Shown here: in pieces, positions 1 to 64,000 of the stretch
Numbering within the stretch: the stretch's first letter is position 1
Layout: every line of letters starts with the position of its first letter
From: Clostridiaceae bacterium
Lineage (GTDB): Bacteria; Bacillota; Clostridia; Lachnospirales; Lachnospiraceae
NCBI GenBank assembly: GCA_009911065.1
Contig: QXWR01000018.1
Location: 1 to 64,000 of the forward strand
Direction: 5' to 3'
Length of the DNA: 64,000 bases
The notes under the pieces: model-generated
The model's database searches: none
Told to the model about the DNA's origin: nothing
The model's input: only the letters and a program-made list of their open reading frames with translations
Position numbers and translations under genes: made by a program

Positions 1-44
1 TGAGACGCTGGCCTAGCAACAAAGGGTTATACCCGTTCCACAAG

Positions 45-63
45 CCACCCGTTTTACGGGTGG
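45..63. terminator. Short GC-rich hairpin at window start
   Basis: A perfect 7-bp stem (CCACCCG / CGGGTGG) with a 5-base loop lies just before the first gene. The tail after it is not a clean T run, so a terminator is only one reading. The flank at 11-33 contains GCAACAAAGG, which recurs near 22699, so this may instead be the end of a degraded mobile or repeat element. Confidence 0.35.
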
Positions 64-95
64 TATTGACTTTTAAGATTGGAGGGTCTTTTTGT

Positions 96-1391
96 ATGTC
101 AGGTAAAAAACAACTGTATGCAGGTATTGGATGCCGGGAGGGAAGACCGGTGTCCCTTGGAAAAAAGGAAGATTTGGGGAATGTTTCCTTAAAAACCCTG
201 GCTTATTTCTACAACGATAACGGAGCGGACGGACTGCTGCTTTGGGATATGTCAGAAGGGGATGAGGACCATGAACGTACCATTGGCATGGTGAAGGAGC
301 TGGCCAGGAGAATGGATATTCCAGTCATTACCGGAGGCCGTGTAAGGCGGCTGGAAGATGTGAAAAAGTATCTGTATGCTGGTGCAAAAGCCGTGTTTTT
401 AGATGGATCGGATTTGGACCAGGTGGATTTGATTCAGGAGGCGGCAAACCGGTTTGGAGGGGAAAAGATTTATGTATGGCTTCCTTCTCCCCGCTTAATA
501 AGCCGGACGGCAGAGTTTTCCAAACTGGGAGCGTCCCGGATGATTTTGGATGTAGGCGGCAATGTGGAGATGCTGGAGGGAGACAATTTTGTCCGGACAG
601 AAAGCTCTTTTTTATTCCTCTGTAATGACAGCCAGGTGCCGGTGGTATCGGTCTGTATGGCGTCAGAAGCCTGCGCCGGAGTGGTTCTCACTGGGCCAAA
701 GGAAAACAACAACTGTATGGAGATCAAACAGGAATTAAGGAGAAGGGGCATCCAGGTAGACACCTTTGCGTCCAGTATGGAGTGGAAGGACTTTAAGACC
801 GGGTCAGACGGTCTTATGCCGGTGATTGTACAGGATTACAAGACGGACCAGGTGCTGATGATGGCTTACATGAATGAGCAGGCGTTTCAGGATACGTTAC
901 AGACCGGAAAGATGAACTATTACAGCCGCAGCCGTAAATCCCAGTGGCTAAAAGGGGAGACGTCGGGACATTTCCAGTATGTAAAGGCCCTCTGTCTGGA
1001 CTGTGACAATGATACCATCCTTGCCAGGGTTCACCAGATCGGGCCTGCATGCCATACGGGAAATACCAGCTGCTTTTTTAAGACTCTGGCATCCAGGGAG
1101 TGTAAAGAGGCGAATCCGCTCAAGGTTTTTGAAGAGGTGTTTTCCGTGATTTTAGACCGGAAGGAACATCCAAAGGAAGGGTCATACACCAACTATCTGC
1201 TGGATAAAGGCATTGATAAGATTCTGAAAAAGGTAGGGGAGGAAGCCACGGAGATTGTGATTGCGGCGAAAAACCCCAATCCGGAGGAAATAAAGTATGA
1301 GATTTCCGATTTTTTATATCATGTGATGGTGTTAATGGCAGCTAAGGGGATTACCTGGGAAGAGATTACAAAAGAGCTGGCAAACCGATGA
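96..1391 (+). CDS. hisIE: Bifunctional phosphoribosyl-AMP cyclohydrolase / phosphoribosyl-ATP pyrophosphatase with N-terminal HisF-like domain
   Basis: Catalyses the second and third steps of histidine synthesis: PR-ATP to PR-AMP, then opening of the adenine ring. The 431-residue protein has three parts. Residues 1 to about 230 resemble a HisA/HisF TIM barrel ([16 protein letters not shown] matches the HisF phosphate loop region) but lack its catalytic aspartates. The middle is HisI, with the zinc-site run CLDCDND and [13 protein letters not shown]. The C-terminus is HisE, with [14 protein letters not shown] and EISDFLYH. Usual HisIE is near 200 residues, so the N-terminal half is an added domain. 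ATG 96 is chosen over 60 because GGAGGG at 81-86 sits nine bases before it. Other his genes may lie upstream of the window. Confidence 0.93.
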
Positions 1392-1439
1392 CCAGGTAAG
1401 AGTGGCGTCTGGTTTTTACATGTCTGCCGGGAATATTTC

Positions 1440-1492
1440 CATTCCTGTCCGAATAGGATAGACTGATCATGTACAGGAGCGGGACAGGAATG
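1440..1492. repeat. 11-bp inverted repeat over a gene start
   Basis: CATTCCTGTCC (1440-1450) is mirrored by GGACAGGAATG (1482-1492), with a 31-base loop. The right arm contains the ATG of the carboxypeptidase gene and the loop contains its ribosome site, so folding could hide the start. It could also be chance; nothing else shows a regulatory role. Confidence 0.4.
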
Positions 1493-2836
1493 AAGGGAAA
1501 TCGGATACATGGGCTGATGGTGGGAATCACCATCGGCTTTGCTTTTTGGGGACGGGCGCAGGCAGGGGCGGTGAAGAACGCACCAGTTCCGGTAAAGGAA
1601 ACATGGGAATCTTTTGCATTTTCAGAATCAGAAGACCCAAATATGGGAATAATGCAGGCAGCGGCAGAGACCAAAAAAGAACCAGTACAACTGTATGCTC
1701 AGTCAGCAGTATTGATGGATGGGGACAATGGGCGGATTCTCTACGAGAAGGAGGGGGATGTGTTTCGTTCCATGGCAAGCACAACCAAGATTATGACCTG
1801 TATTCTTGCCCTGGAAAAGGGAAAACCATCTGAAATCTGTATCGTATCGGATACAGCGGCGGCACAGCCGAAAGTTCATTTGGGAGCAAAAAAGGGAACC
1901 CAGTTTTATATGAAAGATCTGTTGTATTCCCTTATGCTGGAATCCCACAATGACTCGGCTGTGATGATTGCAGAAGCAATCGGAGGCAGTGTGGAAGGAT
2001 TTGCAGACATGATGAATGAGAAGGCTAGGGAGCTTGGCTGTGAAAATACTTGTTTTCTGACTCCTAACGGACTGGACAGGACTTACCGGACCCCAGAGGG
2101 AAAGGAGTACGTTCACGGGACGACGGCAGAGGATTTGGCGGCAGTTATGCGCTATTGTATCAAAGAGTCTCCCAGGAAAAAGGAGTTTTTGGAAATCACC
2201 CGCACGTCAGGTTATACGTTTACAGATGTGGAAGGAAAACATTCTTTTTCCTGTGTCAATCATAATGCCCTGCTGTCTATGATGAAGGGGCTTTTAACCG
2301 GAAAAACCGGTTTTACAGACAAAGCCGGGTATTCTTATGTGGCGGCCTTGGAAGATGAGGGCAGAACTTATATCCTGGTTTTGCTGGGAAGCGGCTGGCC
2401 TCCTCACAAAACTTACAAGTGGGCAGATGCAAAGGCTTTGTTTGATTATGGGAAGGAGAACTACCATTTTCAGGATGTGTACCAGGAGCCGGAGCTTGCC
2501 AAGATTCCGGTTTTAGACGGCATTCCTGTGACCCCAAAAGATTGGAAACAGCAGGATGGTTCAGAGGCAGAAGCCGCAGTCTGGCCGGTGGTTGGCTTAA
2601 AAGAGGAGGAGCGGCATTTACAGGTTCTTCTTTCCGGTGAGGAAAAGGTGGAGATTGTGACAAAACTTCCAAAGAATCTGTCAGCTCCCGTGGAGGAAGG
2701 GCAGAAGATTGGGTCCGTTCATTATGTTCTGGACGGAGAGATTCTTCGCAGCGATTCCCTTTATGCAGACCGGACCGTTCCCAAAATTGACTGGAACTAT
2801 TGTTTCAAAAAGGTGTGGGATAGATTTTGGGAGTGA
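1490..2836 (+). CDS. D-alanyl-D-alanine carboxypeptidase, DacF/peptidase S11 family
   Basis: A penicillin-binding DD-carboxypeptidase that trims the terminal D-Ala of peptidoglycan stem peptides outside the cell. Seen: signal peptide at residues 1-26 (hydrophobic run ending RAQAG), then the three active-site motifs of the family, S97-T-T-K100, S152-H-N154 and K272-T-G. A C-terminal beta-rich region (from about 360) matches the PBP5_C position and is usual for the family, as is the 448-residue length. ATG 1490 has AGGAG ten bases upstream; an ATG at 1469 lacks a good site. Sporulation DacF and vegetative DacA forms cannot be told apart here. Confidence 0.9.
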   Translation: MKGNRIHGLMVGITIGFAFWGRAQAGAVKNAPVPVKETWESFAFSESEDPNMGIMQAAAETKKEPVQLYAQSAVLMDGDNGRILYEKEGDVFRSMASTTKIMTCILALEKGKPSEICIVSDTAAAQPKVHLGAKKGTQFYMKDLLYSLMLESHNDSAVMIAEAIGGSVEGFADMMNEKARELGCENTCFLTPNGLDRTYRTPEGKEYVHGTTAEDLAAVMRYCIKESPRKKEFLEITRTSGYTFTDVEGKHSFSCVNHNALLSMMKGLLTGKTGFTDKAGYSYVAALEDEGRTYILVLLGSGWPPHKTYKWADAKALFDYGKENYHFQDVYQEPELAKIPVLDGIPVTPKDWKQQDGSEAEAAVWPVVGLKEEERHLQVLLSGEEKVEIVTKLPKNLSAPVEEGQKIGSVHYVLDGEILRSDSLYADRTVPKIDWNYCFKKVWDRFWE

Positions 2837-2873
2837 AAGAATGGGTTTTTAAGGAAAAAATTACAAAAATCGC

Positions 2874-2902
2874 TTGAATTTTATCCCGCGGCATTATACA
2901 AT
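2874..2902 (+). promoter_or_regulatory. Candidate sigma-A promoter of the decarboxylase operon
   Basis: TTGAAT at 2874-2879 and TACAAT at 2897-2902 are 17 bases apart, in the AT-rich gap before the first carboxyltransferase gene. A TATAAT at 2903 is an alternative -10 with poorer spacing. Confidence 0.5.
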
Positions 2903-2998
2903 TATAATCGGCAGAAATTGGAGTTACTATGCGGAACCTTGTCAAAAAATTAACGTTTTAGACAAAGCCGTGAATATTTTAAAATGGAGGATTGCAAA

Positions 2999-4453
2999 AT
3001 GAGTAATTCAGCACAAACGTCAGCAAGTAGCAGAATCCATGCATTGCTTGATGAGAACAGTTTTGTTGAAGTAGGTTCTTACATTACTGCAAGAGCCACA
3101 GATTTCAACATGGCTGACAAGGAAACTCCTGCAGATGGCGTAATCACCGGTTACGGCACCATTGACGGAAGCCTTGTGTACGTGTACAGCCAGGATGCTG
3201 CTGTACTGGGCGGTTCTTTAGGCGAGATGCATGCGAAGAAAATCAGCAGTATCTATTCCATGGCTATGAAGATGGGAGCGCCGATAATCGGTCTTATTGA
3301 TTGTGCCGGTCTTCGCTTACAGGAAGCTACCGATGCATTGAACGGCTTTGGCCAGATGTATTTGAGTCAGGCCATGGCATCTGGCGTGATTCCTCAGATC
3401 GCAGCTGTGTTTGGCACCTGCGGAGGAGGAATGGCAGTGTCTTCCGCTATGGCAGACTTTCTTTTTATGGAAGAAAAGAAGGGAAAACTTTTTGTCAATT
3501 CTCCCAATGCCCTGGAAGGCAACCGCATTGAAACATGCGACACTTCAAGCGCAGCGTTCCAGAGCGAGAATACAGGGCTGGTAGATTTTACAGGGGACGA
3601 GGATGGGATCTTAAATCAGATTCGCAGCCTGGTTGCCATTCTTCCGGCAAACAATGAAGATGACATGTCTTACAGCGAGTGCAGCGACGATTTAAACCGG
3701 GTGTGTGCCGGACTGGAAAACTGTGTGGGCGCTTCGGATATTGCCCTGACTCAGATTTCTGACGACGGCTTTTTCCTGGAAGTAAAGAAAGCTTACGATC
3801 CTTCTATGGTGACTGGATTTATCCGGTTAAACGGAACTACCGTGGGTTGTGTGGCCAACCGGACCGAGCTTTATGGGGATAACGGAGTGAAAGAGGAAGA
3901 GTATGAGCCGGTTCTCACTTCCCATGGATGTGAGAAGGCAGAGAAATTTGTTTCCTTCTGCGATGCCTTTAACATTCCTCTTCTTACCCTGGTAAACGTA
4001 AAGGGTTACAAGGCCAGTAAGTGTACTGAGCGCAAGATTGCAAAAGCAGCAGGCCGCTTAACCTATGCCTTTGCCAATGCAAGCGTTCCCAAAGTGACCG
4101 TGGTGACGGGGGAAGCTTATGGAACTGCTTATCTGACTATGAACAGCAAATCCATCGGAGCAGATTTGGTGTATGCATGGCCCACAGCTGTGATTGGCAT
4201 GATGGATGCGTCTGCAGCTGTGAAGATTATGTATGCGGACGAGCTGGCAAAAGCAGATGACAGCCTTTTACTGATTCAGGAGAAGGCAGGCCAGTACAGA
4301 GAGCTTCAGTCCAGCGCCATAGCTGCTGCAAAGAGAGGCTATGTGGATGATATTATTGAGGCATGTGATACCAGAAAACGTGTCATTGCTGCTTTTGAGA
4401 TGCTGTTTACCAAGAGAGAGGACCGTCCGGACAGAAAACACGGAACGGTCTAG
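2999..4453 (+). CDS. Acyl-CoA carboxyltransferase, MmdA/12S-like subunit of a Na+-pumping decarboxylase
   Basis: A carboxyltransferase of the methylmalonyl-CoA decarboxylase alpha / transcarboxylase 12S family, expected to move CO2 between an acyl-CoA and carrier-bound biotin in the cytoplasm. Seen: GVITGYGTIDG and LGGSLGEMHAKKI, typical of the N-terminal crotonase-like half; the oxyanion loop GTCGGGMAVSSAMADF; and a second half with VKGYKASKCTER and MNSKSIGADLVYAWP. The protein has 484 residues, slightly short of the usual 510. It is more divergent than true MmdA around residues 155-180, so the acyl-CoA is uncertain. The start is ATG 2999 with GGAGG eight bases before. First gene of the operon. 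Confidence 0.85.
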   Translation: MSNSAQTSASSRIHALLDENSFVEVGSYITARATDFNMADKETPADGVITGYGTIDGSLVYVYSQDAAVLGGSLGEMHAKKISSIYSMAMKMGAPIIGLIDCAGLRLQEATDALNGFGQMYLSQAMASGVIPQIAAVFGTCGGGMAVSSAMADFLFMEEKKGKLFVNSPNALEGNRIETCDTSSAAFQSENTGLVDFTGDEDGILNQIRSLVAILPANNEDDMSYSECSDDLNRVCAGLENCVGASDIALTQISDDGFFLEVKKAYDPSMVTGFIRLNGTTVGCVANRTELYGDNGVKEEEYEPVLTSHGCEKAEKFVSFCDAFNIPLLTLVNVKGYKASKCTERKIAKAAGRLTYAFANASVPKVTVVTGEAYGTAYLTMNSKSIGADLVYAWPTAVIGMMDASAAVKIMYADELAKADDSLLLIQEKAGQYRELQSSAIAAAKRGYVDDIIEACDTRKRVIAAFEMLFTKREDRPDRKHGTV

Positions 4454-4470
4454 GATGAGGTGACGTGTAT

Positions 4471-5265
4471 ATGAGACAGATTAAAAATCGGTTTTGGTTA
4501 ATGGTGTGTGCGGTTTTGTGCTTGTGTATGCTTTCCGGATGTTCCGCTGCAGATACGAACGCAAAAGAGCTGGACCCAAGTTTTGCCTCTGTTCTTTGTC
4601 AGACAGCAGAAGGAGATCTGACCGCTTTTTCCAGCATCGATGAAGCAAAGCTGGATGAGATGGAAGCGACCGCCAAGAAGATAAAAGACAATGCTCTGAT
4701 TGGGGGGCTTTCTTCCTGGAGAAGCATAATGCCGGAAACCGGAAAGCTGGTGGAGATCCTTTCCAGTGAGGCTATGGAGACAGAGGACGGCAATTACGAA
4801 TGTATCGTAACTGCAGCGTTTGAAAAGAGAAATGTAGAATTTAAGGTCTTCTATGAAGAAACCTTTTATGAGGGAAGAGACAGTGTACTTATGGCGACTT
4901 CCTATTCCTTCACCCCGGAATACACCACAGGGGAGAAGATGGCAAAGGCAGCGATGAACACGGCTATGGGTATGGGAACCGTGTTTCTGGTTTTGATCTT
5001 TATTAGTGTGCTGATCAGCTGCTTTAAGTATATCAATGCATGGGAGAATAGTCAGAAGGCTGCAAAAGCTTCCCAGGCTCCTGCGGCCCCGGCCCCTGCA
5101 CCGGAACCCATGGAGAGTCTGACCGCAGACGATTTGACGGAAGATCTGGAACTGGTGGCAGTGATTACAGCGGCAATTGCAGCATTTGACAGTACGGTGT
5201 CAGCAGACGGCCTGGTGGTTCGCTCCATCAAGCGTGTGCCTGGAGCAAAATGGAAAAGAGCATAA
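4471..5265 (+). CDS. Lipoprotein fused to OadG-type gamma subunit
   Basis: The small membrane subunit that holds together the cytoplasmic and membrane parts of Na+-pumping decarboxylases. Seen: a lipoprotein signal with lipobox LSGC near residue 25, an extracellular domain of about 130 residues, one membrane span (TVFLVLIFISVLISCF, about 170-188), an Ala/Pro-rich stretch, and a cytoplasmic tail (ELVAVITAAIAAF, about 228-240) ending VPGAKWKRA. Simple OadG has about 80-120 residues, so the N-terminal lipoprotein domain is an addition; its fold is not recognised. A GTG at 4465 is an alternative start. The gene follows the carboxyltransferase by 17 bases. Confidence 0.75.
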   Translation: MRQIKNRFWLMVCAVLCLCMLSGCSAADTNAKELDPSFASVLCQTAEGDLTAFSSIDEAKLDEMEATAKKIKDNALIGGLSSWRSIMPETGKLVEILSSEAMETEDGNYECIVTAAFEKRNVEFKVFYEETFYEGRDSVLMATSYSFTPEYTTGEKMAKAAMNTAMGMGTVFLVLIFISVLISCFKYINAWENSQKAAKASQAPAAPAPAPEPMESLTADDLTEDLELVAVITAAIAAFDSTVSADGLVVRSIKRVPGAKWKRA

Positions 5266-5293
5266 GTGAATAGAAAACAGGAGGATTTTGATC

Positions 5294-5665
5294 ATGAAGA
5301 ATTATACAATCACAGTCAATGGTAATGTGTATGAAGTATCTGTAGAAGAGGGCGCTTTCACTGGTGCTCCGTCTGCATCTGCTCCAAAAGCCGCCCCCAA
5401 GGCAGCTCCGAAAGCGGCTCCCAAGGCAGCGGCTCCTGCCGGCGCACAGGGCGCGGTGGCTGTGAGCGCTCCCATGCCTGGAAAGATTCTTGCTGTGAAG
5501 GCAAGCGCTGGACAGGCTGTGAAAAAAGGTGATGTGATCATGGTTTTAGAGGCCATGAAGATGGAAAATGATATTGTGGCTCCTCAGGACGGAACCATTG
5601 CAACGATCAACGTGTCTGTGGGCGATTCCGTAGAGCCGGGAGCTGCTCTTGCTACTATGAACTAA
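5294..5665 (+). CDS. Biotin carboxyl carrier subunit
   Basis: Carries CO2 on biotin between carboxyltransferase and membrane pump. Seen: a short N-terminal segment, a flexible linker with repeated AAPK units (about residues 30-46), and a biotinyl/lipoyl domain with the attachment motif EAMKMEND, biotin on K89. The 123-residue length fits transcarboxylase 1.3S and MmdC proteins. AGGAGG lies eight bases before ATG 5294. It is the only carrier gene in the operon and so must serve both carboxyltransferases encoded around it; this is inference from gene content. Confidence 0.92.
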   Translation: MKNYTITVNGNVYEVSVEEGAFTGAPSASAPKAAPKAAPKAAPKAAAPAGAQGAVAVSAPMPGKILAVKASAGQAVKKGDVIMVLEAMKMENDIVAPQDGTIATINVSVGDSVEPGAALATMN

Positions 5666-5741
5666 ATCTGCTGATAATAATGATTGTTGCGGCCTGGGGC
5701 TTTCCAGGCGGCAATGACCAATTCCACATGGAGGGATTAAA

Positions 5742-6890
5742 ATGGATTATATTGCAACGACAATGTCTAATCTTCTTCAGCAGACAGCATTTTGCAACCT
5801 TACATTCGGTAACTTTCTGATGATTGCAGTGGCGCTGTTTTTCCTGCTGCTGGCCATCAAATTCGGATTTGAACCGCTTCTTTTGGTTCCGATTGCATTT
5901 GGTATGCTGCTTGTCAATATCTATCCGGATATTATGGCAAAGCCTGAAGATATGTCAAATGGTGTAGGCGGACTTCTTCACTACTTTTTCCTGTTAGATG
6001 AATGGAGCATTCTGCCGTCTCTGATTTTCATGGGCGTAGGCGCTATGACGGATTTTGGTCCGCTGATTGCGAATCCAAAAAGCTTCCTTTTAGGCGCTGC
6101 GGCTCAGTTTGGTATTTATGCCGCTTATTTTATGGCAATCTTTATGGGATTCAACGACAGGGCTGCTGCTGCCATTTCCATCATCGGCGGCGCGGACGGT
6201 CCTACTTCTATCTTCCTGGCTGGTAAGCTGGGTCAGACCGAGTTTATGGGTCCCATCGCTGTGGCAGCTTATTCTTACATGGCTTTGGTGCCGATTATTC
6301 AGCCTCCGATTATGAAGCTTATGACTTCGGAAAAAGAGCGGAAGATTAAGATGGAGCAGCTCCGTCCGGTTTCCAAACTGGAAAAGATTCTGTTCCCCAT
6401 TATTGTTACTATCGTAGTATGTTTGATTCTGCCCACCACAGCTCCTCTTGTTGGTATGCTTATGCTGGGCAATTTGTTCCGGGAGTCCGGAGTGGTAAAG
6501 CAGCTGATGGAAACCGCCAGCAATGCTTTGATGTACATTGTAGTGATTCTTCTTGGCACCTCCGTAGGAGCAAGTACCAGCGCAGAGGCATTTTTGAAGG
6601 TGACAACTTTACAGATCGTGGCTTTGGGATTGATTGCGTTTGCTTTTGGAACCGCTGCAGGCGTGTTCTTTGGCAAGGTTATGTGTAAACTTACCGGAGG
6701 CAAGGTAAACCCGTTAATCGGTTCTGCCGGCGTATCGGCAGTTCCCATGGCGGCCCGGGTGTCTCAGAAGGTAGGAGCAGAGGCAGATCCCACCAACTTC
6801 CTGCTGATGCATGCCATGGGTCCCAATGTGGCCGGAGTAATCGGTACAGCAGTGGCGGCAGGCACATTTATGGCGATTTTTGGAGTATAA
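5742..6890 (+). CDS. Na+-translocating decarboxylase beta subunit (OadB/MmdB/GcdB)
   Basis: Integral membrane subunit that decarboxylates carboxybiotin and exports Na+. Seen: 382 residues with about ten hydrophobic spans, the conserved GGADGPTSIFLAG loop (family Na+-site Asp) and the C-terminal GSAGVSAVPMAARVSQ and NFLLMHAMGPNVAGVIG motifs. GGAGGG stands before the ATG. Length and motifs are complete, so a working pump is expected. The substrate is set by the partner carboxyltransferase, not by this protein. Confidence 0.93.
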   Translation: MDYIATTMSNLLQQTAFCNLTFGNFLMIAVALFFLLLAIKFGFEPLLLVPIAFGMLLVNIYPDIMAKPEDMSNGVGGLLHYFFLLDEWSILPSLIFMGVGAMTDFGPLIANPKSFLLGAAAQFGIYAAYFMAIFMGFNDRAAAAISIIGGADGPTSIFLAGKLGQTEFMGPIAVAAYSYMALVPIIQPPIMKLMTSEKERKIKMEQLRPVSKLEKILFPIIVTIVVCLILPTTAPLVGMLMLGNLFRESGVVKQLMETASNALMYIVVILLGTSVGASTSAEAFLKVTTLQIVALGLIAFAFGTAAGVFFGKVMCKLTGGKVNPLIGSAGVSAVPMAARVSQKVGAEADPTNFLLMHAMGPNVAGVIGTAVAAGTFMAIFGV

Positions 6891-7005
6891 TTCTTTATGC
6901 GCCTGACATGGACTGTATTGTTTGGGAAGAAGGTCTGGCAGGCGCATGGATATACGAAAATCGCCTCTGTCAATCAACTTTGTAAGAATTAGGAGGGAAA
7001 TGAAA

Positions 7006-8415
7006 ATGGCAATCGAGAAGAAGCCGGTTAAGATCGTGGAGACGGTTTTGCGTGACGCTCACCAGTCCTTAATCGCGACCAGAATGAGCACCGAGCAGAT
7101 GCTGCCCATTATTGATAAAATGGACCAAATCGGTTATTATGCGGTAGAGTGCTGGGGCGGAGCTACCTTTGACGCCTCCCTGCGTTTTTTGAAGGAAGAT
7201 CCATGGGAGCGTCTTCGGAAGCTGAAAGCAGGCTTTAAGAATACAAAGCTGCAGATGCTGTTCCGTGGACAGAACATCCTGGGATACAACCACTATGCAG
7301 ATGATGTGGTAGAGTATTTTGTGCAGAAGTCTGTGGCAAATGGTATTGACATCATTCGTATTTTTGACTGTCTCAATGACCTGCGCAATCTCCAGACCGC
7401 TGTGACAGCTGCCAACAAAGAAAAGGCCCATGCTCAGATCGCTCTGTGCTATACATTAGGGGATGCTTACACCATGGAGTACTGGAGAGACATTGCCAAG
7501 AGGATTGAGGATATGGGTGCAGATTCCATCTGTATCAAGGATATGGCAGGACTTTTGACTCCTTATGCAGCCCAGGAATTGGTGGCTGCCCTGAAAGAAT
7601 CTACAGCGCTGCCCATTGATCTTCATACCCACTATACATCCGGCGTGGCTTCCATGACTTACTTAAAGGCAGTGGAGTCTGGGTGTGACATTATTGATAC
7701 TGCTATGTCTCCTCTGGCTCTTGGAACCAGCCAGCCAGCCACAGAGGTTATGGTGGAAACCTTCCGGGGAACTCCTTTTGACACTGGGCTGGATCAGGTA
7801 AAGCTGGCAGAGATTGCAGATTACTTTACCCCTATCCGGGAGCAGGTGTTAAAGAGCGGTCTGTTAAATCCCAAGGTGCTGGGAGTAAATATCAAGACGC
7901 TCCAGTATCAGGTTCCTGGAGGCATGTTGTCCAACTTGGTGTCTCAGCTGAAAGAGGCAGGAAAGGAAGACAAGTACCGGGAAGTGCTGGAGGAGATTCC
8001 GCGGGTGCGGAAAGACTTTGGAGAGCCGCCTCTGGTTACTCCGTCTTCTCAGATCGTGGGAACTCAGGCAGTTATGAACGTAATTGCCGGCGAGCGTTAC
8101 AAGATGGTTCCAAAGGAATCCAAAAAGATTATGCTTGGAGAGTTTGGCCAGACCGTAAAGCCATTTAATCCGGAAGTTCAAAAGAAGATCATTGGAGACG
8201 AGACTCCCATTACCTGTCGTCCGGCTGATTTGATTCCGCCTCAGCTGCCTCAGTTTGAAAAAGAGTGCGCTCAGTGGAAGCAGCAGGAGGAGGATGTGTT
8301 GTCCTATGCTCTGTTCCCCAAGGTAGCGGAAGAGTTCTTTAAATACCGTGAGGCACAGCAGACCAAGGTAGATTCTACTGTGGCAGATACACAGAGCAAG
8401 GCTTATCCGGTGTAA
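7006..8415 (+). CDS. Oxaloacetate decarboxylase alpha / transcarboxylase 5S-type carboxyltransferase
   Basis: Transfers the carboxyl group of oxaloacetate (or the reverse onto pyruvate) to or from biotin. Seen: TLRDAHQSL at the start of the HMGL-like TIM barrel, ECWGGATFDASLRFL, LFRGQN, metal ligands in DLHTHYTSG, and the lysine region IKDMAGLLTPY; the C-terminal conserved carboxylase domain follows (TPSSQIVGTQA). It lacks a biotin domain; the separate carrier gene supplies it. With 469 residues it matches the 5S subunit rather than a full OadA of about 590. The start is ATG 7006, nine bases after AGGAGG; ATG 7000 is too close. Confidence 0.9.
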   Translation: MAIEKKPVKIVETVLRDAHQSLIATRMSTEQMLPIIDKMDQIGYYAVECWGGATFDASLRFLKEDPWERLRKLKAGFKNTKLQMLFRGQNILGYNHYADDVVEYFVQKSVANGIDIIRIFDCLNDLRNLQTAVTAANKEKAHAQIALCYTLGDAYTMEYWRDIAKRIEDMGADSICIKDMAGLLTPYAAQELVAALKESTALPIDLHTHYTSGVASMTYLKAVESGCDIIDTAMSPLALGTSQPATEVMVETFRGTPFDTGLDQVKLAEIADYFTPIREQVLKSGLLNPKVLGVNIKTLQYQVPGGMLSNLVSQLKEAGKEDKYREVLEEIPRVRKDFGEPPLVTPSSQIVGTQAVMNVIAGERYKMVPKESKKIMLGEFGQTVKPFNPEVQKKIIGDETPITCRPADLIPPQLPQFEKECAQWKQQEEDVLSYALFPKVAEEFFKYREAQQTKVDSTVADTQSKAYPV

Positions 8416-8502
8416 GAAATCTATTTCAGCAGGCAATGAGCCAAGGGCTATAAAGGTGCAACCCCACTGGTGGAAGTGGTAGAAAAAACGTGTGAGAAGA
8501 TG

Positions 8503-8543
8503 AATCCGGCAGAGGGACCGTTTGGGGTGTACTCTGCCGGATT
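8503..8543 (+). terminator. Hairpin after the decarboxylase operon
   Basis: A 12-bp perfect stem (AATCCGGCAGAG / CTCTGCCGGATT) with a 17-base loop, followed by a T-rich stretch (TTGTAAGTTTTT). It lies about 90 bases after the last decarboxylase gene and reads as its terminator. Confidence 0.65.
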
Positions 8544-8581
8544 TTGTAAGTTTTTGAGAGAATGTATCTTTGACAGATCTA

Positions 8582-8625
8582 CCTTTTGCGGGCAAGGGGG
8601 CGTGTGATTTTTTGCCCGCAAAAGG
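8582..8625. promoter_or_regulatory. 14-bp inverted repeat just before the nicotinamidase-like gene
   Basis: CCTTTTGCGGGCAA (8582-8595) is mirrored exactly at 8612-8625. The right arm ends a few bases before the ribosome site (AAAGGAG) of the next gene. It could be a second terminator, an attenuator, or a stabilising 5-prime hairpin; the absence of a T run after it makes a terminator less likely. Confidence 0.5.
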
Positions 8626-8646
8626 GAATGAAAGGAGAGCCAAATT

Positions 8647-9237
8647 ATGGACCGGTATTTGATTGTGATTGATATGCAGCGAGACTTTATTGACGGAACT
8701 CTTGGAAGCGAGATGGCACAGGCAATTGTTCCCAATGTGGTAAAGAAGATAAAAGCGTATGATCCAGGGCATATTTATGCCACAAGGGATACCCATTTTG
8801 CAAATTATCTGGAAACCCTGGAAGGGAAGAAACTGCCCGTGATTCACTGTGTAAAGGAAAGTGACGGGTGGCAGATTCACCCGGAAGTGGCAGCGGCTTT
8901 AGGGGAGGCAAAGATTTTTGACAAATACACCTTTGGTTCTGTGGAGCTGGCAGAGGAATTATACCGCATTAGTCTGGGAAAAGAGATGGAACTGGAGATC
9001 GTGGGGGTGTGTACAGATATTTGTGTGGTCAGCAATGCCCTGCTTCTTCGGGCAAAGCTTCCGGGAGTGGTGATTCGGGTGGACCCGTCTTGCTGTGCCG
9101 GTGTGACCAGCCAAACCCATCAGGCAGCCTTGGAGACGATGAAAATGTGTCAGATTGATGTGACAGAACAGGAACAGGAGCAGGGACAAAAGCAGGCAGA
9201 CGATACTGCAGATGCATTGGACCAGTCAAAAAAATGA
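8647..9237 (+). CDS. Cysteine hydrolase, nicotinamidase/isochorismatase family
   Basis: Probably hydrolyses nicotinamide to nicotinate in NAD recycling. Seen: the family triad D9 (VIDMQRDF), K93 (FDKYTFGS) and C126 (GVCTDICV). The PncA metal motif DxHxxxxH is partly kept: D48-T-H50 is present but the later His position reads Tyr (ANYLETLEG), so another amide substrate is possible. It has 196 residues, usual for the family; the last 20 or so residues are Gln/Glu-rich and look like a non-conserved tail. Its stop overlaps the next start (ATGA), so the two are co-translated. Confidence 0.8.
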   Translation: MDRYLIVIDMQRDFIDGTLGSEMAQAIVPNVVKKIKAYDPGHIYATRDTHFANYLETLEGKKLPVIHCVKESDGWQIHPEVAAALGEAKIFDKYTFGSVELAEELYRISLGKEMELEIVGVCTDICVVSNALLLRAKLPGVVIRVDPSCCAGVTSQTHQAALETMKMCQIDVTEQEQEQGQKQADDTADALDQSKK

Positions 9238-9947
9238 TGATAAAGGTTTATATGATGGATATTTCTCCTTTGATGGAAGAGGAGAAAAAGGATGAATTTC
9301 AAAGGCTGTGTGCCACGCTGTCTGAAAAAAGGCAGAAAAAGATTGAGAAGTTCCGTTACGCCCAGGGAAAATGCCTTTCCCTGGGCGCGGGACTTTTGCT
9401 GGATTATGGCTTGAGACAATATGGCCTTCGGGAGCAGGAGGCGGTTATGGTTTATGGGGCAGATGAAAAACCGTATCTGAAGGACTATCCGGAGATTTTT
9501 TTTAATCTGTCTCATTCCGGAACTCTAGCTATGGCGGTTTTTGGGAACCAGGAGGTGGGCTGTGATGTGGAACAGATGAAAAAAGCAGAATTTCGGGTTG
9601 CCCACCGTTTTTTTGCTCTGGAAGAGACCAGGGTTTTAACACAGATCAAAGAAGAAACAGAACAAAATGTGATGTTTTATCGGCTCTGGACCTTAAAGGA
9701 AAGTTTTCTCAAGGTGACAGGAAAAGGGATTCGTATGCCTTTAAATGAATTTTGCATTCATTTGGAACCTTCGGTGTGGGTGGAAAGGGAAGGCAGACAG
9801 GAGGATTACACATTTGCAGAATTTTCTTTGCCCAAGTATCGGGCAGCCGTGTGCGTAAAGGGAGGAGGGGAAGAGGTAAAGATAGAAGAACCACAGTTTT
9901 TTGATGTGTCAATGCTTTATCCGGAAGGGATGGAACGATCGTTATAA
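9234..9947 (+). CDS. 4-prime-phosphopantetheinyl transferase, Sfp type
   Basis: Transfers phosphopantetheine from CoA to a serine of an acyl or peptidyl carrier protein. Seen: FNLSHSG at about residue 90, the Mg-binding GCDVEQ, and WTLKESFLKVTGKGI at about 145-160, the three signature motifs of Sfp-type enzymes; 237 residues is normal. No carrier protein, polyketide or peptide synthetase lies in this window, so the target is unknown. It overlaps the nicotinamidase-like gene by four bases. Confidence 0.88.
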   Translation: MMIKVYMMDISPLMEEEKKDEFQRLCATLSEKRQKKIEKFRYAQGKCLSLGAGLLLDYGLRQYGLREQEAVMVYGADEKPYLKDYPEIFFNLSHSGTLAMAVFGNQEVGCDVEQMKKAEFRVAHRFFALEETRVLTQIKEETEQNVMFYRLWTLKESFLKVTGKGIRMPLNEFCIHLEPSVWVEREGRQEDYTFAEFSLPKYRAAVCVKGGGEEVKIEEPQFFDVSMLYPEGMERSL

Positions 9948-10011
9948 CCCCTGTGTTTCCTTGTGTATGGAAGGTATGCACCTGTTTTTCTTCTCCGCAT
10001 AATATATTGTA

Positions 10012-10034
10012 GACAGGCTCAATTGGCGCCTGTC
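10012..10034. repeat. Small hairpin GACAGGC / GCCTGTC
   Basis: A 7-bp stem with a 9-base loop in the 233-base gap between the transferase and hemerythrin genes. The right arm runs into CCTGTCCGGATG, which resembles the TCTGTCCGGATG core of the duplicated repeat at 12025 and 39186, so it may belong to the same family. Confidence 0.35.
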
Positions 10035-10147
10035 CGGATGTGAAAAAAGAAAGGCATCAATCAGGGGGATTTTGCCTTAAAATCACAAAAAAGTGTCGTG
10101 CCAAATCTCCCACAAAATAGAGTACACAGCTGCCAGAAAGCAATCTG

Positions 10148-10161
10148 CAGACACGCTCTAG
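10148..10161 (+). repeat. Dispersed repeat copy (CAGACACGCTCTAG)
   Basis: This 14-base core is identical to part of the repeats at 39141-39158 and, in reverse, 43141-43158. The bases before it (CAGAAAGCAAT) also resemble the reversed 43 kb copy (GGAAAGCAAT). It lies just upstream of the hemerythrin gene ribosome site. Confidence 0.6.
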
Positions 10162-10180
10162 GGAAAGGAGGATATGAGCA

Positions 10181-11086
10181 GTGGACAAAATCGTGTGGAA
10201 TGAGAAGTTTAATATAGGTGTGGATGTGGTGGATACGGCCCATGCGGGAATTTTCCGGATGGTGGGAAAGCTGATGGAACTAGTAGAGTATCAGCCAGAT
10301 TGCCAGGAAGCATGTAAGGAAAGTATTAAATTTCTGGAAGATTATACGATGATTCATTTTTCACAAGAGGAAGCTTATATGCGTTCCATTGAATACAAAG
10401 GATACGGAAAGCACAAAAAACACCATGACGATTTCCGGGACATTACTTTGGTTTCTCAGAAGGAACATCTGGAGTTGTCGGATTACTCTCCCGTAGCCGT
10501 GAGAAGGTTTGTGGGAGTGTTGATTGGATGGCTGACCGGGCATATTATGACAGAAGACCAGGGGATTACAGGCAATATTGAGACCAGACAGATATACGAC
10601 GAAACCCCGGACACAGCCATTATATCCAACGCCGTCAATCAGGCGATGGGAGATATTTTTCATCTGAAAGCAGAACTAATCAGTCCCGTATACAATGGAG
10701 GCAGCATTCGAAAGGGATATTATTACCGTTTATGTTACCATATGGAAGACGGAGGAGAGATGCAGCTGCTTCTGGCAATGGAGGAGCAGCTGGCCCGCCG
10801 GGGAGTTGGCATGATGTTAGGACTGGCTTCCATGCAAAAGCCTGAGTTGGTAAAAGATGCCGCTTTACAGATTTTAAAACAGTTTTTCCATCATATGGGA
10901 AAAATGTTTAAATCCGATGCAAACTATAAAATCTGTAAAGAAGAGATCTTAAGCCGCCATGAGTTTCGGGAAGATTTTATGACCCGGTATTCTACCAATC
11001 TGCTTTATGAGACCAGACTGGGATATTTTATATTTTGTTCCCGGAAGAGGATGGAAGGCAAAGAATCTCTTTCATACACTGGATAA
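10181..11086 (+). CDS. Bacteriohemerythrin domain fused to a C-terminal CheX-like region
   Basis: Residues 1-135 form a hemerythrin, an O2-binding di-iron four-helix bundle: H21 (VDTAHAGIF), HFSQEEAYM, GKHKKHHDDF and HIMTEDQGI are the expected iron ligands. Residues 145-300 resemble a CheX-type fold (NAVNQAMGDIFHL, then AALQILKQFFHHMGKMF), weakly recognised. An oxygen-sensing signalling role is inferred. The start is GTG 10181 with GGAGG upstream. The 3-prime end overlaps the convergent LysR gene by 59 bases. Confidence 0.8.
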   Translation: MDKIVWNEKFNIGVDVVDTAHAGIFRMVGKLMELVEYQPDCQEACKESIKFLEDYTMIHFSQEEAYMRSIEYKGYGKHKKHHDDFRDITLVSQKEHLELSDYSPVAVRRFVGVLIGWLTGHIMTEDQGITGNIETRQIYDETPDTAIISNAVNQAMGDIFHLKAELISPVYNGGSIRKGYYYRLCYHMEDGGEMQLLLAMEEQLARRGVGMMLGLASMQKPELVKDAALQILKQFFHHMGKMFKSDANYKICKEEILSRHEFREDFMTRYSTNLLYETRLGYFIFCSRKRMEGKESLSYTG

Positions 11087-11981
11087 ATCGTTGATCTGCC
11101 TTGGATAAATAAATATCCTGACAGGTGGCGATGCACATGTCCCAAAATGCTTCATACTGTTTGTGGATGGAGAAAAGGGCAGGAGATGTCTCATGTCTGA
11201 CCGTGAGGCGGGCATATTCCAAAGGAACCATGGTGATGCCTGCCCCCTGTGCAGCCAGAAGTTGTGCAGTGGTGTGATTTTTTACAGTCATGGCGGTGGT
11301 AATCTGACGGATGCCTGCTCTTTTTAAAACGGAATCGGTAACTTGACGGATTCGTTGTCCGGAGTGAAGGCGAATCATAGGCTGCTTTTCCAGAAGGCGG
11401 ATGTCCAGGACAGGGTGAGTGTATCCATCCAGAACATTTGCCTTAGAAATCAGGGGATGGTCCGGGCAAGTGACAACCACAAAAGGATCTCGTTCCAGCA
11501 ATTCGTATTGGATCTTGCCAGATTGGATTTCAATGGGGGCATGCATAAGGACAAAATCCACCTCTCCTGCAAGAAGACGTTTTTCCAGACCATCGCTGTT
11601 GTCTTCTGTCACAAGAACTTCCACAAAAGGGCAGAGCTTCTGGAAACGTTTCATGGTTTTTGGAAGAATCAGGGTTCCCAGATGATTGGTGATGCCCAGG
11701 TGAATCCGACCGGTTTTTAAATTGTTCATGTCACTGATCTCAAGTTCAAAGTTCTCATAAATCTTTAAAATCTGTGCTGCCATATGGCAGTAGCGTTCTC
11801 CTGCATAAGTGAGGGTAAGACCAGAAGTGGTGCGGTGAAAAAGAGCCACCCCCAGTTGTTCTTCCAGCTTTTGGACAGACTGGCTTAGGGATGGCTGGGC
11901 GATATAGAGCTTTCTGGCAGCTTTGGAAATGTTTTTTTCTTCAGCAATGGTTTTTATGTAGAGAAGTTCACGGCTGGTCAT
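11028..11981 (-). CDS. LysR-family regulator, divergent from the tricarboxylate cluster
   Basis: A 317-residue DNA-binding regulator. Seen: an N-terminal winged helix with NISKAARKLYIAQPSLSQSVQKLE, then the two-lobe effector domain (GRIHLGITNHLG, VDFVLMHAPI, GITMVPLEYARL). Divergent placement beside aconitase-family genes recalls CcpC, the citrate-sensing LysR protein of Bacillus that controls aconitase; this is an analogy, not a demonstrated orthology. Two matching 15-bp LysR-type boxes lie in the shared promoter region. Confidence 0.88.
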   Translation of the reverse strand: MTSRELLYIKTIAEEKNISKAARKLYIAQPSLSQSVQKLEEQLGVALFHRTTSGLTLTYAGERYCHMAAQILKIYENFELEISDMNNLKTGRIHLGITNHLGTLILPKTMKRFQKLCPFVEVLVTEDNSDGLEKRLLAGEVDFVLMHAPIEIQSGKIQYELLERDPFVVVTCPDHPLISKANVLDGYTHPVLDIRLLEKQPMIRLHSGQRIRQVTDSVLKRAGIRQITTAMTVKNHTTAQLLAAQGAGITMVPLEYARLTVRHETSPALFSIHKQYEAFWDMCIATCQDIYLSKADQRFIQCMKEILCLPSSSGNKI

Positions 11982-12024
11982 GGGCGGGGAATCCTTTCTT
12001 TTCGTTTAACTGGTTATACGAATG

Positions 12025-12046
12025 CTCCATTTTCTGTCCGGATGGA
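12025..12046 (+). repeat. 22-bp duplicated repeat, copy 1
   Basis: The 22 bases from CTCCATTTTC to CCGGATGGA recur without change at 39186-39207, 27 kb away. Both copies are intergenic. It is too long to be chance in this window; origin unknown. Confidence 0.7.
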
Positions 12047-12090
12047 TCACGAATCTTTTGAAACGGCGGTATAAGTGAGCGTGGTGGTAT

Positions 12091-12136
12091 ATAGGAAAAA
12101 CCTATGAATTATATAATAATTATAGTATTTTACTAT
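12091..12136. promoter_or_regulatory. Two tandem LysR-type operator boxes
   Basis: ATAGG-AAAAA-CCTAT (12091-12105) and ATAGT-ATTTT-ACTAT (12122-12136) are perfect 5-5-5 dyads of LysR T-N11-A form. Their centres are 31 bp apart, three helical turns, as for recruitment and activation sites. Between them lies another dyad, AATTAT-ATA-ATAATT (12107-12121). The boxes sit about 70-115 bases before the first cluster gene and 110-155 before the LysR start, so they can serve both directions. Confidence 0.6.
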
Positions 12137-12205
12137 ATATCTGTCAAGTGGTAAAATCAAGACAACAAGAGAGAGGATTGGAACTACATAACAGGAGGTA
12201 TGGAT

Positions 12206-14500
12206 ATGGTAAAACTATATGATGGAGGAGTCTATCTGGTAAAGGGAAGGGAGATTGTTCCGGAAAAGGAGGCGGCAAAAGTAGCTGTGCTTACTGGAAG
12301 GGAAGCAGACCGGGAACAGGCCAGACAGGGAACTATAGCTTATAGTATCATTAAGGATCACAATACCAGCGGGGATATGGACCATTTAAAGCTTAAATTT
12401 GACGCTCTCACTTCCCATGATATTACGTTTGTAGGAATCATTCAAACGGCCAGAGCATCTGGAATGACGGAATTTCCCGTTCCCTATGTTCTGACCAACT
12501 GCCACAATTCTCTGTGTGCCGTGGGAGGCACGATCAATGAGGATGATCATGTGTTTGGCTTGTCTGCATGTGAGAAATACGGCGGTATCTTTGTTCCGCC
12601 TCATATTGGGGTGATTCATCAGTACATGCGGGAGACCATGGCAGGAGGCAGAAAGATGATTCTTGGCTCTGACAGCCACACCCGGTATGGGGCATTGGGA
12701 ACCATGGCAGTAGGAGAAGGAGGCGGAGAGCTGGTCAAGCAGCTTTTAAAGGATACTTATGATGTGACTTTTCCCGGGGTGGTAGGAGTCTATTTGGACG
12801 GGAAGGTAAGCCCGGGAGTGGGACCGCAGGATATTGCGCTGGCCATAATCGGCGCAGTATTTTCCTGTGGCTATGTAAAAAATAAGGTAATGGAATTTGT
12901 GGGTCCGGGCATTTCCCATATGACCACAGATTTTAGAAACGGCATTGATGTGATGACCACAGAGACTACCTGCTGGACTTCCATCTGGAGAACCGATGAG
13001 GACACAAAGGCGTATTTGACAGAACATGGAAGAGGGGAGGATTATGAGGAGCTAAATCCGGCGGAGGTGGCTTATTATGACGGGATGGTCTATGTAGATC
13101 TGTGTTCCGTAAAGCCCATGATCGGTCTGCCATTCCACCCCAGCAACACCTTTGAGATTGACCAGGTAAATGCCAATTTGGGAGATATTTTAAGAGAGGT
13201 GGAAAAAGAAGCGGCCCGTCTTTTGGGAGACAAAGCTTCTTTATGTCTGACGGACAAGATTACAGACGGGAAGCTGATGGTGGAGCAGGGAATTATTGCA
13301 GGGTGTGCAGGGGGAAATTATACCAACCTAATGGAAGCTGCCCACATTCTGAAAGGGAAAAGCTGCGGAAACGGTGTGTTTAATCTGTCTGTGTATCCGT
13401 CCTCACAGCCGGTTTATATGGAACTGGTGAAAAATGGGGCGGCAGCAGAGTTAATGTCAGCAGGGGCTGCCTTAAAGACCGCATTTTGCGGGCCGTGTTT
13501 TGGGGCAGGGGATACGCCTGGGAACAATGGTCTTAGCATTCGCCACACCACCCGTAATTTCCCCAACCGGGAAGGATCAAAACCAGGAGCAGGCCAGATG
13601 TCTGCAGTAGCTTTGATGGATGCCCGTTCCATTGCGGCAACTGCAGCAAACGGGGGAATCCTTACAAGCGCAGCATCCGTGGCAGATGGTTATACGGCGC
13701 CAGCATACCATTTTGACAATACAGTATATAAAAACAGGGTTTACAATGGGTATCAGGCAGGAGATCCTTCCAAAGAGCTGATTTACGGTCCCAACATTAA
13801 AGACTGGCCAGAGATGACCCGTTTGACGGATCATATTCTGTTAAAGGTTTGTTCCAAAATTATGGATAAGGTTACGACTACAGATGAGCTGATTCCTTCC
13901 GGGGAGACTTCGTCGTATCGGTCCAATCCTTTGGGACTGGCAGAATTTACACTTTCCAGAAGAGATCCAGAATATGTGGGGCGGGCCAAGGAAGTGGATA
14001 AAGTGGAAAAAGCCAGACAGACCGGAGTCTGTCCCACAGAGACAGAACCTGGGCTGAAAGAAATTTTTGAAAAAATTCACACCATTCCCGGAATGGATAA
14101 GGTGACCGCTTTGGAAACCGAGATTGGCAGTATGATCTATGCAGTGAAACCGGGAGACGGCTCGGCAAGAGAACAGGCGGCCAGCTGTCAGAGAGTTCTT
14201 GGAGGTCTTGCCAACATTGCAAAAGAGTATGCCACCAAACGATACCGCTCCAATGTAATGAACTGGGGAATGATTCCCTTCCAGATGGAAAAGGAGCCAG
14301 ATGAATTTCAGGTGGGAGATTATATTTTTGTGCCGGGAATCCGGGAGGCCCTTTTTGGGGATGGAAAGAATATAAAGGCATATGTGATTGGGGAGACAGT
14401 GAAAGAAATTCATCTTTATCTTGGAGAGATGACACAGGAAGAGAAAAAGATTGTGGAGGCTGGGTGTCTGATTAACTATAACCGGAACCGGCGTCTGTAA
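12206..14500 (+). CDS. Aconitase-family hydratase, YbhJ-like (first copy)
   Basis: A 764-residue member of the aconitase superfamily resembling the uncharacterised E. coli YbhJ rather than true aconitase. Seen: [21 protein letters not shown] (substrate and cluster region), Fe-S ligand positions C367 (GCAGG), C428 and C431 (CGPCFG), [16 protein letters not shown], and a C-terminal swivel domain with [13 protein letters not shown]. All three cluster cysteines are present, so a [4Fe-4S] hydro-lyase is expected; the substrate is unknown. ATG 12206 sits seven bases after AGGAGG; ATG 12200 would be too close. First gene of the cluster. Confidence 0.85.
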
Positions 14501-14526
14501 CCAATAGGTAAAGGAGGAGAACGTAT

Positions 14527-16482
14527 ATGGCACAAAATTTGTCAAGAAAGATTTTGGCGGCACATTTGGCAAAGCCGTCCAAAATGGAGGTTGGGGAAGA
14601 GATTTATTTGAAGGTAGATCAGACATTGACCCATGATATTAATGCGGTTATGACCTACCTGGCTTTTGAAGCCATTGGTCTTGATTGTACCAAGGTGGAG
14701 ACCAGCGTAAGTTATCTGGATCACAATCTTTTGTATCTGGATCACAAGACGCCAGATGACCACATTTACCTTCAGTCTGCGGCAAAGAAATTGGGAGTTT
14801 ATGTGTCAAGACCGGGCAATGGTATCTGCCATGCAGTGCAGGTGGCCAGATTTGGGGTTCCAGGCAAGCTTTCCATGGGAGGAGACAGCCATACGCCCCA
14901 CGGCGGTTCCATTGGCATGATGTGTATCGGCGTGGGGGGAATGGATGTGGCCACAGCCATGACCGGACTGCCCATGAGGCTGAAAATGCCTAAGATTATC
15001 AAAGTAAACCTGACTGGAAGGTTAAGACCAGGATGCAATGCAAAGGACGTAATTTTAGAAATGCTTCGCCAAAATACAGTTAAGGGCGGACTTGGGAAGA
15101 TTTATGAATATGTCGGTCCCGGAGTTTCTACATTGGAAGTTTCCGACCGGGTGACGATTACCAACATGGGGGCAGAGCTTGGGGCTACCACATCCATTTT
15201 CCCGGCAGATGACATGGTTCGGAAATTTATGAAGGCACAGGGGAGAGAAGATGCGTTTGTAGAAATGTATCCAGAGGAAGGGTGCAGCTATGACGGGGAG
15301 ATTGACATTGATTTAAGCAGCCTGAAACCGCTGATTGCCTGCCCCCATCAGCCGGACAATGTGACGACGGTGGAAGAAGTGGAAAAAAAGAAGGTGCAGC
15401 AAGTTTTAATTGGCGGGTGTACCAATGGAAGCTACAAGGACATTGCCAAAGCAGCTTTGGTTCTTCAGGGACGTCACGTTCATGAGGATGTAAGCTGTAC
15501 CTGCGTGGTTTCTTCCAAACAGATTTACAAGCAGCTTCTGCGGGACGGGTATCTTGAGATGCTGATTGATGCAGGGGTCCGGCTGCTGGAGCTGGCCTGC
15601 GGGCCATGCTGCGCTATCGGTCAGTCTCCTGCCACAGACGGGGTGGCAGTACGGACCACCAACCGGAATTTTAAGGGGCGGGCAGGAAATCCCACGGCTT
15701 TGGTGTATTTGGTGAGCCCAGAGACCGCGGCAGCCTGCGCAGTGACCGGGACTTTTTCCACAGCAGAAGAAATTTTGGGGACTGGGGTGGTTATGCTTGA
15801 CAAAATTGTGGAGCCAGAAGAGTATCCAATAGATGACTCTATGATTATCCGTCCATTATCCAGGGAGGAAGCAGCAAAGGAAGAGATTGTCCGGGGACCG
15901 AATATTGCGCCTCTTCCAGTGCCAGATGCGCCGGAACAGACTTTGGAGTGCAAGGTCAGCTTAAAGACAACGGATAATATTACCACAGACGATATTACTC
16001 CTGCCAGTGCAGAGTTTTCCAGTATGCGCTCCAACATTCCCCTGATGAGCCAGTATTGTTATCACCGGTATGACCCTGATTTTGCCTCAAGGGCAAAGGA
16101 GCTGGGAAAGAGCGTGATTATTGGGGGAGAGAATTATGGGCAAGGTTCTTCCAGAGAGCACGCGGCCATTAATCCTATGTATTTGGGAGTAAAGGCGGTG
16201 ATTGCCAAGAGCATGGCCCGGATTCACAAAGGAAATCTGGTGAACCATGGAATCATTCCCATGATTTTTGAAAATCCAAAGGATTACGATCAGGTGGATT
16301 TGATGGATGAGTTGGTAATTGAAAATTTGAGAGATCAGATTCCTCAAAGAATCGTGGAAGTGGAAAATAAAACCAAGAAAACCCGGTTTCGGGCCAAAAT
16401 AGAGTTGTCAGACAACGAGGTGGAAGTGATTCTGTGCGGCGGGCAGCTGCGGTATTTGAAGAAACAGCTAAAATATGTTTGA
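14527..16482 (+). CDS. Aconitate hydratase
   Basis: Isomerises citrate and isocitrate through cis-aconitate. The 651 residues match the short, mitochondrial-like bacterial aconitases. Seen: TLTHDINAVMTYLAFE, GDSHTPHGGSIGMMCIGVGG, cluster cysteines C298 (GGCTNGS), C358 and C361 (CGPC), TTNRNFKGRAGNP, the swivel domain TTDDITPA, and active-site Ser/Arg in GENYGQGSSREHAA. Complete by length and motifs. It follows the YbhJ-like gene by 26 bases and has its own GGAGG. In a neighbourhood with a dehydrogenase next, citrate to 2-oxoglutarate is the obvious route, although no citrate synthase is here. Confidence 0.92.
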   Translation: MAQNLSRKILAAHLAKPSKMEVGEEIYLKVDQTLTHDINAVMTYLAFEAIGLDCTKVETSVSYLDHNLLYLDHKTPDDHIYLQSAAKKLGVYVSRPGNGICHAVQVARFGVPGKLSMGGDSHTPHGGSIGMMCIGVGGMDVATAMTGLPMRLKMPKIIKVNLTGRLRPGCNAKDVILEMLRQNTVKGGLGKIYEYVGPGVSTLEVSDRVTITNMGAELGATTSIFPADDMVRKFMKAQGREDAFVEMYPEEGCSYDGEIDIDLSSLKPLIACPHQPDNVTTVEEVEKKKVQQVLIGGCTNGSYKDIAKAALVLQGRHVHEDVSCTCVVSSKQIYKQLLRDGYLEMLIDAGVRLLELACGPCCAIGQSPATDGVAVRTTNRNFKGRAGNPTALVYLVSPETAAACAVTGTFSTAEEILGTGVVMLDKIVEPEEYPIDDSMIIRPLSREEAAKEEIVRGPNIAPLPVPDAPEQTLECKVSLKTTDNITTDDITPASAEFSSMRSNIPLMSQYCYHRYDPDFASRAKELGKSVIIGGENYGQGSSREHAAINPMYLGVKAVIAKSMARIHKGNLVNHGIIPMIFENPKDYDQVDLMDELVIENLRDQIPQRIVEVENKTKKTRFRAKIELSDNEVEVILCGGQLRYLKKQLKYV

Positions 16483-16546
16483 AAATTGTTTTTTGCCAGA
16501 CACACGCTAAAAGAAAAAACAAATATAAAGAAGGAGAGGATATTTT

Positions 16547-17728
16547 ATGGAAGCAGTAAGAGAAGCAGAGGTAGAGGCAAAAGCAAAGGAGAAGTTTGGT
16601 CAGCTCATAAAAGAAGAATTTGGACGGATTGAGCGGATGAAGCAGGATACAGAGCTGACGGATTTTGCCGAGCTGGACACGATTGTCATTGGGGTGTTGC
16701 CGGGAGATGGAATCGGGCCGATTATTATGAAGGAGGCGCTGCGGGTTTTAAATTGTCTGCTGGAGCCGGAGATCAAAAGCGGACGGGTGGAAATCCGGAT
16801 GATTGAGGGAATGACCATTGAAAACCGGGCAGCCAAGCTTCAGAGTCTGCCAGATGAGGTGTTTGAGGAGATCAAAAAATGTAATGTGATTTTGAAAGGA
16901 CCGATGGTGACGCCGAGAGCCGGGGAGCCGTGGCCAAATCTGGTCTCTGCCAACAGCCTGCTTCGGCGGGGGCTGGAATTGTTTGCAGCAGTACGTCCGA
17001 TTAAAATTCCGGAAAAGAACATTGACTGGACCTTTTTCCGTGAAAATATTGAGGGAGAGTACATATGGGGCAATAAGGGAATCCAGGTGAACGAGGATTT
17101 GGCTGTTGATTTTAAGGTTCAGACAAAGCAGGGAAGCGAGCGGATTGCAAGGGCTGCTTTTGAATACGCCAGAAAAAACGGCAAGAAAAATGTGACCATT
17201 GTGACCAAGGCCAATATTGTAAAGCTGGCAGACGGAAACTTTATCAAGGCGGTTCGCAGAGTGGGCCAGGACTATCCGGAGATTGAGATTCAGGAGCGGC
17301 TGGTAGACGCTATGTGCGCCAAGATGCTGGATGCAGAGTTTAACAAAGGGATTGAAGTGATTGTGCTTCCAAACTTGTACGGGGATATTGTGACCGACGT
17401 GGCGGCAGAACATCAGGGCGGCTTAGGGACAGCTTCCTCCTCCAACTTGGGAAATAAATATGCCATGTTTGAGGCGATTCACGGCACAGCCCCCTTTTTA
17501 ATTGACCATGGACGGGGAGATTATGCAGATCCTTGTTCTCTCATTCGGGCGGCAGGAATGCTGATGGCTCACATTGGATATGGAGACAGAAAAGATATTT
17601 TGGATAAAGCTCTTGATGTCTGCACCATTACCGATCGAAAGAAAGTGGTGACAACCGATGTGGACGGAGCCAGTGCAGCGGAGTTTACAGATTATTTGCT
17701 AGAGACAATAGAAGGAAAGAAAGGGTGA
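16547..17728 (+). CDS. Isocitrate/isopropylmalate dehydrogenase family enzyme, probably isocitrate dehydrogenase
   Basis: Oxidative decarboxylation of a 2-hydroxy-3-carboxy acid with NAD(P). Seen: LPGDGIGPIIMKEALRVL, substrate-loop SANSLLRRGLELFAAVRPIKI, FRENIEGEYIWG, VTKANIVKL, and the metal-site aspartates in PNLYGDIVTDVAAEHQGG. The cofactor loop reads HGTAPFLIDHGRGDYADP, longer than in standard enzymes, so NAD versus NADP cannot be judged. An N-terminal extension of about 45 charged residues precedes the fold. Sitting after aconitase, isocitrate is the likely substrate, but a homologous acid is possible given the PrpF-like neighbour. 393 residues. Confidence 0.82.
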   Translation: MEAVREAEVEAKAKEKFGQLIKEEFGRIERMKQDTELTDFAELDTIVIGVLPGDGIGPIIMKEALRVLNCLLEPEIKSGRVEIRMIEGMTIENRAAKLQSLPDEVFEEIKKCNVILKGPMVTPRAGEPWPNLVSANSLLRRGLELFAAVRPIKIPEKNIDWTFFRENIEGEYIWGNKGIQVNEDLAVDFKVQTKQGSERIARAAFEYARKNGKKNVTIVTKANIVKLADGNFIKAVRRVGQDYPEIEIQERLVDAMCAKMLDAEFNKGIEVIVLPNLYGDIVTDVAAEHQGGLGTASSSNLGNKYAMFEAIHGTAPFLIDHGRGDYADPCSLIRAAGMLMAHIGYGDRKDILDKALDVCTITDRKKVVTTDVDGASAAEFTDYLLETIEGKKG

Positions 17729-17745
17729 AAGAATGACCTTTCACC
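17724..17745 (+). terminator. Intercistronic hairpin in the tricarboxylate cluster
   Basis: GGTGAAAG / CTTTCACC, an 8-bp perfect stem with a 6-base loop that overlaps the dehydrogenase stop codon. No T run follows, so it more likely adjusts mRNA stability or coupling than ends transcription. Confidence 0.45.
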
Positions 17746-17789
17746 TATACCGGTATGTGCTGTGAAACATGCACAGAATGGAGGAAAAA

Positions 17790-18932
17790 ATGAGAAAATT
17801 CAAGACGGTTTTTATGCGGGGCGGCACCAGCAAGGGCTGTATGTTTCGAAGAGAGGATTTGCCTGAAAATCAAGAAGAGTGGGACAGCATTTTCCTTCAG
17901 GCTATGGGAGACCCGGACCCCAAACAGATTGACGGCATGGGAGGAACGGTTTCTTCCAACAATAAGATTGTCATTGTGTGGAAAAGCCAGGAGCCAGATA
18001 TAGATGTGGAGTACTTGGTGGGACAGGTGATTGTGGGAAAGAGTCAGGTGGATTACAAATCAAATTGCGGCAATATGACAGCAGCTGTAGGACCGTATGC
18101 AGTGGAAGAGAAAATGGTGGAGATTGTGGAGCCGGTGACTACGGTCCGGATGTTAAACCGCAATACAGACAAATACATTCATGTGACGGTTCCCATTGAT
18201 AGGGAGACAAAAAACTTTGCCCAGGAGGGAGATTGTGCCATTGCAGGGGTAGACGGCACGGCAGCAGAGCTTCGGGTGAATTTTTTAAACCCTGCAGGAG
18301 CAAAGACCGGAAAGCTTCTGCCAACGGGAAACGTTATGGATGTGCTTTTGATTCCAGGTTTTGGGGAGATTTCGGCTACGATTTTAGATGTATCCAATCC
18401 TATGGTTTTGGTGCGGGCAGAAGATATTGGCATGAAAGGAACCGAACTTCCAGAGGAGATCAACAGCAATGAACAAGTTTGTGAGTTGTTGGAAAAGATT
18501 CGGGGAACTGCAGCCTGTATGATGGGGTTTGCAAAAGATTTAAAGGATGCCACAAAACATTCACCGGCAGTTCCAAAGGTGGGCTTTTTTGCAAAGCCAG
18601 TTTCCTTTTTGGATTTGGAGGGAAAGCTGGTGGACAAGGCAGACATGGATATTTGTGTCCGAGTGATTTCCGTATTTCAGTGTCATAAGGCGTGTCCGCT
18701 GACGTCTGCAAGTTCCATTTCTGTGGCAGCGTTTCTGGAGGGAAGCCTGGTTTATCAGGAGCTTCATGGAGTGGAAGAGGGAAAAGATACCGTCCGCATC
18801 GGCCATCCCAGCGGAGTTATGACAATGGCGCCCCATCTGGAAAAAGAAGGGGATGAGGTGAAGCTGCCTGGTGTGGCGGTTCAGAGAACCGCCAGAAGAA
18901 TTATGGACGGAATGATATACATTCGAAAATAA
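17790..18932 (+). CDS. PrpF-like aconitate/methylaconitate isomerase family protein
   Basis: PrpF-family proteins (diaminopimelate epimerase fold) move a double bond or flip cis/trans geometry in aconitate-like acids: 2-methylaconitate in propionate use, and 4-oxalomesaconate in a related tautomerase. Seen: FMRGGTSKGCMF near the start, K59 in GGTVSSNNK and C93 in SNCGNMTAA, matching the active-site Lys and Cys of PrpF, and GHPSGVMTMAP near the C-terminus. 380 residues, normal. ATG 17790 follows GGAGG; ATG 17769 is an unlikely earlier start. Its place among aconitase-family genes suggests it prepares an isomer, such as cis-aconitate from the trans form; the true substrate is unknown. Confidence 0.85.
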   Translation: MRKFKTVFMRGGTSKGCMFRREDLPENQEEWDSIFLQAMGDPDPKQIDGMGGTVSSNNKIVIVWKSQEPDIDVEYLVGQVIVGKSQVDYKSNCGNMTAAVGPYAVEEKMVEIVEPVTTVRMLNRNTDKYIHVTVPIDRETKNFAQEGDCAIAGVDGTAAELRVNFLNPAGAKTGKLLPTGNVMDVLLIPGFGEISATILDVSNPMVLVRAEDIGMKGTELPEEINSNEQVCELLEKIRGTAACMMGFAKDLKDATKHSPAVPKVGFFAKPVSFLDLEGKLVDKADMDICVRVISVFQCHKACPLTSASSISVAAFLEGSLVYQELHGVEEGKDTVRIGHPSGVMTMAPHLEKEGDEVKLPGVAVQRTARRIMDGMIYIRK

Positions 18933-18958
18933 GGCAGGAAAAGGAAGCGGGGATTGGG

Positions 18959-21220
18959 ATGATCAAACAGATAAAACAGGGCGGATTTTTGACAGGTGAT
19001 GGGTGTGAGTTTTTGGAGAGAGGGCCATGGACAGCAGATGAGGGAAGAATGAAAACCATGACCTGGAAGATTCTCAATGCCCATAATCACAGTGACAACA
19101 TGAGACAGCTGAAGCTGAAATTTGATGGTCTGGTGTCGCCGGACAACAATTATGTAAATATCCTTCAGACTGCCAGAGCCAGCAACATGAAACAGTTTCC
19201 GGTTCCCTATGTGCTGTCCAACTGCCATCATACATTGTGCGCAGTGGGAGGAACCATCAATGAAGATGACCATGTGTTTGGCCTTGGAAATGCAAAAAAG
19301 TATGGCGGTATTTATGTGCCGCCATACAAGGCGGTTCTTCACCAGTACATGCGGGAGATGATGGCTGGATGCGGGAAAATGATATTGGGTTCTGACAGCC
19401 ATACCCGGTATGGGGCCTTGGGAACCATGGGTATTGGGGAAGGCGGCGGCGAGGTGGCAAAGCAGCTTTTGGGAAAGACTTATGATTTGAATTATCCGGA
19501 AGTGATCGGGGTGAAGCTGACTGGATGCCCCCGCCCTGGCGTAGGTCCTCATGATGTGGCTCTGGCTTTGGTGGCAGCTACCTTTTTGAACCATTTTACC
19601 AAAAATAAGATTCTGGAGTTTGTAGGACCAGGAATTGGCAATCTGACCATGGAATACCGAATGGGGATTGATGTGATGACAACGGAAAGCGCTGCCCTTT
19701 CCAGCATTTGGTGTACTGATGAAAAGACCAGAGAATATTTGGCAGAACATGGCAGAGGGGACGCCTATGAGGAGCTGAAGCCGGAAGAGGGGGCGTTTTA
19801 TGACGGGTTTATTGAGATAAATTTGTCCCAGGTGGAGTGTATGATTGCCCTGCCCTTTCATCCAAGCAATGCCATGACAATCAGTGCCTTTAAGGAAAAT
19901 ATGGCGGAGATTCTTGAAGAGCTGGAAAGAGAGGGCCAGAAGATCAAAGGAGGGAAGGGAAAGCCATTTTCTCTCTTGTCCCACATAAAGGATGGAGAAT
20001 TTTATGTAGATCAGGCCCTGGTTAGCGGATGCAGCGGAGGTTTGTTTGAAAATATCGGCGCAGTGGCAGATATTTTAAGAGGACATGAAATTGCAGGAAA
20101 CGGACTTTCTATGGGAATCAACCCAGCCAGCTTGCCAGTAATGGAGGATTTGATGAATCAGGGGCTGGGGGCGGAGCTGGCTCTTTTGGGAGTTACGTTA
20201 AGGCCATGTATCTGCGGTCCGTGTTTTGGCGTCACGGATGTTCCTGCTGACAACCAGGTCAGCATCCGTCATATGACAAGAAATTATCCCAATCGGGAAG
20301 GGTCCAAGCCAGAACAGGGGCAGATGGCGGCCTGCTGTCTTATGGATGCCCGTTCCATAGCAGCCACCGTGAGAAACGGCGGGCGTCTTACCAGCGCAAC
20401 CGAAATTTCCGTAGAGTACCGGCCGTGGAAACATCATTTTCGTCCGGAGATTTATGAGAAACAGATCTTTGACAATTTCGGAAAGGGAGATCCTAAGGTG
20501 ACTTTGGTTATGGGACCCAACATTGGGGACTGGCCGAAAATGTATCCTTTGAAAAAGCATCTCCTTTTAAAGGTTGCAGGGGCTTACGATAGTTCCGTTA
20601 CCACAGACGAGCTGATTCCCTCTGGGGAGGCGTCGTCATTTCGCTCCAATCCGGAAAAAATATCCGACTATATGATGATCAGCCGGGACAAAGGATATGT
20701 GGAGAGGGCGAAGGCAATCCGCAGTCTGGAAGAAGCCCTTCGGGAAAATGGAAGGACCAAAGAGGAGTCCTTAAATGGTCTTTTGGAAATGATTTCGAAA
20801 CAATATGGAGGGACTATCCGGGATATTCGCCTGGGAAGCGTGATGGTTGGCACGCAGATCGGTGACGGTTCTTCAAGAGAGCAGGCGGCCAGCAGCCAGA
20901 AGGTTCTTGGAGGGTTTGCCAATATTGCCAATGAGTATGCCACCAAACGATACCGTTCCAATCTGATTAACTGGGGGATTCTTCCTTTAAGGACAGAGGA
21001 AGAGCTGACTCTTTTGGTGGGAGACTATGTGCTGATTCCCAATGTGAGAGATTTAATTCTTAGGGGAGAGAAACCAGTGGAGGCACAAGTTTTTGGCGGA
21101 TGCCAGGAAGCGTCCAAAGAGCAGGGCAGCAAAAAGATATGCTGCACCTTGGACGATCTGACAGAGGATGAAAAACAGATTTTATTAGACGGATGTTTGA
21201 TCAATTATTACAGCCGCTGA
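18959..21220 (+). CDS. Aconitase-family hydratase, YbhJ-like (second copy)
   Basis: A 753-residue paralogue of the first gene of the cluster, sharing long near-identical motifs ([29 protein letters not shown]) but diverged elsewhere. Fe-S cysteines are kept: C358 (GCSGG), C419 and C422 (CGPCFG). The swivel-domain GDGSSREQAASSQ is present. The residue after the first Cys differs (S versus A), and the loop QTARASNMKQFPVPYVLSNCHH parallels that of copy 1, so the two may act on related acids or form a pair. The ribosome site is only a loose purine stretch. Last gene of the cluster. Confidence 0.85.
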   Translation: MIKQIKQGGFLTGDGCEFLERGPWTADEGRMKTMTWKILNAHNHSDNMRQLKLKFDGLVSPDNNYVNILQTARASNMKQFPVPYVLSNCHHTLCAVGGTINEDDHVFGLGNAKKYGGIYVPPYKAVLHQYMREMMAGCGKMILGSDSHTRYGALGTMGIGEGGGEVAKQLLGKTYDLNYPEVIGVKLTGCPRPGVGPHDVALALVAATFLNHFTKNKILEFVGPGIGNLTMEYRMGIDVMTTESAALSSIWCTDEKTREYLAEHGRGDAYEELKPEEGAFYDGFIEINLSQVECMIALPFHPSNAMTISAFKENMAEILEELEREGQKIKGGKGKPFSLLSHIKDGEFYVDQALVSGCSGGLFENIGAVADILRGHEIAGNGLSMGINPASLPVMEDLMNQGLGAELALLGVTLRPCICGPCFGVTDVPADNQVSIRHMTRNYPNREGSKPEQGQMAACCLMDARSIAATVRNGGRLTSATEISVEYRPWKHHFRPEIYEKQIFDNFGKGDPKVTLVMGPNIGDWPKMYPLKKHLLLKVAGAYDSSVTTDELIPSGEASSFRSNPEKISDYMMISRDKGYVERAKAIRSLEEALRENGRTKEESLNGLLEMISKQYGGTIRDIRLGSVMVGTQIGDGSSREQAASSQKVLGGFANIANEYATKRYRSNLINWGILPLRTEEELTLLVGDYVLIPNVRDLILRGEKPVEAQVFGGCQEASKEQGSKKICCTLDDLTEDEKQILLDGCLINYYSR

Positions 21221-21263
21221 TTTTGACGGCAGTTGTTTGGCAGATTGTAAGGAGGAAGAAGGC

Positions 21264-21359
21264 ATGTGCAGGAGGGCATATGCCTTTTTCCAGTACTTGA
21301 AGATGAATGCAATGGAATACCACTGGGAAGGTCCAGGGCTTGTGCCACAGAGGGTATAA
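21264..21359 (+). CDS. Candidate small protein, 31 residues
   Basis: ATG 21264 sits eight bases after a perfect AAGGAGG (21249-21255), the best ribosome site in this gap. The product begins MCRRAYAFFQYLKMN and ends GPGLVPQRV before TAA. I recognise no family. It could be a real small protein, a leader peptide, or the remains of a longer gene. Confidence 0.4.
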   Translation: MCRRAYAFFQYLKMNAMEYHWEGPGLVPQRV

Positions 21360-21372
21360 GAAAAAATATATA

Positions 21373-21400
21373 TTGTGAAAGAGGAAAAAGAAGGTATAAT
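21373..21400 (+). promoter_or_regulatory. Candidate sigma-A promoter for the CHR pair
   Basis: TTGTGA (21373-21378), 16 bases, TATAAT (21395-21400), 34 bases before the first CHR start. It suggests that the transporter is transcribed separately from the tricarboxylate cluster. Confidence 0.5.
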
Positions 21401-21434
21401 GGAAGGGAACGGTTTATAGCGGGAGGACAAAAAA

Positions 21435-22034
21435 GTGAAAAGAAGAAAAAATGTGGACCAAGATGCAGGCTTGGTAAGCCGTTGGAGACGGCTGGCAGTT
21501 ATGTTTTGGGTTATGGCAAAAATAGGGTGTTTTACCTTTGGAGGAGGGTGGAGCATTATTGGCCAGATGCAAAATGAATTTGTGGAGAAGCGCAAATGGA
21601 TGACTGAGGAGCAGATTCTTGATTTTATGTCTTTGGCAAGATCTTTTCCGGGAATTATGATCATCAATATGTCGGTGTTATGCGGTTATGCCATGGAAGG
21701 GGTGGCTGGGGCAGTGTCAGCGGCTTTTGGGCTGTCCATGCCAGCTTTGTTTGCCATTGGGCTGGTGGCGTATTTTTATGAGGGGTTGCGAAACAATCCA
21801 TATGTGGAAAAAGTGCTGGCAGGAGTCCGGTGTGTGGTGATTCCCATTATTTTGCAGGCGACGTGGAAGTTAAGGGGAAAATCTCTGATTTCTGCGGCGT
21901 CCTGGGTTTTTGTGACAGCGTCATTTTTGGTGTGTGCATTTACCAGCGTCAGCAAGCCTCTTGTCATTGTAGCAGGGGCGGTTTTGGGATTTCTGGTTTT
22001 TCAAAATGTCAGTAAAGAAGGGGAAAAAAAATGA
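21435..22034 (+). CDS. Chromate transporter family protein, N-terminal half type
   Basis: A single-domain CHR protein (199 residues, about six spans). Seen: FWVMAKIGCFTFGGGWSIIGQMQNE, the FGGG signature, and FVEKRKWMTEEQILDFMSLARSFPGIMIINM with the PG motif of the family. Two short CHR proteins made together form one transporter in Bacillus. Chromate export is the family name only; the substrate in anaerobes is not established. The start is GTG 21435 after GGAGG. Its stop overlaps the next start (ATGA). Confidence 0.85.
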   Translation: MKRRKNVDQDAGLVSRWRRLAVMFWVMAKIGCFTFGGGWSIIGQMQNEFVEKRKWMTEEQILDFMSLARSFPGIMIINMSVLCGYAMEGVAGAVSAAFGLSMPALFAIGLVAYFYEGLRNNPYVEKVLAGVRCVVIPIILQATWKLRGKSLISAASWVFVTASFLVCAFTSVSKPLVIVAGAVLGFLVFQNVSKEGEKK

Positions 22035-22576
22035 TTCTGATTCAGTTGTTTTTGTCTTTTATGAAAATCGGTTTTTTCAGCTTTGGGGGATTGACCATGA
22101 TTCCGGTGATCAATGACGAGGTTCTGGCCCATGGGTGGATGACAGCAGACGAGGTGATGGATATTGTGGCAGTGGCAGAGATGACCCCAGGTTCTTTGGG
22201 GATTAACTGTGCTACATTTGTGGGACTTCGGGCGGCTGGGATTATGGGGGCTTTCAGCGCTTCCATTGGGGTTATGATGCCTTCCCTGACTCTTTGTATG
22301 GCAGCCGCTCATTTTATCTTAAAATTAAAGGGAAATACCATGATGGAAAGGATTATGAGGGGAATCAGACCGGTAAGTATGGGAATGCTTCTGGCAACGG
22401 CGCTCACATTAAGCCTGACCACATTTTTTTCACCGGCAGGGGGATATGAGCTGGCGGGGATTCGGTGGAATTTGATTTGCATTGCAGGAATCTGTGGATT
22501 TTTTATGTTTCGGTTTAAGCTCTCCATTCCAAAGACGATTCTCATGGCAGCAATCCTGGGATTTTTCTGGGGATGA
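22031..22576 (+). CDS. Chromate transporter family protein, C-terminal half type
   Basis: The partner of the preceding CHR protein: 181 residues, about five or six spans. Seen: FLSFMKIGFFSFGGLTMIPVINDEV and VAVAEMTPGSLGINCATFVGLRAAG, the second-domain versions of the FGG and TPG motifs. The four-base overlap ties its translation to the upstream half, as in other split CHR pairs. Confidence 0.85.
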   Translation: MILIQLFLSFMKIGFFSFGGLTMIPVINDEVLAHGWMTADEVMDIVAVAEMTPGSLGINCATFVGLRAAGIMGAFSASIGVMMPSLTLCMAAAHFILKLKGNTMMERIMRGIRPVSMGMLLATALTLSLTTFFSPAGGYELAGIRWNLICIAGICGFFMFRFKLSIPKTILMAAILGFFWG

Positions 22577-22781
22577 GAGAAACGATCTGGGACCTTCATT
22601 TTGCTCTGGTAATTGGATGCTCCGTTGCCTGCAGCGAGGGATTTGACTCCCACGAAACAACAAGCCAGACAGCCATACTTGTATGGTTATCTGGCGATTG
22701 CAACAAAGGATTGGTAACACTCTAGCCGTCAAACCCCGGTACTTGGGGCGTGTCCTCTTGCCTATGAAAGCAGGTCAAGAA
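22577..22781. other. Gene-free gap with strong secondary structure
   Basis: This 205-base stretch lies between convergent genes. It holds a long hairpin at 22664-22695 (GCCAGA / TCTGGC outside, CCATAC / GTATGG inside, 2-base loop), then GCAACAAAGG (as at the window start) and a small CCCC / GGGG stem near 22735. No T run follows, so it is more than a plain terminator; a degraded mobile element end or an unrecognised structured RNA are both possible. Confidence 0.4.
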
Positions 22782-23291
22782 TTAACCAAACAGGGCGCCC
22801 AAAAGTCCGTAGGACAGAAGGGACATGATAATGGTTGCCAGAACAATTCCCAGCAATATAGCGGGAAATGACTTGCGAAGCTTCATGTGAAGCAGGGAGG
22901 CTACCAAAGAGCCGGTCCATGCGCCGGTGCCAGGAAGGGGAATGCCTACAAACAGGACCAGTCCCCAGAAACCGTAAGTTTCCACCTGTCCTTTGTGTTT
23001 ATCTGCTTTTTCTCTTACCCACAGGGCAATCCGGTCCAAAAAGGGAATCTGTTCCATCAGATCCAGCACTTTTTCAATCAGTAAAAGAATAAAAGGGATG
23101 GGAAGCAGGTTGCCGGCAATACAGATGGGGATTGCCCTTAAAATCGGTACGTTTAACAGGGCAGGAGAAGCGGCAAGAAGTCCGCCCCTTAGCTCCAGAA
23201 TGGGAATCATGGAGATGATAAAAATAATTATTTCGCCGGAAACCTTTCCGCCCAGGGCAGAGGTGAGTCCTTGTACCAGGGAATCTGTCAT
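22782..23291 (-). CDS. Small multi-drug export family membrane protein (COG2426-like)
   Basis: A 169-residue membrane protein with about four spans. Seen: MIPILELRGGLLAASPALL near the N-terminus and FWGLVLFVGIPLPGTGAWTGSLVA, the two hallmark repeats of this family. The family name reflects an old prediction; the transported substrate is not established. It is encoded convergently to the CHR pair and stands alone. Confidence 0.75.
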   Translation of the reverse strand: MTDSLVQGLTSALGGKVSGEIIIFIISMIPILELRGGLLAASPALLNVPILRAIPICIAGNLLPIPFILLLIEKVLDLMEQIPFLDRIALWVREKADKHKGQVETYGFWGLVLFVGIPLPGTGAWTGSLVASLLHMKLRKSFPAILLGIVLATIIMSLLSYGLLGALFG

Positions 23292-23432
23292 GGTTCTTCC
23301 TCGATTCTAATTTATTTCCGCGAACAATGAGCCAAGTGCCGTGGCTGCACGAGCATTCGGCGCCTGCCGCGGGAAGTCAAATCTCCCGCAGCCTGCAACG
23401 TCGCAAATGGAATGTCAGTAACCATTATAGGT

Positions 23433-23590
23433 TATAATGAAAAAATTTTCAATGGGTTCTTTGGAGTTTTGGGAGGACTTGAGAAACCAGGTTATTTGTG
23501 ATAGACTGTTTTTGAGGATTGCGTGAGTACAAAGTACGGAGCAATCCGGTATCAGAGGGATCAAAAGACCTTTTGAATCCAAATTTTTTT
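23433..23590 (+). promoter_or_regulatory. Promoter and structured leader with terminator before the sulfhydrylase gene
   Basis: TATAAT at 23433-23438 would start an RNA near 23445. Two hairpins follow: GGATTGC (23516-23522) / GCAATCC (23541-23547) with an inner GTAC-AAA-GTAC, then an intrinsic terminator, GGA-TCAAAA / TTTTGA-TCC with one bulged base (23558-23580), followed by seven T at 23584-23590. GGATT of the first hairpin could also pair with AATCC of the terminator, so mutually exclusive folds are possible. I do not recognise a SAM-I or T-box consensus. The rest of the 336-base gap (23292-23432) has one more hairpin near 23365-23395 and no gene. Confidence 0.5.
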
Positions 23591-23627
23591 GATGAATCTG
23601 AAAACCCAAAACAGGAGGATAACATTT

Positions 23628-24905
23628 ATGAATGAAACCATGACCCAGGATACCTTGTGCGTACAGGGCGGGTGGCAGCCAAAGAATGGGGAGGCGCGGG
23701 TTCTTCCCATCTACCAGAGCACCACATTCAAATACGAGACCAGCGAGCAGATGGGCCGTCTGTTTGACCTGGAAGAAAACGGATATTTTTATACAAGGCT
23801 TGCCAATCCCACCAATGATGCGGTGGCAGCGAAAATCTGCGCTTTGGAAGGGGGCGCGGCCGCTATGCTGACCTCTTCCGGGCAGGCTGCCAATATGTAC
23901 GCTCTGTTAAATATCTGTTCCGCGGGAGACCATGTGGTCAGTTCCGCGACCATTTATGGGGGAACTTCCAATTTGCTGACCGTAACCCTGGCACGTTTTG
24001 GGATTTCCTGTACTTTGGTGGACCCGGATGCAGGAGAGGAAGAATTAAACAAAGCCTTTCGTCCCAATACCCGTGCCATGTTTGGCGAGACCATTGCCAA
24101 TCCGGCTCTGGTGGTGCTGGATCTTGAGAAATTTGCCCGGATTGCCCATGACCATGGGGTGCCGTTGATTGTGGACAATACCTTTGCCACGCCCATTAAC
24201 TGCCGTCCCTTCCAGTGGGGGGCAGATATTGTGACCCATTCCACCACCAAATATATGGATGGCCATGCCATGTGTGTGGGAGGATGTATTGTGGACAGCG
24301 GCAATTTTGACTGGGAGGCACACAAAGACAAGTATCCGGGACTTACCACGCCGGATGAGTCTTACCATGGCGTTATTTACACACAGAAATTTGGAAAAGG
24401 GGCTTATATTACAAAGGCCACTGCACAGCTGATGCGGGATATGGGTTCCATTCAGTCTCCCCAAAATGCGTTTCTTTTGAATGTAGGACTGGAAACGCTG
24501 CATCTGCGGATGCCGCGCCATTGTGAGAACGCAGGGAAAGTGGCGGAATTTTTAAAGGCCAGAGAGGATGTGGACTGGATTTGTTATCCTGGATTAAAGG
24601 GGGACAAATATTATGACCGGGCAATGAAATATATGCCAAATGGCACTTGCGGAGTGATTTCCTTTGGACTGAAAGGAGGAAGAGAGGCGGCTGCAAGGTT
24701 TATGGACCGGCTGAAGCTGGCTGCCATTGTGACCCATGTGGCAGATGCAAGAACCTCTGTGCTCCATCCGGCCAGCCATACCCACCGGCAGTTAAATGAT
24801 CAGCAGCTTCAAGAGGCGGGGGTGGACCCGTCTATGATTCGGCTGAGTGTGGGAATTGAGAATGCAGAGGATATTATTCGGGATCTGGAGCAGGCTTTGG
24901 GATAA
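23628..24905 (+). CDS. metY: O-acetylhomoserine sulfhydrylase (aminocarboxypropyltransferase)
   Basis: PLP enzyme that makes homocysteine (or methionine) from O-acetylhomoserine and sulfide or methanethiol. Seen: YTRLANPT, SSGQAANMYAL, the PLP aspartate in VDNTFATP, and the Schiff-base lysine K208 in HSTTKYMDGH. The long insert after GNFDW and the 425-residue length point to the MetY branch rather than cystathionine gamma-synthase, which has about 380. ATG 23628 follows AGGAGG by nine bases. The gene stands alone after a structured leader. Confidence 0.9.
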   Translation: MNETMTQDTLCVQGGWQPKNGEARVLPIYQSTTFKYETSEQMGRLFDLEENGYFYTRLANPTNDAVAAKICALEGGAAAMLTSSGQAANMYALLNICSAGDHVVSSATIYGGTSNLLTVTLARFGISCTLVDPDAGEEELNKAFRPNTRAMFGETIANPALVVLDLEKFARIAHDHGVPLIVDNTFATPINCRPFQWGADIVTHSTTKYMDGHAMCVGGCIVDSGNFDWEAHKDKYPGLTTPDESYHGVIYTQKFGKGAYITKATAQLMRDMGSIQSPQNAFLLNVGLETLHLRMPRHCENAGKVAEFLKAREDVDWICYPGLKGDKYYDRAMKYMPNGTCGVISFGLKGGREAAARFMDRLKLAAIVTHVADARTSVLHPASHTHRQLNDQQLQEAGVDPSMIRLSVGIENAEDIIRDLEQALG

Positions 24906-24963
24906 AAATGGCGGTCTGGCATAAAAGAATGGCACAAATGTTTGGATGAAAGGCAGGTGGAGA

Positions 24964-26520
24964 ATGAATCGAAAAAAGTGGAAAAAATTTCTGAGGGTGA
25001 TTTTTGGCAGAACAACATTTGTGGCATTGTTTTTGCTAATTCAGATTTTGGTTTTGTTTGGGGCATTCAAATGGCTGGGAGACCATATTTTCTTTGTGTA
25101 TGGCGGTTTTACCCTTTTAAGCGCTGTGGTGGTAATCTATATTCTTAACCAAAGGCAGAATCCGATTTACCAGCTGGCCTGGGTGATTCCGGTGCTGGTA
25201 TTTCCAGTGTTTGGGGCCATGTTTTACATTTACTTAAAACTCCAGGTGGGAACCAGGAGGCTGTCTGCACGGCTGGAGGAAAATTTACGAAAGACAGCTC
25301 CGTTTTTAAAACAAAATGAGATGGTTATGGAACGGCTTTTGAAAGAAGACCAAAAGGTGGCTCATCTGGCTGGATATATGGGCCGGTTTGGAGGATATCC
25401 GGTGTATGACCATACATATGCAGAATATTTTCCTCTAGGCGACTTGTGGTATCCAAAGCTTTTGGAAGAACTGGAAAAAGCCAGAGAGTACATTTTCATG
25501 GAATATTTTATTGTGGAGGAGGGAAAGTTCTGGGATTCGGTGCTGGAGGTGCTGGCCAGGAAAGCAGGAGAAGGGGTGGAAGTGCGGTTTATGTATGACG
25601 GCATGGGCTGTCTGACCCTGCTTCCCCACCATTATCCCAGACAGTTGGAGCGAATGGGAATTTGCTGTAAAATATTTTCACCAGTGAAGCCGGCTCTCTC
25701 CAGTTATCAGAACAACCGGGATCATCGGAAAATTACAGTGATTGACGGCCATACGGCTTTTACCGGGGGAATCAATCTGGCAGATGAGTACATTAATGAG
25801 ACCGTCCGGTTTGGACACTGGAAAGACACTGCTGTGATGTTAAAAGGGGAAGCGGTCACCAGTTTTCTGATGATGTTTCTCCAAATGTGGAATGTGACCG
25901 AGCGGGGAGAGGAGGATTACGGAAAATATTTAAGAAACCCTGGAAGTCTTTTTTCGGAAAAATATCCCATGAACGGATATGTAATGCCTTATGGGGACAG
26001 TCCGTGGGATGGGGAGAATGTGGGGGAGAGCGTATACCTGGATGTGATCAATGAGGCGGGAAGCTATGTGCATATTATGACGCCGTATCTGATTTTGGAC
26101 AGCGATATGATCACAGCTTTGACCTTTGCGGCAAAACGGGGAGTGGAGGTTATCATCATTATGCCCCATGTGCCGGATAAGGAGTACGCCTATCTTTTGG
26201 CCCGGTCCTATTACGGGGAGCTTTTGGCTGCAGGAGTGCGGATTTTTGAGTATACGCCGGGATTTATCCATGGAAAAGTATTTGCCAGTGATGGGGAAAA
26301 AGCGGTGGTTGGCTCTGTAAATCTGGATTACCGAAGCCTGTATCTGCATTTTGAATGCGCGGTGTATTTGTATCAATGTAAGGCTGTGGCAGATGTGGAG
26401 AAGGATTTTCAGGAAACCTTGACCAAATGTCAGGAGATCCGGGAGGAAGACTGTAAGAAATATCCGGTGTGGAAACGGCTGGCCGGAGCAGGGCTTCGGC
26501 TGGCGGCGCCCTTTATGTAA
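24964..26520 (+). CDS. Cardiolipin synthase, phospholipase D type
   Basis: Condenses two phosphatidylglycerol molecules to cardiolipin at the membrane. Seen: two N-terminal spans (about residues 12-30 and 38-60), then two HKD-type motifs, HRKITVIDGHTAFTGGINLADEY and HGKVFASDGEKAVVGSVNLDYRS. In the first motif the sequence is H-R-K rather than H-x-K-x4-D with Lys in the usual place; this is the normal form for the family (HRKITVID). 518 residues is usual. ATG 24964 (MNRKKW) is preferred to ATG 24946 because a GGTGGAG lies just before it. Confidence 0.9.
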   Translation: MNRKKWKKFLRVIFGRTTFVALFLLIQILVLFGAFKWLGDHIFFVYGGFTLLSAVVVIYILNQRQNPIYQLAWVIPVLVFPVFGAMFYIYLKLQVGTRRLSARLEENLRKTAPFLKQNEMVMERLLKEDQKVAHLAGYMGRFGGYPVYDHTYAEYFPLGDLWYPKLLEELEKAREYIFMEYFIVEEGKFWDSVLEVLARKAGEGVEVRFMYDGMGCLTLLPHHYPRQLERMGICCKIFSPVKPALSSYQNNRDHRKITVIDGHTAFTGGINLADEYINETVRFGHWKDTAVMLKGEAVTSFLMMFLQMWNVTERGEEDYGKYLRNPGSLFSEKYPMNGYVMPYGDSPWDGENVGESVYLDVINEAGSYVHIMTPYLILDSDMITALTFAAKRGVEVIIIMPHVPDKEYAYLLARSYYGELLAAGVRIFEYTPGFIHGKVFASDGEKAVVGSVNLDYRSLYLHFECAVYLYQCKAVADVEKDFQETLTKCQEIREEDCKKYPVWKRLAGAGLRLAAPFM

Positions 26521-26547
26521 AGAGCCGCCGAAAATTGGGAAAAAATT

Positions 26548-26598
26548 ACCTCCATTCAAATCGAGATTTTGAAATGGGATCTCAATATGAATGGAGGT
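26548..26598. terminator. Bidirectional terminator between cls and the YjfB-like gene
   Basis: ACCTCCATTCA (26548-26558) pairs perfectly with TGAATGGAGGT (26588-26598), and an inner GAGAT / ATCTC stem extends it. A T run follows on the plus strand (ATTTTT) and on the minus strand (AATTTTTT), so it can end transcription from both sides. Confidence 0.8.
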
Positions 26599-26652
26599 AT
26601 TTTTGGGCGGGAGCGTGTTTGTCACAAAAGCTTATGTTTTAGAAACCGTCTC

Positions 26653-26823
26653 CTATGCCCGTAAGTCGATGTGTTGTCCCAGACCGGTAACAGATGCTTC
26701 TAACATCTTGGAGATGGCATCGCCAGTAACTTCGGCGGTGTCCAAAGCCTTGGACATGACAGCCAGTTCCAGCCCTGTCTGGATACTTCCAGGGGCGGAA
26801 AATGATAATGCGGAAATGTTCAT
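26653..26823 (-). CDS. YjfB-like putative motility protein
   Basis: A 56-residue protein starting MNISALSFSAPG and ending GLGQHIDLRA, with MSKALDTAEVTGDAISKMLEAS in the middle. This is the pattern of the small YjfB-like family (putative motility protein), including the N-terminal MxIxxLS and the C-terminal IDxRx. AAGGAGG stands eight bases before the ATG. Function is not established. It is divergent from bioY. The opposite-strand open frame here is a shadow. Confidence 0.8.
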   Translation of the reverse strand: MNISALSFSAPGSIQTGLELAVMSKALDTAEVTGDAISKMLEASVTGLGQHIDLRA

Positions 26824-26892
26824 AGATATTGCCTCCTTATAGGAGTATTATACTAAAAATGGAAAGAGAAGACAAGGAAAACTTTATCCCAA

Positions 26893-26923
26893 TTGTAAAC
26901 CAATGTAAAAATATGGTTGACAA
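26893..26923 (+). promoter_or_regulatory. BirA operator before bioY
   Basis: TTGTAAACC (26893-26901), 13 bases, GGTTGACAA (26915-26923): an inverted pair matching the Firmicutes BirA site, whose arms are TTGTAAACC and GGTTnACAA. The flanking AA and TT extend the symmetry. The right arm contains the -35 box of the promoter, so bound BirA would block it when biotin is plentiful. Confidence 0.8.
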
Positions 26924-26945
26924 TTGGGAGATGAACCGTTATGAT
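26917..26945 (+). promoter_or_regulatory. Sigma-A promoter of the biotin operon
   Basis: A perfect TTGACA (26917-26922), 17 bases, TATGAT (26940-26945). The -35 lies inside the BirA operator. Confidence 0.75.
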
Positions 26946-27005
26946 TGACCTAATTGGGAATGGAACCGTTCCTGACAAATATCCATGAAAAGAGGAGGCA
27001 GATCA

Positions 27006-27581
27006 GTGGAGAGAAATGAAACAAAACAGATGATTTTATGCGCCATGTTTGTGGCCATGATTGCAGCAGGAGCTTTTATCAAAATTCCCATTCCTGTTGT
27101 TCCCTTTACCCTTCAATATTTGTTTACCATGTTGGCAGGGCTTTTGTTAGGAGGAAAGCTTGGCGCTCTTGCGGTAGGTGTCTACATACTGCTGGGACTG
27201 GCAGGGCTTCCCATCTTTGCCCAGGGAGGCGGCATTGGTTATGTGTTTCAGCCAAGTTTTGGGTATATCCCAGGTTTTGCCGCAGGGGCCTATATTACTG
27301 GGGTGATTGCCAATCAAAAAGCAAATCCTTCCTATCCCCGTCTGCTTGCTGCTAATTTTGCAGGACTTGGGATTGTGTATTTGTGCGGTATGGTGTATTA
27401 TTATCTGATCAGCAATTTTTATCTTGGAACGCCCATTGGGCTGTGGCCGCTGTTTTTGTACTGTTTTCTTCTGGCGGTTCCGGGAGACATTGTGCTGTGT
27501 ATACTGGGAGCTGTTCTTGGCAGGCGGATGATACCGATTATCCGGGCCGAGGGAATCCGTGGGGATTTTTCCAGGGGGTAG
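27006..27581 (+). CDS. bioY: Biotin transporter substrate-binding subunit BioY
   Basis: Membrane S-component that takes up biotin, alone or with an ECF module. Seen: about six spans in 191 residues, IPIPVVPFTLQYLFTMLAGLLLGGKLGA and GGIGYVFQPSFGYIPGFAAGAYITG, the conserved BioY loops. GTG 27006 follows AGGAGG by seven bases and is preferred to ATG 26985, which lies before that site. The BirA operator upstream supports the assignment. No ECF ATPase genes are nearby. Confidence 0.93.
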   Translation: MERNETKQMILCAMFVAMIAAGAFIKIPIPVVPFTLQYLFTMLAGLLLGGKLGALAVGVYILLGLAGLPIFAQGGGIGYVFQPSFGYIPGFAAGAYITGVIANQKANPSYPRLLAANFAGLGIVYLCGMVYYYLISNFYLGTPIGLWPLFLYCFLLAVPGDIVLCILGAVLGRRMIPIIRAEGIRGDFSRG

Positions 27582-27665
27582 AGATTTTGAAATGGGGAGG
27601 CAGTGCAGGAACCATTTTATAAAATAAGAACAAAACCATGGTGAATCAGGAGGAAAGGATTGCAT

Positions 27666-28631
27666 ATGACAAAGGTGGAACTTTTCGGAAATAAAGTGTT
27701 AGAGGGCGGGGAGATTTCTGCCGATGAAGGGATGCTGCTGTACGAACAGCCCTTACAAGAGCTTTGTGCCAAGGCAGATGAGATACGCAGGTTTTTCTGC
27801 TCCAATCAGTTTGACATCTGCGCAATTATTAACGGAAAAAGCGGGCGGTGTTCGGAAAACTGCCGTTTTTGCGCCCAGTCTGCCCACAATCACACAGGAG
27901 CGGCAGAGTATGCTCTTCTAGGCGCCGAGGAGATTGTAGAGCAGGCAAAAATCCATGATCAGCAGGGCATCCTGCGTTATTCCATTGTGACTTCAGGCAA
28001 AAGGCTGTCGGATGATGAGATTGACCTTATGTGTGAGGCGGTTAGACAGATTGGAAAAGAGACCCGGCTTTCCATGTGTATTTCCTTTGGGCTTTTAAAT
28101 GAGGAGCAGTACCAGCGGCTGAAAGAGTCCGGAGTCACCAGAGTACATAACAATCTGGAAACTTCCCGAAGAAATTTCCCCAATATCTGCACCACCCATT
28201 CTTTTGATGACAAAGTAAATGCCATCCGTGCAGCACAGGCAGCAGGTCTGACGGTATGCAGCGGCGGAATCATGGGGCTGGGGGAGACGGTGGAGGATCG
28301 GATTGACATGGCAATTACTTTAAGGGAGCTGGGAATCAAAAGTGTTCCCATAAACATGCTCAATCCTATTTCAGGCACGCCGTTTGGGGAGAATAAAAAG
28401 CTGACCACAGAGGAGATGAGGCGGATTGTGGCAGTGTATCGTTTCCTTCTGCCAGATGCTTTTATCCGTCTGGCCGGAGGGCGGGGGCTTTTGCCAGATA
28501 AGGGAAAAAGCTGCTTTGAGTCTGGAGCCAACGCAGCAATTTCCGGTGATATGCTGACCACTGGGGGAATTACTGTGGATACAGACAAGAAGCTTTTGCA
28601 GGAATTAGGCTATGAGATTATTCTTAGATAG
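27666..28631 (+). CDS. bioB: Biotin synthase
   Basis: Radical-SAM enzyme that inserts sulfur into dethiobiotin. Seen: the CxxxCxxC motif C62-C66-C69 (GRCSENCRFC) that binds the [4Fe-4S] cluster, YSIVTSGKRLS, HNLETS, and GIMGLGETVEDRIDMAI with the usual cysteine ligands in the barrel. 321 residues, normal. ATG 27666 is 12 bases from AGGAGG, while TTG 27660 is six bases from it; the exact start is open. Confidence 0.93.
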   Translation: MTKVELFGNKVLEGGEISADEGMLLYEQPLQELCAKADEIRRFFCSNQFDICAIINGKSGRCSENCRFCAQSAHNHTGAAEYALLGAEEIVEQAKIHDQQGILRYSIVTSGKRLSDDEIDLMCEAVRQIGKETRLSMCISFGLLNEEQYQRLKESGVTRVHNNLETSRRNFPNICTTHSFDDKVNAIRAAQAAGLTVCSGGIMGLGETVEDRIDMAITLRELGIKSVPINMLNPISGTPFGENKKLTTEEMRRIVAVYRFLLPDAFIRLAGGRGLLPDKGKSCFESGANAAISGDMLTTGGITVDTDKKLLQELGYEIILR

Positions 28632-28657
28632 TTCAGGAAAGGTTTGTTAAGAGAAAA

Positions 28658-29353
28658 ATGAGCAGAACTGTGTTTATTACAGGAACTGGTACGGATGTGG
28701 GAAAAACTTACGTAGCAGGTTTGATGGTGAAAAAATTGAAGGAGAGCGGATGGTCTGCCGGGTATTATAAGGCAGCTATGAGCGGAAATGACCGAAGGGC
28801 TGACGGCAGTCTGATTCCTGGTGATGGGGATTTTGTAAAACGGATTTCCGGCATCTCCCAGCCTCTCCAGGAAATGTGTCCTTATGTTTATGAAACGGCT
28901 GTGTCTCCTCACCTGGCTTCCCGAATCGAGGGAAACCAGGTGAGGATGGAGCGGGTTTTTGAAGGATTGAAACGTGTGTGCCAAACGTATGATTATGTCA
29001 CAATGGAAGGTTCTGGCGGCATTCTTTGTCCCATTTGCGTGGATGAGAGGAAGATCTGGCTGGAGGATATTGTGAAAGCTTGCGGCCTTGGATGTGTGAT
29101 GGTGGCAGATGCAGGACTTGGAACCATTAATCAGGTTGGGCTGACGGCATTTTATATGAAAGAAAAAAAGATTCCTTTAAGAGGAATTATATTCAATCAT
29201 TTTCAGCCCGGAAACCAGCTTCATGAAGATAACTTAAACATGTGCGAAGCTGTGACTGGCGTGAAGGTGGTGGCCTGTGTGAGGGAGGGGGACAGAGAAC
29301 TGAATATTTCTCCGGAACTTTTAAAAGCTTTGTATAAGGAGGATGTGTCATGA
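28658..29353 (+). CDS. bioD: Dethiobiotin synthetase
   Basis: ATP-dependent closure of the ureido ring of 7,8-diaminopelargonate. Seen: the P-loop GTGTDVGKTYVAGL at residues 8-21, KAAMSGND with the catalytic Lys, and MEGSGGILCPI. 231 residues, usual. It follows bioB by 26 bases and overlaps bioA by four (ATGA). Confidence 0.92.
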   Translation: MSRTVFITGTGTDVGKTYVAGLMVKKLKESGWSAGYYKAAMSGNDRRADGSLIPGDGDFVKRISGISQPLQEMCPYVYETAVSPHLASRIEGNQVRMERVFEGLKRVCQTYDYVTMEGSGGILCPICVDERKIWLEDIVKACGLGCVMVADAGLGTINQVGLTAFYMKEKKIPLRGIIFNHFQPGNQLHEDNLNMCEAVTGVKVVACVREGDRELNISPELLKALYKEDVS

Positions 29354-30549
29354 TCTGGTTTCCTTATGAACAGATGAAAACCATGAAGAAGCCGTGGAAA
29401 ATTCTGGATGCAGAAGGGGTTTATTTGTATACCGAAGATCAGAAGCTTATCGACTCGGTTTCTTCCTGGTGGAGTGTGATTCACGGCTATAAACATCCAG
29501 AGCTGAATGAAGCGATTATTTCCCAGGTGAAGAAATTTTCTCACGTGATGTTAGGCGGGCTGACCCATGAACCGGTGGAAAAGTTGTCTGACAAGCTTGA
29601 AAGCTGGCTGCCGGGAGATTTGGATTACTGCTTTTTTTCCGATTCCGGCAGTGTGGCAGTGGAGGTGGGGCTGAAAATGGCCCTTCAGTACTACATGAAC
29701 CAGGGGGAAAATCAGCGCACCAAAATCCTTTCCCTGGAACATTCTTACCATGGAGATACCTTTAAAACCATGGAGGCAGGAGATGATGAGGATTATCATT
29801 TTGTCCTGAAGGCCTATGGATCAAACCCCCATGTGATTCACATTCCTACCAAGATTCCGGCTCTGGAGGAGGCGTTTTTAAAATACCATTCAGAGTTGAA
29901 TTGTTTTCTGGTGGAACCTCTTTTGCAGGGAGCCGGGGGAATGCGAATGTATGATGTGGCATTTTTAAGACGGGCCAGACAGCTGTGCGACCAGTATGGC
30001 GTGCTTTTGGTGTTTGACGAGGTGGCCACAGGGTTTGGGCGGACCGGCAACCGATTTGTGGCGGATTTGGTGCTGCCGGATATTTTGATTTTGGGGAAAG
30101 CCCTTACTGGCGGATACATGGGACATGCAGTTACCGTGGCAAACCGAAAGGTTTTTGAGGGCTTTTACAACGACAATCCGGAACATGCCTTAATGCATGG
30201 ACCGACTTTTATGGGAAATGCTCTGGCATGTAGTGTGGCTTTAAAATCCATTGAGATTTTTGAAAAACAGGATTATATGTCAAAGATTCACAAAATTGAG
30301 TCCATTACCAGACGGGAGATGGAAGGATTTTTTGACCCGCGTATTCAGGAGATTCGAATTATGGGAGGCTGTGTCTGTGTGGAAGTGAAGGATGCTTCTG
30401 TGTTAAAAGGGTATCAGCAGTTTGCCTATGAAAGAGGAGTGTTCAGTCGGCCGTTTCTGAACTGTCTCTATGCCATGGTTCCTTATATTATTCAGGAAGA
30501 GGAACTGGTGAAGGTGCTTGGGACGATGAAAGCGTGGTTTGGAAGGTGA
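29350..30549 (+). CDS. bioA: Adenosylmethionine-8-amino-7-oxononanoate aminotransferase
   Basis: PLP transaminase making diaminopelargonate from KAPA. Seen: SWWSVIHGYKHPELN (the substrate-site Trp-Trp), SDSGSVAVEVGLKMALQY, LEHSYHGDTFKTM, DEVATGFGRTG and the Schiff-base lysine in LGKALTGGYMGHA. At 399 residues it is shorter than E. coli BioA (429) but complete. Last gene of the operon; bioF, bioC, bioH and bioW are not in the window. Confidence 0.92.
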   Translation: MIWFPYEQMKTMKKPWKILDAEGVYLYTEDQKLIDSVSSWWSVIHGYKHPELNEAIISQVKKFSHVMLGGLTHEPVEKLSDKLESWLPGDLDYCFFSDSGSVAVEVGLKMALQYYMNQGENQRTKILSLEHSYHGDTFKTMEAGDDEDYHFVLKAYGSNPHVIHIPTKIPALEEAFLKYHSELNCFLVEPLLQGAGGMRMYDVAFLRRARQLCDQYGVLLVFDEVATGFGRTGNRFVADLVLPDILILGKALTGGYMGHAVTVANRKVFEGFYNDNPEHALMHGPTFMGNALACSVALKSIEIFEKQDYMSKIHKIESITRREMEGFFDPRIQEIRIMGGCVCVEVKDASVLKGYQQFAYERGVFSRPFLNCLYAMVPYIIQEEELVKVLGTMKAWFGR

Positions 30550-30664
30550 GAAACATAATTTTTTGTTTACCTAGACCTGCTTTTGTGTTAAAATGCATCT
30601 ATCACAAAGAAAACGACACTGTGAATCTGCCCTAAATTGATCAAAAAAGAAAGAATGTGTTGTT

Positions 30665-31222
30665 ATGCCAGAACGATTTGCTCATAGAAACATTTACTCT
30701 CAAGAGGACTATTACAATCTGCCAGATGATGTCAGAGCAGAATTGATTCATGGTCAGATTTATTACATGTCAGCTCCCAGCAGAGTACACCAGGAGATAT
30801 TGAATTTTATAAATACAGAAATCAATCTCTTTCTTCGCTCCAAAGGTGGTCCCTGTAAAGTCTATCCAGCTCCTTTTGCCGTCAAATTGTTTGAGGATAG
30901 TGATAAAACGGTGGTAGAGCCTGATATTTCGGTGATCTGTGATCCGAATAAGCTGACGGACCGTGGCTGTGACGGAGCGCCGGATTGGATTGTAGAAATT
31001 ATATCCCCCGCCACTTCCAGTAATGACTATGTACGTAAACTGAATCTTTATATGGATGCTGGTGTAAAAGAATATTGGATTGTGGACCCTCTTAAAAAGT
31101 GGATTTATGTGTACCATTTGGAAGAAACCAGGTTTGAGACTACTCCTTACACCTTCCAGGACAGAATTAAAGTTAATATTTATGATGATTTGTGGATTGA
31201 TTTTACAGAACTTGGTTTGTGA
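30665..31222 (+). CDS. Uma2-family putative PD-(D/E)XK endonuclease
   Basis: A 185-residue member of the Uma2 (DUF820) family with a restriction-like nuclease fold and no proven role. Seen: ELIHGQIYYMSAPSRVHQ, VVEPDISVICDP with the metal Asp, PDWIVEIISPATSSNDYVRKLNLYMDAGVKEYWIVDP with the E-x-(I/K) site and the family VxEYWIVDP ending. It stands alone between the biotin operon and the sigma-54 regulator, with a strong terminator after it. Confidence 0.8.
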   Translation: MPERFAHRNIYSQEDYYNLPDDVRAELIHGQIYYMSAPSRVHQEILNFINTEINLFLRSKGGPCKVYPAPFAVKLFEDSDKTVVEPDISVICDPNKLTDRGCDGAPDWIVEIISPATSSNDYVRKLNLYMDAGVKEYWIVDPLKKWIYVYHLEETRFETTPYTFQDRIKVNIYDDLWIDFTELGL

Positions 31223-31252
31223 ATGAAACGTTATATTTGGCTTTTAAAAAGA

Positions 31253-31303
31253 AAAGTGTTGTTGTACGGATGTAAAAAAATCTGTGCAACAGCGCTTTTT
31301 TTA
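31253..31303 (+). terminator. Strong intrinsic terminator after the Uma2 gene
   Basis: A stem of about 19 pairs including G-U (AAAGTGTTGTTG arm 31253 onward, CAACAGCGCTTT arm ending 31298), followed by T residues. It separates the Uma2 gene from the regulator. The rest of the gap to 31471 is AT-rich and shows no clear promoter. Confidence 0.85.
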
Positions 31304-31471
31304 TGAGTTTTACATACAAGTTTATGGTAAGGATTGGATTGTTTATTTTTATAGAAAAAAAGGTATTTATGTGGTAATATATTGATACTTGATTTTATAT
31401 TTTTGATGGAATCTCTTTCCGATTGCTGCAGGTTGGAGATGACCAAATTGGACTTATGAAAATGGAGGAAA

Positions 31472-34402
31472 ATGAAAGAACAGATTTTGGAGTTAATAAA
31501 GGGAGAGGACAGAAAGAATCCTTTGACGGACGAGGAGATTGCCATTCGGCTGGGAGTGAATCGCAAGACGGTAACTTTAAACCGGCAGGAAGCAGGGATT
31601 GCCGATTCCAGAGAGAGGAAAAAGCCAGTGTTAAAGGCCAGACTTCAGGAGCTGATGAAGGAAGCTTCATCGGTGTCAGAGCGTGAACTGACCAGACGTC
31701 TGGAGGAGGAAGGATTTGTTGTAGGAAAATATGTGGTTGGTAAGCTGGCAGAGGAGATTCGCAGAGAAGTTCTTAATCAGGAAAAAAACAAGGAAGCAGA
31801 CAAAGAAGCTCTTCGCTTGGAAAACCAGAAAGAAACAGACAAAAATCCAGCAAGGAAAGAGAGTCCCCATGCCAGTATTTTCCGGGATTTTGTCGGATAC
31901 AGGGGCAGCTTGAAAAATCAGATTTCCCAGGCACAGGCAGCGGTTCTCTATCCGCCGAGAGGTCTTCACTGCTTGATTTATGGTCCGTCGGGAGTGGGGA
32001 AAAGCTTTCTGGCGGAGCTGATGCACAGCTTTGCCTGCGGGACGGACAATTTTGGAAAGAATCCCCCTTATTTTGCTTTTAACTGTGCAGATTATGCAGA
32101 TAATCCCCAGCTTCTTCTGGCTCAGTTGTTCGGATACAATAAGGGAAGTTTCACAGGCGCAGACCGGGACCGAAAAGGAGTGGTGGAGCTGTGCAATGGG
32201 GGGATTTTATTTCTGGATGAGGTTCACCGTCTTTCACCGGAAGGGCAGGAGATTTTGTTTTATTTGATGGATAAGGGGAAATTTCGAAGGTTGGGAGAAG
32301 TGGATACCCAAAGAGAAAGCCATCTGATGATTATTGCCGCTACCACTGAAAATCCTCAAAGTTCGCTTCTTGTAACATTCCGCAGAAGGATTCCCATGAT
32401 CATTGAGATTCCCCCTTTAAGGGAGCGGCCAAGGGAAGAATGTCTGGAGTTTATCAGCCGGTTTTTCTGGCAGGAAGCCAGCCTTCTTGGGAAACACATT
32501 ATTGTAAAAAAAGAAGTACTCCAATATCTAATGAGTGTGGATTATGTGGGAAATGTGGGACAGGTAAAATCCGACATTAAAGTTTGCTGCGCAAAAGCAT
32601 TTCTGGAGAGCAAACGGAGAAAATCCGAAGCTATAGAAGTGGACTTTGAATGTTTGACGGGTGATTTAAAGGGCGCCATCCGCCAAGATTACTCTGGCAG
32701 AGAACTGCGTCTGGTTCAGGAAGACATGTATTTTTATCCAGAAGACGGATTTGGAGTGCAGAAACAGGGGGAGGAGCTGAAAAACTGGGATATTTACGGC
32801 ATATTAGAACGGACTTATGACCGGCTTGTCCGGGCCGGGATCAGTGAAACCGAGATTAACAGCCGTCTTACGTCTGAGATCGAGGCGCAGCTTTCCAGAG
32901 GACTCCGTCAGATTGAAAGCTCCCGTTTCAGCGGGGATGAGATGGAAACCATTGTAGGCGCTGAGATTATGAAAGTGACCAGAGACATTTACCAGATGGC
33001 CAGGGGATATTTTCCAGATTTAAGAGAGTCTCTTTTGTGTCCGTTGGCGGTTCATATGAAAATGGCCCTTCAGAGAAGCGACGGCAAAAGCCGGGTGGCC
33101 ACAAGAGTGCAGGGATTAAAAGTCCGTTATCAGAAAGAGTATGAGGTGGCGGAGAAAATATGGGAGGAGATTGGACGGAAGTATTATGTTACCATGCCAG
33201 AGGAGGAGATTGGATTTCTGGCCATGTATCTGTATCGGTTTCGGGAACATGAAGAGACCATAAAAAACAGGATTAGCGTGTTGGTGGTGTCCCATGGAGC
33301 GGTTGCCTGCGGGATGGCAGAGGTGGCCAACGCGGTTTTAGGCACGGATCATGCCAAAGGACTGGAGATGAATCTGATGGATTCACCGGCAGAGATGACG
33401 GAAAAGGTAATTCAGGCAGCCTTGATTTTAAATCAGGGGAAAGGCGTCATTATTCTGGCAGATATGGGTTCCCTTTTGCTGGTAGGAGATCAGATTCGGG
33501 AGCGTTTGGGAATTGCCGTGGGTATAGTGGGAAGAACGGATACCATGATGGTGATTGATGCGGTCCGCCGGACTTTGTGGACCGATGACAGTCTGGAACA
33601 GATTGTGGAAGCATTGGATGTTAAACGTTCTGTGTCGTCCAGGGATACTGGAAAGAAACCGTGGAAAAAGGCAGTTTTATGTCTGTGTATTACAGGGGAA
33701 GGGGCTGCAAGGCTTTTGCGGGATTTTGTGACCGAGCGGTTGAAAAGCAGTTTAAATGGCATTGAGATTCTGGTTCGTGGGTATATTGAAGCAGCAGATG
33801 TAAATCAGATTATTCGCAAAGTAGAAGAAAACTATGAGATTCTGGCGATTGTGGGAACCATTGATCCAGAACAGGAGGCATATCCGTTTTTGTCACTTCA
33901 GAATGTGTATTCTGGAAATGGATTAAGCGTTTTGCGGAGAATTTTAAAACGGTGTCATTTGATGGAGGAAAATGATCTGAAAGAAGTGATCTATTCCCGC
34001 TATATTTTCATGCCGTCTCAGGGAAGATATAAAGATGAGTTGCTGGATGAGATGATTGGAAGGCTGGTGGAAGATGGTTATGTAGATGCCGGCTTTTTGC
34101 TTAGTGTATACAAGCGGGAAGGCATGATGACTACGGTTTTAAACGGTGGAATTGCAATTCCTCACGGAAATCCGGAACATGTCTTAAAACCAGTCATTGC
34201 GGTAACAAAATTGGACAGTCCGGTGGCATGGGACGGAATCAATACCGTAGATTTAATTTTTGTCCTTGCTTTAGACGAAAAATCAAAAAAATATTTTGAG
34301 CAGTTATATCAAATTATTTCTGACGAATCTATGGTTTCTTCCCTGCGAAGCTGTCAAAGACCGGAAGAAATCTATAAAATTTTATGTAAGTGCAACCAAT
34401 GA
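31472..34402 (+). CDS. LevR-like sigma-54-dependent PTS regulator with C-terminal EIIA-Fru domain
   Basis: A 976-residue enhancer-binding activator of RpoN promoters. Domains in order: DNA-binding head (1-60 and linker to about 130); AAA+ domain with Walker A GPSGVGKS near 171 and the sigma-54 contact loop G225-S-F-T-G-A230; a PRD with H528 (LAVHMKMALQR), whose second usual His is missing (AMYLYRF); an EIIA-Man-like domain with H608 (VVSHGAVACGM); an EIIB-Gat-like domain (CLCITGEG); and an EIIA-Fru-like domain with H898 (IPHGNPEH). LevR itself ends in a second PRD, so the last domain is unusual. The gene lies directly before a -24/-12 promoter and the PTS operon, its likely target. Confidence 0.9.
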   Translation: MKEQILELIKGEDRKNPLTDEEIAIRLGVNRKTVTLNRQEAGIADSRERKKPVLKARLQELMKEASSVSERELTRRLEEEGFVVGKYVVGKLAEEIRREVLNQEKNKEADKEALRLENQKETDKNPARKESPHASIFRDFVGYRGSLKNQISQAQAAVLYPPRGLHCLIYGPSGVGKSFLAELMHSFACGTDNFGKNPPYFAFNCADYADNPQLLLAQLFGYNKGSFTGADRDRKGVVELCNGGILFLDEVHRLSPEGQEILFYLMDKGKFRRLGEVDTQRESHLMIIAATTENPQSSLLVTFRRRIPMIIEIPPLRERPREECLEFISRFFWQEASLLGKHIIVKKEVLQYLMSVDYVGNVGQVKSDIKVCCAKAFLESKRRKSEAIEVDFECLTGDLKGAIRQDYSGRELRLVQEDMYFYPEDGFGVQKQGEELKNWDIYGILERTYDRLVRAGISETEINSRLTSEIEAQLSRGLRQIESSRFSGDEMETIVGAEIMKVTRDIYQMARGYFPDLRESLLCPLAVHMKMALQRSDGKSRVATRVQGLKVRYQKEYEVAEKIWEEIGRKYYVTMPEEEIGFLAMYLYRFREHEETIKNRISVLVVSHGAVACGMAEVANAVLGTDHAKGLEMNLMDSPAEMTEKVIQAALILNQGKGVIILADMGSLLLVGDQIRERLGIAVGIVGRTDTMMVIDAVRRTLWTDDSLEQIVEALDVKRSVSSRDTGKKPWKKAVLCLCITGEGAARLLRDFVTERLKSSLNGIEILVRGYIEAADVNQIIRKVEENYEILAIVGTIDPEQEAYPFLSLQNVYSGNGLSVLRRILKRCHLMEENDLKEVIYSRYIFMPSQGRYKDELLDEMIGRLVEDGYVDAGFLLSVYKREGMMTTVLNGGIAIPHGNPEHVLKPVIAVTKLDSPVAWDGINTVDLIFVLALDEKSKKYFEQLYQIISDESMVSSLRSCQRPEEIYKILCKCNQ

Positions 34403-34415
34403 AAAGGATCAATAA

Positions 34416-34443
34416 CCATCTTTTTTCCGTCGGGAACCGATGG
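34416..34443 (+). promoter_or_regulatory. Candidate upstream activator site
   Basis: A broken dyad, CCATC (34416-34420) and GATGG (34439-34443), with an inner CC / GG, centred about 45 bases before the -24/-12 promoter. It could be the enhancer of the LevR-like activator or a weak terminator of its gene. Confidence 0.3.
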
Positions 34444-34465
34444 AGAGTACAAAATTAGACAAATA

Positions 34466-34482
34466 TTGGCATCATTCTTGCT
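34466..34482 (+). promoter_or_regulatory. Sigma-54 (-24/-12) promoter of the sugar-acid PTS operon
   Basis: TTGGCATCATTCTTGCT: GG at 34468-34469 and GC at 34480-34481 are exactly ten bases apart, as required for RpoN, and the flanks fit TTGGCA and TTGCT. It is 31 bases before the aldolase start and right after a sigma-54 activator gene. Confidence 0.85.
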
Positions 34483-34512
34483 CTAATATAAAGTGAAAGG
34501 AGTGAGGATGAT

Positions 34513-35145
34513 ATGGACATTCAGAATTTCCCAAAGGTTACGGTTATTTTAAGAGGCTACACCTATCCGCAAATTCGGGCAGTAGTGAAAAACCTCGTAG
34601 GAAGCAGGCTTCGTTCCGTGGAGATTACCATGAATACGCCTGGAGCGCTGGAAGCGATTGAAAAAATCAGCCAGGAGTTTCAGGAGTCGATTCTGGTAGG
34701 CGCTGGTACGGTTCTCACCTACGAGGAGGCACAGGCGTCCATTGCGGCAGGTGCAGCTTTTTTGTTGTCCCCTACCATGCTGGATAAGAAAATTCTGGAT
34801 TTGTGCAGGGAAAAAAAGATTATCAGTGTCCCGGGAGCCTTTTCTCCCACAGAAATTAAGAAAAGCTTTGAGGATGGGGCAGACATTGTGAAGGTATTTC
34901 CGGCAGCAAGGCTGGGGAGCAGGTATCTGTCGGATTTGGCGGCGCCTTTGGGGAAAATGCCGCTGATGGTAGTAGGGGGAATCGGCACAGGCAATATTGA
35001 AGAATATTTTAAGGCAGGGGCTTCTTTTGCCGGGATTGCCTCAGGAATCTTTGAAAGGGAGGATATTTTAAATCAGAATGAAGAGGGGATACGAAAATCC
35101 ATAGAGGCTATGGAGAATAAGCTGAAGGAGTTGGAAGGAGAGTGA
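34513..35145 (+). CDS. KDPG/KHG aldolase family enzyme
   Basis: Class I aldolase cleaving a 2-keto-3-deoxy-6-phospho sugar acid to pyruvate and glyceraldehyde-3-phosphate. Seen: E37 (VEITMNTPGA) and Schiff-base K127 (DIVKVFPAA), with GAGTVLT and VVGGIGTGNI phosphate-loop motifs. 210 residues, usual. It opens the operon; the dehydratase closing the operon would supply its substrate. Confidence 0.9.
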   Translation: MDIQNFPKVTVILRGYTYPQIRAVVKNLVGSRLRSVEITMNTPGALEAIEKISQEFQESILVGAGTVLTYEEAQASIAAGAAFLLSPTMLDKKILDLCREKKIISVPGAFSPTEIKKSFEDGADIVKVFPAARLGSRYLSDLAAPLGKMPLMVVGGIGTGNIEEYFKAGASFAGIASGIFEREDILNQNEEGIRKSIEAMENKLKELEGE

Positions 35146-35149
35146 TTGT

Positions 35150-35614
35150 ATGGGGATTGCATTTGACCAGTCCTTGATTCTTAAAGTGGAACATGCAAAA
35201 ACGAATACAGAGGTGTTGACCACAATGTGTAATCATCTCTGTGATAAGGGAATTGTAAAAGATACTTATTGTCAGGCGATTTTGGATAGGGAGGCAAGTT
35301 TTCCTACTGGTTTAAATACCCATGGAATTAATGTTGCCATTCCCCATGCCGATGTGTGCCATGTAAACACAGCTTCTCTCTGTGTGGCTGTGCTTGACCC
35401 GGCAATAGACTTTCATGCTATGGATGAACCGGAGGACGCGGTGGCTGTCAGTCTGGTGATTATGCTGGTTCTCACAGAACCTCATGGACATTTGGAAATG
35501 CTGCAAAAGATTGTAGGCTTGATTCAGAACCAGGAGGATGTGAAAAAGATCATTACAGCAGAGGATAAGGGAGCCATAGAAGGTGTGATTCGAAGGTATT
35601 TGCTGGAGGCATAG
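35150..35614 (+). CDS. PTS EIIA component, Gat/Fru type
   Basis: Phosphocarrier that accepts phosphate from HPr and gives it to EIIB. Seen: 154 residues with the active histidine H66 in VAIPHADVCHV. The A, B and C genes are separate and in order, as in Gat-type systems. It starts five bases after the aldolase stop. Confidence 0.88.
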   Translation: MGIAFDQSLILKVEHAKTNTEVLTTMCNHLCDKGIVKDTYCQAILDREASFPTGLNTHGINVAIPHADVCHVNTASLCVAVLDPAIDFHAMDEPEDAVAVSLVIMLVLTEPHGHLEMLQKIVGLIQNQEDVKKIITAEDKGAIEGVIRRYLLEA

Positions 35615-35671
35615 AGGAAGAAACAAAATAAGAATAAAATAACAACTGAAAAGCAGAAAGGAAGCAAAATT

Positions 35672-35956
35672 ATGAAAAGAGTATTAGTGGCATGTGGAAA
35701 TGGAATTGCAACATCAACGGTGGTGGCAACCAAGATTCGTGAGAAATGTGAAGAAAATGGAGTGGCAGTTACGGTCAATCAGTGTAAGCTTCTGGAGGTG
35801 GAGTCAAAGGCAGATGACTATGATCTCCTTGTGACCACCGGAAAATTTACCGGCGGTACAGTGACCATTCCGGTGATTACCGCTATTTCTCTGCTGACTG
35901 GCATTGGTGAGGACGCTACCTTGGAGCAGATTGTGGAACAGCTTAAAAAAGAATGA
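35672..35956 (+). CDS. PTS EIIB component, Gat type
   Basis: Carries phosphate on a cysteine to the incoming sugar. Seen: 94 residues, with C8 in the N-terminal loop VACGNGIATSTVV, characteristic of Gat-family EIIB. Tight ribosome site (AAAGGAAG). Together with EIIC it determines that the substrate arrives phosphorylated. Confidence 0.9.
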   Translation: MKRVLVACGNGIATSTVVATKIREKCEENGVAVTVNQCKLLEVESKADDYDLLVTTGKFTGGTVTIPVITAISLLTGIGEDATLEQIVEQLKKE

Positions 35957-36020
35957 TTGGAATGGGAATTTTTCGTTACAAAGAAGAGAAAATGCAGTTG
36001 TATGAGTGGAGGACGGAAAT

Positions 36021-37364
36021 ATGCAAATCTTTTACAATATTTTTAACGTGATTTTGGATGCCGGGGCCACTGTCATGCTTCCGATTATTATCACGATAGT
36101 AGGGTTGATTTTTGGTGTCAAACTGGGCAAAGCGTTCCGTTCCGGCCTGATGTTGGGAATTGGTTTTGCCGGCATTAACCTTGTGATCAATATGATGAAG
36201 AGCAGCATTGGTCCGGCGGCACAGGCGATGGTAGAAAATTTCGGGATTCATTTGGATATTCTGGATGTAGGCTGGGGGTCGATTGCAGCTGTAACCTGGG
36301 CGTCTCCCATTATTGCCCTGTTGATTTTTGCAATCCTGGCAACAAATATTTTGATGCTGGTGCTGAAAATTACAGATACTTTGGATGTGGATATTTGGAA
36401 TTACCACCACATGGCGATTGTGGGAATCCTTGTATATTATGTGACAAAGAACGTGTTTTTGGGGGTTTCTGCCTCGGTAGTTATGGCTGTGATTTCCTTT
36501 AAGCTTTCCGACTGGACCGCGCCTTTGGTGGAAGATTTCTTTGGGATTCCCGGTGTGTCTCTTCCCACAATGTCCGCTTTATCCAGCGTGATTATTGCCG
36601 CTCCCATCAACTGGATTCTGGACAAGATTCCCGGTGTGGATAAGCTGGATTTCAGCGTAAAGGATGCAAAAAAATATCTTGGCATTTTTGGCGAGCCGAT
36701 GATGCTGGGCCTGATTTTTGGGTGTGTTATCGGGGCGCTGGCCCGCTATTCCGTATCGGAAGTTCTCACCCTTGGAGTCAATATGGCGGCGGTTATGGTT
36801 TTGATTCCCAAGATGACCTCTCTTTTTATGGAAGGTTTAATGCCCATTTCGGATGCGGCAAAGAAGTTCTGTCAGGAAAAGTTCAAGGGAAGAAATCTTC
36901 TGATTGGACTGGATGCAGCGATTGTAGTGGGAAATCCAGATGTAATTACCACTTCTCTGATTGTTATTCCTCTGACGATTTTAATGGCTGCAATTCTGCC
37001 TGGGAACCGGGTGCTTCCTTTTGCCGATCTGGCGGTTGTCACGTTCCGCGTGGCTCTTCCTGTGGCTATGACAAAGGGAAATCTGTTCAAAAATATTATT
37101 ATTGGGTTATTCTGCACAGCGGCCATTTTGCTGGCAGGCACATGGACATCTCCAATTCTCACGGCTCTTGCAACGGATGTGGGCCTGGATTTGGGAAGCA
37201 ATCTGATCACATCCTTTGCAGGCCCCAGCTTGACCGTAAGCTATCTGATTTATACGGCATTTACCACAAATTTGATGATCTCCATTCCGATTATGCTGCT
37301 TGTAATCGGCGGAATCTGGTTTTATATGTCCCGCAGAGGGCGCCAGAGTGGAGTGGAAGCTTAA
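36021..37364 (+). CDS. PTS EIIC component, Gat family (galactitol-type permease)
   Basis: Membrane channel of the PTS: 447 residues, about ten to twelve spans. Seen: GIGFAGINLVINMM and the Gat-type block GLDAAIVVGNPDVITTSLIVIPLT. Gat-type permeases carry galactitol, but related ones carry other polyols and sugar acids; the neighbours here argue for a sugar acid. ATG 36021 follows GGAGG by eight bases. Confidence 0.88.
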   Translation: MQIFYNIFNVILDAGATVMLPIIITIVGLIFGVKLGKAFRSGLMLGIGFAGINLVINMMKSSIGPAAQAMVENFGIHLDILDVGWGSIAAVTWASPIIALLIFAILATNILMLVLKITDTLDVDIWNYHHMAIVGILVYYVTKNVFLGVSASVVMAVISFKLSDWTAPLVEDFFGIPGVSLPTMSALSSVIIAAPINWILDKIPGVDKLDFSVKDAKKYLGIFGEPMMLGLIFGCVIGALARYSVSEVLTLGVNMAAVMVLIPKMTSLFMEGLMPISDAAKKFCQEKFKGRNLLIGLDAAIVVGNPDVITTSLIVIPLTILMAAILPGNRVLPFADLAVVTFRVALPVAMTKGNLFKNIIIGLFCTAAILLAGTWTSPILTALATDVGLDLGSNLITSFAGPSLTVSYLIYTAFTTNLMISIPIMLLVIGGIWFYMSRRGRQSGVEA

Positions 37365-37421
37365 AGGAAAAGCCATTTGGAAACGGTTGTGAGTATGAGA
37401 TAAAAACAGTGGGAGGATAGA

Positions 37422-39056
37422 ATGATTCGGGCGATTGATAAATTGGAACCTTTTCAAAAAGCAATCTCCAAGGCGCACCTTGCCTCGGCAGGCGTGTCCA
37501 TGGATGCTTTGGATACAAAGCCTATCATTGCTGTTGCAAATAGCTGGAATGAGATTTGTCCGGGCCATGAGCCGCTAAAACAGCTGGCAGCAGAAGTGAA
37601 AAAAGGAATTTTGGAGGCAGGCGGCGAGCCGGTGGAATTTAATACCGTTGCCATGTGCGATGGAATTGCCCAGGGACATTCCGGGATGCGCTACTGTCTG
37701 CCTCACCGTGAGATTATTACCGACTCGGCAGAGGCCATGATTGTGGGAGAGGGTGTGTTTGACGGCGTGGTATATATGGGTTCCTGTGACAAAATTATAC
37801 CAGGAATGCTCAATGCGGCGGCAAGAATTGACCTGCCTTCCATTCTTGTGACAGCCGGACCCTGTTTTGCCAAGATGAAACCAAATGAGTCCAAGGAGTT
37901 AAGGCAAAGGTTTCTCCGGGGAGAAATAACCGAACGTGATGTGATTGAGGGAACTTTAAATTATTATACGGGTCCTGGAGTATGTCCGTTTTTGGGAACG
38001 GCCAACACCATGGGGGCGTTGTGTGAAGCCCTTGGGATGATGCTTCCAGGCGGAAGCCTGATTCCCTCCAGTACCAGTATGCGGCGGTTTTCGGCAAGAG
38101 CGTCAGGGCGTGCGGTGATGAGGCTGGTGGAAAATCAACTGACACCTTCCAAAATTATGACAAGAGAAGCGTTGGAGAACACCATTACTCTTTTGGCAGC
38201 CATTGGGGGGTCCTTAAATGCGCTGATTCACCTTCCGGCTTTGGCAGCGGAACTGGGACTGGAATTGGATTGGGATGATTTTTCTAAAATCACATCAAAG
38301 ACGCCGGTTCTGACTGGGATTGTTCCGAATGGAAATCAGACTGTGGTGGATCTTCACTATGCAGGAGGGATTCCGGCAGTGATGAAAGAGTTAAGACCTG
38401 TTCTTCATAAAGAGGTTCTAACGGTAACGGGAAGAACTCTGGGAGAAATTTTGGATGAAGTGAAAGACGGAGACCGGGATACCATTCGGACTATGGAAAA
38501 TCCGGTTTCCAAGGCAGACGGAATACAGGTGTTGTATGGAAACCTGGCTCCAGACGGAGCTTTGGTAAAAACTTCAGCTGTGCCAGAGGATGTGCGGGTA
38601 TTTACAGGAACTGCAAAAGTTTATAACAGTGAAGATGAATGTTATGCCGCTTTCCGGGAGAGAAAGATCGGAGAGGGGGATGCAGTGATCGTCCGGTATG
38701 AGGGACCAAAAGGCGGACCTGGCATGAAGGAGCTTCATCGCATTACGGAGATTATAAAAGGGATTCCCAGGACAGCAGTAATCACAGACGGGAGATTTTC
38801 CGGGGCAAGCGGCGGTTTAAGCATTGGATATTTGTGTCCGGAAGCAGCAGACGGAGGACCGATTGCTCTTGTGGAAGACGGAGATAAGATTTTTGTAGAT
38901 TTAAGCAAAGGCATAATTCAGCTGCAGGTCAGTGATGAGGAGCTGAATGGCCGAAGGGAGAAGTGGAAAGCCATAGAGCGTGCAGAGGAGAAAGGACTGC
39001 TTGGGCGGTATGCCAAGGCGGTCAGCACAGCGAGAAAGGGCGCGACATTGAAATAG
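37422..39056 (+). CDS. IlvD/Edd-family dehydratase, probably of a phosphorylated sugar acid
   Basis: Fe-S dehydratase of the dihydroxyacid/6-phosphogluconate dehydratase family. Seen: NSWNEICPGH, VAMCDGIAQGHSGMRYCLPHREIITDS, GSCDKIIPGMLNAA, GVCPFLGTANTM and VITDGRFSGASGG, with the family cysteines in place. 544 residues, nearer IlvD (about 560) than Edd (about 600). Biosynthetic IlvD is an alternative, but no isoleucine or valine genes are here, and position after a PTS and with a KDPG-type aldolase favours a sugar-acid role. Confidence 0.85.
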   Translation: MIRAIDKLEPFQKAISKAHLASAGVSMDALDTKPIIAVANSWNEICPGHEPLKQLAAEVKKGILEAGGEPVEFNTVAMCDGIAQGHSGMRYCLPHREIITDSAEAMIVGEGVFDGVVYMGSCDKIIPGMLNAAARIDLPSILVTAGPCFAKMKPNESKELRQRFLRGEITERDVIEGTLNYYTGPGVCPFLGTANTMGALCEALGMMLPGGSLIPSSTSMRRFSARASGRAVMRLVENQLTPSKIMTREALENTITLLAAIGGSLNALIHLPALAAELGLELDWDDFSKITSKTPVLTGIVPNGNQTVVDLHYAGGIPAVMKELRPVLHKEVLTVTGRTLGEILDEVKDGDRDTIRTMENPVSKADGIQVLYGNLAPDGALVKTSAVPEDVRVFTGTAKVYNSEDECYAAFRERKIGEGDAVIVRYEGPKGGPGMKELHRITEIIKGIPRTAVITDGRFSGASGGLSIGYLCPEAADGGPIALVEDGDKIFVDLSKGIIQLQVSDEELNGRREKWKAIERAEEKGLLGRYAKAVSTARKGATLK

Positions 39057-39070
39057 GAAAGAGAATCAGA

Positions 39071-39108
39071 AGCATCCGAAACTTTGGACAGGGTCGGATG
39101 CTTTTTTC
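39071..39108 (+). terminator. Intrinsic terminator of the sugar-acid PTS operon
   Basis: AGCATCCGA (39071-39079) pairs with TCGGATGCT (39094-39102), then TTTTTCTTTG. A textbook hairpin and T run 15 bases after the dehydratase stop. Confidence 0.9.
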
Positions 39109-39140
39109 TTTGTTCCGATGATCGTACTTTGCTGCATGAA

Positions 39141-39158
39141 TTTTCAGACACGCTCTAG
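39141..39158 (+). repeat. Dispersed 18-bp repeat, copy 2
   Basis: TTTTCAGACACGCTCTAG is the exact reverse complement of 43141-43158, and its last 14 bases equal 10148-10161. It is followed by a small CTGG / CCAG hairpin. Confidence 0.75.
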
Positions 39159-39185
39159 TACTGGCACGTACCAGACCGCTCACAA

Positions 39186-39207
39186 CTCCATTTTCTGTCC
39201 GGATGGA
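39186..39207 (+). repeat. 22-bp duplicated repeat, copy 2
   Basis: Identical over 22 bases to 12025-12046, beginning CTCCATTTTC. It lies 28 bases after the 18-base repeat, so the two repeat families may belong to one composite element. Confidence 0.7.
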
Positions 39208-39387
39208 ACACTAGTGTATTGGCATAACGTTGCATTTAACAAAAATAAAACAATTATGTAACAAAATAGACAAAATAACTCATAAATGTACGTAAATAAA
39301 TTAAGTAATAATTGTAAAGAATTAATAAAAATTGCGAATTTCCAATAAAATACAGATAGAAAATATCACAAAAATATTAAATTTCCA

Positions 39388-39417
39388 TTGACTTTCACTT
39401 GTATCCCCCACTATAAT
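39388..39417 (+). promoter_or_regulatory. Candidate sigma-A promoter for the SleB-like gene
   Basis: TTGACT (39388-39393), 18 bases, TATAAT (39412-39417). It leaves a leader of about 150 bases before the cell wall hydrolase gene. Confidence 0.6.
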
Positions 39418-39572
39418 AACCACCGAAGTAGAAAACGAGTAATTTTTGGGTTTCTCTCCCACTTTATACAAATTTTATGCGAAAATTTGGGAATAACTTC
39501 TTACAAGACCGAATCAGACAAGAAGATACTCCATGGGAAGAGAAAGGATTTTAAGAAAAAAGAGGTGTTTAT

Positions 39573-40514
39573 ATGGAAAAATTGTGTGTTTTTTTTCGAC
39601 GGATATTAGGATTTGGAAAGCAGTCAGCAGTTTGGCTGTCTGGTTATTTGCTGCCTGTTTTCCGATACTCGGTTGTTTTTACAGCCGGAATTGTTTTAAC
39701 CGGGATATTGATGATGATTTTTGACGGACCAGAAGGAAAAGGGCGGACCACTATGACGGTGTATGCCAAAACTTCTCAAAATCTTTCCAAATCAGAAGAA
39801 CTGGAAGTTTATAGGGAGTCCAAAGATTCTAAGGAGGAGTTTCTTCAGGCTGGAGAGACCATGTTCCGACCGATTTTGGCCAAAAATCAGGCAAAGGAAC
39901 AGGGCCAGGAAGGAATGGAGAATCGAAAAGAAGCGCGAGAAAAGGGGAGAGGAGCAGAAGAGAAGACCGAAGAATCCGAGAGGGCAGAAGCAGGAAAGAC
40001 CAAAACAGCAGGGGAGAATGCAAAGGTATCTGAAATGTCTGAGACGTCAAAACCATCGGAAAAAACAGACCCTGGCGTAAATTCTTCCAGTCAGGAGATC
40101 CAGGAGCAAACAAAGGCGGAACCGGTTTTGGCTGTGGATGGCTGTTCTAAGAAAGATTATGAAGTGTTAAAGCGGATTGTGGAAGCAGAATCAGGGGGAT
40201 GTGATATAAAAGGTAGAATTTTGGTGGCCAATGTGGTGATTAACCGGGTAAAAAACAGTAAATTCCCCAATTCCATTACAGATGTGGTTTATCAGAAATC
40301 ACAGTTTTCTCCTGTTTCCAACGGCACTTTGGATTCTTGTACTGTGACTCCGGAAACCGTGGAGGCGGTCAACCGGGCGTTGACCGGAGAAGACTATTCT
40401 CAAGGGGCGCTTTACTTTATGAATCGGAGTCATTCCCGGTCGGGAAGTGTCAGCTGGTTTGACAAAAGTCTAACCTATCTTTTTAAACATGGCAGGCATG
40501 AGTTTTTTCGCTAA
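39573..40514 (+). CDS. Cell wall hydrolase, SleB/Hydrolase_2 domain
   Basis: Peptidoglycan hydrolase of the spore-cortex-lytic type. Seen in 313 residues: an N-terminal membrane anchor (about 22-52), a long highly charged, low-complexity middle rich in E, K and A (about 60-190), and a C-terminal SleB domain from about 195 with VEAESGGCDIKGRILVANVVINRV, FSPVSNGTLDS and GALYFMNRSHSR. The catalytic Glu lies in EAESGG. The middle may span the wall. SleB-domain proteins act in germination or vegetative wall turnover; the role here is not fixed. Confidence 0.85.
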   Translation: MEKLCVFFRRILGFGKQSAVWLSGYLLPVFRYSVVFTAGIVLTGILMMIFDGPEGKGRTTMTVYAKTSQNLSKSEELEVYRESKDSKEEFLQAGETMFRPILAKNQAKEQGQEGMENRKEAREKGRGAEEKTEESERAEAGKTKTAGENAKVSEMSETSKPSEKTDPGVNSSSQEIQEQTKAEPVLAVDGCSKKDYEVLKRIVEAESGGCDIKGRILVANVVINRVKNSKFPNSITDVVYQKSQFSPVSNGTLDSCTVTPETVEAVNRALTGEDYSQGALYFMNRSHSRSGSVSWFDKSLTYLFKHGRHEFFR

Positions 40515-40591
40515 AAGGTTTACAATTAGACGGTTATGTGATAAAAATAAGGTAGTTTTCTTGTGAATCAAAAAAGCGGGAGGAATGGAAC

Positions 40592-41467
40592 ATGCAGGGG
40601 AATCAGAAGGATCATGTGATGGGTGGAATCGGGATGATTATTTTATCGGCATTCTGTTTTGCCTGTATGAATGTTCTGGTTCGTCTGGCAGGAAATATAC
40701 CTTCTGTGCAGAAAAGTTTTTTCCGGAATTTGGTGGCAGCAGGGTTTGCCGGAATGATCATCTGGAAAGACCATGTGCCTTTGACGGTGAAAAAGGAAGC
40801 CCGGTTTTCCTTGGCCGTCCGGTGTCTGTTTGGAACCATAGGTATTTTGTGCAATTTTTACGCGGTGGATCATTTGCTGGTGGCAGATGCGTCTATATTA
40901 AATAAGTTGTCGCCGTTTTTTGCCATTATTTTTTCTTATTTTCTTTTGAAAGAACGGATTACACTGTTTCAGGCGGTCTGTGTAGGGGCGGCGTTTGTGG
41001 GATGCCTTTTTGTAGTAAAGCCTGGATTTGAAAATGCGGCTCTTTTTCCGGCGCTGGTCGGGGTGGGAGGCGGACTAGGGGCGGGAATTGCCTACACGAT
41101 GGTACGAAAGCTAGGTTCCATGGGAGTGAAAGGGCCGATTATTGTTTTTTATTTTTCCTTATCCTCCTGTCTGGTTGTGGTGCCCTGGATTATGTTCCAT
41201 TTTACTCCCATGACATTGCGGCAGCTGGTCATTCTTTTGTGTGCAGGAATCTGCGCAGCAGGAGGCCAGTTTTCCATTACTGTAGCTTATACCTATGCAC
41301 CGGCAAATAAGATTTCCATTTATGATTATTCCCAGATTCTTTTTGCCACAATTCTCGGCTATGGAATCTTTGGAGAGATACCCGATGGCCTTAGTTTTCT
41401 TGGATATGCCTTGATCGTTGCCTCTTCTTTTATTATGTTTTTTTATAACCGCAGGACAAAGGTATGA
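40592..41467 (+). CDS. EamA-family (DMT) transporter
   Basis: A 291-residue exporter-type membrane protein with ten predicted spans in two EamA repeats; NKLSPFFAIIFSYFLLKERITLFQAV and DYSQILFATILGYGIFGEIPDGLSFLG are the paired repeat ends. RhaT/YdcZ-type substrates are many, so none is assigned. It overlaps the next gene by four bases (ATGA), which suggests a joint role. Confidence 0.85.
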   Translation: MQGNQKDHVMGGIGMIILSAFCFACMNVLVRLAGNIPSVQKSFFRNLVAAGFAGMIIWKDHVPLTVKKEARFSLAVRCLFGTIGILCNFYAVDHLLVADASILNKLSPFFAIIFSYFLLKERITLFQAVCVGAAFVGCLFVVKPGFENAALFPALVGVGGGLGAGIAYTMVRKLGSMGVKGPIIVFYFSLSSCLVVVPWIMFHFTPMTLRQLVILLCAGICAAGGQFSITVAYTYAPANKISIYDYSQILFATILGYGIFGEIPDGLSFLGYALIVASSFIMFFYNRRTKV

Positions 41468-42147
41468 TAATAAAATTGAAAGATTCAAAAAGGTTTATTC
41501 CTGTCACAGAGGGAGAGGATCGGTTTTATGGTGGAAATCAAGCATGGTTTACCTGGGAGAATCAAAAAAATAAGACGCTGATTGCCCAAAAGGGAGGTTG
41601 TGGGACAGTGGCATCTGCCAATATAACGGCATACCTGGCACAAAGCAGCTCCCAATTCACCAGATTGTATGCGTATAAAGATTTTACAAAGTCCAGTTTT
41701 ATTTTACATATGAAAGAACTGTATGAATATGTAAGGCCGTATCAGATCGGGGCGGTTCCTCTTGGGGTTTGGCCTCTTGGAAGGCTGGCAGATGGGGTGG
41801 AACGGTTTGCATGGGACAGAGGGGTGAGACTGTATCCAGTATGGCAGGACAGGGAGTTTAACCGGGAAAATGTGATTCAATATATTGGGGAAGGGCTGGA
41901 GAGAAATCTGCCTGTGGCCATGCTGGTGGGAACCAACCGGCTTTGTCAGGTGCCAATCCTTTATGAGGGAGGGCGAATCAGCAGAGAGGATATATACCTT
42001 CATTGGGTAACCATTACAGAGCTTTGTCTGGAAGATAATCTGGCAAAAGTAAAGGCAGCTACCTGGGGCGGCTGGGCGGAGTTTGATTTGGATGCGTATA
42101 TGAAGGAACGGGTATACGGGGGAGTTTTGTATTTTGACGGAACGTGA
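41464..42147 (+). CDS. Uncharacterised protein, possible papain-like (C39-type) fold
   Basis: A 227-residue soluble protein. C46 in KGGCGTVASANITAYL at the start of a helix, H180 in YLHWVTITEL and a following ATWGGWAEFDLDAYM resemble the Cys and His sites of C39-type peptidases, but the match is by eye. It has no signal peptide. The only partner is the overlapping EamA transporter. Function unknown. Confidence 0.6.
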   Translation: MIIKLKDSKRFIPVTEGEDRFYGGNQAWFTWENQKNKTLIAQKGGCGTVASANITAYLAQSSSQFTRLYAYKDFTKSSFILHMKELYEYVRPYQIGAVPLGVWPLGRLADGVERFAWDRGVRLYPVWQDREFNRENVIQYIGEGLERNLPVAMLVGTNRLCQVPILYEGGRISREDIYLHWVTITELCLEDNLAKVKAATWGGWAEFDLDAYMKERVYGGVLYFDGT

Positions 42148-42176
42148 CGGTTTCGAATATTTTTAGAAAACAGAAC

Positions 42177-42205
42177 TTGTGTTCGGAGAAAGTTTGTGAT
42201 AAAAT
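42177..42205 (+). promoter_or_regulatory. Candidate sigma-A promoter for the methyltransferase
   Basis: TTGTGT (42177-42182), 17 bases, TAAAAT (42200-42205), about 65 bases before the start. Confidence 0.4.
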
Positions 42206-42268
42206 GATTGTGTGCTTTTCATGGATCGTAGTAGGTCGGCACATTGGCAGATGTAAGGAGCAGGAAGC

Positions 42269-43129
42269 ATGGAGGAAGCAAAGATGGACTTGAGAGAGCC
42301 TGGGGAAGTGGTGAACCGGATTTTTGAGGGAGACTGTCTGGAATATATGGATTGGATTCCCGATGAAAGTGTGGATATGATACTGTGTGATCTTCCTTAT
42401 GGCATGACTCAGAATGAGTGGGATTGCTACATTCCCCTGGATCAGCTGTGGGAGCAATACAATCGGATCATTAAGCCCAACGGAGCGATTGTGCTGACGT
42501 CCAATGGGATTTTTACGGCAAAGCTGATTTTAAGTCAGCCGAACCGGTTTAAGTATAAGTGGGTATGGGAGAAGTCCAAGCCCACCAACTTTTTAAATGC
42601 CAAAAAGCAGCCTTTGAGAAAACATGAGGATGTATGTGTATTTTATAAAAGACAGCCAACGTACCACCCTCAGATGACCCAGGGCGAACCTTATGACAAA
42701 GGTACCAGGAAGAATCAGCTGTGTGGGAATTATGGGGATTTTGAGCCGGTGCGGGTGGCCAGCGAGGGAGAGCGGTACCCTACAGATATTATTTATGTAA
42801 AGACAGCAGAAAGCGAAGGGGCGGTTCTCCACCCGACGCAAAAGCCGATTGCCCTGGGAAGATATATGGTGCGCACCTACACCAATCCTGGGGATGTGGT
42901 CTTAGACAATGCCTTTGGAAGCGGATCGTTTCTGGTTGCTGCTTTGATGGAAGGAAGGAATTTTATTGGCATTGAGAAGAATGAGAATGTGGCTCTGTTT
43001 AAGCGAGAAGAGATTGATTACATTGACGTGGCCAAGAGAAGGCTGTTTTTAGCGTGGGAGCAGCTGGACAAAAAGACACGGAAATATATAAAAGTGCAGA
43101 ATCTGATTTCAGAGTTTGAGGAAAGATAA
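42269..43129 (+). CDS. Site-specific DNA methyltransferase, beta class
   Basis: Adds a methyl group to adenine N6 or cytosine N4. Seen in 286 residues: catalytic motif IV D41-L-P-Y (DLPYG) comes before motif I (NAFGSGSFLVAAL, about 213-225), the order of beta-class enzymes; HPTQKP and FIGIEKNE are further family motifs. DLPY is a less common but accepted form of DPPY. It is followed by a large nuclease/methyltransferase, with 77 bases between. Confidence 0.88.
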   Translation: MEEAKMDLREPGEVVNRIFEGDCLEYMDWIPDESVDMILCDLPYGMTQNEWDCYIPLDQLWEQYNRIIKPNGAIVLTSNGIFTAKLILSQPNRFKYKWVWEKSKPTNFLNAKKQPLRKHEDVCVFYKRQPTYHPQMTQGEPYDKGTRKNQLCGNYGDFEPVRVASEGERYPTDIIYVKTAESEGAVLHPTQKPIALGRYMVRTYTNPGDVVLDNAFGSGSFLVAALMEGRNFIGIEKNENVALFKREEIDYIDVAKRRLFLAWEQLDKKTRKYIKVQNLISEFEER

Positions 43130-43138
43130 CCGTTTCAG

Positions 43139-43183
43139 CGCTAGAGCGTGTCTGAAAATTGCTTTCCGCCATGCTCTAAAGCG
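43139..43183. repeat. Hairpin containing an 18-bp dispersed repeat, copy 3
   Basis: CGC-TAGAGC (43139-43147) pairs with GCTCTA-aa-GCG (43173-43183, with an AA bulge). The left part, CTAGAGCGTGTCTGAAAA (43141-43158), is the exact reverse complement of 39141-39158. It lies in the gap between the two restriction-modification genes. Confidence 0.7.
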
Positions 43184-43206
43184 GTTTTGAGGGAGACAAA
43201 GGCGAT

Positions 43207-45957
43207 ATGGGGATTGTTGTCAGGCGGAATGAGAGAAGCTGGGCGATTGTGATTATTTCGGAGATTCGGGCCATGCTTCTTGGAAGGAATCTTAAGATTA
43301 AAAGCGCTGGAGGGGAAAGTACTTTATCTGTACATAAGAAAAGCATGTTTCCAGATGTGCTTTTGTATGAAGACGAGGCACAAAATAAGATTCTTCAGGG
43401 TTGGGAATTGAAGATGCCGGATGTTCTTATAACCGATGAGGCATTGATTAAAGATGCAGCAAGAAAAGCAAACGTGCTGGAGCTGAACAGTTTTGTAATC
43501 TGGAATTTTACATATGGTAAACTTTATGTAAAGAATCCCTCCGGTGATTTTGAGGAAGTTCGCGTGTGGAGCGGTACCAATTATATAAGAAGCCGGGAGG
43601 ATGTGGCAGTCTATAAGGAACAGTGGATGCCAGTGATTGGGGACATTGTCTTGACAGTCAACGAATATCTGGTAAAGGGAACCATATCCGCATCTTCGGT
43701 TCTTACCCCCATCTCCGACGGTCTTATGACAGAACTGATTCAGAGGAACAAAGGCATGGTTGCAGAACGGCTTGCCAGTGAGGTAAGCAGAAATATGGTC
43801 ATGGAGCGGAAACTGAACATATGGTGGAATACTTTCTGCGAAGAGTATGACAAGGATGAAAGCAGCCTGTATTCTGCCTATGCAAAATCAGTTTTATTAA
43901 ATTGGATTAACCGTTTTTTGTTTGCCAATACCATAAAGAAATATCATAACTGTGCTTACAAAATCGGAAAGATTGACAGCACATCCACTCCGGAAGAGGG
44001 GAATCGCATTATCGGGGAGATTGTTGAAGAGGGGGATTTTTATAATGTATTTCAAAAGCTTGATTATAATGAATTTCTGCCAGAGGACACATGGATTGAT
44101 CTGGTAGATTACAATCAATTTTTAATTTCCAACAACATTGAACAGATTGATCAGACGGTACTTCAGGATTTGCTGGAAAAGACGGTTCACACAGCAAAGC
44201 GGGAAATCCGAGGCCAGTATGCCACCCCGTCCGTTCTGGCAGATTTGCTCTGTCAGATGACGGTTTGCGACTGGAACGAAGACTGTGCAGATTTTTGTGC
44301 AGGAACCGGAACCATTGCAAAGGCCATTATTTGGAATAAGGCAAGGCGGCTTTCCAATCCAGAGAAGCCATTTGAGACCACTTGGATATCGGATAAACAT
44401 GCCTATCCTCTGCAGATTGCCAATATTGCAGTTACCAATATAGAAGCTTTGAAAATTCCCCTGAATCTGTTTCAGTCAGATGTATTTGCAATCCATACAG
44501 GGGACCAGATTCCCATGAAAAGTCCTGTGAATGGCAGCAGAATGGAAAAGGAAATTCCTGCTTTTGGAGCAATTATCTCTAATCTGCCTTTTGTTGCGTA
44601 TAATAATATTGCTGCAGATGAGGCGGATTATCTTCGTATGTGGAGACAGAAGATTAAGGAAAATACCGGAATTGAATTTACATTGGGAAAAACTGATTTA
44701 TATAATTACCTGCCCTTTAAACTTCACGAATTGCTGAAAGAAAAGGGAAAACTTGGAATTATTCTGTCCAATTCATGGTTGGGAACGGACATTGGAAGGA
44801 AGTTTTTTAAAGCGCTCCAATTTTATTATGAGATTCATACGGTAGTGATCAGCAACTGTGGGCGCTGGTTCCAGAATGCAGATGTGGTGGGAACGTTGCT
44901 GATTATGGAGAAAAGGGAAATATCAGACCCAGATAAAAACCAGAAGACCGATTTCTGGCTTCTGAACAAAGATATTAAAAATCTCAAAGAGCAGGAAAAA
45001 GAGACGATGATTGACAGCATTGTCCTTAGAGAAGAACAAAATCCCCAGATTGCCTCTATGAAAAATTACTCCATTCACAGGATGGAGAGGATCACAGCAA
45101 AGGGAGTGACATTCAATGCTCTTTTCCATGATGTTTCCTGGATGGAGGAGCTGGAAGACTGTCTGATTCCCATTGAAACTATGCTTACCATCAAACGAGG
45201 GGAGAGAAGAGGATGGAATGCCTTGTTCTATCCGGCTGCCAATCATGGAATTGAAAAAGAATATTTAAAGCCAGTATTGAAAAATCCTGCTCTTTTAAAA
45301 TCCTTTACAGCAACAACGGACATAGAAGCGTTTTGCTGCCACAAATCAAAAGAAGCGTTAAGAGAGGCAGGGCATACAGGGGCATTAAACTGGATTGAAA
45401 AATTTGAAAATATCAAAAACGGGTCAGGCCGTCGTCTGCCAGATGCCCTGAAGCGTTCGGGTTATTTCTGGTATGAGATGGAAGACGGAGCGAAAGCGGA
45501 TTTTGTCACAGCCTTGAATCCAGACCGACGTCTGTTTGTGGCAAGGTTTGAGGAGAGTACTTTTGTAGATCAACGTTTCACAAGAATGCTGTTGAAGGAT
45601 ACGGATGTTTCGGTGGAACTGCTTCATGGGCTTTTAAACTCGGTTTATGGCATGTTTGCCATGGAAGCAATCGGATTTGGCCGGGGACTGGGAGTTTTAG
45701 ATGCCAGCAGCACGAAACTGAAAAATATGTTTATGATAGATCCAAAGAGAATTTCGCCCGAAGATGAAAGAGAAATCATAGAATTATTCCGGAAAATCAA
45801 AAATCGGAATGTGATGGATGTGGAAGATGAGCTGAAAGATGGGGACAGAGAAAGATTTGACCGCAAGGTTCTGGGGTCCATTGGAAAGGAAAGCCTGTAT
45901 GAATCCATTAAAAAGTCCCTGTTGTCCATGCAGCATACCCGGCATACGGTGTACTAA
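43207..45957 (+). CDS. Large type IIG-like restriction-modification protein
   Basis: A 916-residue protein joining a nuclease and an N6-adenine methyltransferase. N-terminus: PD-(D/E)XK site D50 (FPDVLLYED) and E67-L-K69 (GWELKMPD). Methyltransferase: GQYATPSVLADLL, motif I DFCAGTGTIAKA at about 362-373, and motif IV N459-L-P-F (usually NPPY/NPPF), so the second position is altered. The C-terminal half has the long variable target-recognition layout of Eco57I-type proteins. A BREX-like or phage-defence role is possible; recognition site unknown. The beta-class enzyme upstream may protect the other strand. Confidence 0.75.
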   Translation: MGIVVRRNERSWAIVIISEIRAMLLGRNLKIKSAGGESTLSVHKKSMFPDVLLYEDEAQNKILQGWELKMPDVLITDEALIKDAARKANVLELNSFVIWNFTYGKLYVKNPSGDFEEVRVWSGTNYIRSREDVAVYKEQWMPVIGDIVLTVNEYLVKGTISASSVLTPISDGLMTELIQRNKGMVAERLASEVSRNMVMERKLNIWWNTFCEEYDKDESSLYSAYAKSVLLNWINRFLFANTIKKYHNCAYKIGKIDSTSTPEEGNRIIGEIVEEGDFYNVFQKLDYNEFLPEDTWIDLVDYNQFLISNNIEQIDQTVLQDLLEKTVHTAKREIRGQYATPSVLADLLCQMTVCDWNEDCADFCAGTGTIAKAIIWNKARRLSNPEKPFETTWISDKHAYPLQIANIAVTNIEALKIPLNLFQSDVFAIHTGDQIPMKSPVNGSRMEKEIPAFGAIISNLPFVAYNNIAADEADYLRMWRQKIKENTGIEFTLGKTDLYNYLPFKLHELLKEKGKLGIILSNSWLGTDIGRKFFKALQFYYEIHTVVISNCGRWFQNADVVGTLLIMEKREISDPDKNQKTDFWLLNKDIKNLKEQEKETMIDSIVLREEQNPQIASMKNYSIHRMERITAKGVTFNALFHDVSWMEELEDCLIPIETMLTIKRGERRGWNALFYPAANHGIEKEYLKPVLKNPALLKSFTATTDIEAFCCHKSKEALREAGHTGALNWIEKFENIKNGSGRRLPDALKRSGYFWYEMEDGAKADFVTALNPDRRLFVARFEESTFVDQRFTRMLLKDTDVSVELLHGLLNSVYGMFAMEAIGFGRGLGVLDASSTKLKNMFMIDPKRISPEDEREIIELFRKIKNRNVMDVEDELKDGDRERFDRKVLGSIGKESLYESIKKSLLSMQHTRHTVY

Positions 45958-45974
45958 TTTATGAGAGGTGGAGA

Positions 45975-46844
45975 ATGAGGGAAAGATCTCACTTATTACG
46001 GACGTTTTGGACGTTGTTTTTGGTTGTGGCAGGAAATATCTTTTATGCATTGACTGTAAAACTGTTTTTGCTGCCTGCGGGACTGGTGACTGGCGGCACT
46101 ACGGGCATTGCACTGGCAGTTTATCATGGATTTGGTATTTCTGTGTCCCTTTTTGTGTTGGTTTTTAATGTGGCAATGCTGATCGCAGGGTATTTTCTGT
46201 TGGGGAAAACTTTTGCTGTCACTACGATTATTAGTACATTCACCTATCCTGCGGCGTTGGAGCTTGCCGAACGTTTTCTAGGTCAGTTTGTGATTACCCA
46301 GGATATTTTGCTCTGCACCTTGTTTTCCGGACTGGGAATCGGGCTGTCATTGGGAATGGTGATTCGGGCAGGGGCGTCTACGGGAGGGATGGATATTCCC
46401 CCTTTGGTATTAAACCGCTATTATCGGATTCCCATTTCTGTGAGTCTTTATGTATTTGATTTATGTATTTTGCTGGCCCAGGCATTCTGGAGTACGCCAG
46501 AGAAGCTTCTCTATGGGATTTTGTTGGTATTGACTTATACGATTGTTCTGGACAAGTTGATGTTAATGGGAACTGCCCGTACCGAGGTAAAGATCATTAC
46601 ACAGAATCCGAAAGCGGTGCGGGACGGAATTTTGCAGCAGTTAGACCGGGGAGTGACTTTGCTTTATGGGGAAGGAGGACATCTTCACCAGGAGACGCAA
46701 GTGGTTTTCAGTGTGATCTCCAATCGGGAACTGCCCCAGGTGGAAAAGCTGATCCGCGCCATCGATCCAGAAAGCTTTATGGTGGTCAGCAGGGTGAGCG
46801 AAGTGCGGGGACGAGGCTTTTCCATGAGCAAAAAATATCGATAA
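45975..46844 (+). CDS. YitT-family membrane protein
   Basis: A 289-residue protein with five or six N-terminal spans and a C-terminal cytoplasmic DUF2179 domain (about 210-285: HQETQVVFSVISNRELPQVEKLIRAIDPESF). Seen: LFLLPAGLVTGGTTGIALAVYHGFG and GASTGGMDIPPLVLNRYY, both family hallmarks. The function of the family is not settled. ATG follows GAGGTGGAG. It ends 25 bases before the convergent chemotaxis gene. Confidence 0.88.
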   Translation: MRERSHLLRTFWTLFLVVAGNIFYALTVKLFLLPAGLVTGGTTGIALAVYHGFGISVSLFVLVFNVAMLIAGYFLLGKTFAVTTIISTFTYPAALELAERFLGQFVITQDILLCTLFSGLGIGLSLGMVIRAGASTGGMDIPPLVLNRYYRIPISVSLYVFDLCILLAQAFWSTPEKLLYGILLVLTYTIVLDKLMLMGTARTEVKIITQNPKAVRDGILQQLDRGVTLLYGEGGHLHQETQVVFSVISNRELPQVEKLIRAIDPESFMVVSRVSEVRGRGFSMSKKYR

Positions 46845-46869
46845 GATTTCATTATAATAGTTCTGTAAG

Positions 46870-47802
46870 TTATTCTTTTATGATCGGTCCTACCTGGGAA
46901 AGAAGGTTGTCAATATCTTCAAACATGGCGCTTTTGGTCGTTCCAAGATTGCCGGCAAGGCGAATATGTTTTACAACCTCCTGATATTGTCCCTTGATTT
47001 TATCAAAGAATCCACATAAGATTCCAAGGGCTGTGCGGGATTCTCCAATTACTTCTGTAATTTGAGAATGTACCGTAGTAGCTCCCTCCGCAGCCTGCGT
47101 AATCTTGTCAAACATCTCATAAGTTTCCTGGACTTTGTCAAGACTTTTTCCCAAAGCCTGTCGGGAAGTGTCGATGCTCTCGTTTAATTTATCCGTTCCC
47201 TGTTCCACATCCTGGAGACCAGATCCTACTTCAGCTGCCAGATCTTTAATTTCATCCGCCAGTTTTTTTACTTCGGCTGCCACAACCGCAAAGCCTTTTC
47301 CCTTTTCACCTGCTCTGGCAGCTTCAATGGATGCGTTGATGGCAAGAATATTTGTCTGGTCAGCAATAGACACAATCCGGCTCATTCTCTGTTTAATCTG
47401 TTCCACGGAATCTTGTAAAGCAGAAAAGGTGGTTCCCATTTCTCCAAAATGGGTTTCTACCTCAAGGGAACTGGTTTTTAAAATCTCGATCTCGTTTTGA
47501 GCCTGATCCACCGTTTGGGCAATCTCGTCTTTGACTGTGACAAAGTGTTCCGACGCCTCATTGACGCTTAAAAAGTTGTGTTCCAGATCCTGTAATTTTT
47601 CCTGGAAGTGTTCCGTCTCTCCCAATACACCATTAAAGGAAGTTCCGATCAGGTTCAGCTCCCACAGAGAAGCCACCTCTTTTTCAACCAGGTCTGTATG
47701 ATATTGCTTTAAACTTTCCATCACATAAAGCACAGAGGATAAATCTTTTTCTCGATTTTGTGCTTTTCCAGATGCATGTTTGTTGTCTCTTCGAAACAGC
47801 AT
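46870..47802 (-). CDS. Soluble methyl-accepting chemotaxis-like protein
   Basis: A 310-residue cytoplasmic receptor without membrane spans or HAMP domain. Seen: the signalling hairpin tip [39 protein letters not shown], followed by a coiled-coil return helix; the N-terminal 100 residues are helical and have no recognised sensor. It follows the FIST gene by 14 bases on the minus strand, so the FIST protein may be its sensory partner. Confidence 0.88.
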
Positions 47803-47816
47803 GTGTTTTTTCCCCC

Positions 47817-48872
47817 CTATTCAAATACCACGCAAGTCATGGATTGATTGACAAAATGATTGTTATAATGTTCTCCATATCCTACAAGGCCAGCGTGGCT
47901 GCCTAAAGTATTCATATCTCTTAAATACTCATTCATATATCCGTTTTCGCTAAACAGTTTATATCGGAATAGACAATTAATTGAAAATACGGCAGAACGT
48001 CTGGGAAAGTCCTGACAGATTTTTTGAATGGTTTCTTTTACCGTCTGCTTATAGTCACCTAACTCCAGCAGAATGAGAACATCCGAATCATTGACCTGTC
48101 TGAAACAGGTTAAGGCATTGCCGCTGACTTCTTTGATGGAAATAATACAGGTTTCATCCCCATTGAGTTTTCCAAAAGGATTTTTAAAGGTTTGAGTTAA
48201 TATTTGCTGTTCGGTTACATGAAGAATATCTTGGTAGACCTGTCTGGCGGATTGTCCATTTAATGCCCCCATCCGGTAGTTGGCTTTGTCAGTCTGAGAG
48301 GCAATAAACTTGTAATCGCCCATTTGATGATATATATTTTCTTTGTATGCTTTGACTTTACCACCCTGATTTTTAACGAGAGCATAAGCAACGGAATCCG
48401 GATATACCTTACCATTGGCAGATACCTTACCACCGTCGCCGGTTCCTCCTACCAGGGAAATGTTTTGTTGTCTCAAAGCTGTATGTATCGTGGTCAGGAC
48501 ACAGGCATCGTTTCCAGAACAAAAGTCAATGCAAATGGTGTCTGACTGAGAAGCATTTACCTTCCTTAGGTCTTCCTTCAGCCGATGGATATACTTTATG
48601 GGCATAACAGATACCTGCTCCAATACATTGGCAGCAGCGCTTACGCCATTGAGAAAAGCCACTACACCGACTCCTTGCTCTGCTACTCTGGTATCGTAGC
48701 ACATTCCAATACATCCAATACTGGGTACTTGGGGATAAAGGGCTTCTAACTCCTTTACATGTTCCTCAAACTGCTTGCTGTTTGACATCAGCAAAATTAA
48801 CTGAGGATTTGTCAGCCCACGAACCGCTTCCTTTAAATCCCCCCGCTGGCTCATACCAAAAAATTGTTTCAC
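47817..48872 (-). CDS. FIST sensory domain protein
   Basis: Predicted small-ligand sensor with FIST-N and FIST-C domains (351 residues). Seen: [60 protein letters not shown] and [14 protein letters not shown] with GYGEHYNN near the end. FIST domains are thought to bind amino-acid-like ligands. GTG start at 48872 has GAGAGG nine bases upstream; a TTG at 48917 is unlikely. It is the first gene of a two-gene unit with the chemotaxis protein. Confidence 0.8.
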
Positions 48873-48921
48873 TGCAACATTCCTCTCTTCCCTATCGTTG
48901 TGGGTAATTTCACGCAAAACT

Positions 48922-48951
48922 ATTATACTTGATATTCCCTGAAAGCGTCAA
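48922..48951 (-). promoter_or_regulatory. Sigma-A promoter of the FIST-chemotaxis unit
   Basis: On the minus strand: TTGACG (48951-48946), 18 bases, TATAAT (48927-48922), about 50 bases before the FIST start. Confidence 0.65.
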
Positions 48952-48996
48952 GGAAAATTGTTGATGAAGTTGAAGTTTGATCCAATTTATAAGTAA

Positions 48997-49025
48997 TTGC
49001 AAAAGAATGAGGGGTAGGTTATAAT
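48997..49025 (+). promoter_or_regulatory. Sigma-A promoter of the AT-rich restriction-modification genes
   Basis: TTGCAA (48997-49002), 17 bases, TATAAT (49020-49025), about 60 bases before the methyltransferase start. Confidence 0.6.
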
Positions 49026-49084
49026 CTTTTATATATTATTTCTGCTAAAGTGGTAAGACTGATTGTTTATAAGGAGGCAAAAAT

Positions 49085-50053
49085 GTGAAAGAGGCAATAC
49101 AAATGACGTTAAATTTTGATACCAAAATTGAAAAAGAGTCAGAAAGCATAGAACATAACTTGACAAAAAGGTTTGATTTTAATCCTCTATTTGACAATAT
49201 CACAGACTTAAAACAAATGCACAACCATAATTCTATGGCAATATTGGGTGATAGCCTTCAAATTCTCCGGCAGATGAAAAGCAATTCCGTTCATTTGATC
49301 TTTGCGGATGCTCCATATAATATTGGAAAAGATTTTGGAAATAATCAAGATAAATGGGAAACCGTTCAGCAGTATATCGAATGGTGTAAATCCTGGATTG
49401 ATGAATGTATTCGCGTGCTATCTGACAATGGGACGATGTACTTTATGACAGCCACACAACATATGCCATACCTTGATGTGTATGTTTCAGAAAATTACCA
49501 TGTACTCTGCCGTATCATATGGTCTTATGATAGCTCAGGTGTGCAGTCAAAAAAGATTTTTGGTTCACTTTATGAACCAATTTTGATGATTAATAAAGAT
49601 GCAAAAGGAAAGTATACATTCAATCATCAGGATGTTTTGGTAGAAGCGAAAACAGGCGCTCAAAGGAAACTGATTGATTATAGAAAAAATCCACCAGAGC
49701 CATATAATACGAAAAAGGTTCCAGGAAATGTATGGGAATTTAACCGGGTTCGTTTTAAAATGGGTGAGTATGAAAACCATCCAACACAAAAACCAGAGGC
49801 ATTGCTGGAGCGAATTATAAAAGCTTCTTCCAATGTGGGAGATATTGTTTTAGATCCTTTTTCTGGTTCTTTTACTACATCGGCTGTGGCAGTACGATTA
49901 GGCAGAGTAGGAATTGGTATTGATATGAATGAGGAATATTTTGAAATTGGTTTGCGTCGAACTGGAATTGCGTATGAATACAATGGCAAATGTCTCATAA
50001 AAGAAAAGATACGTAAGACAAATGCAAAATCTAAATATGTAAGGGGTGAATAA
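49085..50053 (+). CDS. Type II DNA methyltransferase, beta class
   Basis: A 322-residue adenine or cytosine-N4 methyltransferase. Seen: motif IV D75-A-P-Y78 (FADAPYNIG) ahead of motif I D257-PFSGS, with HPTQKPEALLERII between: beta-class order. GTG 49085 stands seven bases after AAGGAGG. Base composition is clearly more AT-rich than the flanking genes, which suggests transfer. The next open reading frame is the likely cognate nuclease. Confidence 0.88.
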   Translation: MKEAIQMTLNFDTKIEKESESIEHNLTKRFDFNPLFDNITDLKQMHNHNSMAILGDSLQILRQMKSNSVHLIFADAPYNIGKDFGNNQDKWETVQQYIEWCKSWIDECIRVLSDNGTMYFMTATQHMPYLDVYVSENYHVLCRIIWSYDSSGVQSKKIFGSLYEPILMINKDAKGKYTFNHQDVLVEAKTGAQRKLIDYRKNPPEPYNTKKVPGNVWEFNRVRFKMGEYENHPTQKPEALLERIIKASSNVGDIVLDPFSGSFTTSAVAVRLGRVGIGIDMNEEYFEIGLRRTGIAYEYNGKCLIKEKIRKTNAKSKYVRGE

Positions 50054-50054
50054 A

Positions 50055-51143
50055 GTGAAAATAAAAGAAAAATTTGTTTTGGAAATACTGAAAGAAAATT
50101 TTCCTGACAACTATAATGAAATATATGAAAAAAGTTTGTTATTGCAATATCTTGATAAAAAAATGAAGGCAATTGAAAGGGATAGTAAAGCACGAAGAAG
50201 TCTTGGAAATATTTATGCAATATATTCTATTTTATACTATTATCAGGAGAATTATTATAACAAACGTGCTGAGTATAAAAAATTTGGTGGCTATGATTAT
50301 ATGCGCCTGTTTAATTTTTATCGTAAATTATATGGTGGCAGTAAATTGCAAAATCACGCATTAAATTCAAGAGTAAATGGAGAATTTAAAAATAAGTTTC
50401 ACGAAAATATAAATGATTTAATTATCATAAATAATGGAAAATATTTACTTCATATTGACTATTTATATGTAGAGGAAATTGATATAAGTAAAATTTGCTG
50501 TAAAATAATCGAAAAATATATTGAGCTTTTAATGCAAAAAGATCTTAGTCTGGTTCAATGTTTACAAGAAATGCAGAAATTGACAGAATATGACGAGAAA
50601 CGAAATCGTATTTGCAAATTACTTTCCCAAAATTCAGAGGCAAGAATTTTTGAAATTATCAGTTTTGCTATATTAAAAAATCATTATAGAAATATTAAGG
50701 TATATTTTGGATATTCTTTAGATGATTTATATGAAGAAAATTTACAGCTTTATAAAACAGGAAGGACAAATGCAAATGATGGAGGAATCGATTTTGTGAT
50801 GCGTCCAGTTGGGCGTTTCTTCCAAGTTACAGAAGTGAACAATTATGATAAGTATCTTTTGGATATTGATAAAGTGATGCACTTTCCGATTACCTTTGTT
50901 ATTAAGACAAATACCTCAAAGGACATTATATTGAGTGAATTAGAGAAATACATAGATAAACGGGCAAGCGGTATGGTTGTTATTGAAGAACGTTATCATA
51001 AAGCAATAGAAGAAATTATCACAATAAATGAACTTAAACAATGGATAAATGAGTTAAGTAATGAGGATATTGATCATATAATTAGAGATATTGATATTTA
51101 TTATAGATTAGAGATGAATATGGATGCGATAGATGAGAGTTGA
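50055..51143 (+). CDS. Putative cognate type II restriction endonuclease
   Basis: A 362-residue protein of no family I can name. GGID246F...FFQVTEV (Q257, E260) near residue 246-261 resembles a Mrr-like PD-(D/E)XK core, D-x(10)-Q-V-x-E, though the usual lysine is replaced. The N-terminal 200 residues are helical and very Ile/Lys/Asn rich. The GTG 50055 follows AAGGGG; GTG 50046 would overlap the methyltransferase. Immediate pairing with a methyltransferase and the same AT-rich composition are the main evidence for a restriction enzyme. Confidence 0.6.
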   Translation: MKIKEKFVLEILKENFPDNYNEIYEKSLLLQYLDKKMKAIERDSKARRSLGNIYAIYSILYYYQENYYNKRAEYKKFGGYDYMRLFNFYRKLYGGSKLQNHALNSRVNGEFKNKFHENINDLIIINNGKYLLHIDYLYVEEIDISKICCKIIEKYIELLMQKDLSLVQCLQEMQKLTEYDEKRNRICKLLSQNSEARIFEIISFAILKNHYRNIKVYFGYSLDDLYEENLQLYKTGRTNANDGGIDFVMRPVGRFFQVTEVNNYDKYLLDIDKVMHFPITFVIKTNTSKDIILSELEKYIDKRASGMVVIEERYHKAIEEIITINELKQWINELSNEDIDHIIRDIDIYYRLEMNMDAIDES

Positions 51144-51170
51144 ATTTAGAACTAAAGGAGAGGAGGACAA

Positions 51171-52019
51171 ATGAAAAAATTATACCTAATAGGCGGCACT
51201 ATGGGGGTGGGGAAGACAACCGTATGTCAGATTTTAAAGAAGAAACTGGATAACAGCGTTTTTCTGGATGGGGACTGGTGTTGGGATATGTCTCCATTTC
51301 AGGTGACATCAGAGACAAAAAAGATGGTATTGGAAAATATTGTGTTTCTTTTAAACAATTTTATTCGTTGTTCGGTATATGAACATATCATCTTTTGCTG
51401 GGTAATGCATCAACAAGAAATTATAAATGATATTTTATTTCGATTGGATGGAAATGATTGTGAGATTTATAAAATTTCTCTAATTTGCAGCAAAAAGGAG
51501 CTGAGAAGACGGCTTTGGAAGGATGTGTCTTGCCAAATTCGCGGGAGAGACATTATAGACAGGAGTCTGGAGAGGATTTCTTTGTATGAGAATCTGGATA
51601 CCATCAAGGTGGATGTGTCTGCCTGTTCTCCGGAAGAAACAGCAGAAAAGATTATTTTGCTGTGCAGGAAAAAATACGGAGAAATTTCGGAGATACCTGT
51701 GGAAGATCTGAAACCTGCGGAGCATTCGGAAAGGATGTTGGAACAAATTCCAGTAAGTGATTTAAGGAAAATTCCAGGGATAGGGGCAAATATGGAGCAG
51801 CATCTGAAAAATATCGGAATCCGCTGTGTGGCAGATTTGGTAGGGAAAGATCCAGAGGAACTATATCACCTGGATTGTCTGAAAAAAGGGTTTCAGGAGG
51901 ACAGGTGCGTATTGTATGTGTTTCGCTGTGCAGTGTATTTTGCAGAACATGAACAGCATGAACCGGAAAAATTAAAATGGTGGTATTGGAAGGATAAAGA
52001 ATATCCAAAAAAGGGGTGA
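51171..52019 (+). CDS. P-loop kinase-like ATPase fused to Cdd1 helix-hairpin-helix domain
   Basis: Residues 1-170: a P-loop NTPase with Walker A GTMGVGKTT (9-17) and the layout of a small-molecule kinase (D-x-D near 34, R-rich lid about 110-130). Residues 190-275: IPVSDLRKIPGIGANMEQHLKNIG with a following YHLDCLKKGFQEDRCVLYVFRCAVYFA, the Cdd1 (pathogenicity locus) helix-hairpin-helix. The combination of both in one chain is unusual. Function unknown; a nucleoside or sugar kinase tied to DNA or RNA is a guess. The gene has a strong AGGAGAGGAGG site. Confidence 0.75.
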   Translation: MKKLYLIGGTMGVGKTTVCQILKKKLDNSVFLDGDWCWDMSPFQVTSETKKMVLENIVFLLNNFIRCSVYEHIIFCWVMHQQEIINDILFRLDGNDCEIYKISLICSKKELRRRLWKDVSCQIRGRDIIDRSLERISLYENLDTIKVDVSACSPEETAEKIILLCRKKYGEISEIPVEDLKPAEHSERMLEQIPVSDLRKIPGIGANMEQHLKNIGIRCVADLVGKDPEELYHLDCLKKGFQEDRCVLYVFRCAVYFAEHEQHEPEKLKWWYWKDKEYPKKG

Positions 52020-52075
52020 GATTTTTTTGGTTTTAAGAAGCAGGGGAATCGGGGGCAGAAAAGGAGGCAGGGCTT

Positions 52076-53368
52076 ATGGGAATATATGTTAATCCGAGAA
52101 ATGTGTCGTTTCGAAAGATTTTAAATGGAGATATTTACATTGATAAAACCGATTTGATTTCACAGACAAATGATAAGATAGACAAACCAGATTGTTTTAT
52201 GTGTGTTAGCCGTCCGAGGCGTTTTGGAAAGTCTATGGCTGCGGATATGCTGACAGCTTATTATAGCAGGGGATGTAAGTCGGGAGAATTGTTTGTCGGA
52301 AGAAAGGCAGAGAAGATTCCAGGCTTTTTAAAGCATTTGAATCATCATAATGTAATTCGCCTGGATGTGCAGCGTTTTCTGGAAACAAAAAGGGATTTAG
52401 ATACATTTATTGTAGAAATGGAGAGCGCGGTTGTAGAAGAATTAATAGAAGAGTTTTCGGATTGTTCGGATATAGATTTGGGCGCCAGATTGAAAACTGC
52501 ATTGGGGAAAATATTTAAAAAGACAGAACAAGGATTTATTTTTGTTATTGATGAATGGGATTGTGTGTTTCGGATTGCAAAGGACAGGAAAGAGATTCAG
52601 AAAGAATATTTGGATTTTCTACGGGGGCTGTTTAAAGGGGCAGAGTATGTGGAGCTGGCTTATATGACAGGCATACTTCCGATTAAAAAATATGGAGAAC
52701 ACTCAGCGATAAATATGTTTGGAGAATATTCTATGGTGGATGCGAAAAATCTGAGTCAATATTTCGGATTTACCAGTGAAGAGGTGTTGGGCCAGTGCAG
52801 GATGCGTGGTGTGGATTACAAAGAGATTGAAAAATGGTATGACGGATATTCTTTAGGCGGCTTTCATATTTACAATCCAAAGTCAGTAGTTGATGCGCTA
52901 ATATGGAAGAAGATTAAGAGTTACTGGACTGGAACAGAGACTTATGAGGCGTTGAAGGTTTATATTGATATGAATTTCGATGGTCTGAAAGAGGCAGTCA
53001 TTCAAATGTTGGGAGGAGGGCGGTGTAAGATAAATACACGAAAATTCCAAAATGATATGACTACCTTTATTACAAAAGATGATGTATTTACTTTATTAAT
53101 TCATCTTGGTTATTTGACATACGATGAAAAAACAGAGGAAGTCTATATTCCCAACCAAGAGATTACTCAGGAATTTTTAAATGTGGTAGATGAGCCTGCC
53201 TGGGATGGACTGATTCAGGCATTAAATCGTTCGGAAGAACTTCTTTATAGCAGAATTATGATAAAAAGAATAAAGTTCATCAATGTATCATTCAAAAACA
53301 AAAGTTTCAGAAAGGATTTGACAAATAAAAAAAACTATGGTAGGGTGGTTGAAAGACCTATCACATGA
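52076..53368 (+). pseudogene. AAA-ATPase-like/DUF1703 family protein, C-terminally truncated
   Basis: N-terminal AAA-ATPase-like domain is intact: GDIYIDKTDLI, Walker A RPRRFGKS (residues 46-53), Walker B FVIDEWD (about 158), YSMVDAKNLSQYFGFT. Family members usually run to 550-590 residues with a C-terminal PD-(D/E)XK (DUF1703) nuclease. Here homology stops near residue 400 (ALNRSEELL) and is replaced by about 30 unrelated Lys/Arg-rich residues and a stop at 430. I see no rest of the nuclease in the following 145 bases, so a deletion is likely. It may still be expressed. Confidence 0.7.
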
Positions 53369-53405
53369 GGGGATTCGGGCTGGCCTGGAACCTCTCGTTT
53401 TTTTT
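53368..53405 (+). terminator. Imperfect hairpin with T run
   Basis: GAGG with a TTC-GG inner arm pairs imperfectly with CC-GAA and CCTC, followed by eight T. It follows the truncated gene directly. Confidence 0.55.
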
Positions 53406-53513
53406 GAGTGGCAGGAAAAGAAGTTTTTTGTGCAGCAGAAAATTTTATAAGTCACAGGAAAAGATAACGGAAGAACAGACGGTGGAGCAAACCGGGAAAG
53501 AAGAGGACGGAAT

Positions 53514-55226
53514 ATGGAGACAATGAAATTTGAAGAATTAGAGCTGGATGCAAGGATTCTCCGGGCAGTGACAGACATGGGGTTTGAAGAGGCCACGCCG
53601 ATTCAGGCAAAGGCAATTCCGGTGCAGATGGAAGGGATGGATATGATTGGACAGGCCCAAACCGGAACCGGAAAGACAGCGGCATTTGGAATACCGCTGC
53701 TGCAAAAGTTAAATGGAAAGGACAAAAGAGTGCAGGCCCTGGTACTTTGCCCCACCAGGGAACTTGCCATTCAGGTGGCAGAAGAGATTCGAAGTTTGTC
53801 AAAATTTATGTCTGGCATAAAAGTACTTCCCATATATGGCGGCCAGGATATTGTGCGGCAGATTCGCTCTCTGAAAGAAGGGGTGCAGATTATCATTGGA
53901 ACTCCAGGACGAGTGATGGATCACATGCGGCGGAAAACCGTAACATTTGACCAGGTTCACACGGTAATTTTGGATGAGGCGGACGAGATGCTGAATATGG
54001 GATTTCTGGAAGATATGGAAACGATTTTAAGCCAGCTTCCCGTCAGCCGGCAGACCGTGTTGTTCTCTGCTACTATGCCAGAGGAAATACTAAGGATTGC
54101 CCGTACTTTCCAGCAGGACCCAGAGATTGTCCGGGTGGTAAAAAAAGAGTTGACGGTGCCAGAGGTGACGCAGTATTATTATGAAGTAAAGCCAAAAGCC
54201 AAGGTGGAAGTTATGTGCCGGCTTTTAGATTTGTATGGGCCGAAGCTTTCCGTAGCTTTCTGCAATACCAAACGTCAGGTAGACCTTCTGGTGGATGAAC
54301 TTCAGGGAAGAGGGTATTTTGCAGAAGGACTTCACGGAGATTTAAAACAGGTTCAGCGGGACCGGGTGATGAACAGCTTCCGCAATGGCCGCACAGAGAT
54401 TTTGGTTGCGACCGATGTGGCGGCGCGGGGGATTGATGTGGAGAATGTGGAAGCAGTATTTAATTTTGATATTCCACAGGATGATGAGTATTATGTACAT
54501 CGAATCGGCAGGACCGGCCGTGCAGGCCGCACAGGAATCGCCTTCAGCCTTGTGGTGGGCCGGGAGGTTTACAAGCTTCGGGATATTCAAAGGTACTGTA
54601 AGACAAAGATTGTTCCCCAGGCCATTCCCTCTCTGGATGATATTACAGAGATTAAGGCAGAGAAAGTTTTGGGACTGGCAAAAGAGCGGATTGAGGATGC
54701 AAACCTGAGTAGGATTGTGCGGATTGTGGAGAAGAAGCTTTTGGAGGAAGAGTATACTTCTCTGGATTTGGCAGCAGCCCTTCTTAGAATGAACATGGGG
54801 GAAGAGAATCAGGACATTATTGACGATTACCGGGAGGCCCGTTCTCTGGATAAGCTGGGAAGATACGGAAAAGGAAACAACATTCCCTATGGCAGAGGAA
54901 GCAGGGAACGGTTTGGAGGAAGAGAGTACGGAAAGAGAGCAGGGGAGTCAGGAGGCCGACGAGGGAAAGGAAGCCGAAGCTCTGGCATGGCCACCTTGTT
55001 TTTTAATGTGGGGAAAGAGCAGAAATTAAAATCCGGGGATATTCTGGGAGCTGTGGCCGGGGAGAGCGGTATACCGGGAAAACTGGTGGGCAGCATTGAC
55101 ATGTATGATAAGTACACCTTTGTGGAGGTGCCGGAAGACTGCGCGGAGGAAGTGCTGGAATGTATGAGGCATGTGAAGATTCGGGGGAAAAATGTAAAGG
55201 TAGAGCGGGCTGGCGCCGGGAGGTGA
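53514..55226 (+). CDS. DEAD-box RNA helicase, DbpA/CshA-like
   Basis: ATP-dependent RNA unwinding in ribosome assembly or RNA decay. Seen in 570 residues: Q motif ATPIQ, A48-QTGTGKT (motif I), VLDEADEMLNMGF (motif II), SAT (motif III), DVAARGIDVENV and HRIGRTGRAG (motif VI). A Gly/Arg-rich linker (about 455-485) leads to a C-terminal DbpA-type RNA-binding domain (VGKEQKLKSGDILGAVAGESGI ... VEVPEDCAEEVL), which in DbpA binds 23S rRNA helix 92. A full-length and active enzyme is expected. Confidence 0.92.
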   Translation: METMKFEELELDARILRAVTDMGFEEATPIQAKAIPVQMEGMDMIGQAQTGTGKTAAFGIPLLQKLNGKDKRVQALVLCPTRELAIQVAEEIRSLSKFMSGIKVLPIYGGQDIVRQIRSLKEGVQIIIGTPGRVMDHMRRKTVTFDQVHTVILDEADEMLNMGFLEDMETILSQLPVSRQTVLFSATMPEEILRIARTFQQDPEIVRVVKKELTVPEVTQYYYEVKPKAKVEVMCRLLDLYGPKLSVAFCNTKRQVDLLVDELQGRGYFAEGLHGDLKQVQRDRVMNSFRNGRTEILVATDVAARGIDVENVEAVFNFDIPQDDEYYVHRIGRTGRAGRTGIAFSLVVGREVYKLRDIQRYCKTKIVPQAIPSLDDITEIKAEKVLGLAKERIEDANLSRIVRIVEKKLLEEEYTSLDLAAALLRMNMGEENQDIIDDYREARSLDKLGRYGKGNNIPYGRGSRERFGGREYGKRAGESGGRRGKGSRSSGMATLFFNVGKEQKLKSGDILGAVAGESGIPGKLVGSIDMYDKYTFVEVPEDCAEEVLECMRHVKIRGKNVKVERAGAGR

Positions 55227-55290
55227 GCGGTGTCAAACCTGTGAGATATGCCGATATTATATCGGAATGGAATGGAAAGGATGAAAAGGG

Positions 55291-55860
55291 ATGACTTATT
55301 ATTTAATTGATTATGAAAACACTGGAGAAAATGGGCTGGAAGGTCTGCTGGATTTACAGAGCAGTGATAAAGTGGTGATTTTTTACAGTGAAAATGCAGA
55401 TAAGATGAGTTTTGACCTTCATCAGCAGTTACAGGAGTGCGATGCAGTTATTGAGTTTCAGAAAATTGCTGTCGGAAAGAAAAATGCCCTGGATTTTCAG
55501 CTGGCAGCTTATTTGGGATATTTGATGGCAAAAGAAGAGAACGGTCAGTTTTGTATTGTCAGCAAGGACCTTGGTTATGAGGTGCTTCTGGATTTCTGGC
55601 AGGGGAAAAATATAAAACGAATCGATTCCATTTCCATGGGGACGGAAAGAAGCATAAAAGGGCGGGATGCTTTGGAGGAGAAGCTTCGCCTTTTGGTGGG
55701 AGAAGAAGATCTTCCCATTGTGATTCAGTGTGTAGGCAGCGGCAAAAGCAAGCAGATTGTCAACAACATGCTGGTAAAACAGTGCGGCAGCAAGAGAGCG
55801 GGAGAGTTGTATAAGAAAATCAAACCGCTTTTGAAAGAAAAAAAGGAAAGCAGGAAATAA
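55291..55860 (+). CDS. PIN/NYN-like domain protein
   Basis: A 189-residue protein beginning YLIDYENTGENGLEGL, with acidic residues D7 and E9, NALDFQLAAYLGY and SKDLGYEVLLDFW spaced like the metal site of PIN-like nucleases. The C-terminal 60 residues are Lys-rich. It is followed one base later by the Nudix gene. Ribonuclease activity is inferred, not known. Confidence 0.7.
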   Translation: MTYYLIDYENTGENGLEGLLDLQSSDKVVIFYSENADKMSFDLHQQLQECDAVIEFQKIAVGKKNALDFQLAAYLGYLMAKEENGQFCIVSKDLGYEVLLDFWQGKNIKRIDSISMGTERSIKGRDALEEKLRLLVGEEDLPIVIQCVGSGKSKQIVNNMLVKQCGSKRAGELYKKIKPLLKEKKESRK

Positions 55861-55861
55861 G

Positions 55862-56338
55862 ATGGTTCGTTTAAGTACCTTGTGTTATCTGGAGCGGGAC
55901 GGCCAGTATTTGATGCTTCACCGGACCAGGAAAAAGAACGACATAAATCAGGATAAATGGATTGGGGTGGGAGGACATTTTGAGGAGGATGAAAGTCCGG
56001 AGGAATGTCTTTTGCGGGAGGTAAAGGAGGAGACCGGATATAGGCTCACTTCTTTTTGGTACCGGGGGATCGTCACCTTTGTGTCAGGAAACGGGGTCAC
56101 AGAATATATGTCTTTATTTACAGCAGATGGGTTCACTGGTCAGGAGATTGTCTGTGACGAGGGAGAACTTATGTGGGTGGATAAGGAAAAGGTGCTGGAA
56201 TTGAATTTGTGGGAGGGGGATAAAATTTTCCTTAGGCTTCTTGAGGAGAAGAGAGAGTTCTTCTCCCTAAAGCTGGTGTACGACGGAGCCGGAAGACTGA
56301 CTGAAGCAGCGCTGAACGGAAATGGGCTGGATATTTAA
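55862..56338 (+). CDS. Nudix hydrolase, MutT-like
   Basis: Cleaves a nucleoside diphosphate linked to a group X; family members clean oxidised dNTPs. Seen in 158 residues: the full Nudix box with GGHFEEDESP and REVKEETGY, plus YLMLHRTRKKNDINQDKWIGVG, the start typical of 8-oxo-dGTP diphosphatases. It ends six bases before the convergent YihY gene. Confidence 0.88.
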   Translation: MVRLSTLCYLERDGQYLMLHRTRKKNDINQDKWIGVGGHFEEDESPEECLLREVKEETGYRLTSFWYRGIVTFVSGNGVTEYMSLFTADGFTGQEIVCDEGELMWVDKEKVLELNLWEGDKIFLRLLEEKREFFSLKLVYDGAGRLTEAALNGNGLDI

Positions 56339-56344
56339 AAAGCT

Positions 56345-57190
56345 TTAGAATCCTCTGGAAACCGTGGGACGACTTTTTTCGTCTATCATAAGAGCAGTAT
56401 TAATCTCTGCACCGATAAAAAGGATGCAGATGCAAAAGTACAGCCAGAGCATAAGCAATACCACGGCAGCCAAACTTCCGTACATGTAGGAATAATTGCT
56501 GAAATGGGTAAAGTACAAAGAGAATCCAAAGGAAAACAGCAGCCAGCAAATGGCTGCAAAAACAGCCCCAGGCAGCTGCTGCCAGGGGTTTTGTTTTTTT
56601 GCGGGAACAATGGTGTAGAGCAGTACAAAGGCAAACAAAAACAGCGTGATGGAAAGCAGGCCGCGGAAACTGATCACATGACGGGTGAAGGCTTCCAGCA
56701 GAGGGAAAAACCGCAAAAACAGGTTTTGGATTGCACGGCCAAATACAAGAAGCACCAGGGAGACGGCACAGACTACCATAAAAAGCAGGGTGTATCCGGC
56801 GCAGATCAGACGGCGCATCAGATAGCCCCTTTTTTGCGAGCTTCCATAAATGCGGTTCAGACCACGCTCAATCCCCATCATGCCTCTGGCAGCAGACCAC
56901 AAAGCCAAAAGAGCCGTGATGGACAGCATGGTGCCGGGGGATTTTAAATACAGATCATCCAGAATGGATAGAATCAATGCATCTAACATATCCGGCATAA
57001 TCTGAACCAGAATCATCTGTAAGTCCGACTTGTTGACAGACGGAATGAACTGAATCAAAGTCAGCAAAAGCATGAGAAAAGGAAAAAAGGCAAGAACGAG
57101 GAAAAAGGATGCCTGGGCCGCATAAACCGTGACTTCATCCTTTCCATATTTGTGACAGATGCGCAGACAATTCAGGGAAAAGCGAATCAT
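56345..57190 (-). CDS. YihY/BrkB-family membrane protein
   Basis: A 281-residue protein with six spans. Seen: YGKDEVTVYAAQASFFLVLAFFPFLMLLLTL, ALWSAARGMMGIERGLNRIYGSSQKRGYLMRR and YMYGSLAAVVLLMLWLYFCICILFIGAEINTAL, all family hallmarks. The name ribonuclease BN once used for it is wrong; function unknown. ATG 57190 is supported by GAGGA upstream and gives a normal length. Divergent from the ABC exporter. Confidence 0.85.
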   Translation of the reverse strand: MIRFSLNCLRICHKYGKDEVTVYAAQASFFLVLAFFPFLMLLLTLIQFIPSVNKSDLQMILVQIMPDMLDALILSILDDLYLKSPGTMLSITALLALWSAARGMMGIERGLNRIYGSSQKRGYLMRRLICAGYTLLFMVVCAVSLVLLVFGRAIQNLFLRFFPLLEAFTRHVISFRGLLSITLFLFAFVLLYTIVPAKKQNPWQQLPGAVFAAICWLLFSFGFSLYFTHFSNYSYMYGSLAAVVLLMLWLYFCICILFIGAEINTALMIDEKSRPTVSRGF

Positions 57191-57225
57191 AATATATCCT
57201 CGTTTCTTTCTTTGTTTTTCACTAT

Positions 57226-57254
57226 ATAGTAACACAGGAAAAGATGATTGACAA
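57226..57254 (-). promoter_or_regulatory. Sigma-A promoter of the YihY gene
   Basis: On the minus strand TTGTCA (57254-57249), 17 bases, TACTAT (57231-57226), about 35 bases before the start. Confidence 0.6.
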
Positions 57255-57279
57255 GGCTGGAAAAAGGATGAAAAAGCCC

Positions 57280-57309
57280 TTGTCAGAAATATTACCAGTA
57301 TGTTACAAT
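57280..57309 (+). promoter_or_regulatory. Sigma-A promoter of the ABC exporter
   Basis: TTGTCA (57280-57285), 18 bases, TACAAT (57304-57309), about 75 bases before the ABC start. Confidence 0.55.
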
Positions 57310-57385
57310 TTCCAGTGGCAGCCAAATACCTCGCTGTAAACAACGGGGCATGGGATTTGCAAGAAACCGGGAGGAGGCAGGAGAC

Positions 57386-59140
57386 ATGAAAAAACTTCTG
57401 AAATATTTGAAGAACTATAAGCTTGAAAGTGTGCTGGGACCACTATTTAAGATGTTAGAGGCCAGTTTTGAGCTGTTTGTGCCACTGGTAATGGCCCAGA
57501 TGATTGATATAGGCATCAAAAACCAGGATGTGCCTTATATTATGAAAATGGGCGGTCTTTTGGTGCTTTTAGGGGTCATTGGCCTGACCTGTTCTTTAAC
57601 GGCTCAGTTTTTTGCTGCAAAAGCATCGGTCGGGTTCAGCACGGCTCTGCGAAATGATTTGTTTGCTCATATTAACCATTTATCCTATGCAGAACAGGAT
57701 GGGATTGGAACTGCTGCTTTGATTACCCGGATGACCAGTGATGTGAATCAGGTTCAGTCCGGACTTAATCTGGCTTTGCGGCTTCTTTTACGTTCCCCCT
57801 TTATTGTATTTGGGGCCATGGTAATGGCATTTACGGTCAATGTAAAGGCAGCCATGGTGTTTGTGGTGACGATTCCAGCTTTAAGCGTGGTGGTATTTGG
57901 GATTATGGCATGGAGTATGCCATTGTATAAAAAGGTGCAGAGACAGTTGGATCAAGTGACCCTTGCCACCAGAGAAAGCCTGACAGGAGCACGTGTGGTC
58001 CGGGCCTTTAACCGGCAGGAAGATGAGATTGCCCGGTTTGACGAGTCTAATAGCCAGCTGGTGCGGTTTCAGATTTTTGTAGGAAAGATTTCCGCCCTGA
58101 TGAATCCCATTACCTATGTGATCGTCAATCTGGCCATAGTTGCTGTGGTGTGGATTTCCGGAAAACAGGTGGACGGGGGAATCATCACTCAGGGAGAGAC
58201 CGTGGCTCTGGTCAACTACATGTCTCAGATTCTGGTGGAGCTGATTAAGATGGCAAATTTGATTGTGTCCATATCCAAGGCCCTGGCCTGCGCCAACCGA
58301 ATCAGCACCGTGTTGGAGGAAAAGAGCAGTATTGTAGATCCGGCGGGAGCAAAAGAGACGAAAAGCAAAATTTCTGAAAAAGAAGAAAACGGGTCTTCTA
58401 TAAAGGTTCGTTTCCGGCAGGTGAATTTTGCATATAAAAAGGCAAAAGAGGATGCTCTTTCCCATATTGATTTTGCGGCAGAGAAAGGGCAGACCATTGG
58501 TATTATTGGCGGTACCGGATCTGGAAAATCTTCTCTGGTAAATTTGATTCCGCGTTTTTATGATGTGCGGGAGGGAGCCGTGGAAGTAGACGGAAAGGAT
58601 GTGCGGGAGTATACATTAGAGCAGCTGCGGCATAAGATTGGAGTGGTGCCGCAAAAGTCTGTGCTTTTTAAGGGAACCTTGCGGGAAAATATGCGGTGGG
58701 GGAAAAAAGATGCCACAGATGAAGAGATTTACAAAGCTCTTACCATGGCCCAGGCCAGAGAATTTGTGGACAGCAAAGAACAGGGGCTTGACCTTGCCAT
58801 TGAGCAGAACGGAAAGAACTTATCCGGCGGACAGCGCCAAAGGCTGACCATTGCCCGTGCTCTGGTGAAATGTCCGGAAATATTAATTATGGACGACAGC
58901 GCTTCTGCCCTGGATTTTGCCACCGATGCAAAACTGCGGAAGGCGATTTCCGAAGGGACCGAAGATATGACCGTATTCCTTGTGTCCCAGCGGGCGACCA
59001 CCATTCGGAATGCAGATCAGATCATTGTGCTGGACGACGGACAGGTTGCTGGTCTTGGAACCCATGAGGAGCTTGTAAAGAATTGTGAAATATACCGGGA
59101 AATCTGTCTTTCCCAGCTGTCAGAAAAGGAGGTGCTGTGA
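57386..59140 (+). CDS. ABC exporter half, degenerate-site subunit
   Basis: Membrane plus ATPase half of a heterodimeric type IV exporter (584 residues). Six spans occupy residues 1-310; the nucleotide domain has Walker A GGTGSGKSS, signature NLSGGQRQR and Walker B ILIMDDSASALD. The catalytic Glu after Walker B is Asp here (DD instead of DE), the mark of the degenerate site. ATG 57386 follows GGGAGGAGG. The partner gene follows two bases later. Confidence 0.9.
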   Translation: MKKLLKYLKNYKLESVLGPLFKMLEASFELFVPLVMAQMIDIGIKNQDVPYIMKMGGLLVLLGVIGLTCSLTAQFFAAKASVGFSTALRNDLFAHINHLSYAEQDGIGTAALITRMTSDVNQVQSGLNLALRLLLRSPFIVFGAMVMAFTVNVKAAMVFVVTIPALSVVVFGIMAWSMPLYKKVQRQLDQVTLATRESLTGARVVRAFNRQEDEIARFDESNSQLVRFQIFVGKISALMNPITYVIVNLAIVAVVWISGKQVDGGIITQGETVALVNYMSQILVELIKMANLIVSISKALACANRISTVLEEKSSIVDPAGAKETKSKISEKEENGSSIKVRFRQVNFAYKKAKEDALSHIDFAAEKGQTIGIIGGTGSGKSSLVNLIPRFYDVREGAVEVDGKDVREYTLEQLRHKIGVVPQKSVLFKGTLRENMRWGKKDATDEEIYKALTMAQAREFVDSKEQGLDLAIEQNGKNLSGGQRQRLTIARALVKCPEILIMDDSASALDFATDAKLRKAISEGTEDMTVFLVSQRATTIRNADQIIVLDDGQVAGLGTHEELVKNCEIYREICLSQLSEKEVL

Positions 59141-59141
59141 G

Positions 59142-60890
59142 ATGAACAAGCAATGGAAGCAGCATAAATCTACTTTGTCCAGGATCTTAAACTATATTGG
59201 CGTTTATAAATGGCTTGTATTATTTTCCTTGGCTCTGGCAGGCGTAAGTGTTGCCTCCACTCTCTATGTGCCCATATTGGTAGGAGAGGGAGTAGATTTG
59301 ATTTTAGGACCGGGAAATGTGGATTTTGCCGGATTGGCAGTTATTTTAAAACAAATTGCGGCAATCGTGTTATTGACCGCACTTGCCCAATGGCTGATGA
59401 ATCATATTAATAACCAGATTACTTACCATGTAGTGAAAGACATTCGTACCAGAGCCTTTAATCATCTGGAAGTTCTGCCGTTAAGCTATCTGGACACCCA
59501 TTTATACGGAGACACCATCAGCCGGATTATTGCAGATATTGACCAGTTTTCCGAAGGACTTTTGATGGGATTTACCCAGCTGTTTACCGGGGTGCTGACC
59601 ATACTTGGAACCTTAGGGTTTATGCTGGCAGTAAACCCCCTGATTACAGTAGTGGTAGTGGTGGTGACGCCATTATCTCTGTTTGTGGCCAGCTATATTG
59701 CAAAGAAAACCTATGCCATGTTCCAGCTTCAGTCAAAAACAAGAGGAGAACTGACTTCTCTTGTGGATGAGATGATTGGAAATCAGAAGGTGGTTCAGGC
59801 ATTTGGATATGAAAAGGAGGCGGAAAAACGGTTTGAGGAGATCAATGAAAGGCTGCGTTCATGCAGTCTGCGGGCCATTTTCTTTTCCTCCATCACCAAT
59901 CCGGCAACCCGGTTTGTCAACAGTATGGTATACGCCAGCGTGGGGGTGGCAGGAGCTTATGCAGCCATCAAGGGTCTTTTAAGCGTTGGCCAGCTTTCCA
60001 TCTTTCTAAGCTACGCCAACCAGTATACCAAGCCATTTAATGAGATTTCAGGAGTGGTGACAGAGTTACAAAATGCTTTGGCCTGCGCCGCAAGGGTATT
60101 TGAGCTGATGGATGAACCAGCCATCTCGCCGGAGAATAATGCTGTCAGACTGGAAAAAGCAGACGGAAGAGTAGCGTTACAAGATGTTTCCTTTTCCTAT
60201 AATCCGGAAAACCCGCTGATTGAACATCTAAATCTGGATGTAAAACCTGGCCAGCGGATTGCCATTGTGGGACCGACCGGCTGTGGAAAAACTACCCTGA
60301 TCAATCTGCTCATGCGGTTTTACGATGTAAGAGGAGGGGAAATTCGCGTCTCCGGCATGGATATTCGCCGGGTAACACGGAAAAGCCTGCGAGCCAACTA
60401 TGGCATGGTTCTTCAGGAAACCTGGCTGAAATCCGGTACCATCCGAGAAAATATAGCATATGGAAAGCCAGAAGCATCATTGGAAGAGATCATTCAGGCA
60501 GCAAAAGCCGCCCACGCCCACAGCTTCATCAAGCGAATGCACGACGGATATGACACCATCATATCCGAAGACGGAGGCAACCTGTCCCAGGGGCAGAAAC
60601 AGCTTTTGTGCATTGCCAGAGTCATGCTGTGCCTGCCCCCCATGCTGATCTTAGACGAAGCCACCTCCTCCATAGACACCCGAACCGAAATCCGGATTCA
60701 AAAAGCATTTGCCACAATGATGCAAGGCCGCACCAGCTTCATCGTAGCCCACCGCCTCTCCACCATCCGAGAAGCCGACGTCATCCTAGTAATGAAAGAC
60801 GGCCACATCATCGAACAAGGCACCCACGACACTCTGCTAACCCAAAACGGTTTCTACAAAAATTTATATGAGAGTCAATTTTCACGTTAG
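59142..60890 (+). CDS. ABC exporter half, catalytic subunit
   Basis: The partner half-transporter (582 residues). Walker A GPTGCGKTT, signature NLSQGQKQL (LSQGQ, a weakened signature), and Walker B LILDEATSSID with the catalytic Glu. A full Walker B here with a degenerate one in the partner matches asymmetric pairs such as BmrCD and TM287/288; drug or lipid export is the family guess. AGGAGG before ATG 59142. The 3-prime end (from about 60480) uses more C-ending codons than the rest of the gene. Confidence 0.9.
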   Translation: MNKQWKQHKSTLSRILNYIGVYKWLVLFSLALAGVSVASTLYVPILVGEGVDLILGPGNVDFAGLAVILKQIAAIVLLTALAQWLMNHINNQITYHVVKDIRTRAFNHLEVLPLSYLDTHLYGDTISRIIADIDQFSEGLLMGFTQLFTGVLTILGTLGFMLAVNPLITVVVVVVTPLSLFVASYIAKKTYAMFQLQSKTRGELTSLVDEMIGNQKVVQAFGYEKEAEKRFEEINERLRSCSLRAIFFSSITNPATRFVNSMVYASVGVAGAYAAIKGLLSVGQLSIFLSYANQYTKPFNEISGVVTELQNALACAARVFELMDEPAISPENNAVRLEKADGRVALQDVSFSYNPENPLIEHLNLDVKPGQRIAIVGPTGCGKTTLINLLMRFYDVRGGEIRVSGMDIRRVTRKSLRANYGMVLQETWLKSGTIRENIAYGKPEASLEEIIQAAKAAHAHSFIKRMHDGYDTIISEDGGNLSQGQKQLLCIARVMLCLPPMLILDEATSSIDTRTEIRIQKAFATMMQGRTSFIVAHRLSTIREADVILVMKDGHIIEQGTHDTLLTQNGFYKNLYESQFSR

Positions 60891-60903
60891 CAATGAGCGC
60901 TGC

Positions 60904-60977
60904 GAATAAAAGTAGGCAAGGAGGGCTGTTATGAGCTGCCCTTGCTCATAAAAAGCCCTCCTTGCCTACTTTTATTC
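60904..60977. repeat. 24-bp perfect inverted repeat with nested inner stem
   Basis: Bases 60904-60927 are mirrored without mismatch at 60954-60977. The arms start GAATAAAAGTAGG and contain GGCAAGGAGGGCT. Inside the 26-base loop, TTATGAGC (60929-60936) and GCTCATAA (60944-60951) form another 8-bp stem, for some 32 pairs in total. A GGGCGAAGCCC hairpin (60980-60991) and two CCGAGGCAA copies follow (to about 61015). It is far longer than a normal terminator and there is no T run after it. Confidence 0.85.
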
Positions 60978-60991
60978 ATAGGGCGAAGCCC

Positions 60992-61113
60992 GTGACCGAG
61001 GCAAAGCCGAGGCAAGCGCGGAGAATCCCGGAGCCAAAAAAAAGCAGACCACTCCCCCCCCCCGCAATTATAACCCACCCCCACTCCCACAACCCAAAAG
61101 GAGAGAAAAATAA
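60992..61113. other. C-rich gap before aroD
   Basis: No gene. The stretch has a direct repeat CCGAGGCAA and then a very C-rich run with nine consecutive C near 61060, unlike other gaps in this window. The aroD ribosome site (AAAGGAG) lies at its end. Confidence 0.6.
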
Positions 61114-61881
61114 ATGAAGCCAATCACAATCCGAAACCTATCCATAGGAAAAGGAAGGCCCAAAATCTGCATTCCCATCATAGCCTCTGACAAAGAAGAA
61201 ATCCTAGCGGCAGCAAAAGAGATCATCCAGCTGCCAGCAGATTTAATAGAATGGCGGGCAGACTGGTATGAAGACGCATATCACCCTGAAAAAGTACTGG
61301 AACTAGCCAGTCAGATGCGGCAGATATTAGGAAATCTTCCGTTCCTTTTCACCTTCCGGACCGAAAGGGAAGGAGGAGAAAAATCCATTACTCCAGAAGA
61401 ATACTTAAACCTAAACCTAGTCATGGCAGAAAGCGGTTACATAGATCTGTTGGACGTAGAGCTTTTTACCGGCGAAACCGCTGTGACGCAGATCATACAA
61501 AAAGCCCATGAAAACCAAGTTCGGGTCATGCTATCCAATCACGATTTCTTTAAGACCCCTCCCAAAGAGGAACTAGAAGGCCGCTTAAAGAAAATGCACC
61601 AGCTGGGAGGCGATATTTTAAAGCTTGCCATGATGCCCCAGTCAAAACGAGATCTGCTGACACTTTTAGAAGTCACGCTGGAGATGAGCGAAGCCATAGC
61701 AGACTGTCCGATTGTCACTATGTCCATGGGTTCCATGGGAGTAATCAGCCGGCTGGCAGGAGAGACCTTTGGCTCTGCCATTACATTTGGGGCGGCAAAA
61801 CAAAGATCTGCTCCAGGGCAGGTAGAGGTGAGAGAACTGACCGAAGCGTTAGAGATCATTCACCGGAATCAAAATTTTTAG
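61114..61881 (+). CDS. aroD: Type I 3-dehydroquinate dehydratase
   Basis: Forms 3-dehydroshikimate in the shikimate pathway through a Schiff base. Seen: E46 and R48 (LIEWRAD), H143 (SNHDFF) and K170 (ILKLAMMP), all at the positions of the E. coli enzyme, plus GVISRLAGETFGSAITFG and SAPGQ. 255 residues, complete. The first half is rich in A and C on the coding strand, unlike most genes in the window. No other shikimate gene is adjacent. Confidence 0.93.
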   Translation: MKPITIRNLSIGKGRPKICIPIIASDKEEILAAAKEIIQLPADLIEWRADWYEDAYHPEKVLELASQMRQILGNLPFLFTFRTEREGGEKSITPEEYLNLNLVMAESGYIDLLDVELFTGETAVTQIIQKAHENQVRVMLSNHDFFKTPPKEELEGRLKKMHQLGGDILKLAMMPQSKRDLLTLLEVTLEMSEAIADCPIVTMSMGSMGVISRLAGETFGSAITFGAAKQRSAPGQVEVRELTEALEIIHRNQNF

Positions 61882-62022
61882 AATACTTTTATAAACAAAA
61901 TTCGCTTCTTGTGGTATACTGATATTTTAGAGGAACACTGTTTTTACTGCGGGCTATCTGAAAAATAAGATTTCCCATGTTGGATGCCGGACTTGCCATG
62001 TGCCAAAAAGGAGTGGGTTTTT

Positions 62023-63135
62023 ATGAAGATGCAGACCCGATTACTGATTGCATTTCTGACCTTCAGCATTCTTCCGATTATTTTTGCAGGAATGCTGATT
62101 TCCATGAACAAGCTGTTTTTGCTGTATCTGTTTGACGAATTTGATTCTGAAGTGAGAAGCATGGTCGTGCAGATGCTGGTTTCCGGGGTGTTTATGCTGG
62201 TTTTTATTTCTGCAGCTATGACCATGTGGGTTTACCGGTCTCTGGTTCAGCCAATCAGCAAGCTTCAGGAAGCAGTTCGAAAAATTCGGGACGGCAATTT
62301 GGACTTTACCATGGATGTGGAAGAAGACGATGAGATTGGACAGCTCTGTCAGGACTTTGAAGAGATGAGGATTCGTCTGAAAGAGAATGCAGAAGAGAAG
62401 ATTCAGGATGACATTGAGAACAAAGAGCTGATCAGTAATATTTCCCATGATTTAAAGACTCCTATTACAGCGATTAAAGGGTATGTGGAGGGGATTATGG
62501 ACGGAGTGGCATCTTCCCCAGAGAAGCTGGATAAATACATTCGCACCATTTATAACAAGGCCAATGATATGGACCGGCTGATTGACGAGCTGACGTTTTA
62601 TTCTAAAATTGACACCAACAAGATTCCCTATGCCTTTTCCAAGATCAATGTAGGCAGTTATTTTAGGGACTGCGCCGAAGAGGTAGGCTTAGATATGGAG
62701 TCCCGTGGTATTGAGTTCGGATACTTTAATTATGTAAATGATGAGGTGACGGTGATTGCCGACGCAGAGCAGATGAAGCGGGTAATCAACAACATTATCG
62801 GCAACTCGGTCAAATATCTGGATAAAGAGCGGGGGATGATTAACATCCGCATTAAAGATGTGGGGGATTTTGTCCAGGTAGAGATTGAGGACAATGGGCG
62901 GGGGATTGCGTCCAAAGATTTGCCGTACATTTTTGACCGGTTTTACCGCACCGATTCATCCAGAAACTCATCCCAGGGCGGCAGCGGCATAGGACTGTCC
63001 ATTGTCCGGAAGATTGTCGAAGATCACGGAGGGCGGATTTGGGCTACCAGCAAAGAAGGAATGGGAACAGAGATGCATTTTGTTTTGAGAAAATATCAGG
63101 AGGTTTTACAGCATGAGCAGGATACTGATCATTGA
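62023..63135 (+). CDS. Sensor histidine kinase
   Basis: Membrane receptor of a two-component system (370 residues). Order: span (about 6-26), short extracellular loop, span (about 48-72), HAMP (QPISKLQEAVRKIRDGNLDFTM), dimerisation helix with the phospho-acceptor H142 (NISHDLKTPITAIKGY), then ATPase boxes NNIIGNSVKYL, IEDNGRGI, FDRFYRTD and GGSGIGLSIV. The external loop is only about 20 residues, so the signal may come from within the membrane. It overlaps the response regulator by 23 bases. Confidence 0.92.
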   Translation: MKMQTRLLIAFLTFSILPIIFAGMLISMNKLFLLYLFDEFDSEVRSMVVQMLVSGVFMLVFISAAMTMWVYRSLVQPISKLQEAVRKIRDGNLDFTMDVEEDDEIGQLCQDFEEMRIRLKENAEEKIQDDIENKELISNISHDLKTPITAIKGYVEGIMDGVASSPEKLDKYIRTIYNKANDMDRLIDELTFYSKIDTNKIPYAFSKINVGSYFRDCAEEVGLDMESRGIEFGYFNYVNDEVTVIADAEQMKRVINNIIGNSVKYLDKERGMINIRIKDVGDFVQVEIEDNGRGIASKDLPYIFDRFYRTDSSRNSSQGGSGIGLSIVRKIVEDHGGRIWATSKEGMGTEMHFVLRKYQEVLQHEQDTDH

Positions 63136-63802
63136 GGACGAGACCAGCATTGCAGAGCTGGAGCGGGATTATTTGGAATTGAGCGACTTTGAGGTGGAGC
63201 TGGAAGAAGACGGTTCCAAAGGATTGGAGCGCGCGCTGAACGAAGAATTTGACTTGATGATTCTGGACCTTATGCTGCCTGGGATGGATGGGTTTGAAAT
63301 CTGCAGGAAGTTCCGGGAAGAGAAGAATACGCCGATTATTATTATTTCGGCAAAAAAGGAAGATATTGACAAGATACGGGGACTTGGGCTGGGGGCAGAC
63401 GATTATATGACCAAGCCCTTTAGTCCCAGCGAGATGGTAGCCCGAGTGAAAGCTCATCTGGCCCGGTATGAGCGGCTGATTGGCAGCGGAAGTCCGGAGA
63501 ATGAGGTGATTGAGATTCGGGGACTGAAGATTGACAAGACTGCCCGCCGGGTGTGGATTCATGGAGAGGAAAAGAATTTTACAACCAAAGAATTTGATCT
63601 TTTGGTGTTTCTTGCCCAAAATCCCAACCATGTGTATACCAAAGAAGAACTGTTTTCCAAGATTTGGGACATGGAATCCATTGGAGATATTGCCACGGTG
63701 ACGGTGCATATTAAAAAGATTCGTGAGAAAATCGAGTTTAATACAGCAAAGCCCCAATATATTGAGACCATATGGGGAGTCGGATACCGGTTTAAAGTAT
63801 AG
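63113..63802 (+). CDS. OmpR-family response regulator
   Basis: A 229-residue regulator: receiver domain with phospho-acceptor D52 (LMILDLMLPGMDG), Thr/Ser and Lys switch residues (IISAKKEDI, TKPFSPSEMVARV), and a C-terminal winged helix (ARRVWIHGEEKNFTTKEFDLLVFLAQN, ending IWGVGYRFK). Translation is coupled to the kinase by overlap. Target genes are unknown, perhaps the next gene. Confidence 0.93.
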   Translation: MSRILIIEDETSIAELERDYLELSDFEVELEEDGSKGLERALNEEFDLMILDLMLPGMDGFEICRKFREEKNTPIIIISAKKEDIDKIRGLGLGADDYMTKPFSPSEMVARVKAHLARYERLIGSGSPENEVIEIRGLKIDKTARRVWIHGEEKNFTTKEFDLLVFLAQNPNHVYTKEELFSKIWDMESIGDIATVTVHIKKIREKIEFNTAKPQYIETIWGVGYRFKV

Positions 63803-63891
63803 GGGAAGCCAAGGAATGGGATTTTGTCCCCTTCGGAATTGCAATGGGGCAGAATGGATAGTAAAAAATCAACCAATGAAGGCGAAAGACC

Positions 63892-64000
63892 ATGATTGAA
63901 ACCATGATTAAGAAAGGAAAGAAAAACCAGAGGTCTTTTCTGGTTATTTTAATCGTCATCTGTATGGGAGTCATCCTGATCGGAGGAATCCATTACGTTG
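63892..64000 (+). CDS. Start of a membrane protein, cut by the window end
   Basis: A frame opens at 63892 with MIETMIKKGKKNQRSFLVILIVICMGVILIGG read in parts: a basic head (residues 7-15) followed by a hydrophobic span (about 15-33). It runs without a stop to the window end. It follows the two-component genes by 89 bases; no family can be named. Confidence 0.55.
   Translation, partial: MIETMIKKGKKNQRSFLVILIVICMGVILIGGIHYV

Follow-up and report, generated by a model that had tools for sequence, protein, structure and literature searches.

An operon with three aconitase-type enzymes in a bacterium related to Lachnospiraceae

Introduction

In the ybhD-ybhH-ybhI-ybhJ locus of E. coli, whose function is unknown, a divergent LysR-type regulator, a PrpF-family protein and the hydratase YbhJ are found together. 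YbhJ is the product of a y-gene that has no assigned reaction in the literature we met, and the corresponding NCBI family is named just "hydratase". A ybhD mutant phenotype is reported to be tied to malate and not to a tricarboxylate (PMC9068703). The locus described below unites the same three elements (67% identity for YbhJ1 and 36% for PrpF). However, the E. coli locus has a putative tricarboxylate transporter, YbhI, and is devoid of Acn, isocitrate dehydrogenase (IDH) and YbhJ2.

The alimentary-tract anaerobe Acidaminococcus fermentans degrades trans-aconitate fermentatively, with citrate and oxaloacetate as intermediates. Its published gene list shows an IDH, two members of the aconitase family and a MatC carrier at Acfer_1968-1973 (PMC3035267), and the likeness to our locus is drawn from this list. 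In Bacillus velezensis, the tar operon (TarR-TarA-TarB) has a dedicated regulator and encodes an aconitate isomerase of the PrpF superfamily (PMC11495376). It includes an MFS importer, and the cited part of its description names no hydratase or dehydrogenase, whereas our operon shows the reverse. The AcnD-PrpF 2-methylcitrate pathway likewise combines an aconitase-family enzyme with a PrpF isomerase, of which our locus keeps the K73 and C107 equivalents; in contrast, our locus has no AcnD by model score, and its genome has no PF00285 synthase. Finally, in citrate synthase-aconitase-IDH operons of related genomes (loci L107 and L128), YbhJ1 fills the aconitase slot; our cluster differs in having no synthase and in carrying PrpF, Acn and YbhJ2 in addition. 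Literature searches that combined Lachnospiraceae and aconitase with the incomplete TCA cycle, or with citrate synthase, IDH and glutamate biosynthesis, gave no match.

Organization of the locus

The window, by which we mean the whole stretch of 64,000 nucleotides analysed, contains five co-directional genes on the + strand at positions 12206-21220, separated by gaps of 26-64 bases. These encode YbhJ1 (12206..14500), an aconitase-family hydratase orthologous to E. coli YbhJ; Acn (14527..16482), an aconitase from a sub-group that accompanies PrpF, IDH and YbhJ2; an isocitrate-type dehydrogenase with an aromatic residue replacing the NAD-binding Asp (16547..17728; PF00180); a PrpF-family isomerase (17769..18932; PF04303, 399 bits); and YbhJ2 (18959..21220), a second YbhJ-family hydratase from a separate sub-clade. 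A preliminary description of this DNA had listed two YbhJ-like hydratases with intact Fe-S cysteines, a true aconitase, an isocitrate/isopropylmalate-type dehydrogenase and a PrpF-like isomerase, all in one direction. Our analysis bears out this gene content, and the S113/N115 motif narrows the dehydrogenase to the isocitrate type. The start of YbhJ1 is 12200 in the ORF list and 12206 as adopted here, with a Shine-Dalgarno-like AGGAGG ahead of it at 12193-12198; the true start of PrpF may lie about 21 bases further downstream.

A LysR-type regulator (PF03466/PF00126) is encoded divergently at 11028..11981 on the - strand and is likely the regulator of ybhJ1. Among the 25 NCBIfam matches listed, every one of them below cut-off, CidR ranks first (127 bits). 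In one other genus, two genomes (L118 and L120) also have a divergent LysR, 50-51% identical, next to YbhJ1. The intergenic region (11982..12205) contains AT-rich inverted repeats and a sigma-70-like site matching 12/12 towards LysR, these being consensus matches only. Further upstream, at 2984..8415 on the + strand, lies a Na+-pumping oxaloacetate-decarboxylase-type complex (carboxyltransferase, gamma, biotin carrier, beta and alpha), which could provide a downstream step and for which we make no claim of operon membership. The ORFs and family profiles of the window reveal no transporter between 11028 and 21220. A chromate-transporter pair is located at 21435-22576; its family differs from that of the tar-type trans-aconitate importers.

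Residue conservation and fold of the YbhJ proteins

Both YbhJ proteins clear the NF008503/PRK11413 cut-off of 641 bits (1353.5 for YbhJ1 and 1008.5 for YbhJ2), and they are 50% identical to each other. YbhJ1 belongs to a 12-member clade with support of 1.0, which also contains E. coli YbhJ and four citrate-synthase-adjacent YbhJ. The YbhJ2-type sequences form a clade of their own, grouping together in 32 of 32 cases (support 0.966).

The equivalents of C358, C421 and C424 in aconitase 1aco, which we take to be the Fe-S ligands, are intact in both window proteins and in 92/92 aligned relatives. The same holds for Ser642, presumably catalytic, and for arginines 447, 452 and 644, presumably substrate-binding. 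YbhJ departs from aconitase at N258, replaced by Val, and N446, replaced by Thr, in both window proteins and nearly all 92 relatives. At D100, both window proteins and nearly all relatives have Cys, an assignment that is less certain because columns 100-101 are offset by one in the Acn rows. Given these three departures, the specificity of YbhJ could differ from that of aconitase. In YbhJ2-type sequences, the position equivalent to Q72 of 1aco is additionally Pro (31/31).

The AlphaFold2 model of YbhJ2 (mean pLDDT 82, falling below 50 at residues 91-102, 547-560 and 636-638) predicts a full-length aconitase fold that includes the swivelling C-terminal domain, and aligns with 1aco over 641 residues (Z 36.2, rmsd 3.0). 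Over the first three domains, the large subunits of homoaconitase and IPM isomerase reach Z scores of 36.6-37.1 against 36.2 for aconitase. This is a tie, so the fold does not reveal the substrate.

YbhJ as a candidate aconitase across the order

To place YbhJ among known aconitases, 392 genomes of the window's order were surveyed with four models (YbhJ, NF005558 Acn, AcnA and AcnB); the genomes share ancestry, so the counts are non-independent events. YbhJ is present in 254 genomes, NF005558 Acn in 54 and both in 8. All eight overlaps carry the lower-scoring, cluster-type Acn, and YbhJ therefore co-occurs with the housekeeping-type Acn (n = 45) in 0 of 392 genomes. Of the 197 genomes that encode a citrate synthase, 148 match the YbhJ model alone among the four, and in 4 YbhJ is joined by cluster-type Acn; those without YbhJ have Acn only (16), AcnA only (13) or none of the four (7). 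The exclusion is not total, since AcnA accompanies YbhJ in 9 of the 197, as it does in E. coli. The AcnB model matched in 0/392.

The gene neighbourhoods were examined at 69 YbhJ1-type loci. Fifteen of these adjoin a citrate synthase, a Re-citrate-synthase-like gene or a citrate lyase; citrate lyase is a neighbour in 5/69 and citrate synthase in 5/69, three of the latter coming from one genus. Within one family, the same operon slot is occupied by either enzyme: HMGL synthase-Acn-IDH at L157 and L158 versus HMGL synthase-YbhJ1-IDH at L128, the Re-citrate-synthase-like (HMGL synthase) genes of the two arrangements being 90-91% identical. Phyletic exclusion and operon position suggest that YbhJ1 may be an aconitase that performs the ordinary reaction in place of the usual enzyme, although LeuC may alternatively moonlight in this role.

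The data offer YbhJ a concrete, testable reaction, that of aconitase: among the aconitase-type enzymes of the 392 genomes, it is the one most often paired with citrate synthase. If true, this would supply a step that seems to be missing from central metabolism in many of these bacteria. The adjacency of two hydratases without a known reaction had earlier been taken as the strongest sign of undescribed chemistry. For YbhJ1, this view is weakened by the synthase and lyase neighbours together with the exclusion of housekeeping Acn; it may still apply to YbhJ2, a sub-clade with changed active-site residues.

Properties of Acn, the dehydrogenase and PrpF

Acn scores 853.8 bits with NF005558, against a cut-off of 612, and clusters with 17 cluster-borne Acn (support 0.997). 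The dehydrogenase keeps the equivalents of S113, N115, R119, R129, R153, Y160 and K230, with positions and roles that we take from E. coli isocitrate dehydrogenase. The S113/N115 isocitrate motif is present in 21/21 window-type rows. In the same 21 rows, position 344 reads F/Y-L with a three-residue insertion, where 11 other IDH-like rows have D-I, so that neither Asp344 (NAD) nor Lys344/Tyr345 (NADP) is present. By its substrate motif, the enzyme is classed as isocitrate-type, with an unusual cofactor site.

The PrpF equivalents of K73 and C107 are found in 29/29 aligned sequences, the window included. The protein falls below the cut-offs of both NCBIfam equivalogs, TIGR02334 for 2-methylaconitate isomerase (301.3 vs 440.55 bits) and NF033377 for 4-oxalomesaconate tautomerase (318.5 vs 440 bits). 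A gallate-type (4-oxalomesaconate) reading was rejected on the model score.

Its nearest PDB chains are 3g7k (3-methylitaconate isomerase) and 2pvz (PrpF), and relatives that use 3-methylitaconate and methylaconitate could point to a different tricarboxylate, such as homocitrate/homoaconitate, tricarballylate-derived aconitate, or a methylcitrate or itaconate relative. We regard this as quite unlikely: the AcnD and homoaconitase models are far under cut-off, the dehydrogenase keeps the isocitrate motif, and the genome has no protein of PF00285, the family that we take to include methylcitrate synthase. Methylcitrate (AcnD/PrpF) was rejected on TIGR02333 scores of 58 (YbhJ1), 79 (YbhJ2) and 147 bits (Acn) against a cut-off of 1419.85, and the cluster holds no positive evidence for itaconate; both had been among the earlier suggestions.

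Genomic context of YbhJ2 and a proposed route

We compared 36 YbhJ2 loci, with co-occurrence counted by tblastn and unnamed-neighbour clusters derived from gene maps with homology-weighted ORF picking. PrpF is present in 28/36 and IDH in 30/36, which argues that the five-gene grouping is not due to chance and runs counter to the refuting condition set earlier, that these genes fail to co-occur in other genomes. A distinct Acn accompanies YbhJ2 in 19/36, and the YbhJ1-YbhJ2 pair seen in the window is rare (2/36). A 2HCT carrier is found in 14/36 loci (13 of the CitS cluster) and TctA in 5/36, giving one or the other in 19/36, and citrate synthase types in 0/36; these counts support a catabolic setting for YbhJ2.

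The earlier statement that the cluster has no citrate synthase extends to the assembly, which comprises 284 contigs with 6.2% contamination: PF00285 (Si-citrate synthase) has 0 matches, and a Re-citrate-synthase-like query gave one weak match (E 2.5e-8, 110/463 residues). With no citrate synthase found, the pathway would be fed by an acid supplied from outside. The genome holds two citrate lyases, one adjoined by a CitS-type symporter and the second by a relative of CitMHS/MatC-type carriers.

We lean towards the view that the five genes make up an operon for the catabolism of a tricarboxylate taken up from outside, most likely the plant acid trans-aconitate, with citrate and isocitrate connected. 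The acid would enter through a carrier encoded elsewhere in the genome. PrpF, whose family and catalytic residues are evident, would then isomerise trans-aconitate to cis-aconitate by shifting its double bond, and Acn, YbhJ1 and YbhJ2 would interconvert cis-aconitate, citrate and isocitrate by hydration and dehydration, as suggested by the family, Fe-S ligands and substrate arginines of all three and by the modelled fold of YbhJ2. The cluster dehydrogenase would turn isocitrate into 2-oxoglutarate, and/or citrate lyase would cleave citrate to oxaloacetate and acetate, with oxaloacetate passing to pyruvate through the Na+ decarboxylase. The earlier proposal of a tricarboxylate-to-2-oxoacid conversion, with trans-aconitate as a candidate, gains from both gene content and comparative genomics; the E. 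coli ybhD-ybhH-ybhI-ybhJ locus and the fermentation of trans-aconitate by A. fermentans count in favour of it too. Against the trans-aconitate route, the five-gene cluster has no transporter, only 2/36 YbhJ2 loci have citrate lyase alpha nearby, PrpF lies under both equivalog cut-offs, and the ybhD phenotype of E. coli concerns malate. The route also leaves two YbhJ unexplained, since one true aconitase with PrpF and IDH would suffice.

Alternatively, the cluster could be an oxidative branch that supplies 2-oxoglutarate for glutamate from citrate, whether imported or produced by a synthase that escaped recognition, with PrpF as a salvage side activity. Apart from the cluster dehydrogenase, LeuB is the one PF00180 enzyme in the genome, and dehydrogenases 55-57% identical to that of the cluster accompany a Re-citrate-synthase-like gene and Acn or YbhJ1 at L128, L157 and L158. 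Such a role nevertheless appears unlikely to us, as three hydratases would be excessive for it and both the missing citrate synthase and the carrier-rich, synthase-free YbhJ2 loci speak against it.

RraA-like genes are present in 17/36 YbhJ2 loci and 0/69 YbhJ1 loci. A trans-aconitate route in its plain form would not call for them, except as oxaloacetate decarboxylases, and they keep a hydroxycitrate reading live. YbhJ2, Acn and PrpF would convert hydroxycitrate through hydroxyaconitate to hydroxyisocitrate, the dehydrogenase would yield 4-hydroxy-2-oxoglutarate and CO2, and a class II pyruvate aldolase (RraA or HpcH type) would produce pyruvate and glyoxylate. All 14 RraA-like proteins checked contain D-x20-R-D, presumably the HMG/CHA aldolase motif, and the altered sites in YbhJ2 and the cluster dehydrogenase fit this chemistry, as does an esterase-like gene (Abhydrolase_3) in 5/36 YbhJ2 loci, which could open a lactone. 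However, the window's genome has 0 matches to the RraA-like family PF03737, RraA relatives also decarboxylate oxaloacetate (by the name of a model matched below cut-off), and the part of the hydroxycitrate catabolism literature covered by our search names no such pathway. We therefore consider this route improbable, and give an equally low likelihood to the broader proposition that an undescribed anaerobic pathway for plant hydroxycitrate is made up of YbhJ2, Acn, PrpF, the dehydrogenase with its aromatic site and an aldolase of the RraA/HpcH type, while YbhJ1 is a second type of aconitase that has replaced the classical one in much of the order. More generally, the YbhJ2/PrpF module suggests that plant tricarboxylates are broken down anaerobically, with a new hydroxycitrate pathway as one possibility.

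A locus of Ilyobacter polytropus also favours hydroxycitrate in that it unites Acn, PrpF, IDH, YbhJ, an HpcH-family protein, a 2-hydroxyacid dehydrogenase and a 2HCT carrier, but a 44% identical relative of its HpcH protein sits with citrate lyase at L085. For its 2-hydroxyacid dehydrogenase, the best models, PGDH at 217 bits and glyoxylate reductase at 209 bits, do not reach cut-off; its YbhJ is 53% identical to YbhJ1 and 50% to YbhJ2.

Organization of the gene cluster

The five open reading frames at 12206–21220 all lie on the + strand, with intergenic gaps of 26–64 bases in the ORF listing of the window, and a LysR gene (11028–11981) is divergent from them. Two of the products, YbhJ1 (12206–14500) and YbhJ2 (18959–21220), exceed the 641-bit cut-off of NF008503 (PRK11413), scoring 1353.5 and 1008.5 bits respectively, and are 50% identical over the 732 residues compared. 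The middle hydratase, Acn (14527–16482), matches the aconitate hydratase model NF005558 (853.8 bits, cut-off 612). The dehydrogenase (16547–17728) is a PF00180 match that stays below the cut-off in all 18 NCBIfam models matched, and the PrpF-like isomerase (17769–18932) is a PF04303 match below the cut-off in both of its NCBIfam models. The frames, their strand and the family matches confirm the five-gene cluster of the preliminary description.

That description had also reported no citrate synthase, which holds across the window's genome. This assembly (G000) has 284 contigs totalling 5.37 Mb, with 6.2% contamination, and is the basis of all own-genome absences given here: a profile search of G000 found no PF00285 citrate synthase, and a Re-citrate-synthase-like query returned a single weak, fragmentary match. 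G000 encodes two citrate lyases, one beside a CitS-type carrier and the other beside a 43% relative of a CitMHS/MatC-type carrier. On this gene content the cluster would be fed from outside, barring an unrecognised synthase.

The lyase genes form two distinct operons (contigs C11 and C202), each with its own carrier and LysR genes. The sole other genome listed for the genus (G258, 2.2 Mb) has no match to YbhJ, NF005558 Acn, AcnA or citrate synthase at the thresholds used.

Active sites and fold

We compared active sites in an alignment of 115 sequences, including 61 YbhJ1-type and 31 YbhJ2-type relatives, with mitochondrial aconitase (1aco) as reference. Both YbhJ1 and YbhJ2 keep C358, C421, C424, H147, D165, S166, H167, E262, R447, R452, S642 and R644. 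N258 is replaced by Val (61/61 YbhJ1-type, 29/31 YbhJ2-type) and N446 by Thr (61/61 and 30/31). D100 is replaced by Cys (61/61 and 30/31), a less certain position because Acn is offset there by a single column in the alignment and the YbhJ2 model is poor at residues 91–102. Two positions separate the types: Q72 is His in Acn (19/19) and YbhJ1-type (61/61) sequences and Pro in all 31 YbhJ2-type sequences, while S643 is Ala in the YbhJ1-type (61/61) and Ser in the YbhJ2-type (31/31). The invariant D550 and R562 of YbhJ2 presumably correspond, by motif, to D568 and R580 of 1aco, which lie outside the 1aco stretch compared. Modelled with AlphaFold2 (mean pLDDT 82), YbhJ2 matches aconitase over its length (Z 36.2, rmsd 3.0, 641 residues); over the first three domains, the large subunits of homoaconitase and IPM isomerase tie with aconitase.

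The dehydrogenase keeps the isocitrate motif in the sequence alignment, and within the PF00180 family G000 holds no other enzyme but LeuB (506 bits, cut-off 353). At the NAD-discriminating site, all 21 window-type rows carry Phe/Tyr-Leu and a 3-residue insertion, NAD enzymes having Asp-Ile; two remoter relatives have Phe-Leu (L105) and Arg-Met (L128). Given the aromatic residue and the insertion, the cofactor is hard to predict. Equivalents of PrpF K73 and C107, whose role is described in PMC5690661, are kept in 29/29 sequences, the PrpF of the cluster included.

YbhJ1 as a probable aconitase

YbhJ1 is assigned as an orthologue of E. coli YbhJ (67% identity). Its tree clade of 12 members (support 1.0) includes the E. 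coli protein and four YbhJ adjoining citrate synthase, one at locus L107 and three in a single genus (L119, L121 and L122). We gathered 69 YbhJ1-type loci: 46 among the best 80 of 405 matches, 20 further stretches, and L147, L148 and L156. Within the fetched flank, citrate synthase, an HMGL-type synthase and citrate lyase alpha each occur in 5/69, and 54/69 contain none of the three. The HMGL-type synthase, which has no NCBIfam model above cut-off, is named Re-citrate-synthase-like by inference.

Among 392 genomes of the window's order, taken to be Lachnospirales from the names of the nearest loci (Lachnospiraceae, Enterocloster and similar), YbhJ occurs in 254 and NF005558 Acn in 54, with both in 8 (Fisher's test, 4e-16, an optimistic figure, the genomes being related). 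In these 8, every Acn scores 833–882 bits, the range of the window's Acn; the remaining Acn score at least 979 bits, save two truncated and one lower-scoring (G349, a genome without YbhJ). Once the 9 lower-scoring Acn are set apart, the 45 housekeeping-type Acn share 0 genomes with YbhJ, a post hoc split made with the scores already seen, the unsplit overlap being 8. In one family (f17) alone, 32 genomes have YbhJ, 24 have Acn and none has both.

We also searched with models for AcnA (NF006757) and AcnB (PF11791), the latter matching 0/392 genomes of the order. Of the four aconitase models, these two with NF008503 and NF005558, YbhJ is the only one matched in 148 of the 197 citrate-synthase genomes, and it accompanies AcnA in 9 and cluster-type Acn in 4; those without YbhJ have Acn only (16), AcnA only (13) or none of the four (7). 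In a further 89 of the 392 genomes YbhJ is present and both Acn and PF00285 citrate synthase are absent; YbhJ is therefore not bound to that synthase alone. Either enzyme can fill the same operon slot in one family, which has synthase-Acn-IDH in two genomes (L157, L158) and synthase-YbhJ1-IDH in another (L128), the synthases being 90–91% identical.

The exclusion of housekeeping-type Acn and the shared operon slot suggest that YbhJ1 probably performs the ordinary aconitase reaction, a useful result in its own right for an enzyme without an assigned function.

The YbhJ2 module and a probable route for trans-aconitate

In the tree, YbhJ2 is monophyletic (32/32, support 0.966), and it forms a module apart from YbhJ1. 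We examined 36 loci, 34 among the best 80 of 405 matches plus L153 and L154, chosen since their genomes carry Acn. Nearby genes include PrpF in at least 28, IDH in at least 30 (window-type in at least 24), Acn in at least 19, a 2HCT carrier in at least 14, TctA in at least 5 and citrate lyase alpha in at least 2, all lower bounds because several contigs are short; citrate synthase or HMGL-type synthase lies in the fetched flank of 0/36. The genes thus do co-occur in other genomes, as the preliminary description had proposed to check, and its pairing of YbhJ with PrpF recurs. Its two-YbhJ arrangement is rare: a second YbhJ lies in the flank of 3/36, where L046 and L069 have one of the YbhJ1 type and L043 has a 50% relative of YbhJ2. 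The earlier interpretation is partly borne out: the sign of undescribed chemistry that it had seen in the two hydratases is weakened for YbhJ1, and YbhJ2 may be the part of the cluster where new chemistry is hidden. In three genomes of another genus (L149–L151), Acn and IDH are adjacent, with no PrpF or YbhJ2 nearby.

RraA-like genes occur in at least 17 of the 36 YbhJ2 loci and in 0/69 YbhJ1 loci, and a D-x20-R-D motif is present in 14/14 of the proteins checked. A related locus of Ilyobacter polytropus (Fusobacteriota) combines Acn, PrpF and IDH with a YbhJ gene that is not annotated, and also encodes a 2HCT carrier, a 2-hydroxyacid dehydrogenase, a tartrate-dehydrogenase-like protein, a racemase and an acid kinase; there an HpcH-family protein replaces the RraA-like one. 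We take both to be class II pyruvate aldolase types; paired with an isocitrate-type dehydrogenase, such an aldolase would suit a 4-hydroxy-2-oxoacid, and hence hydroxycitrate as the compound degraded. We regard this route as unlikely, since RraA relatives also carry the name oxaloacetate decarboxylase, a relative of the Ilyobacter HpcH protein adjoins citrate lyase in L085, and a search of G000 found no RraA-like protein.

The cluster most likely serves breakdown of trans-aconitate through PrpF, the hydratases and the dehydrogenase. PrpF would convert trans-aconitate to cis-aconitate, which Acn and the YbhJ enzymes would hydrate; isocitrate could then be oxidised to 2-oxoglutarate, and citrate would be open to cleavage. 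A parallel is Bacillus velezensis TarA, a PrpF-superfamily aconitate isomerase described as catabolic in PMC11495376. The same paper has aconitase inhibited by trans-aconitate, which suggests a reason for a different aconitase in such loci.

The operon of a Na+ oxaloacetate-decarboxylase-type complex (2984–8415) stops 2.6 kb short of the LysR gene. It encodes an MmdA-like carboxyltransferase and an OadA-like alpha subunit, and the substrate of the complex may be oxaloacetate or methylmalonyl-CoA. The Ilyobacter polytropus YbhJ gene (L147:14303-16526) is split over two overlapping reading frames, by a frameshift or a sequencing error. In six YbhJ2 loci, a CitS-type carrier is followed by a conserved protein of 240–275 aa (e.g. 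L042:15913-16740), with no Pfam match in the two members scanned. Four YbhJ2 loci (L040, L053, L066, L070) are linked with genes for a tartrate-dehydrogenase-like protein, a class II aldolase, a four-carbon acid kinase and an Asp/Glu-racemase-like protein, and form a bigger acid-degrading island.
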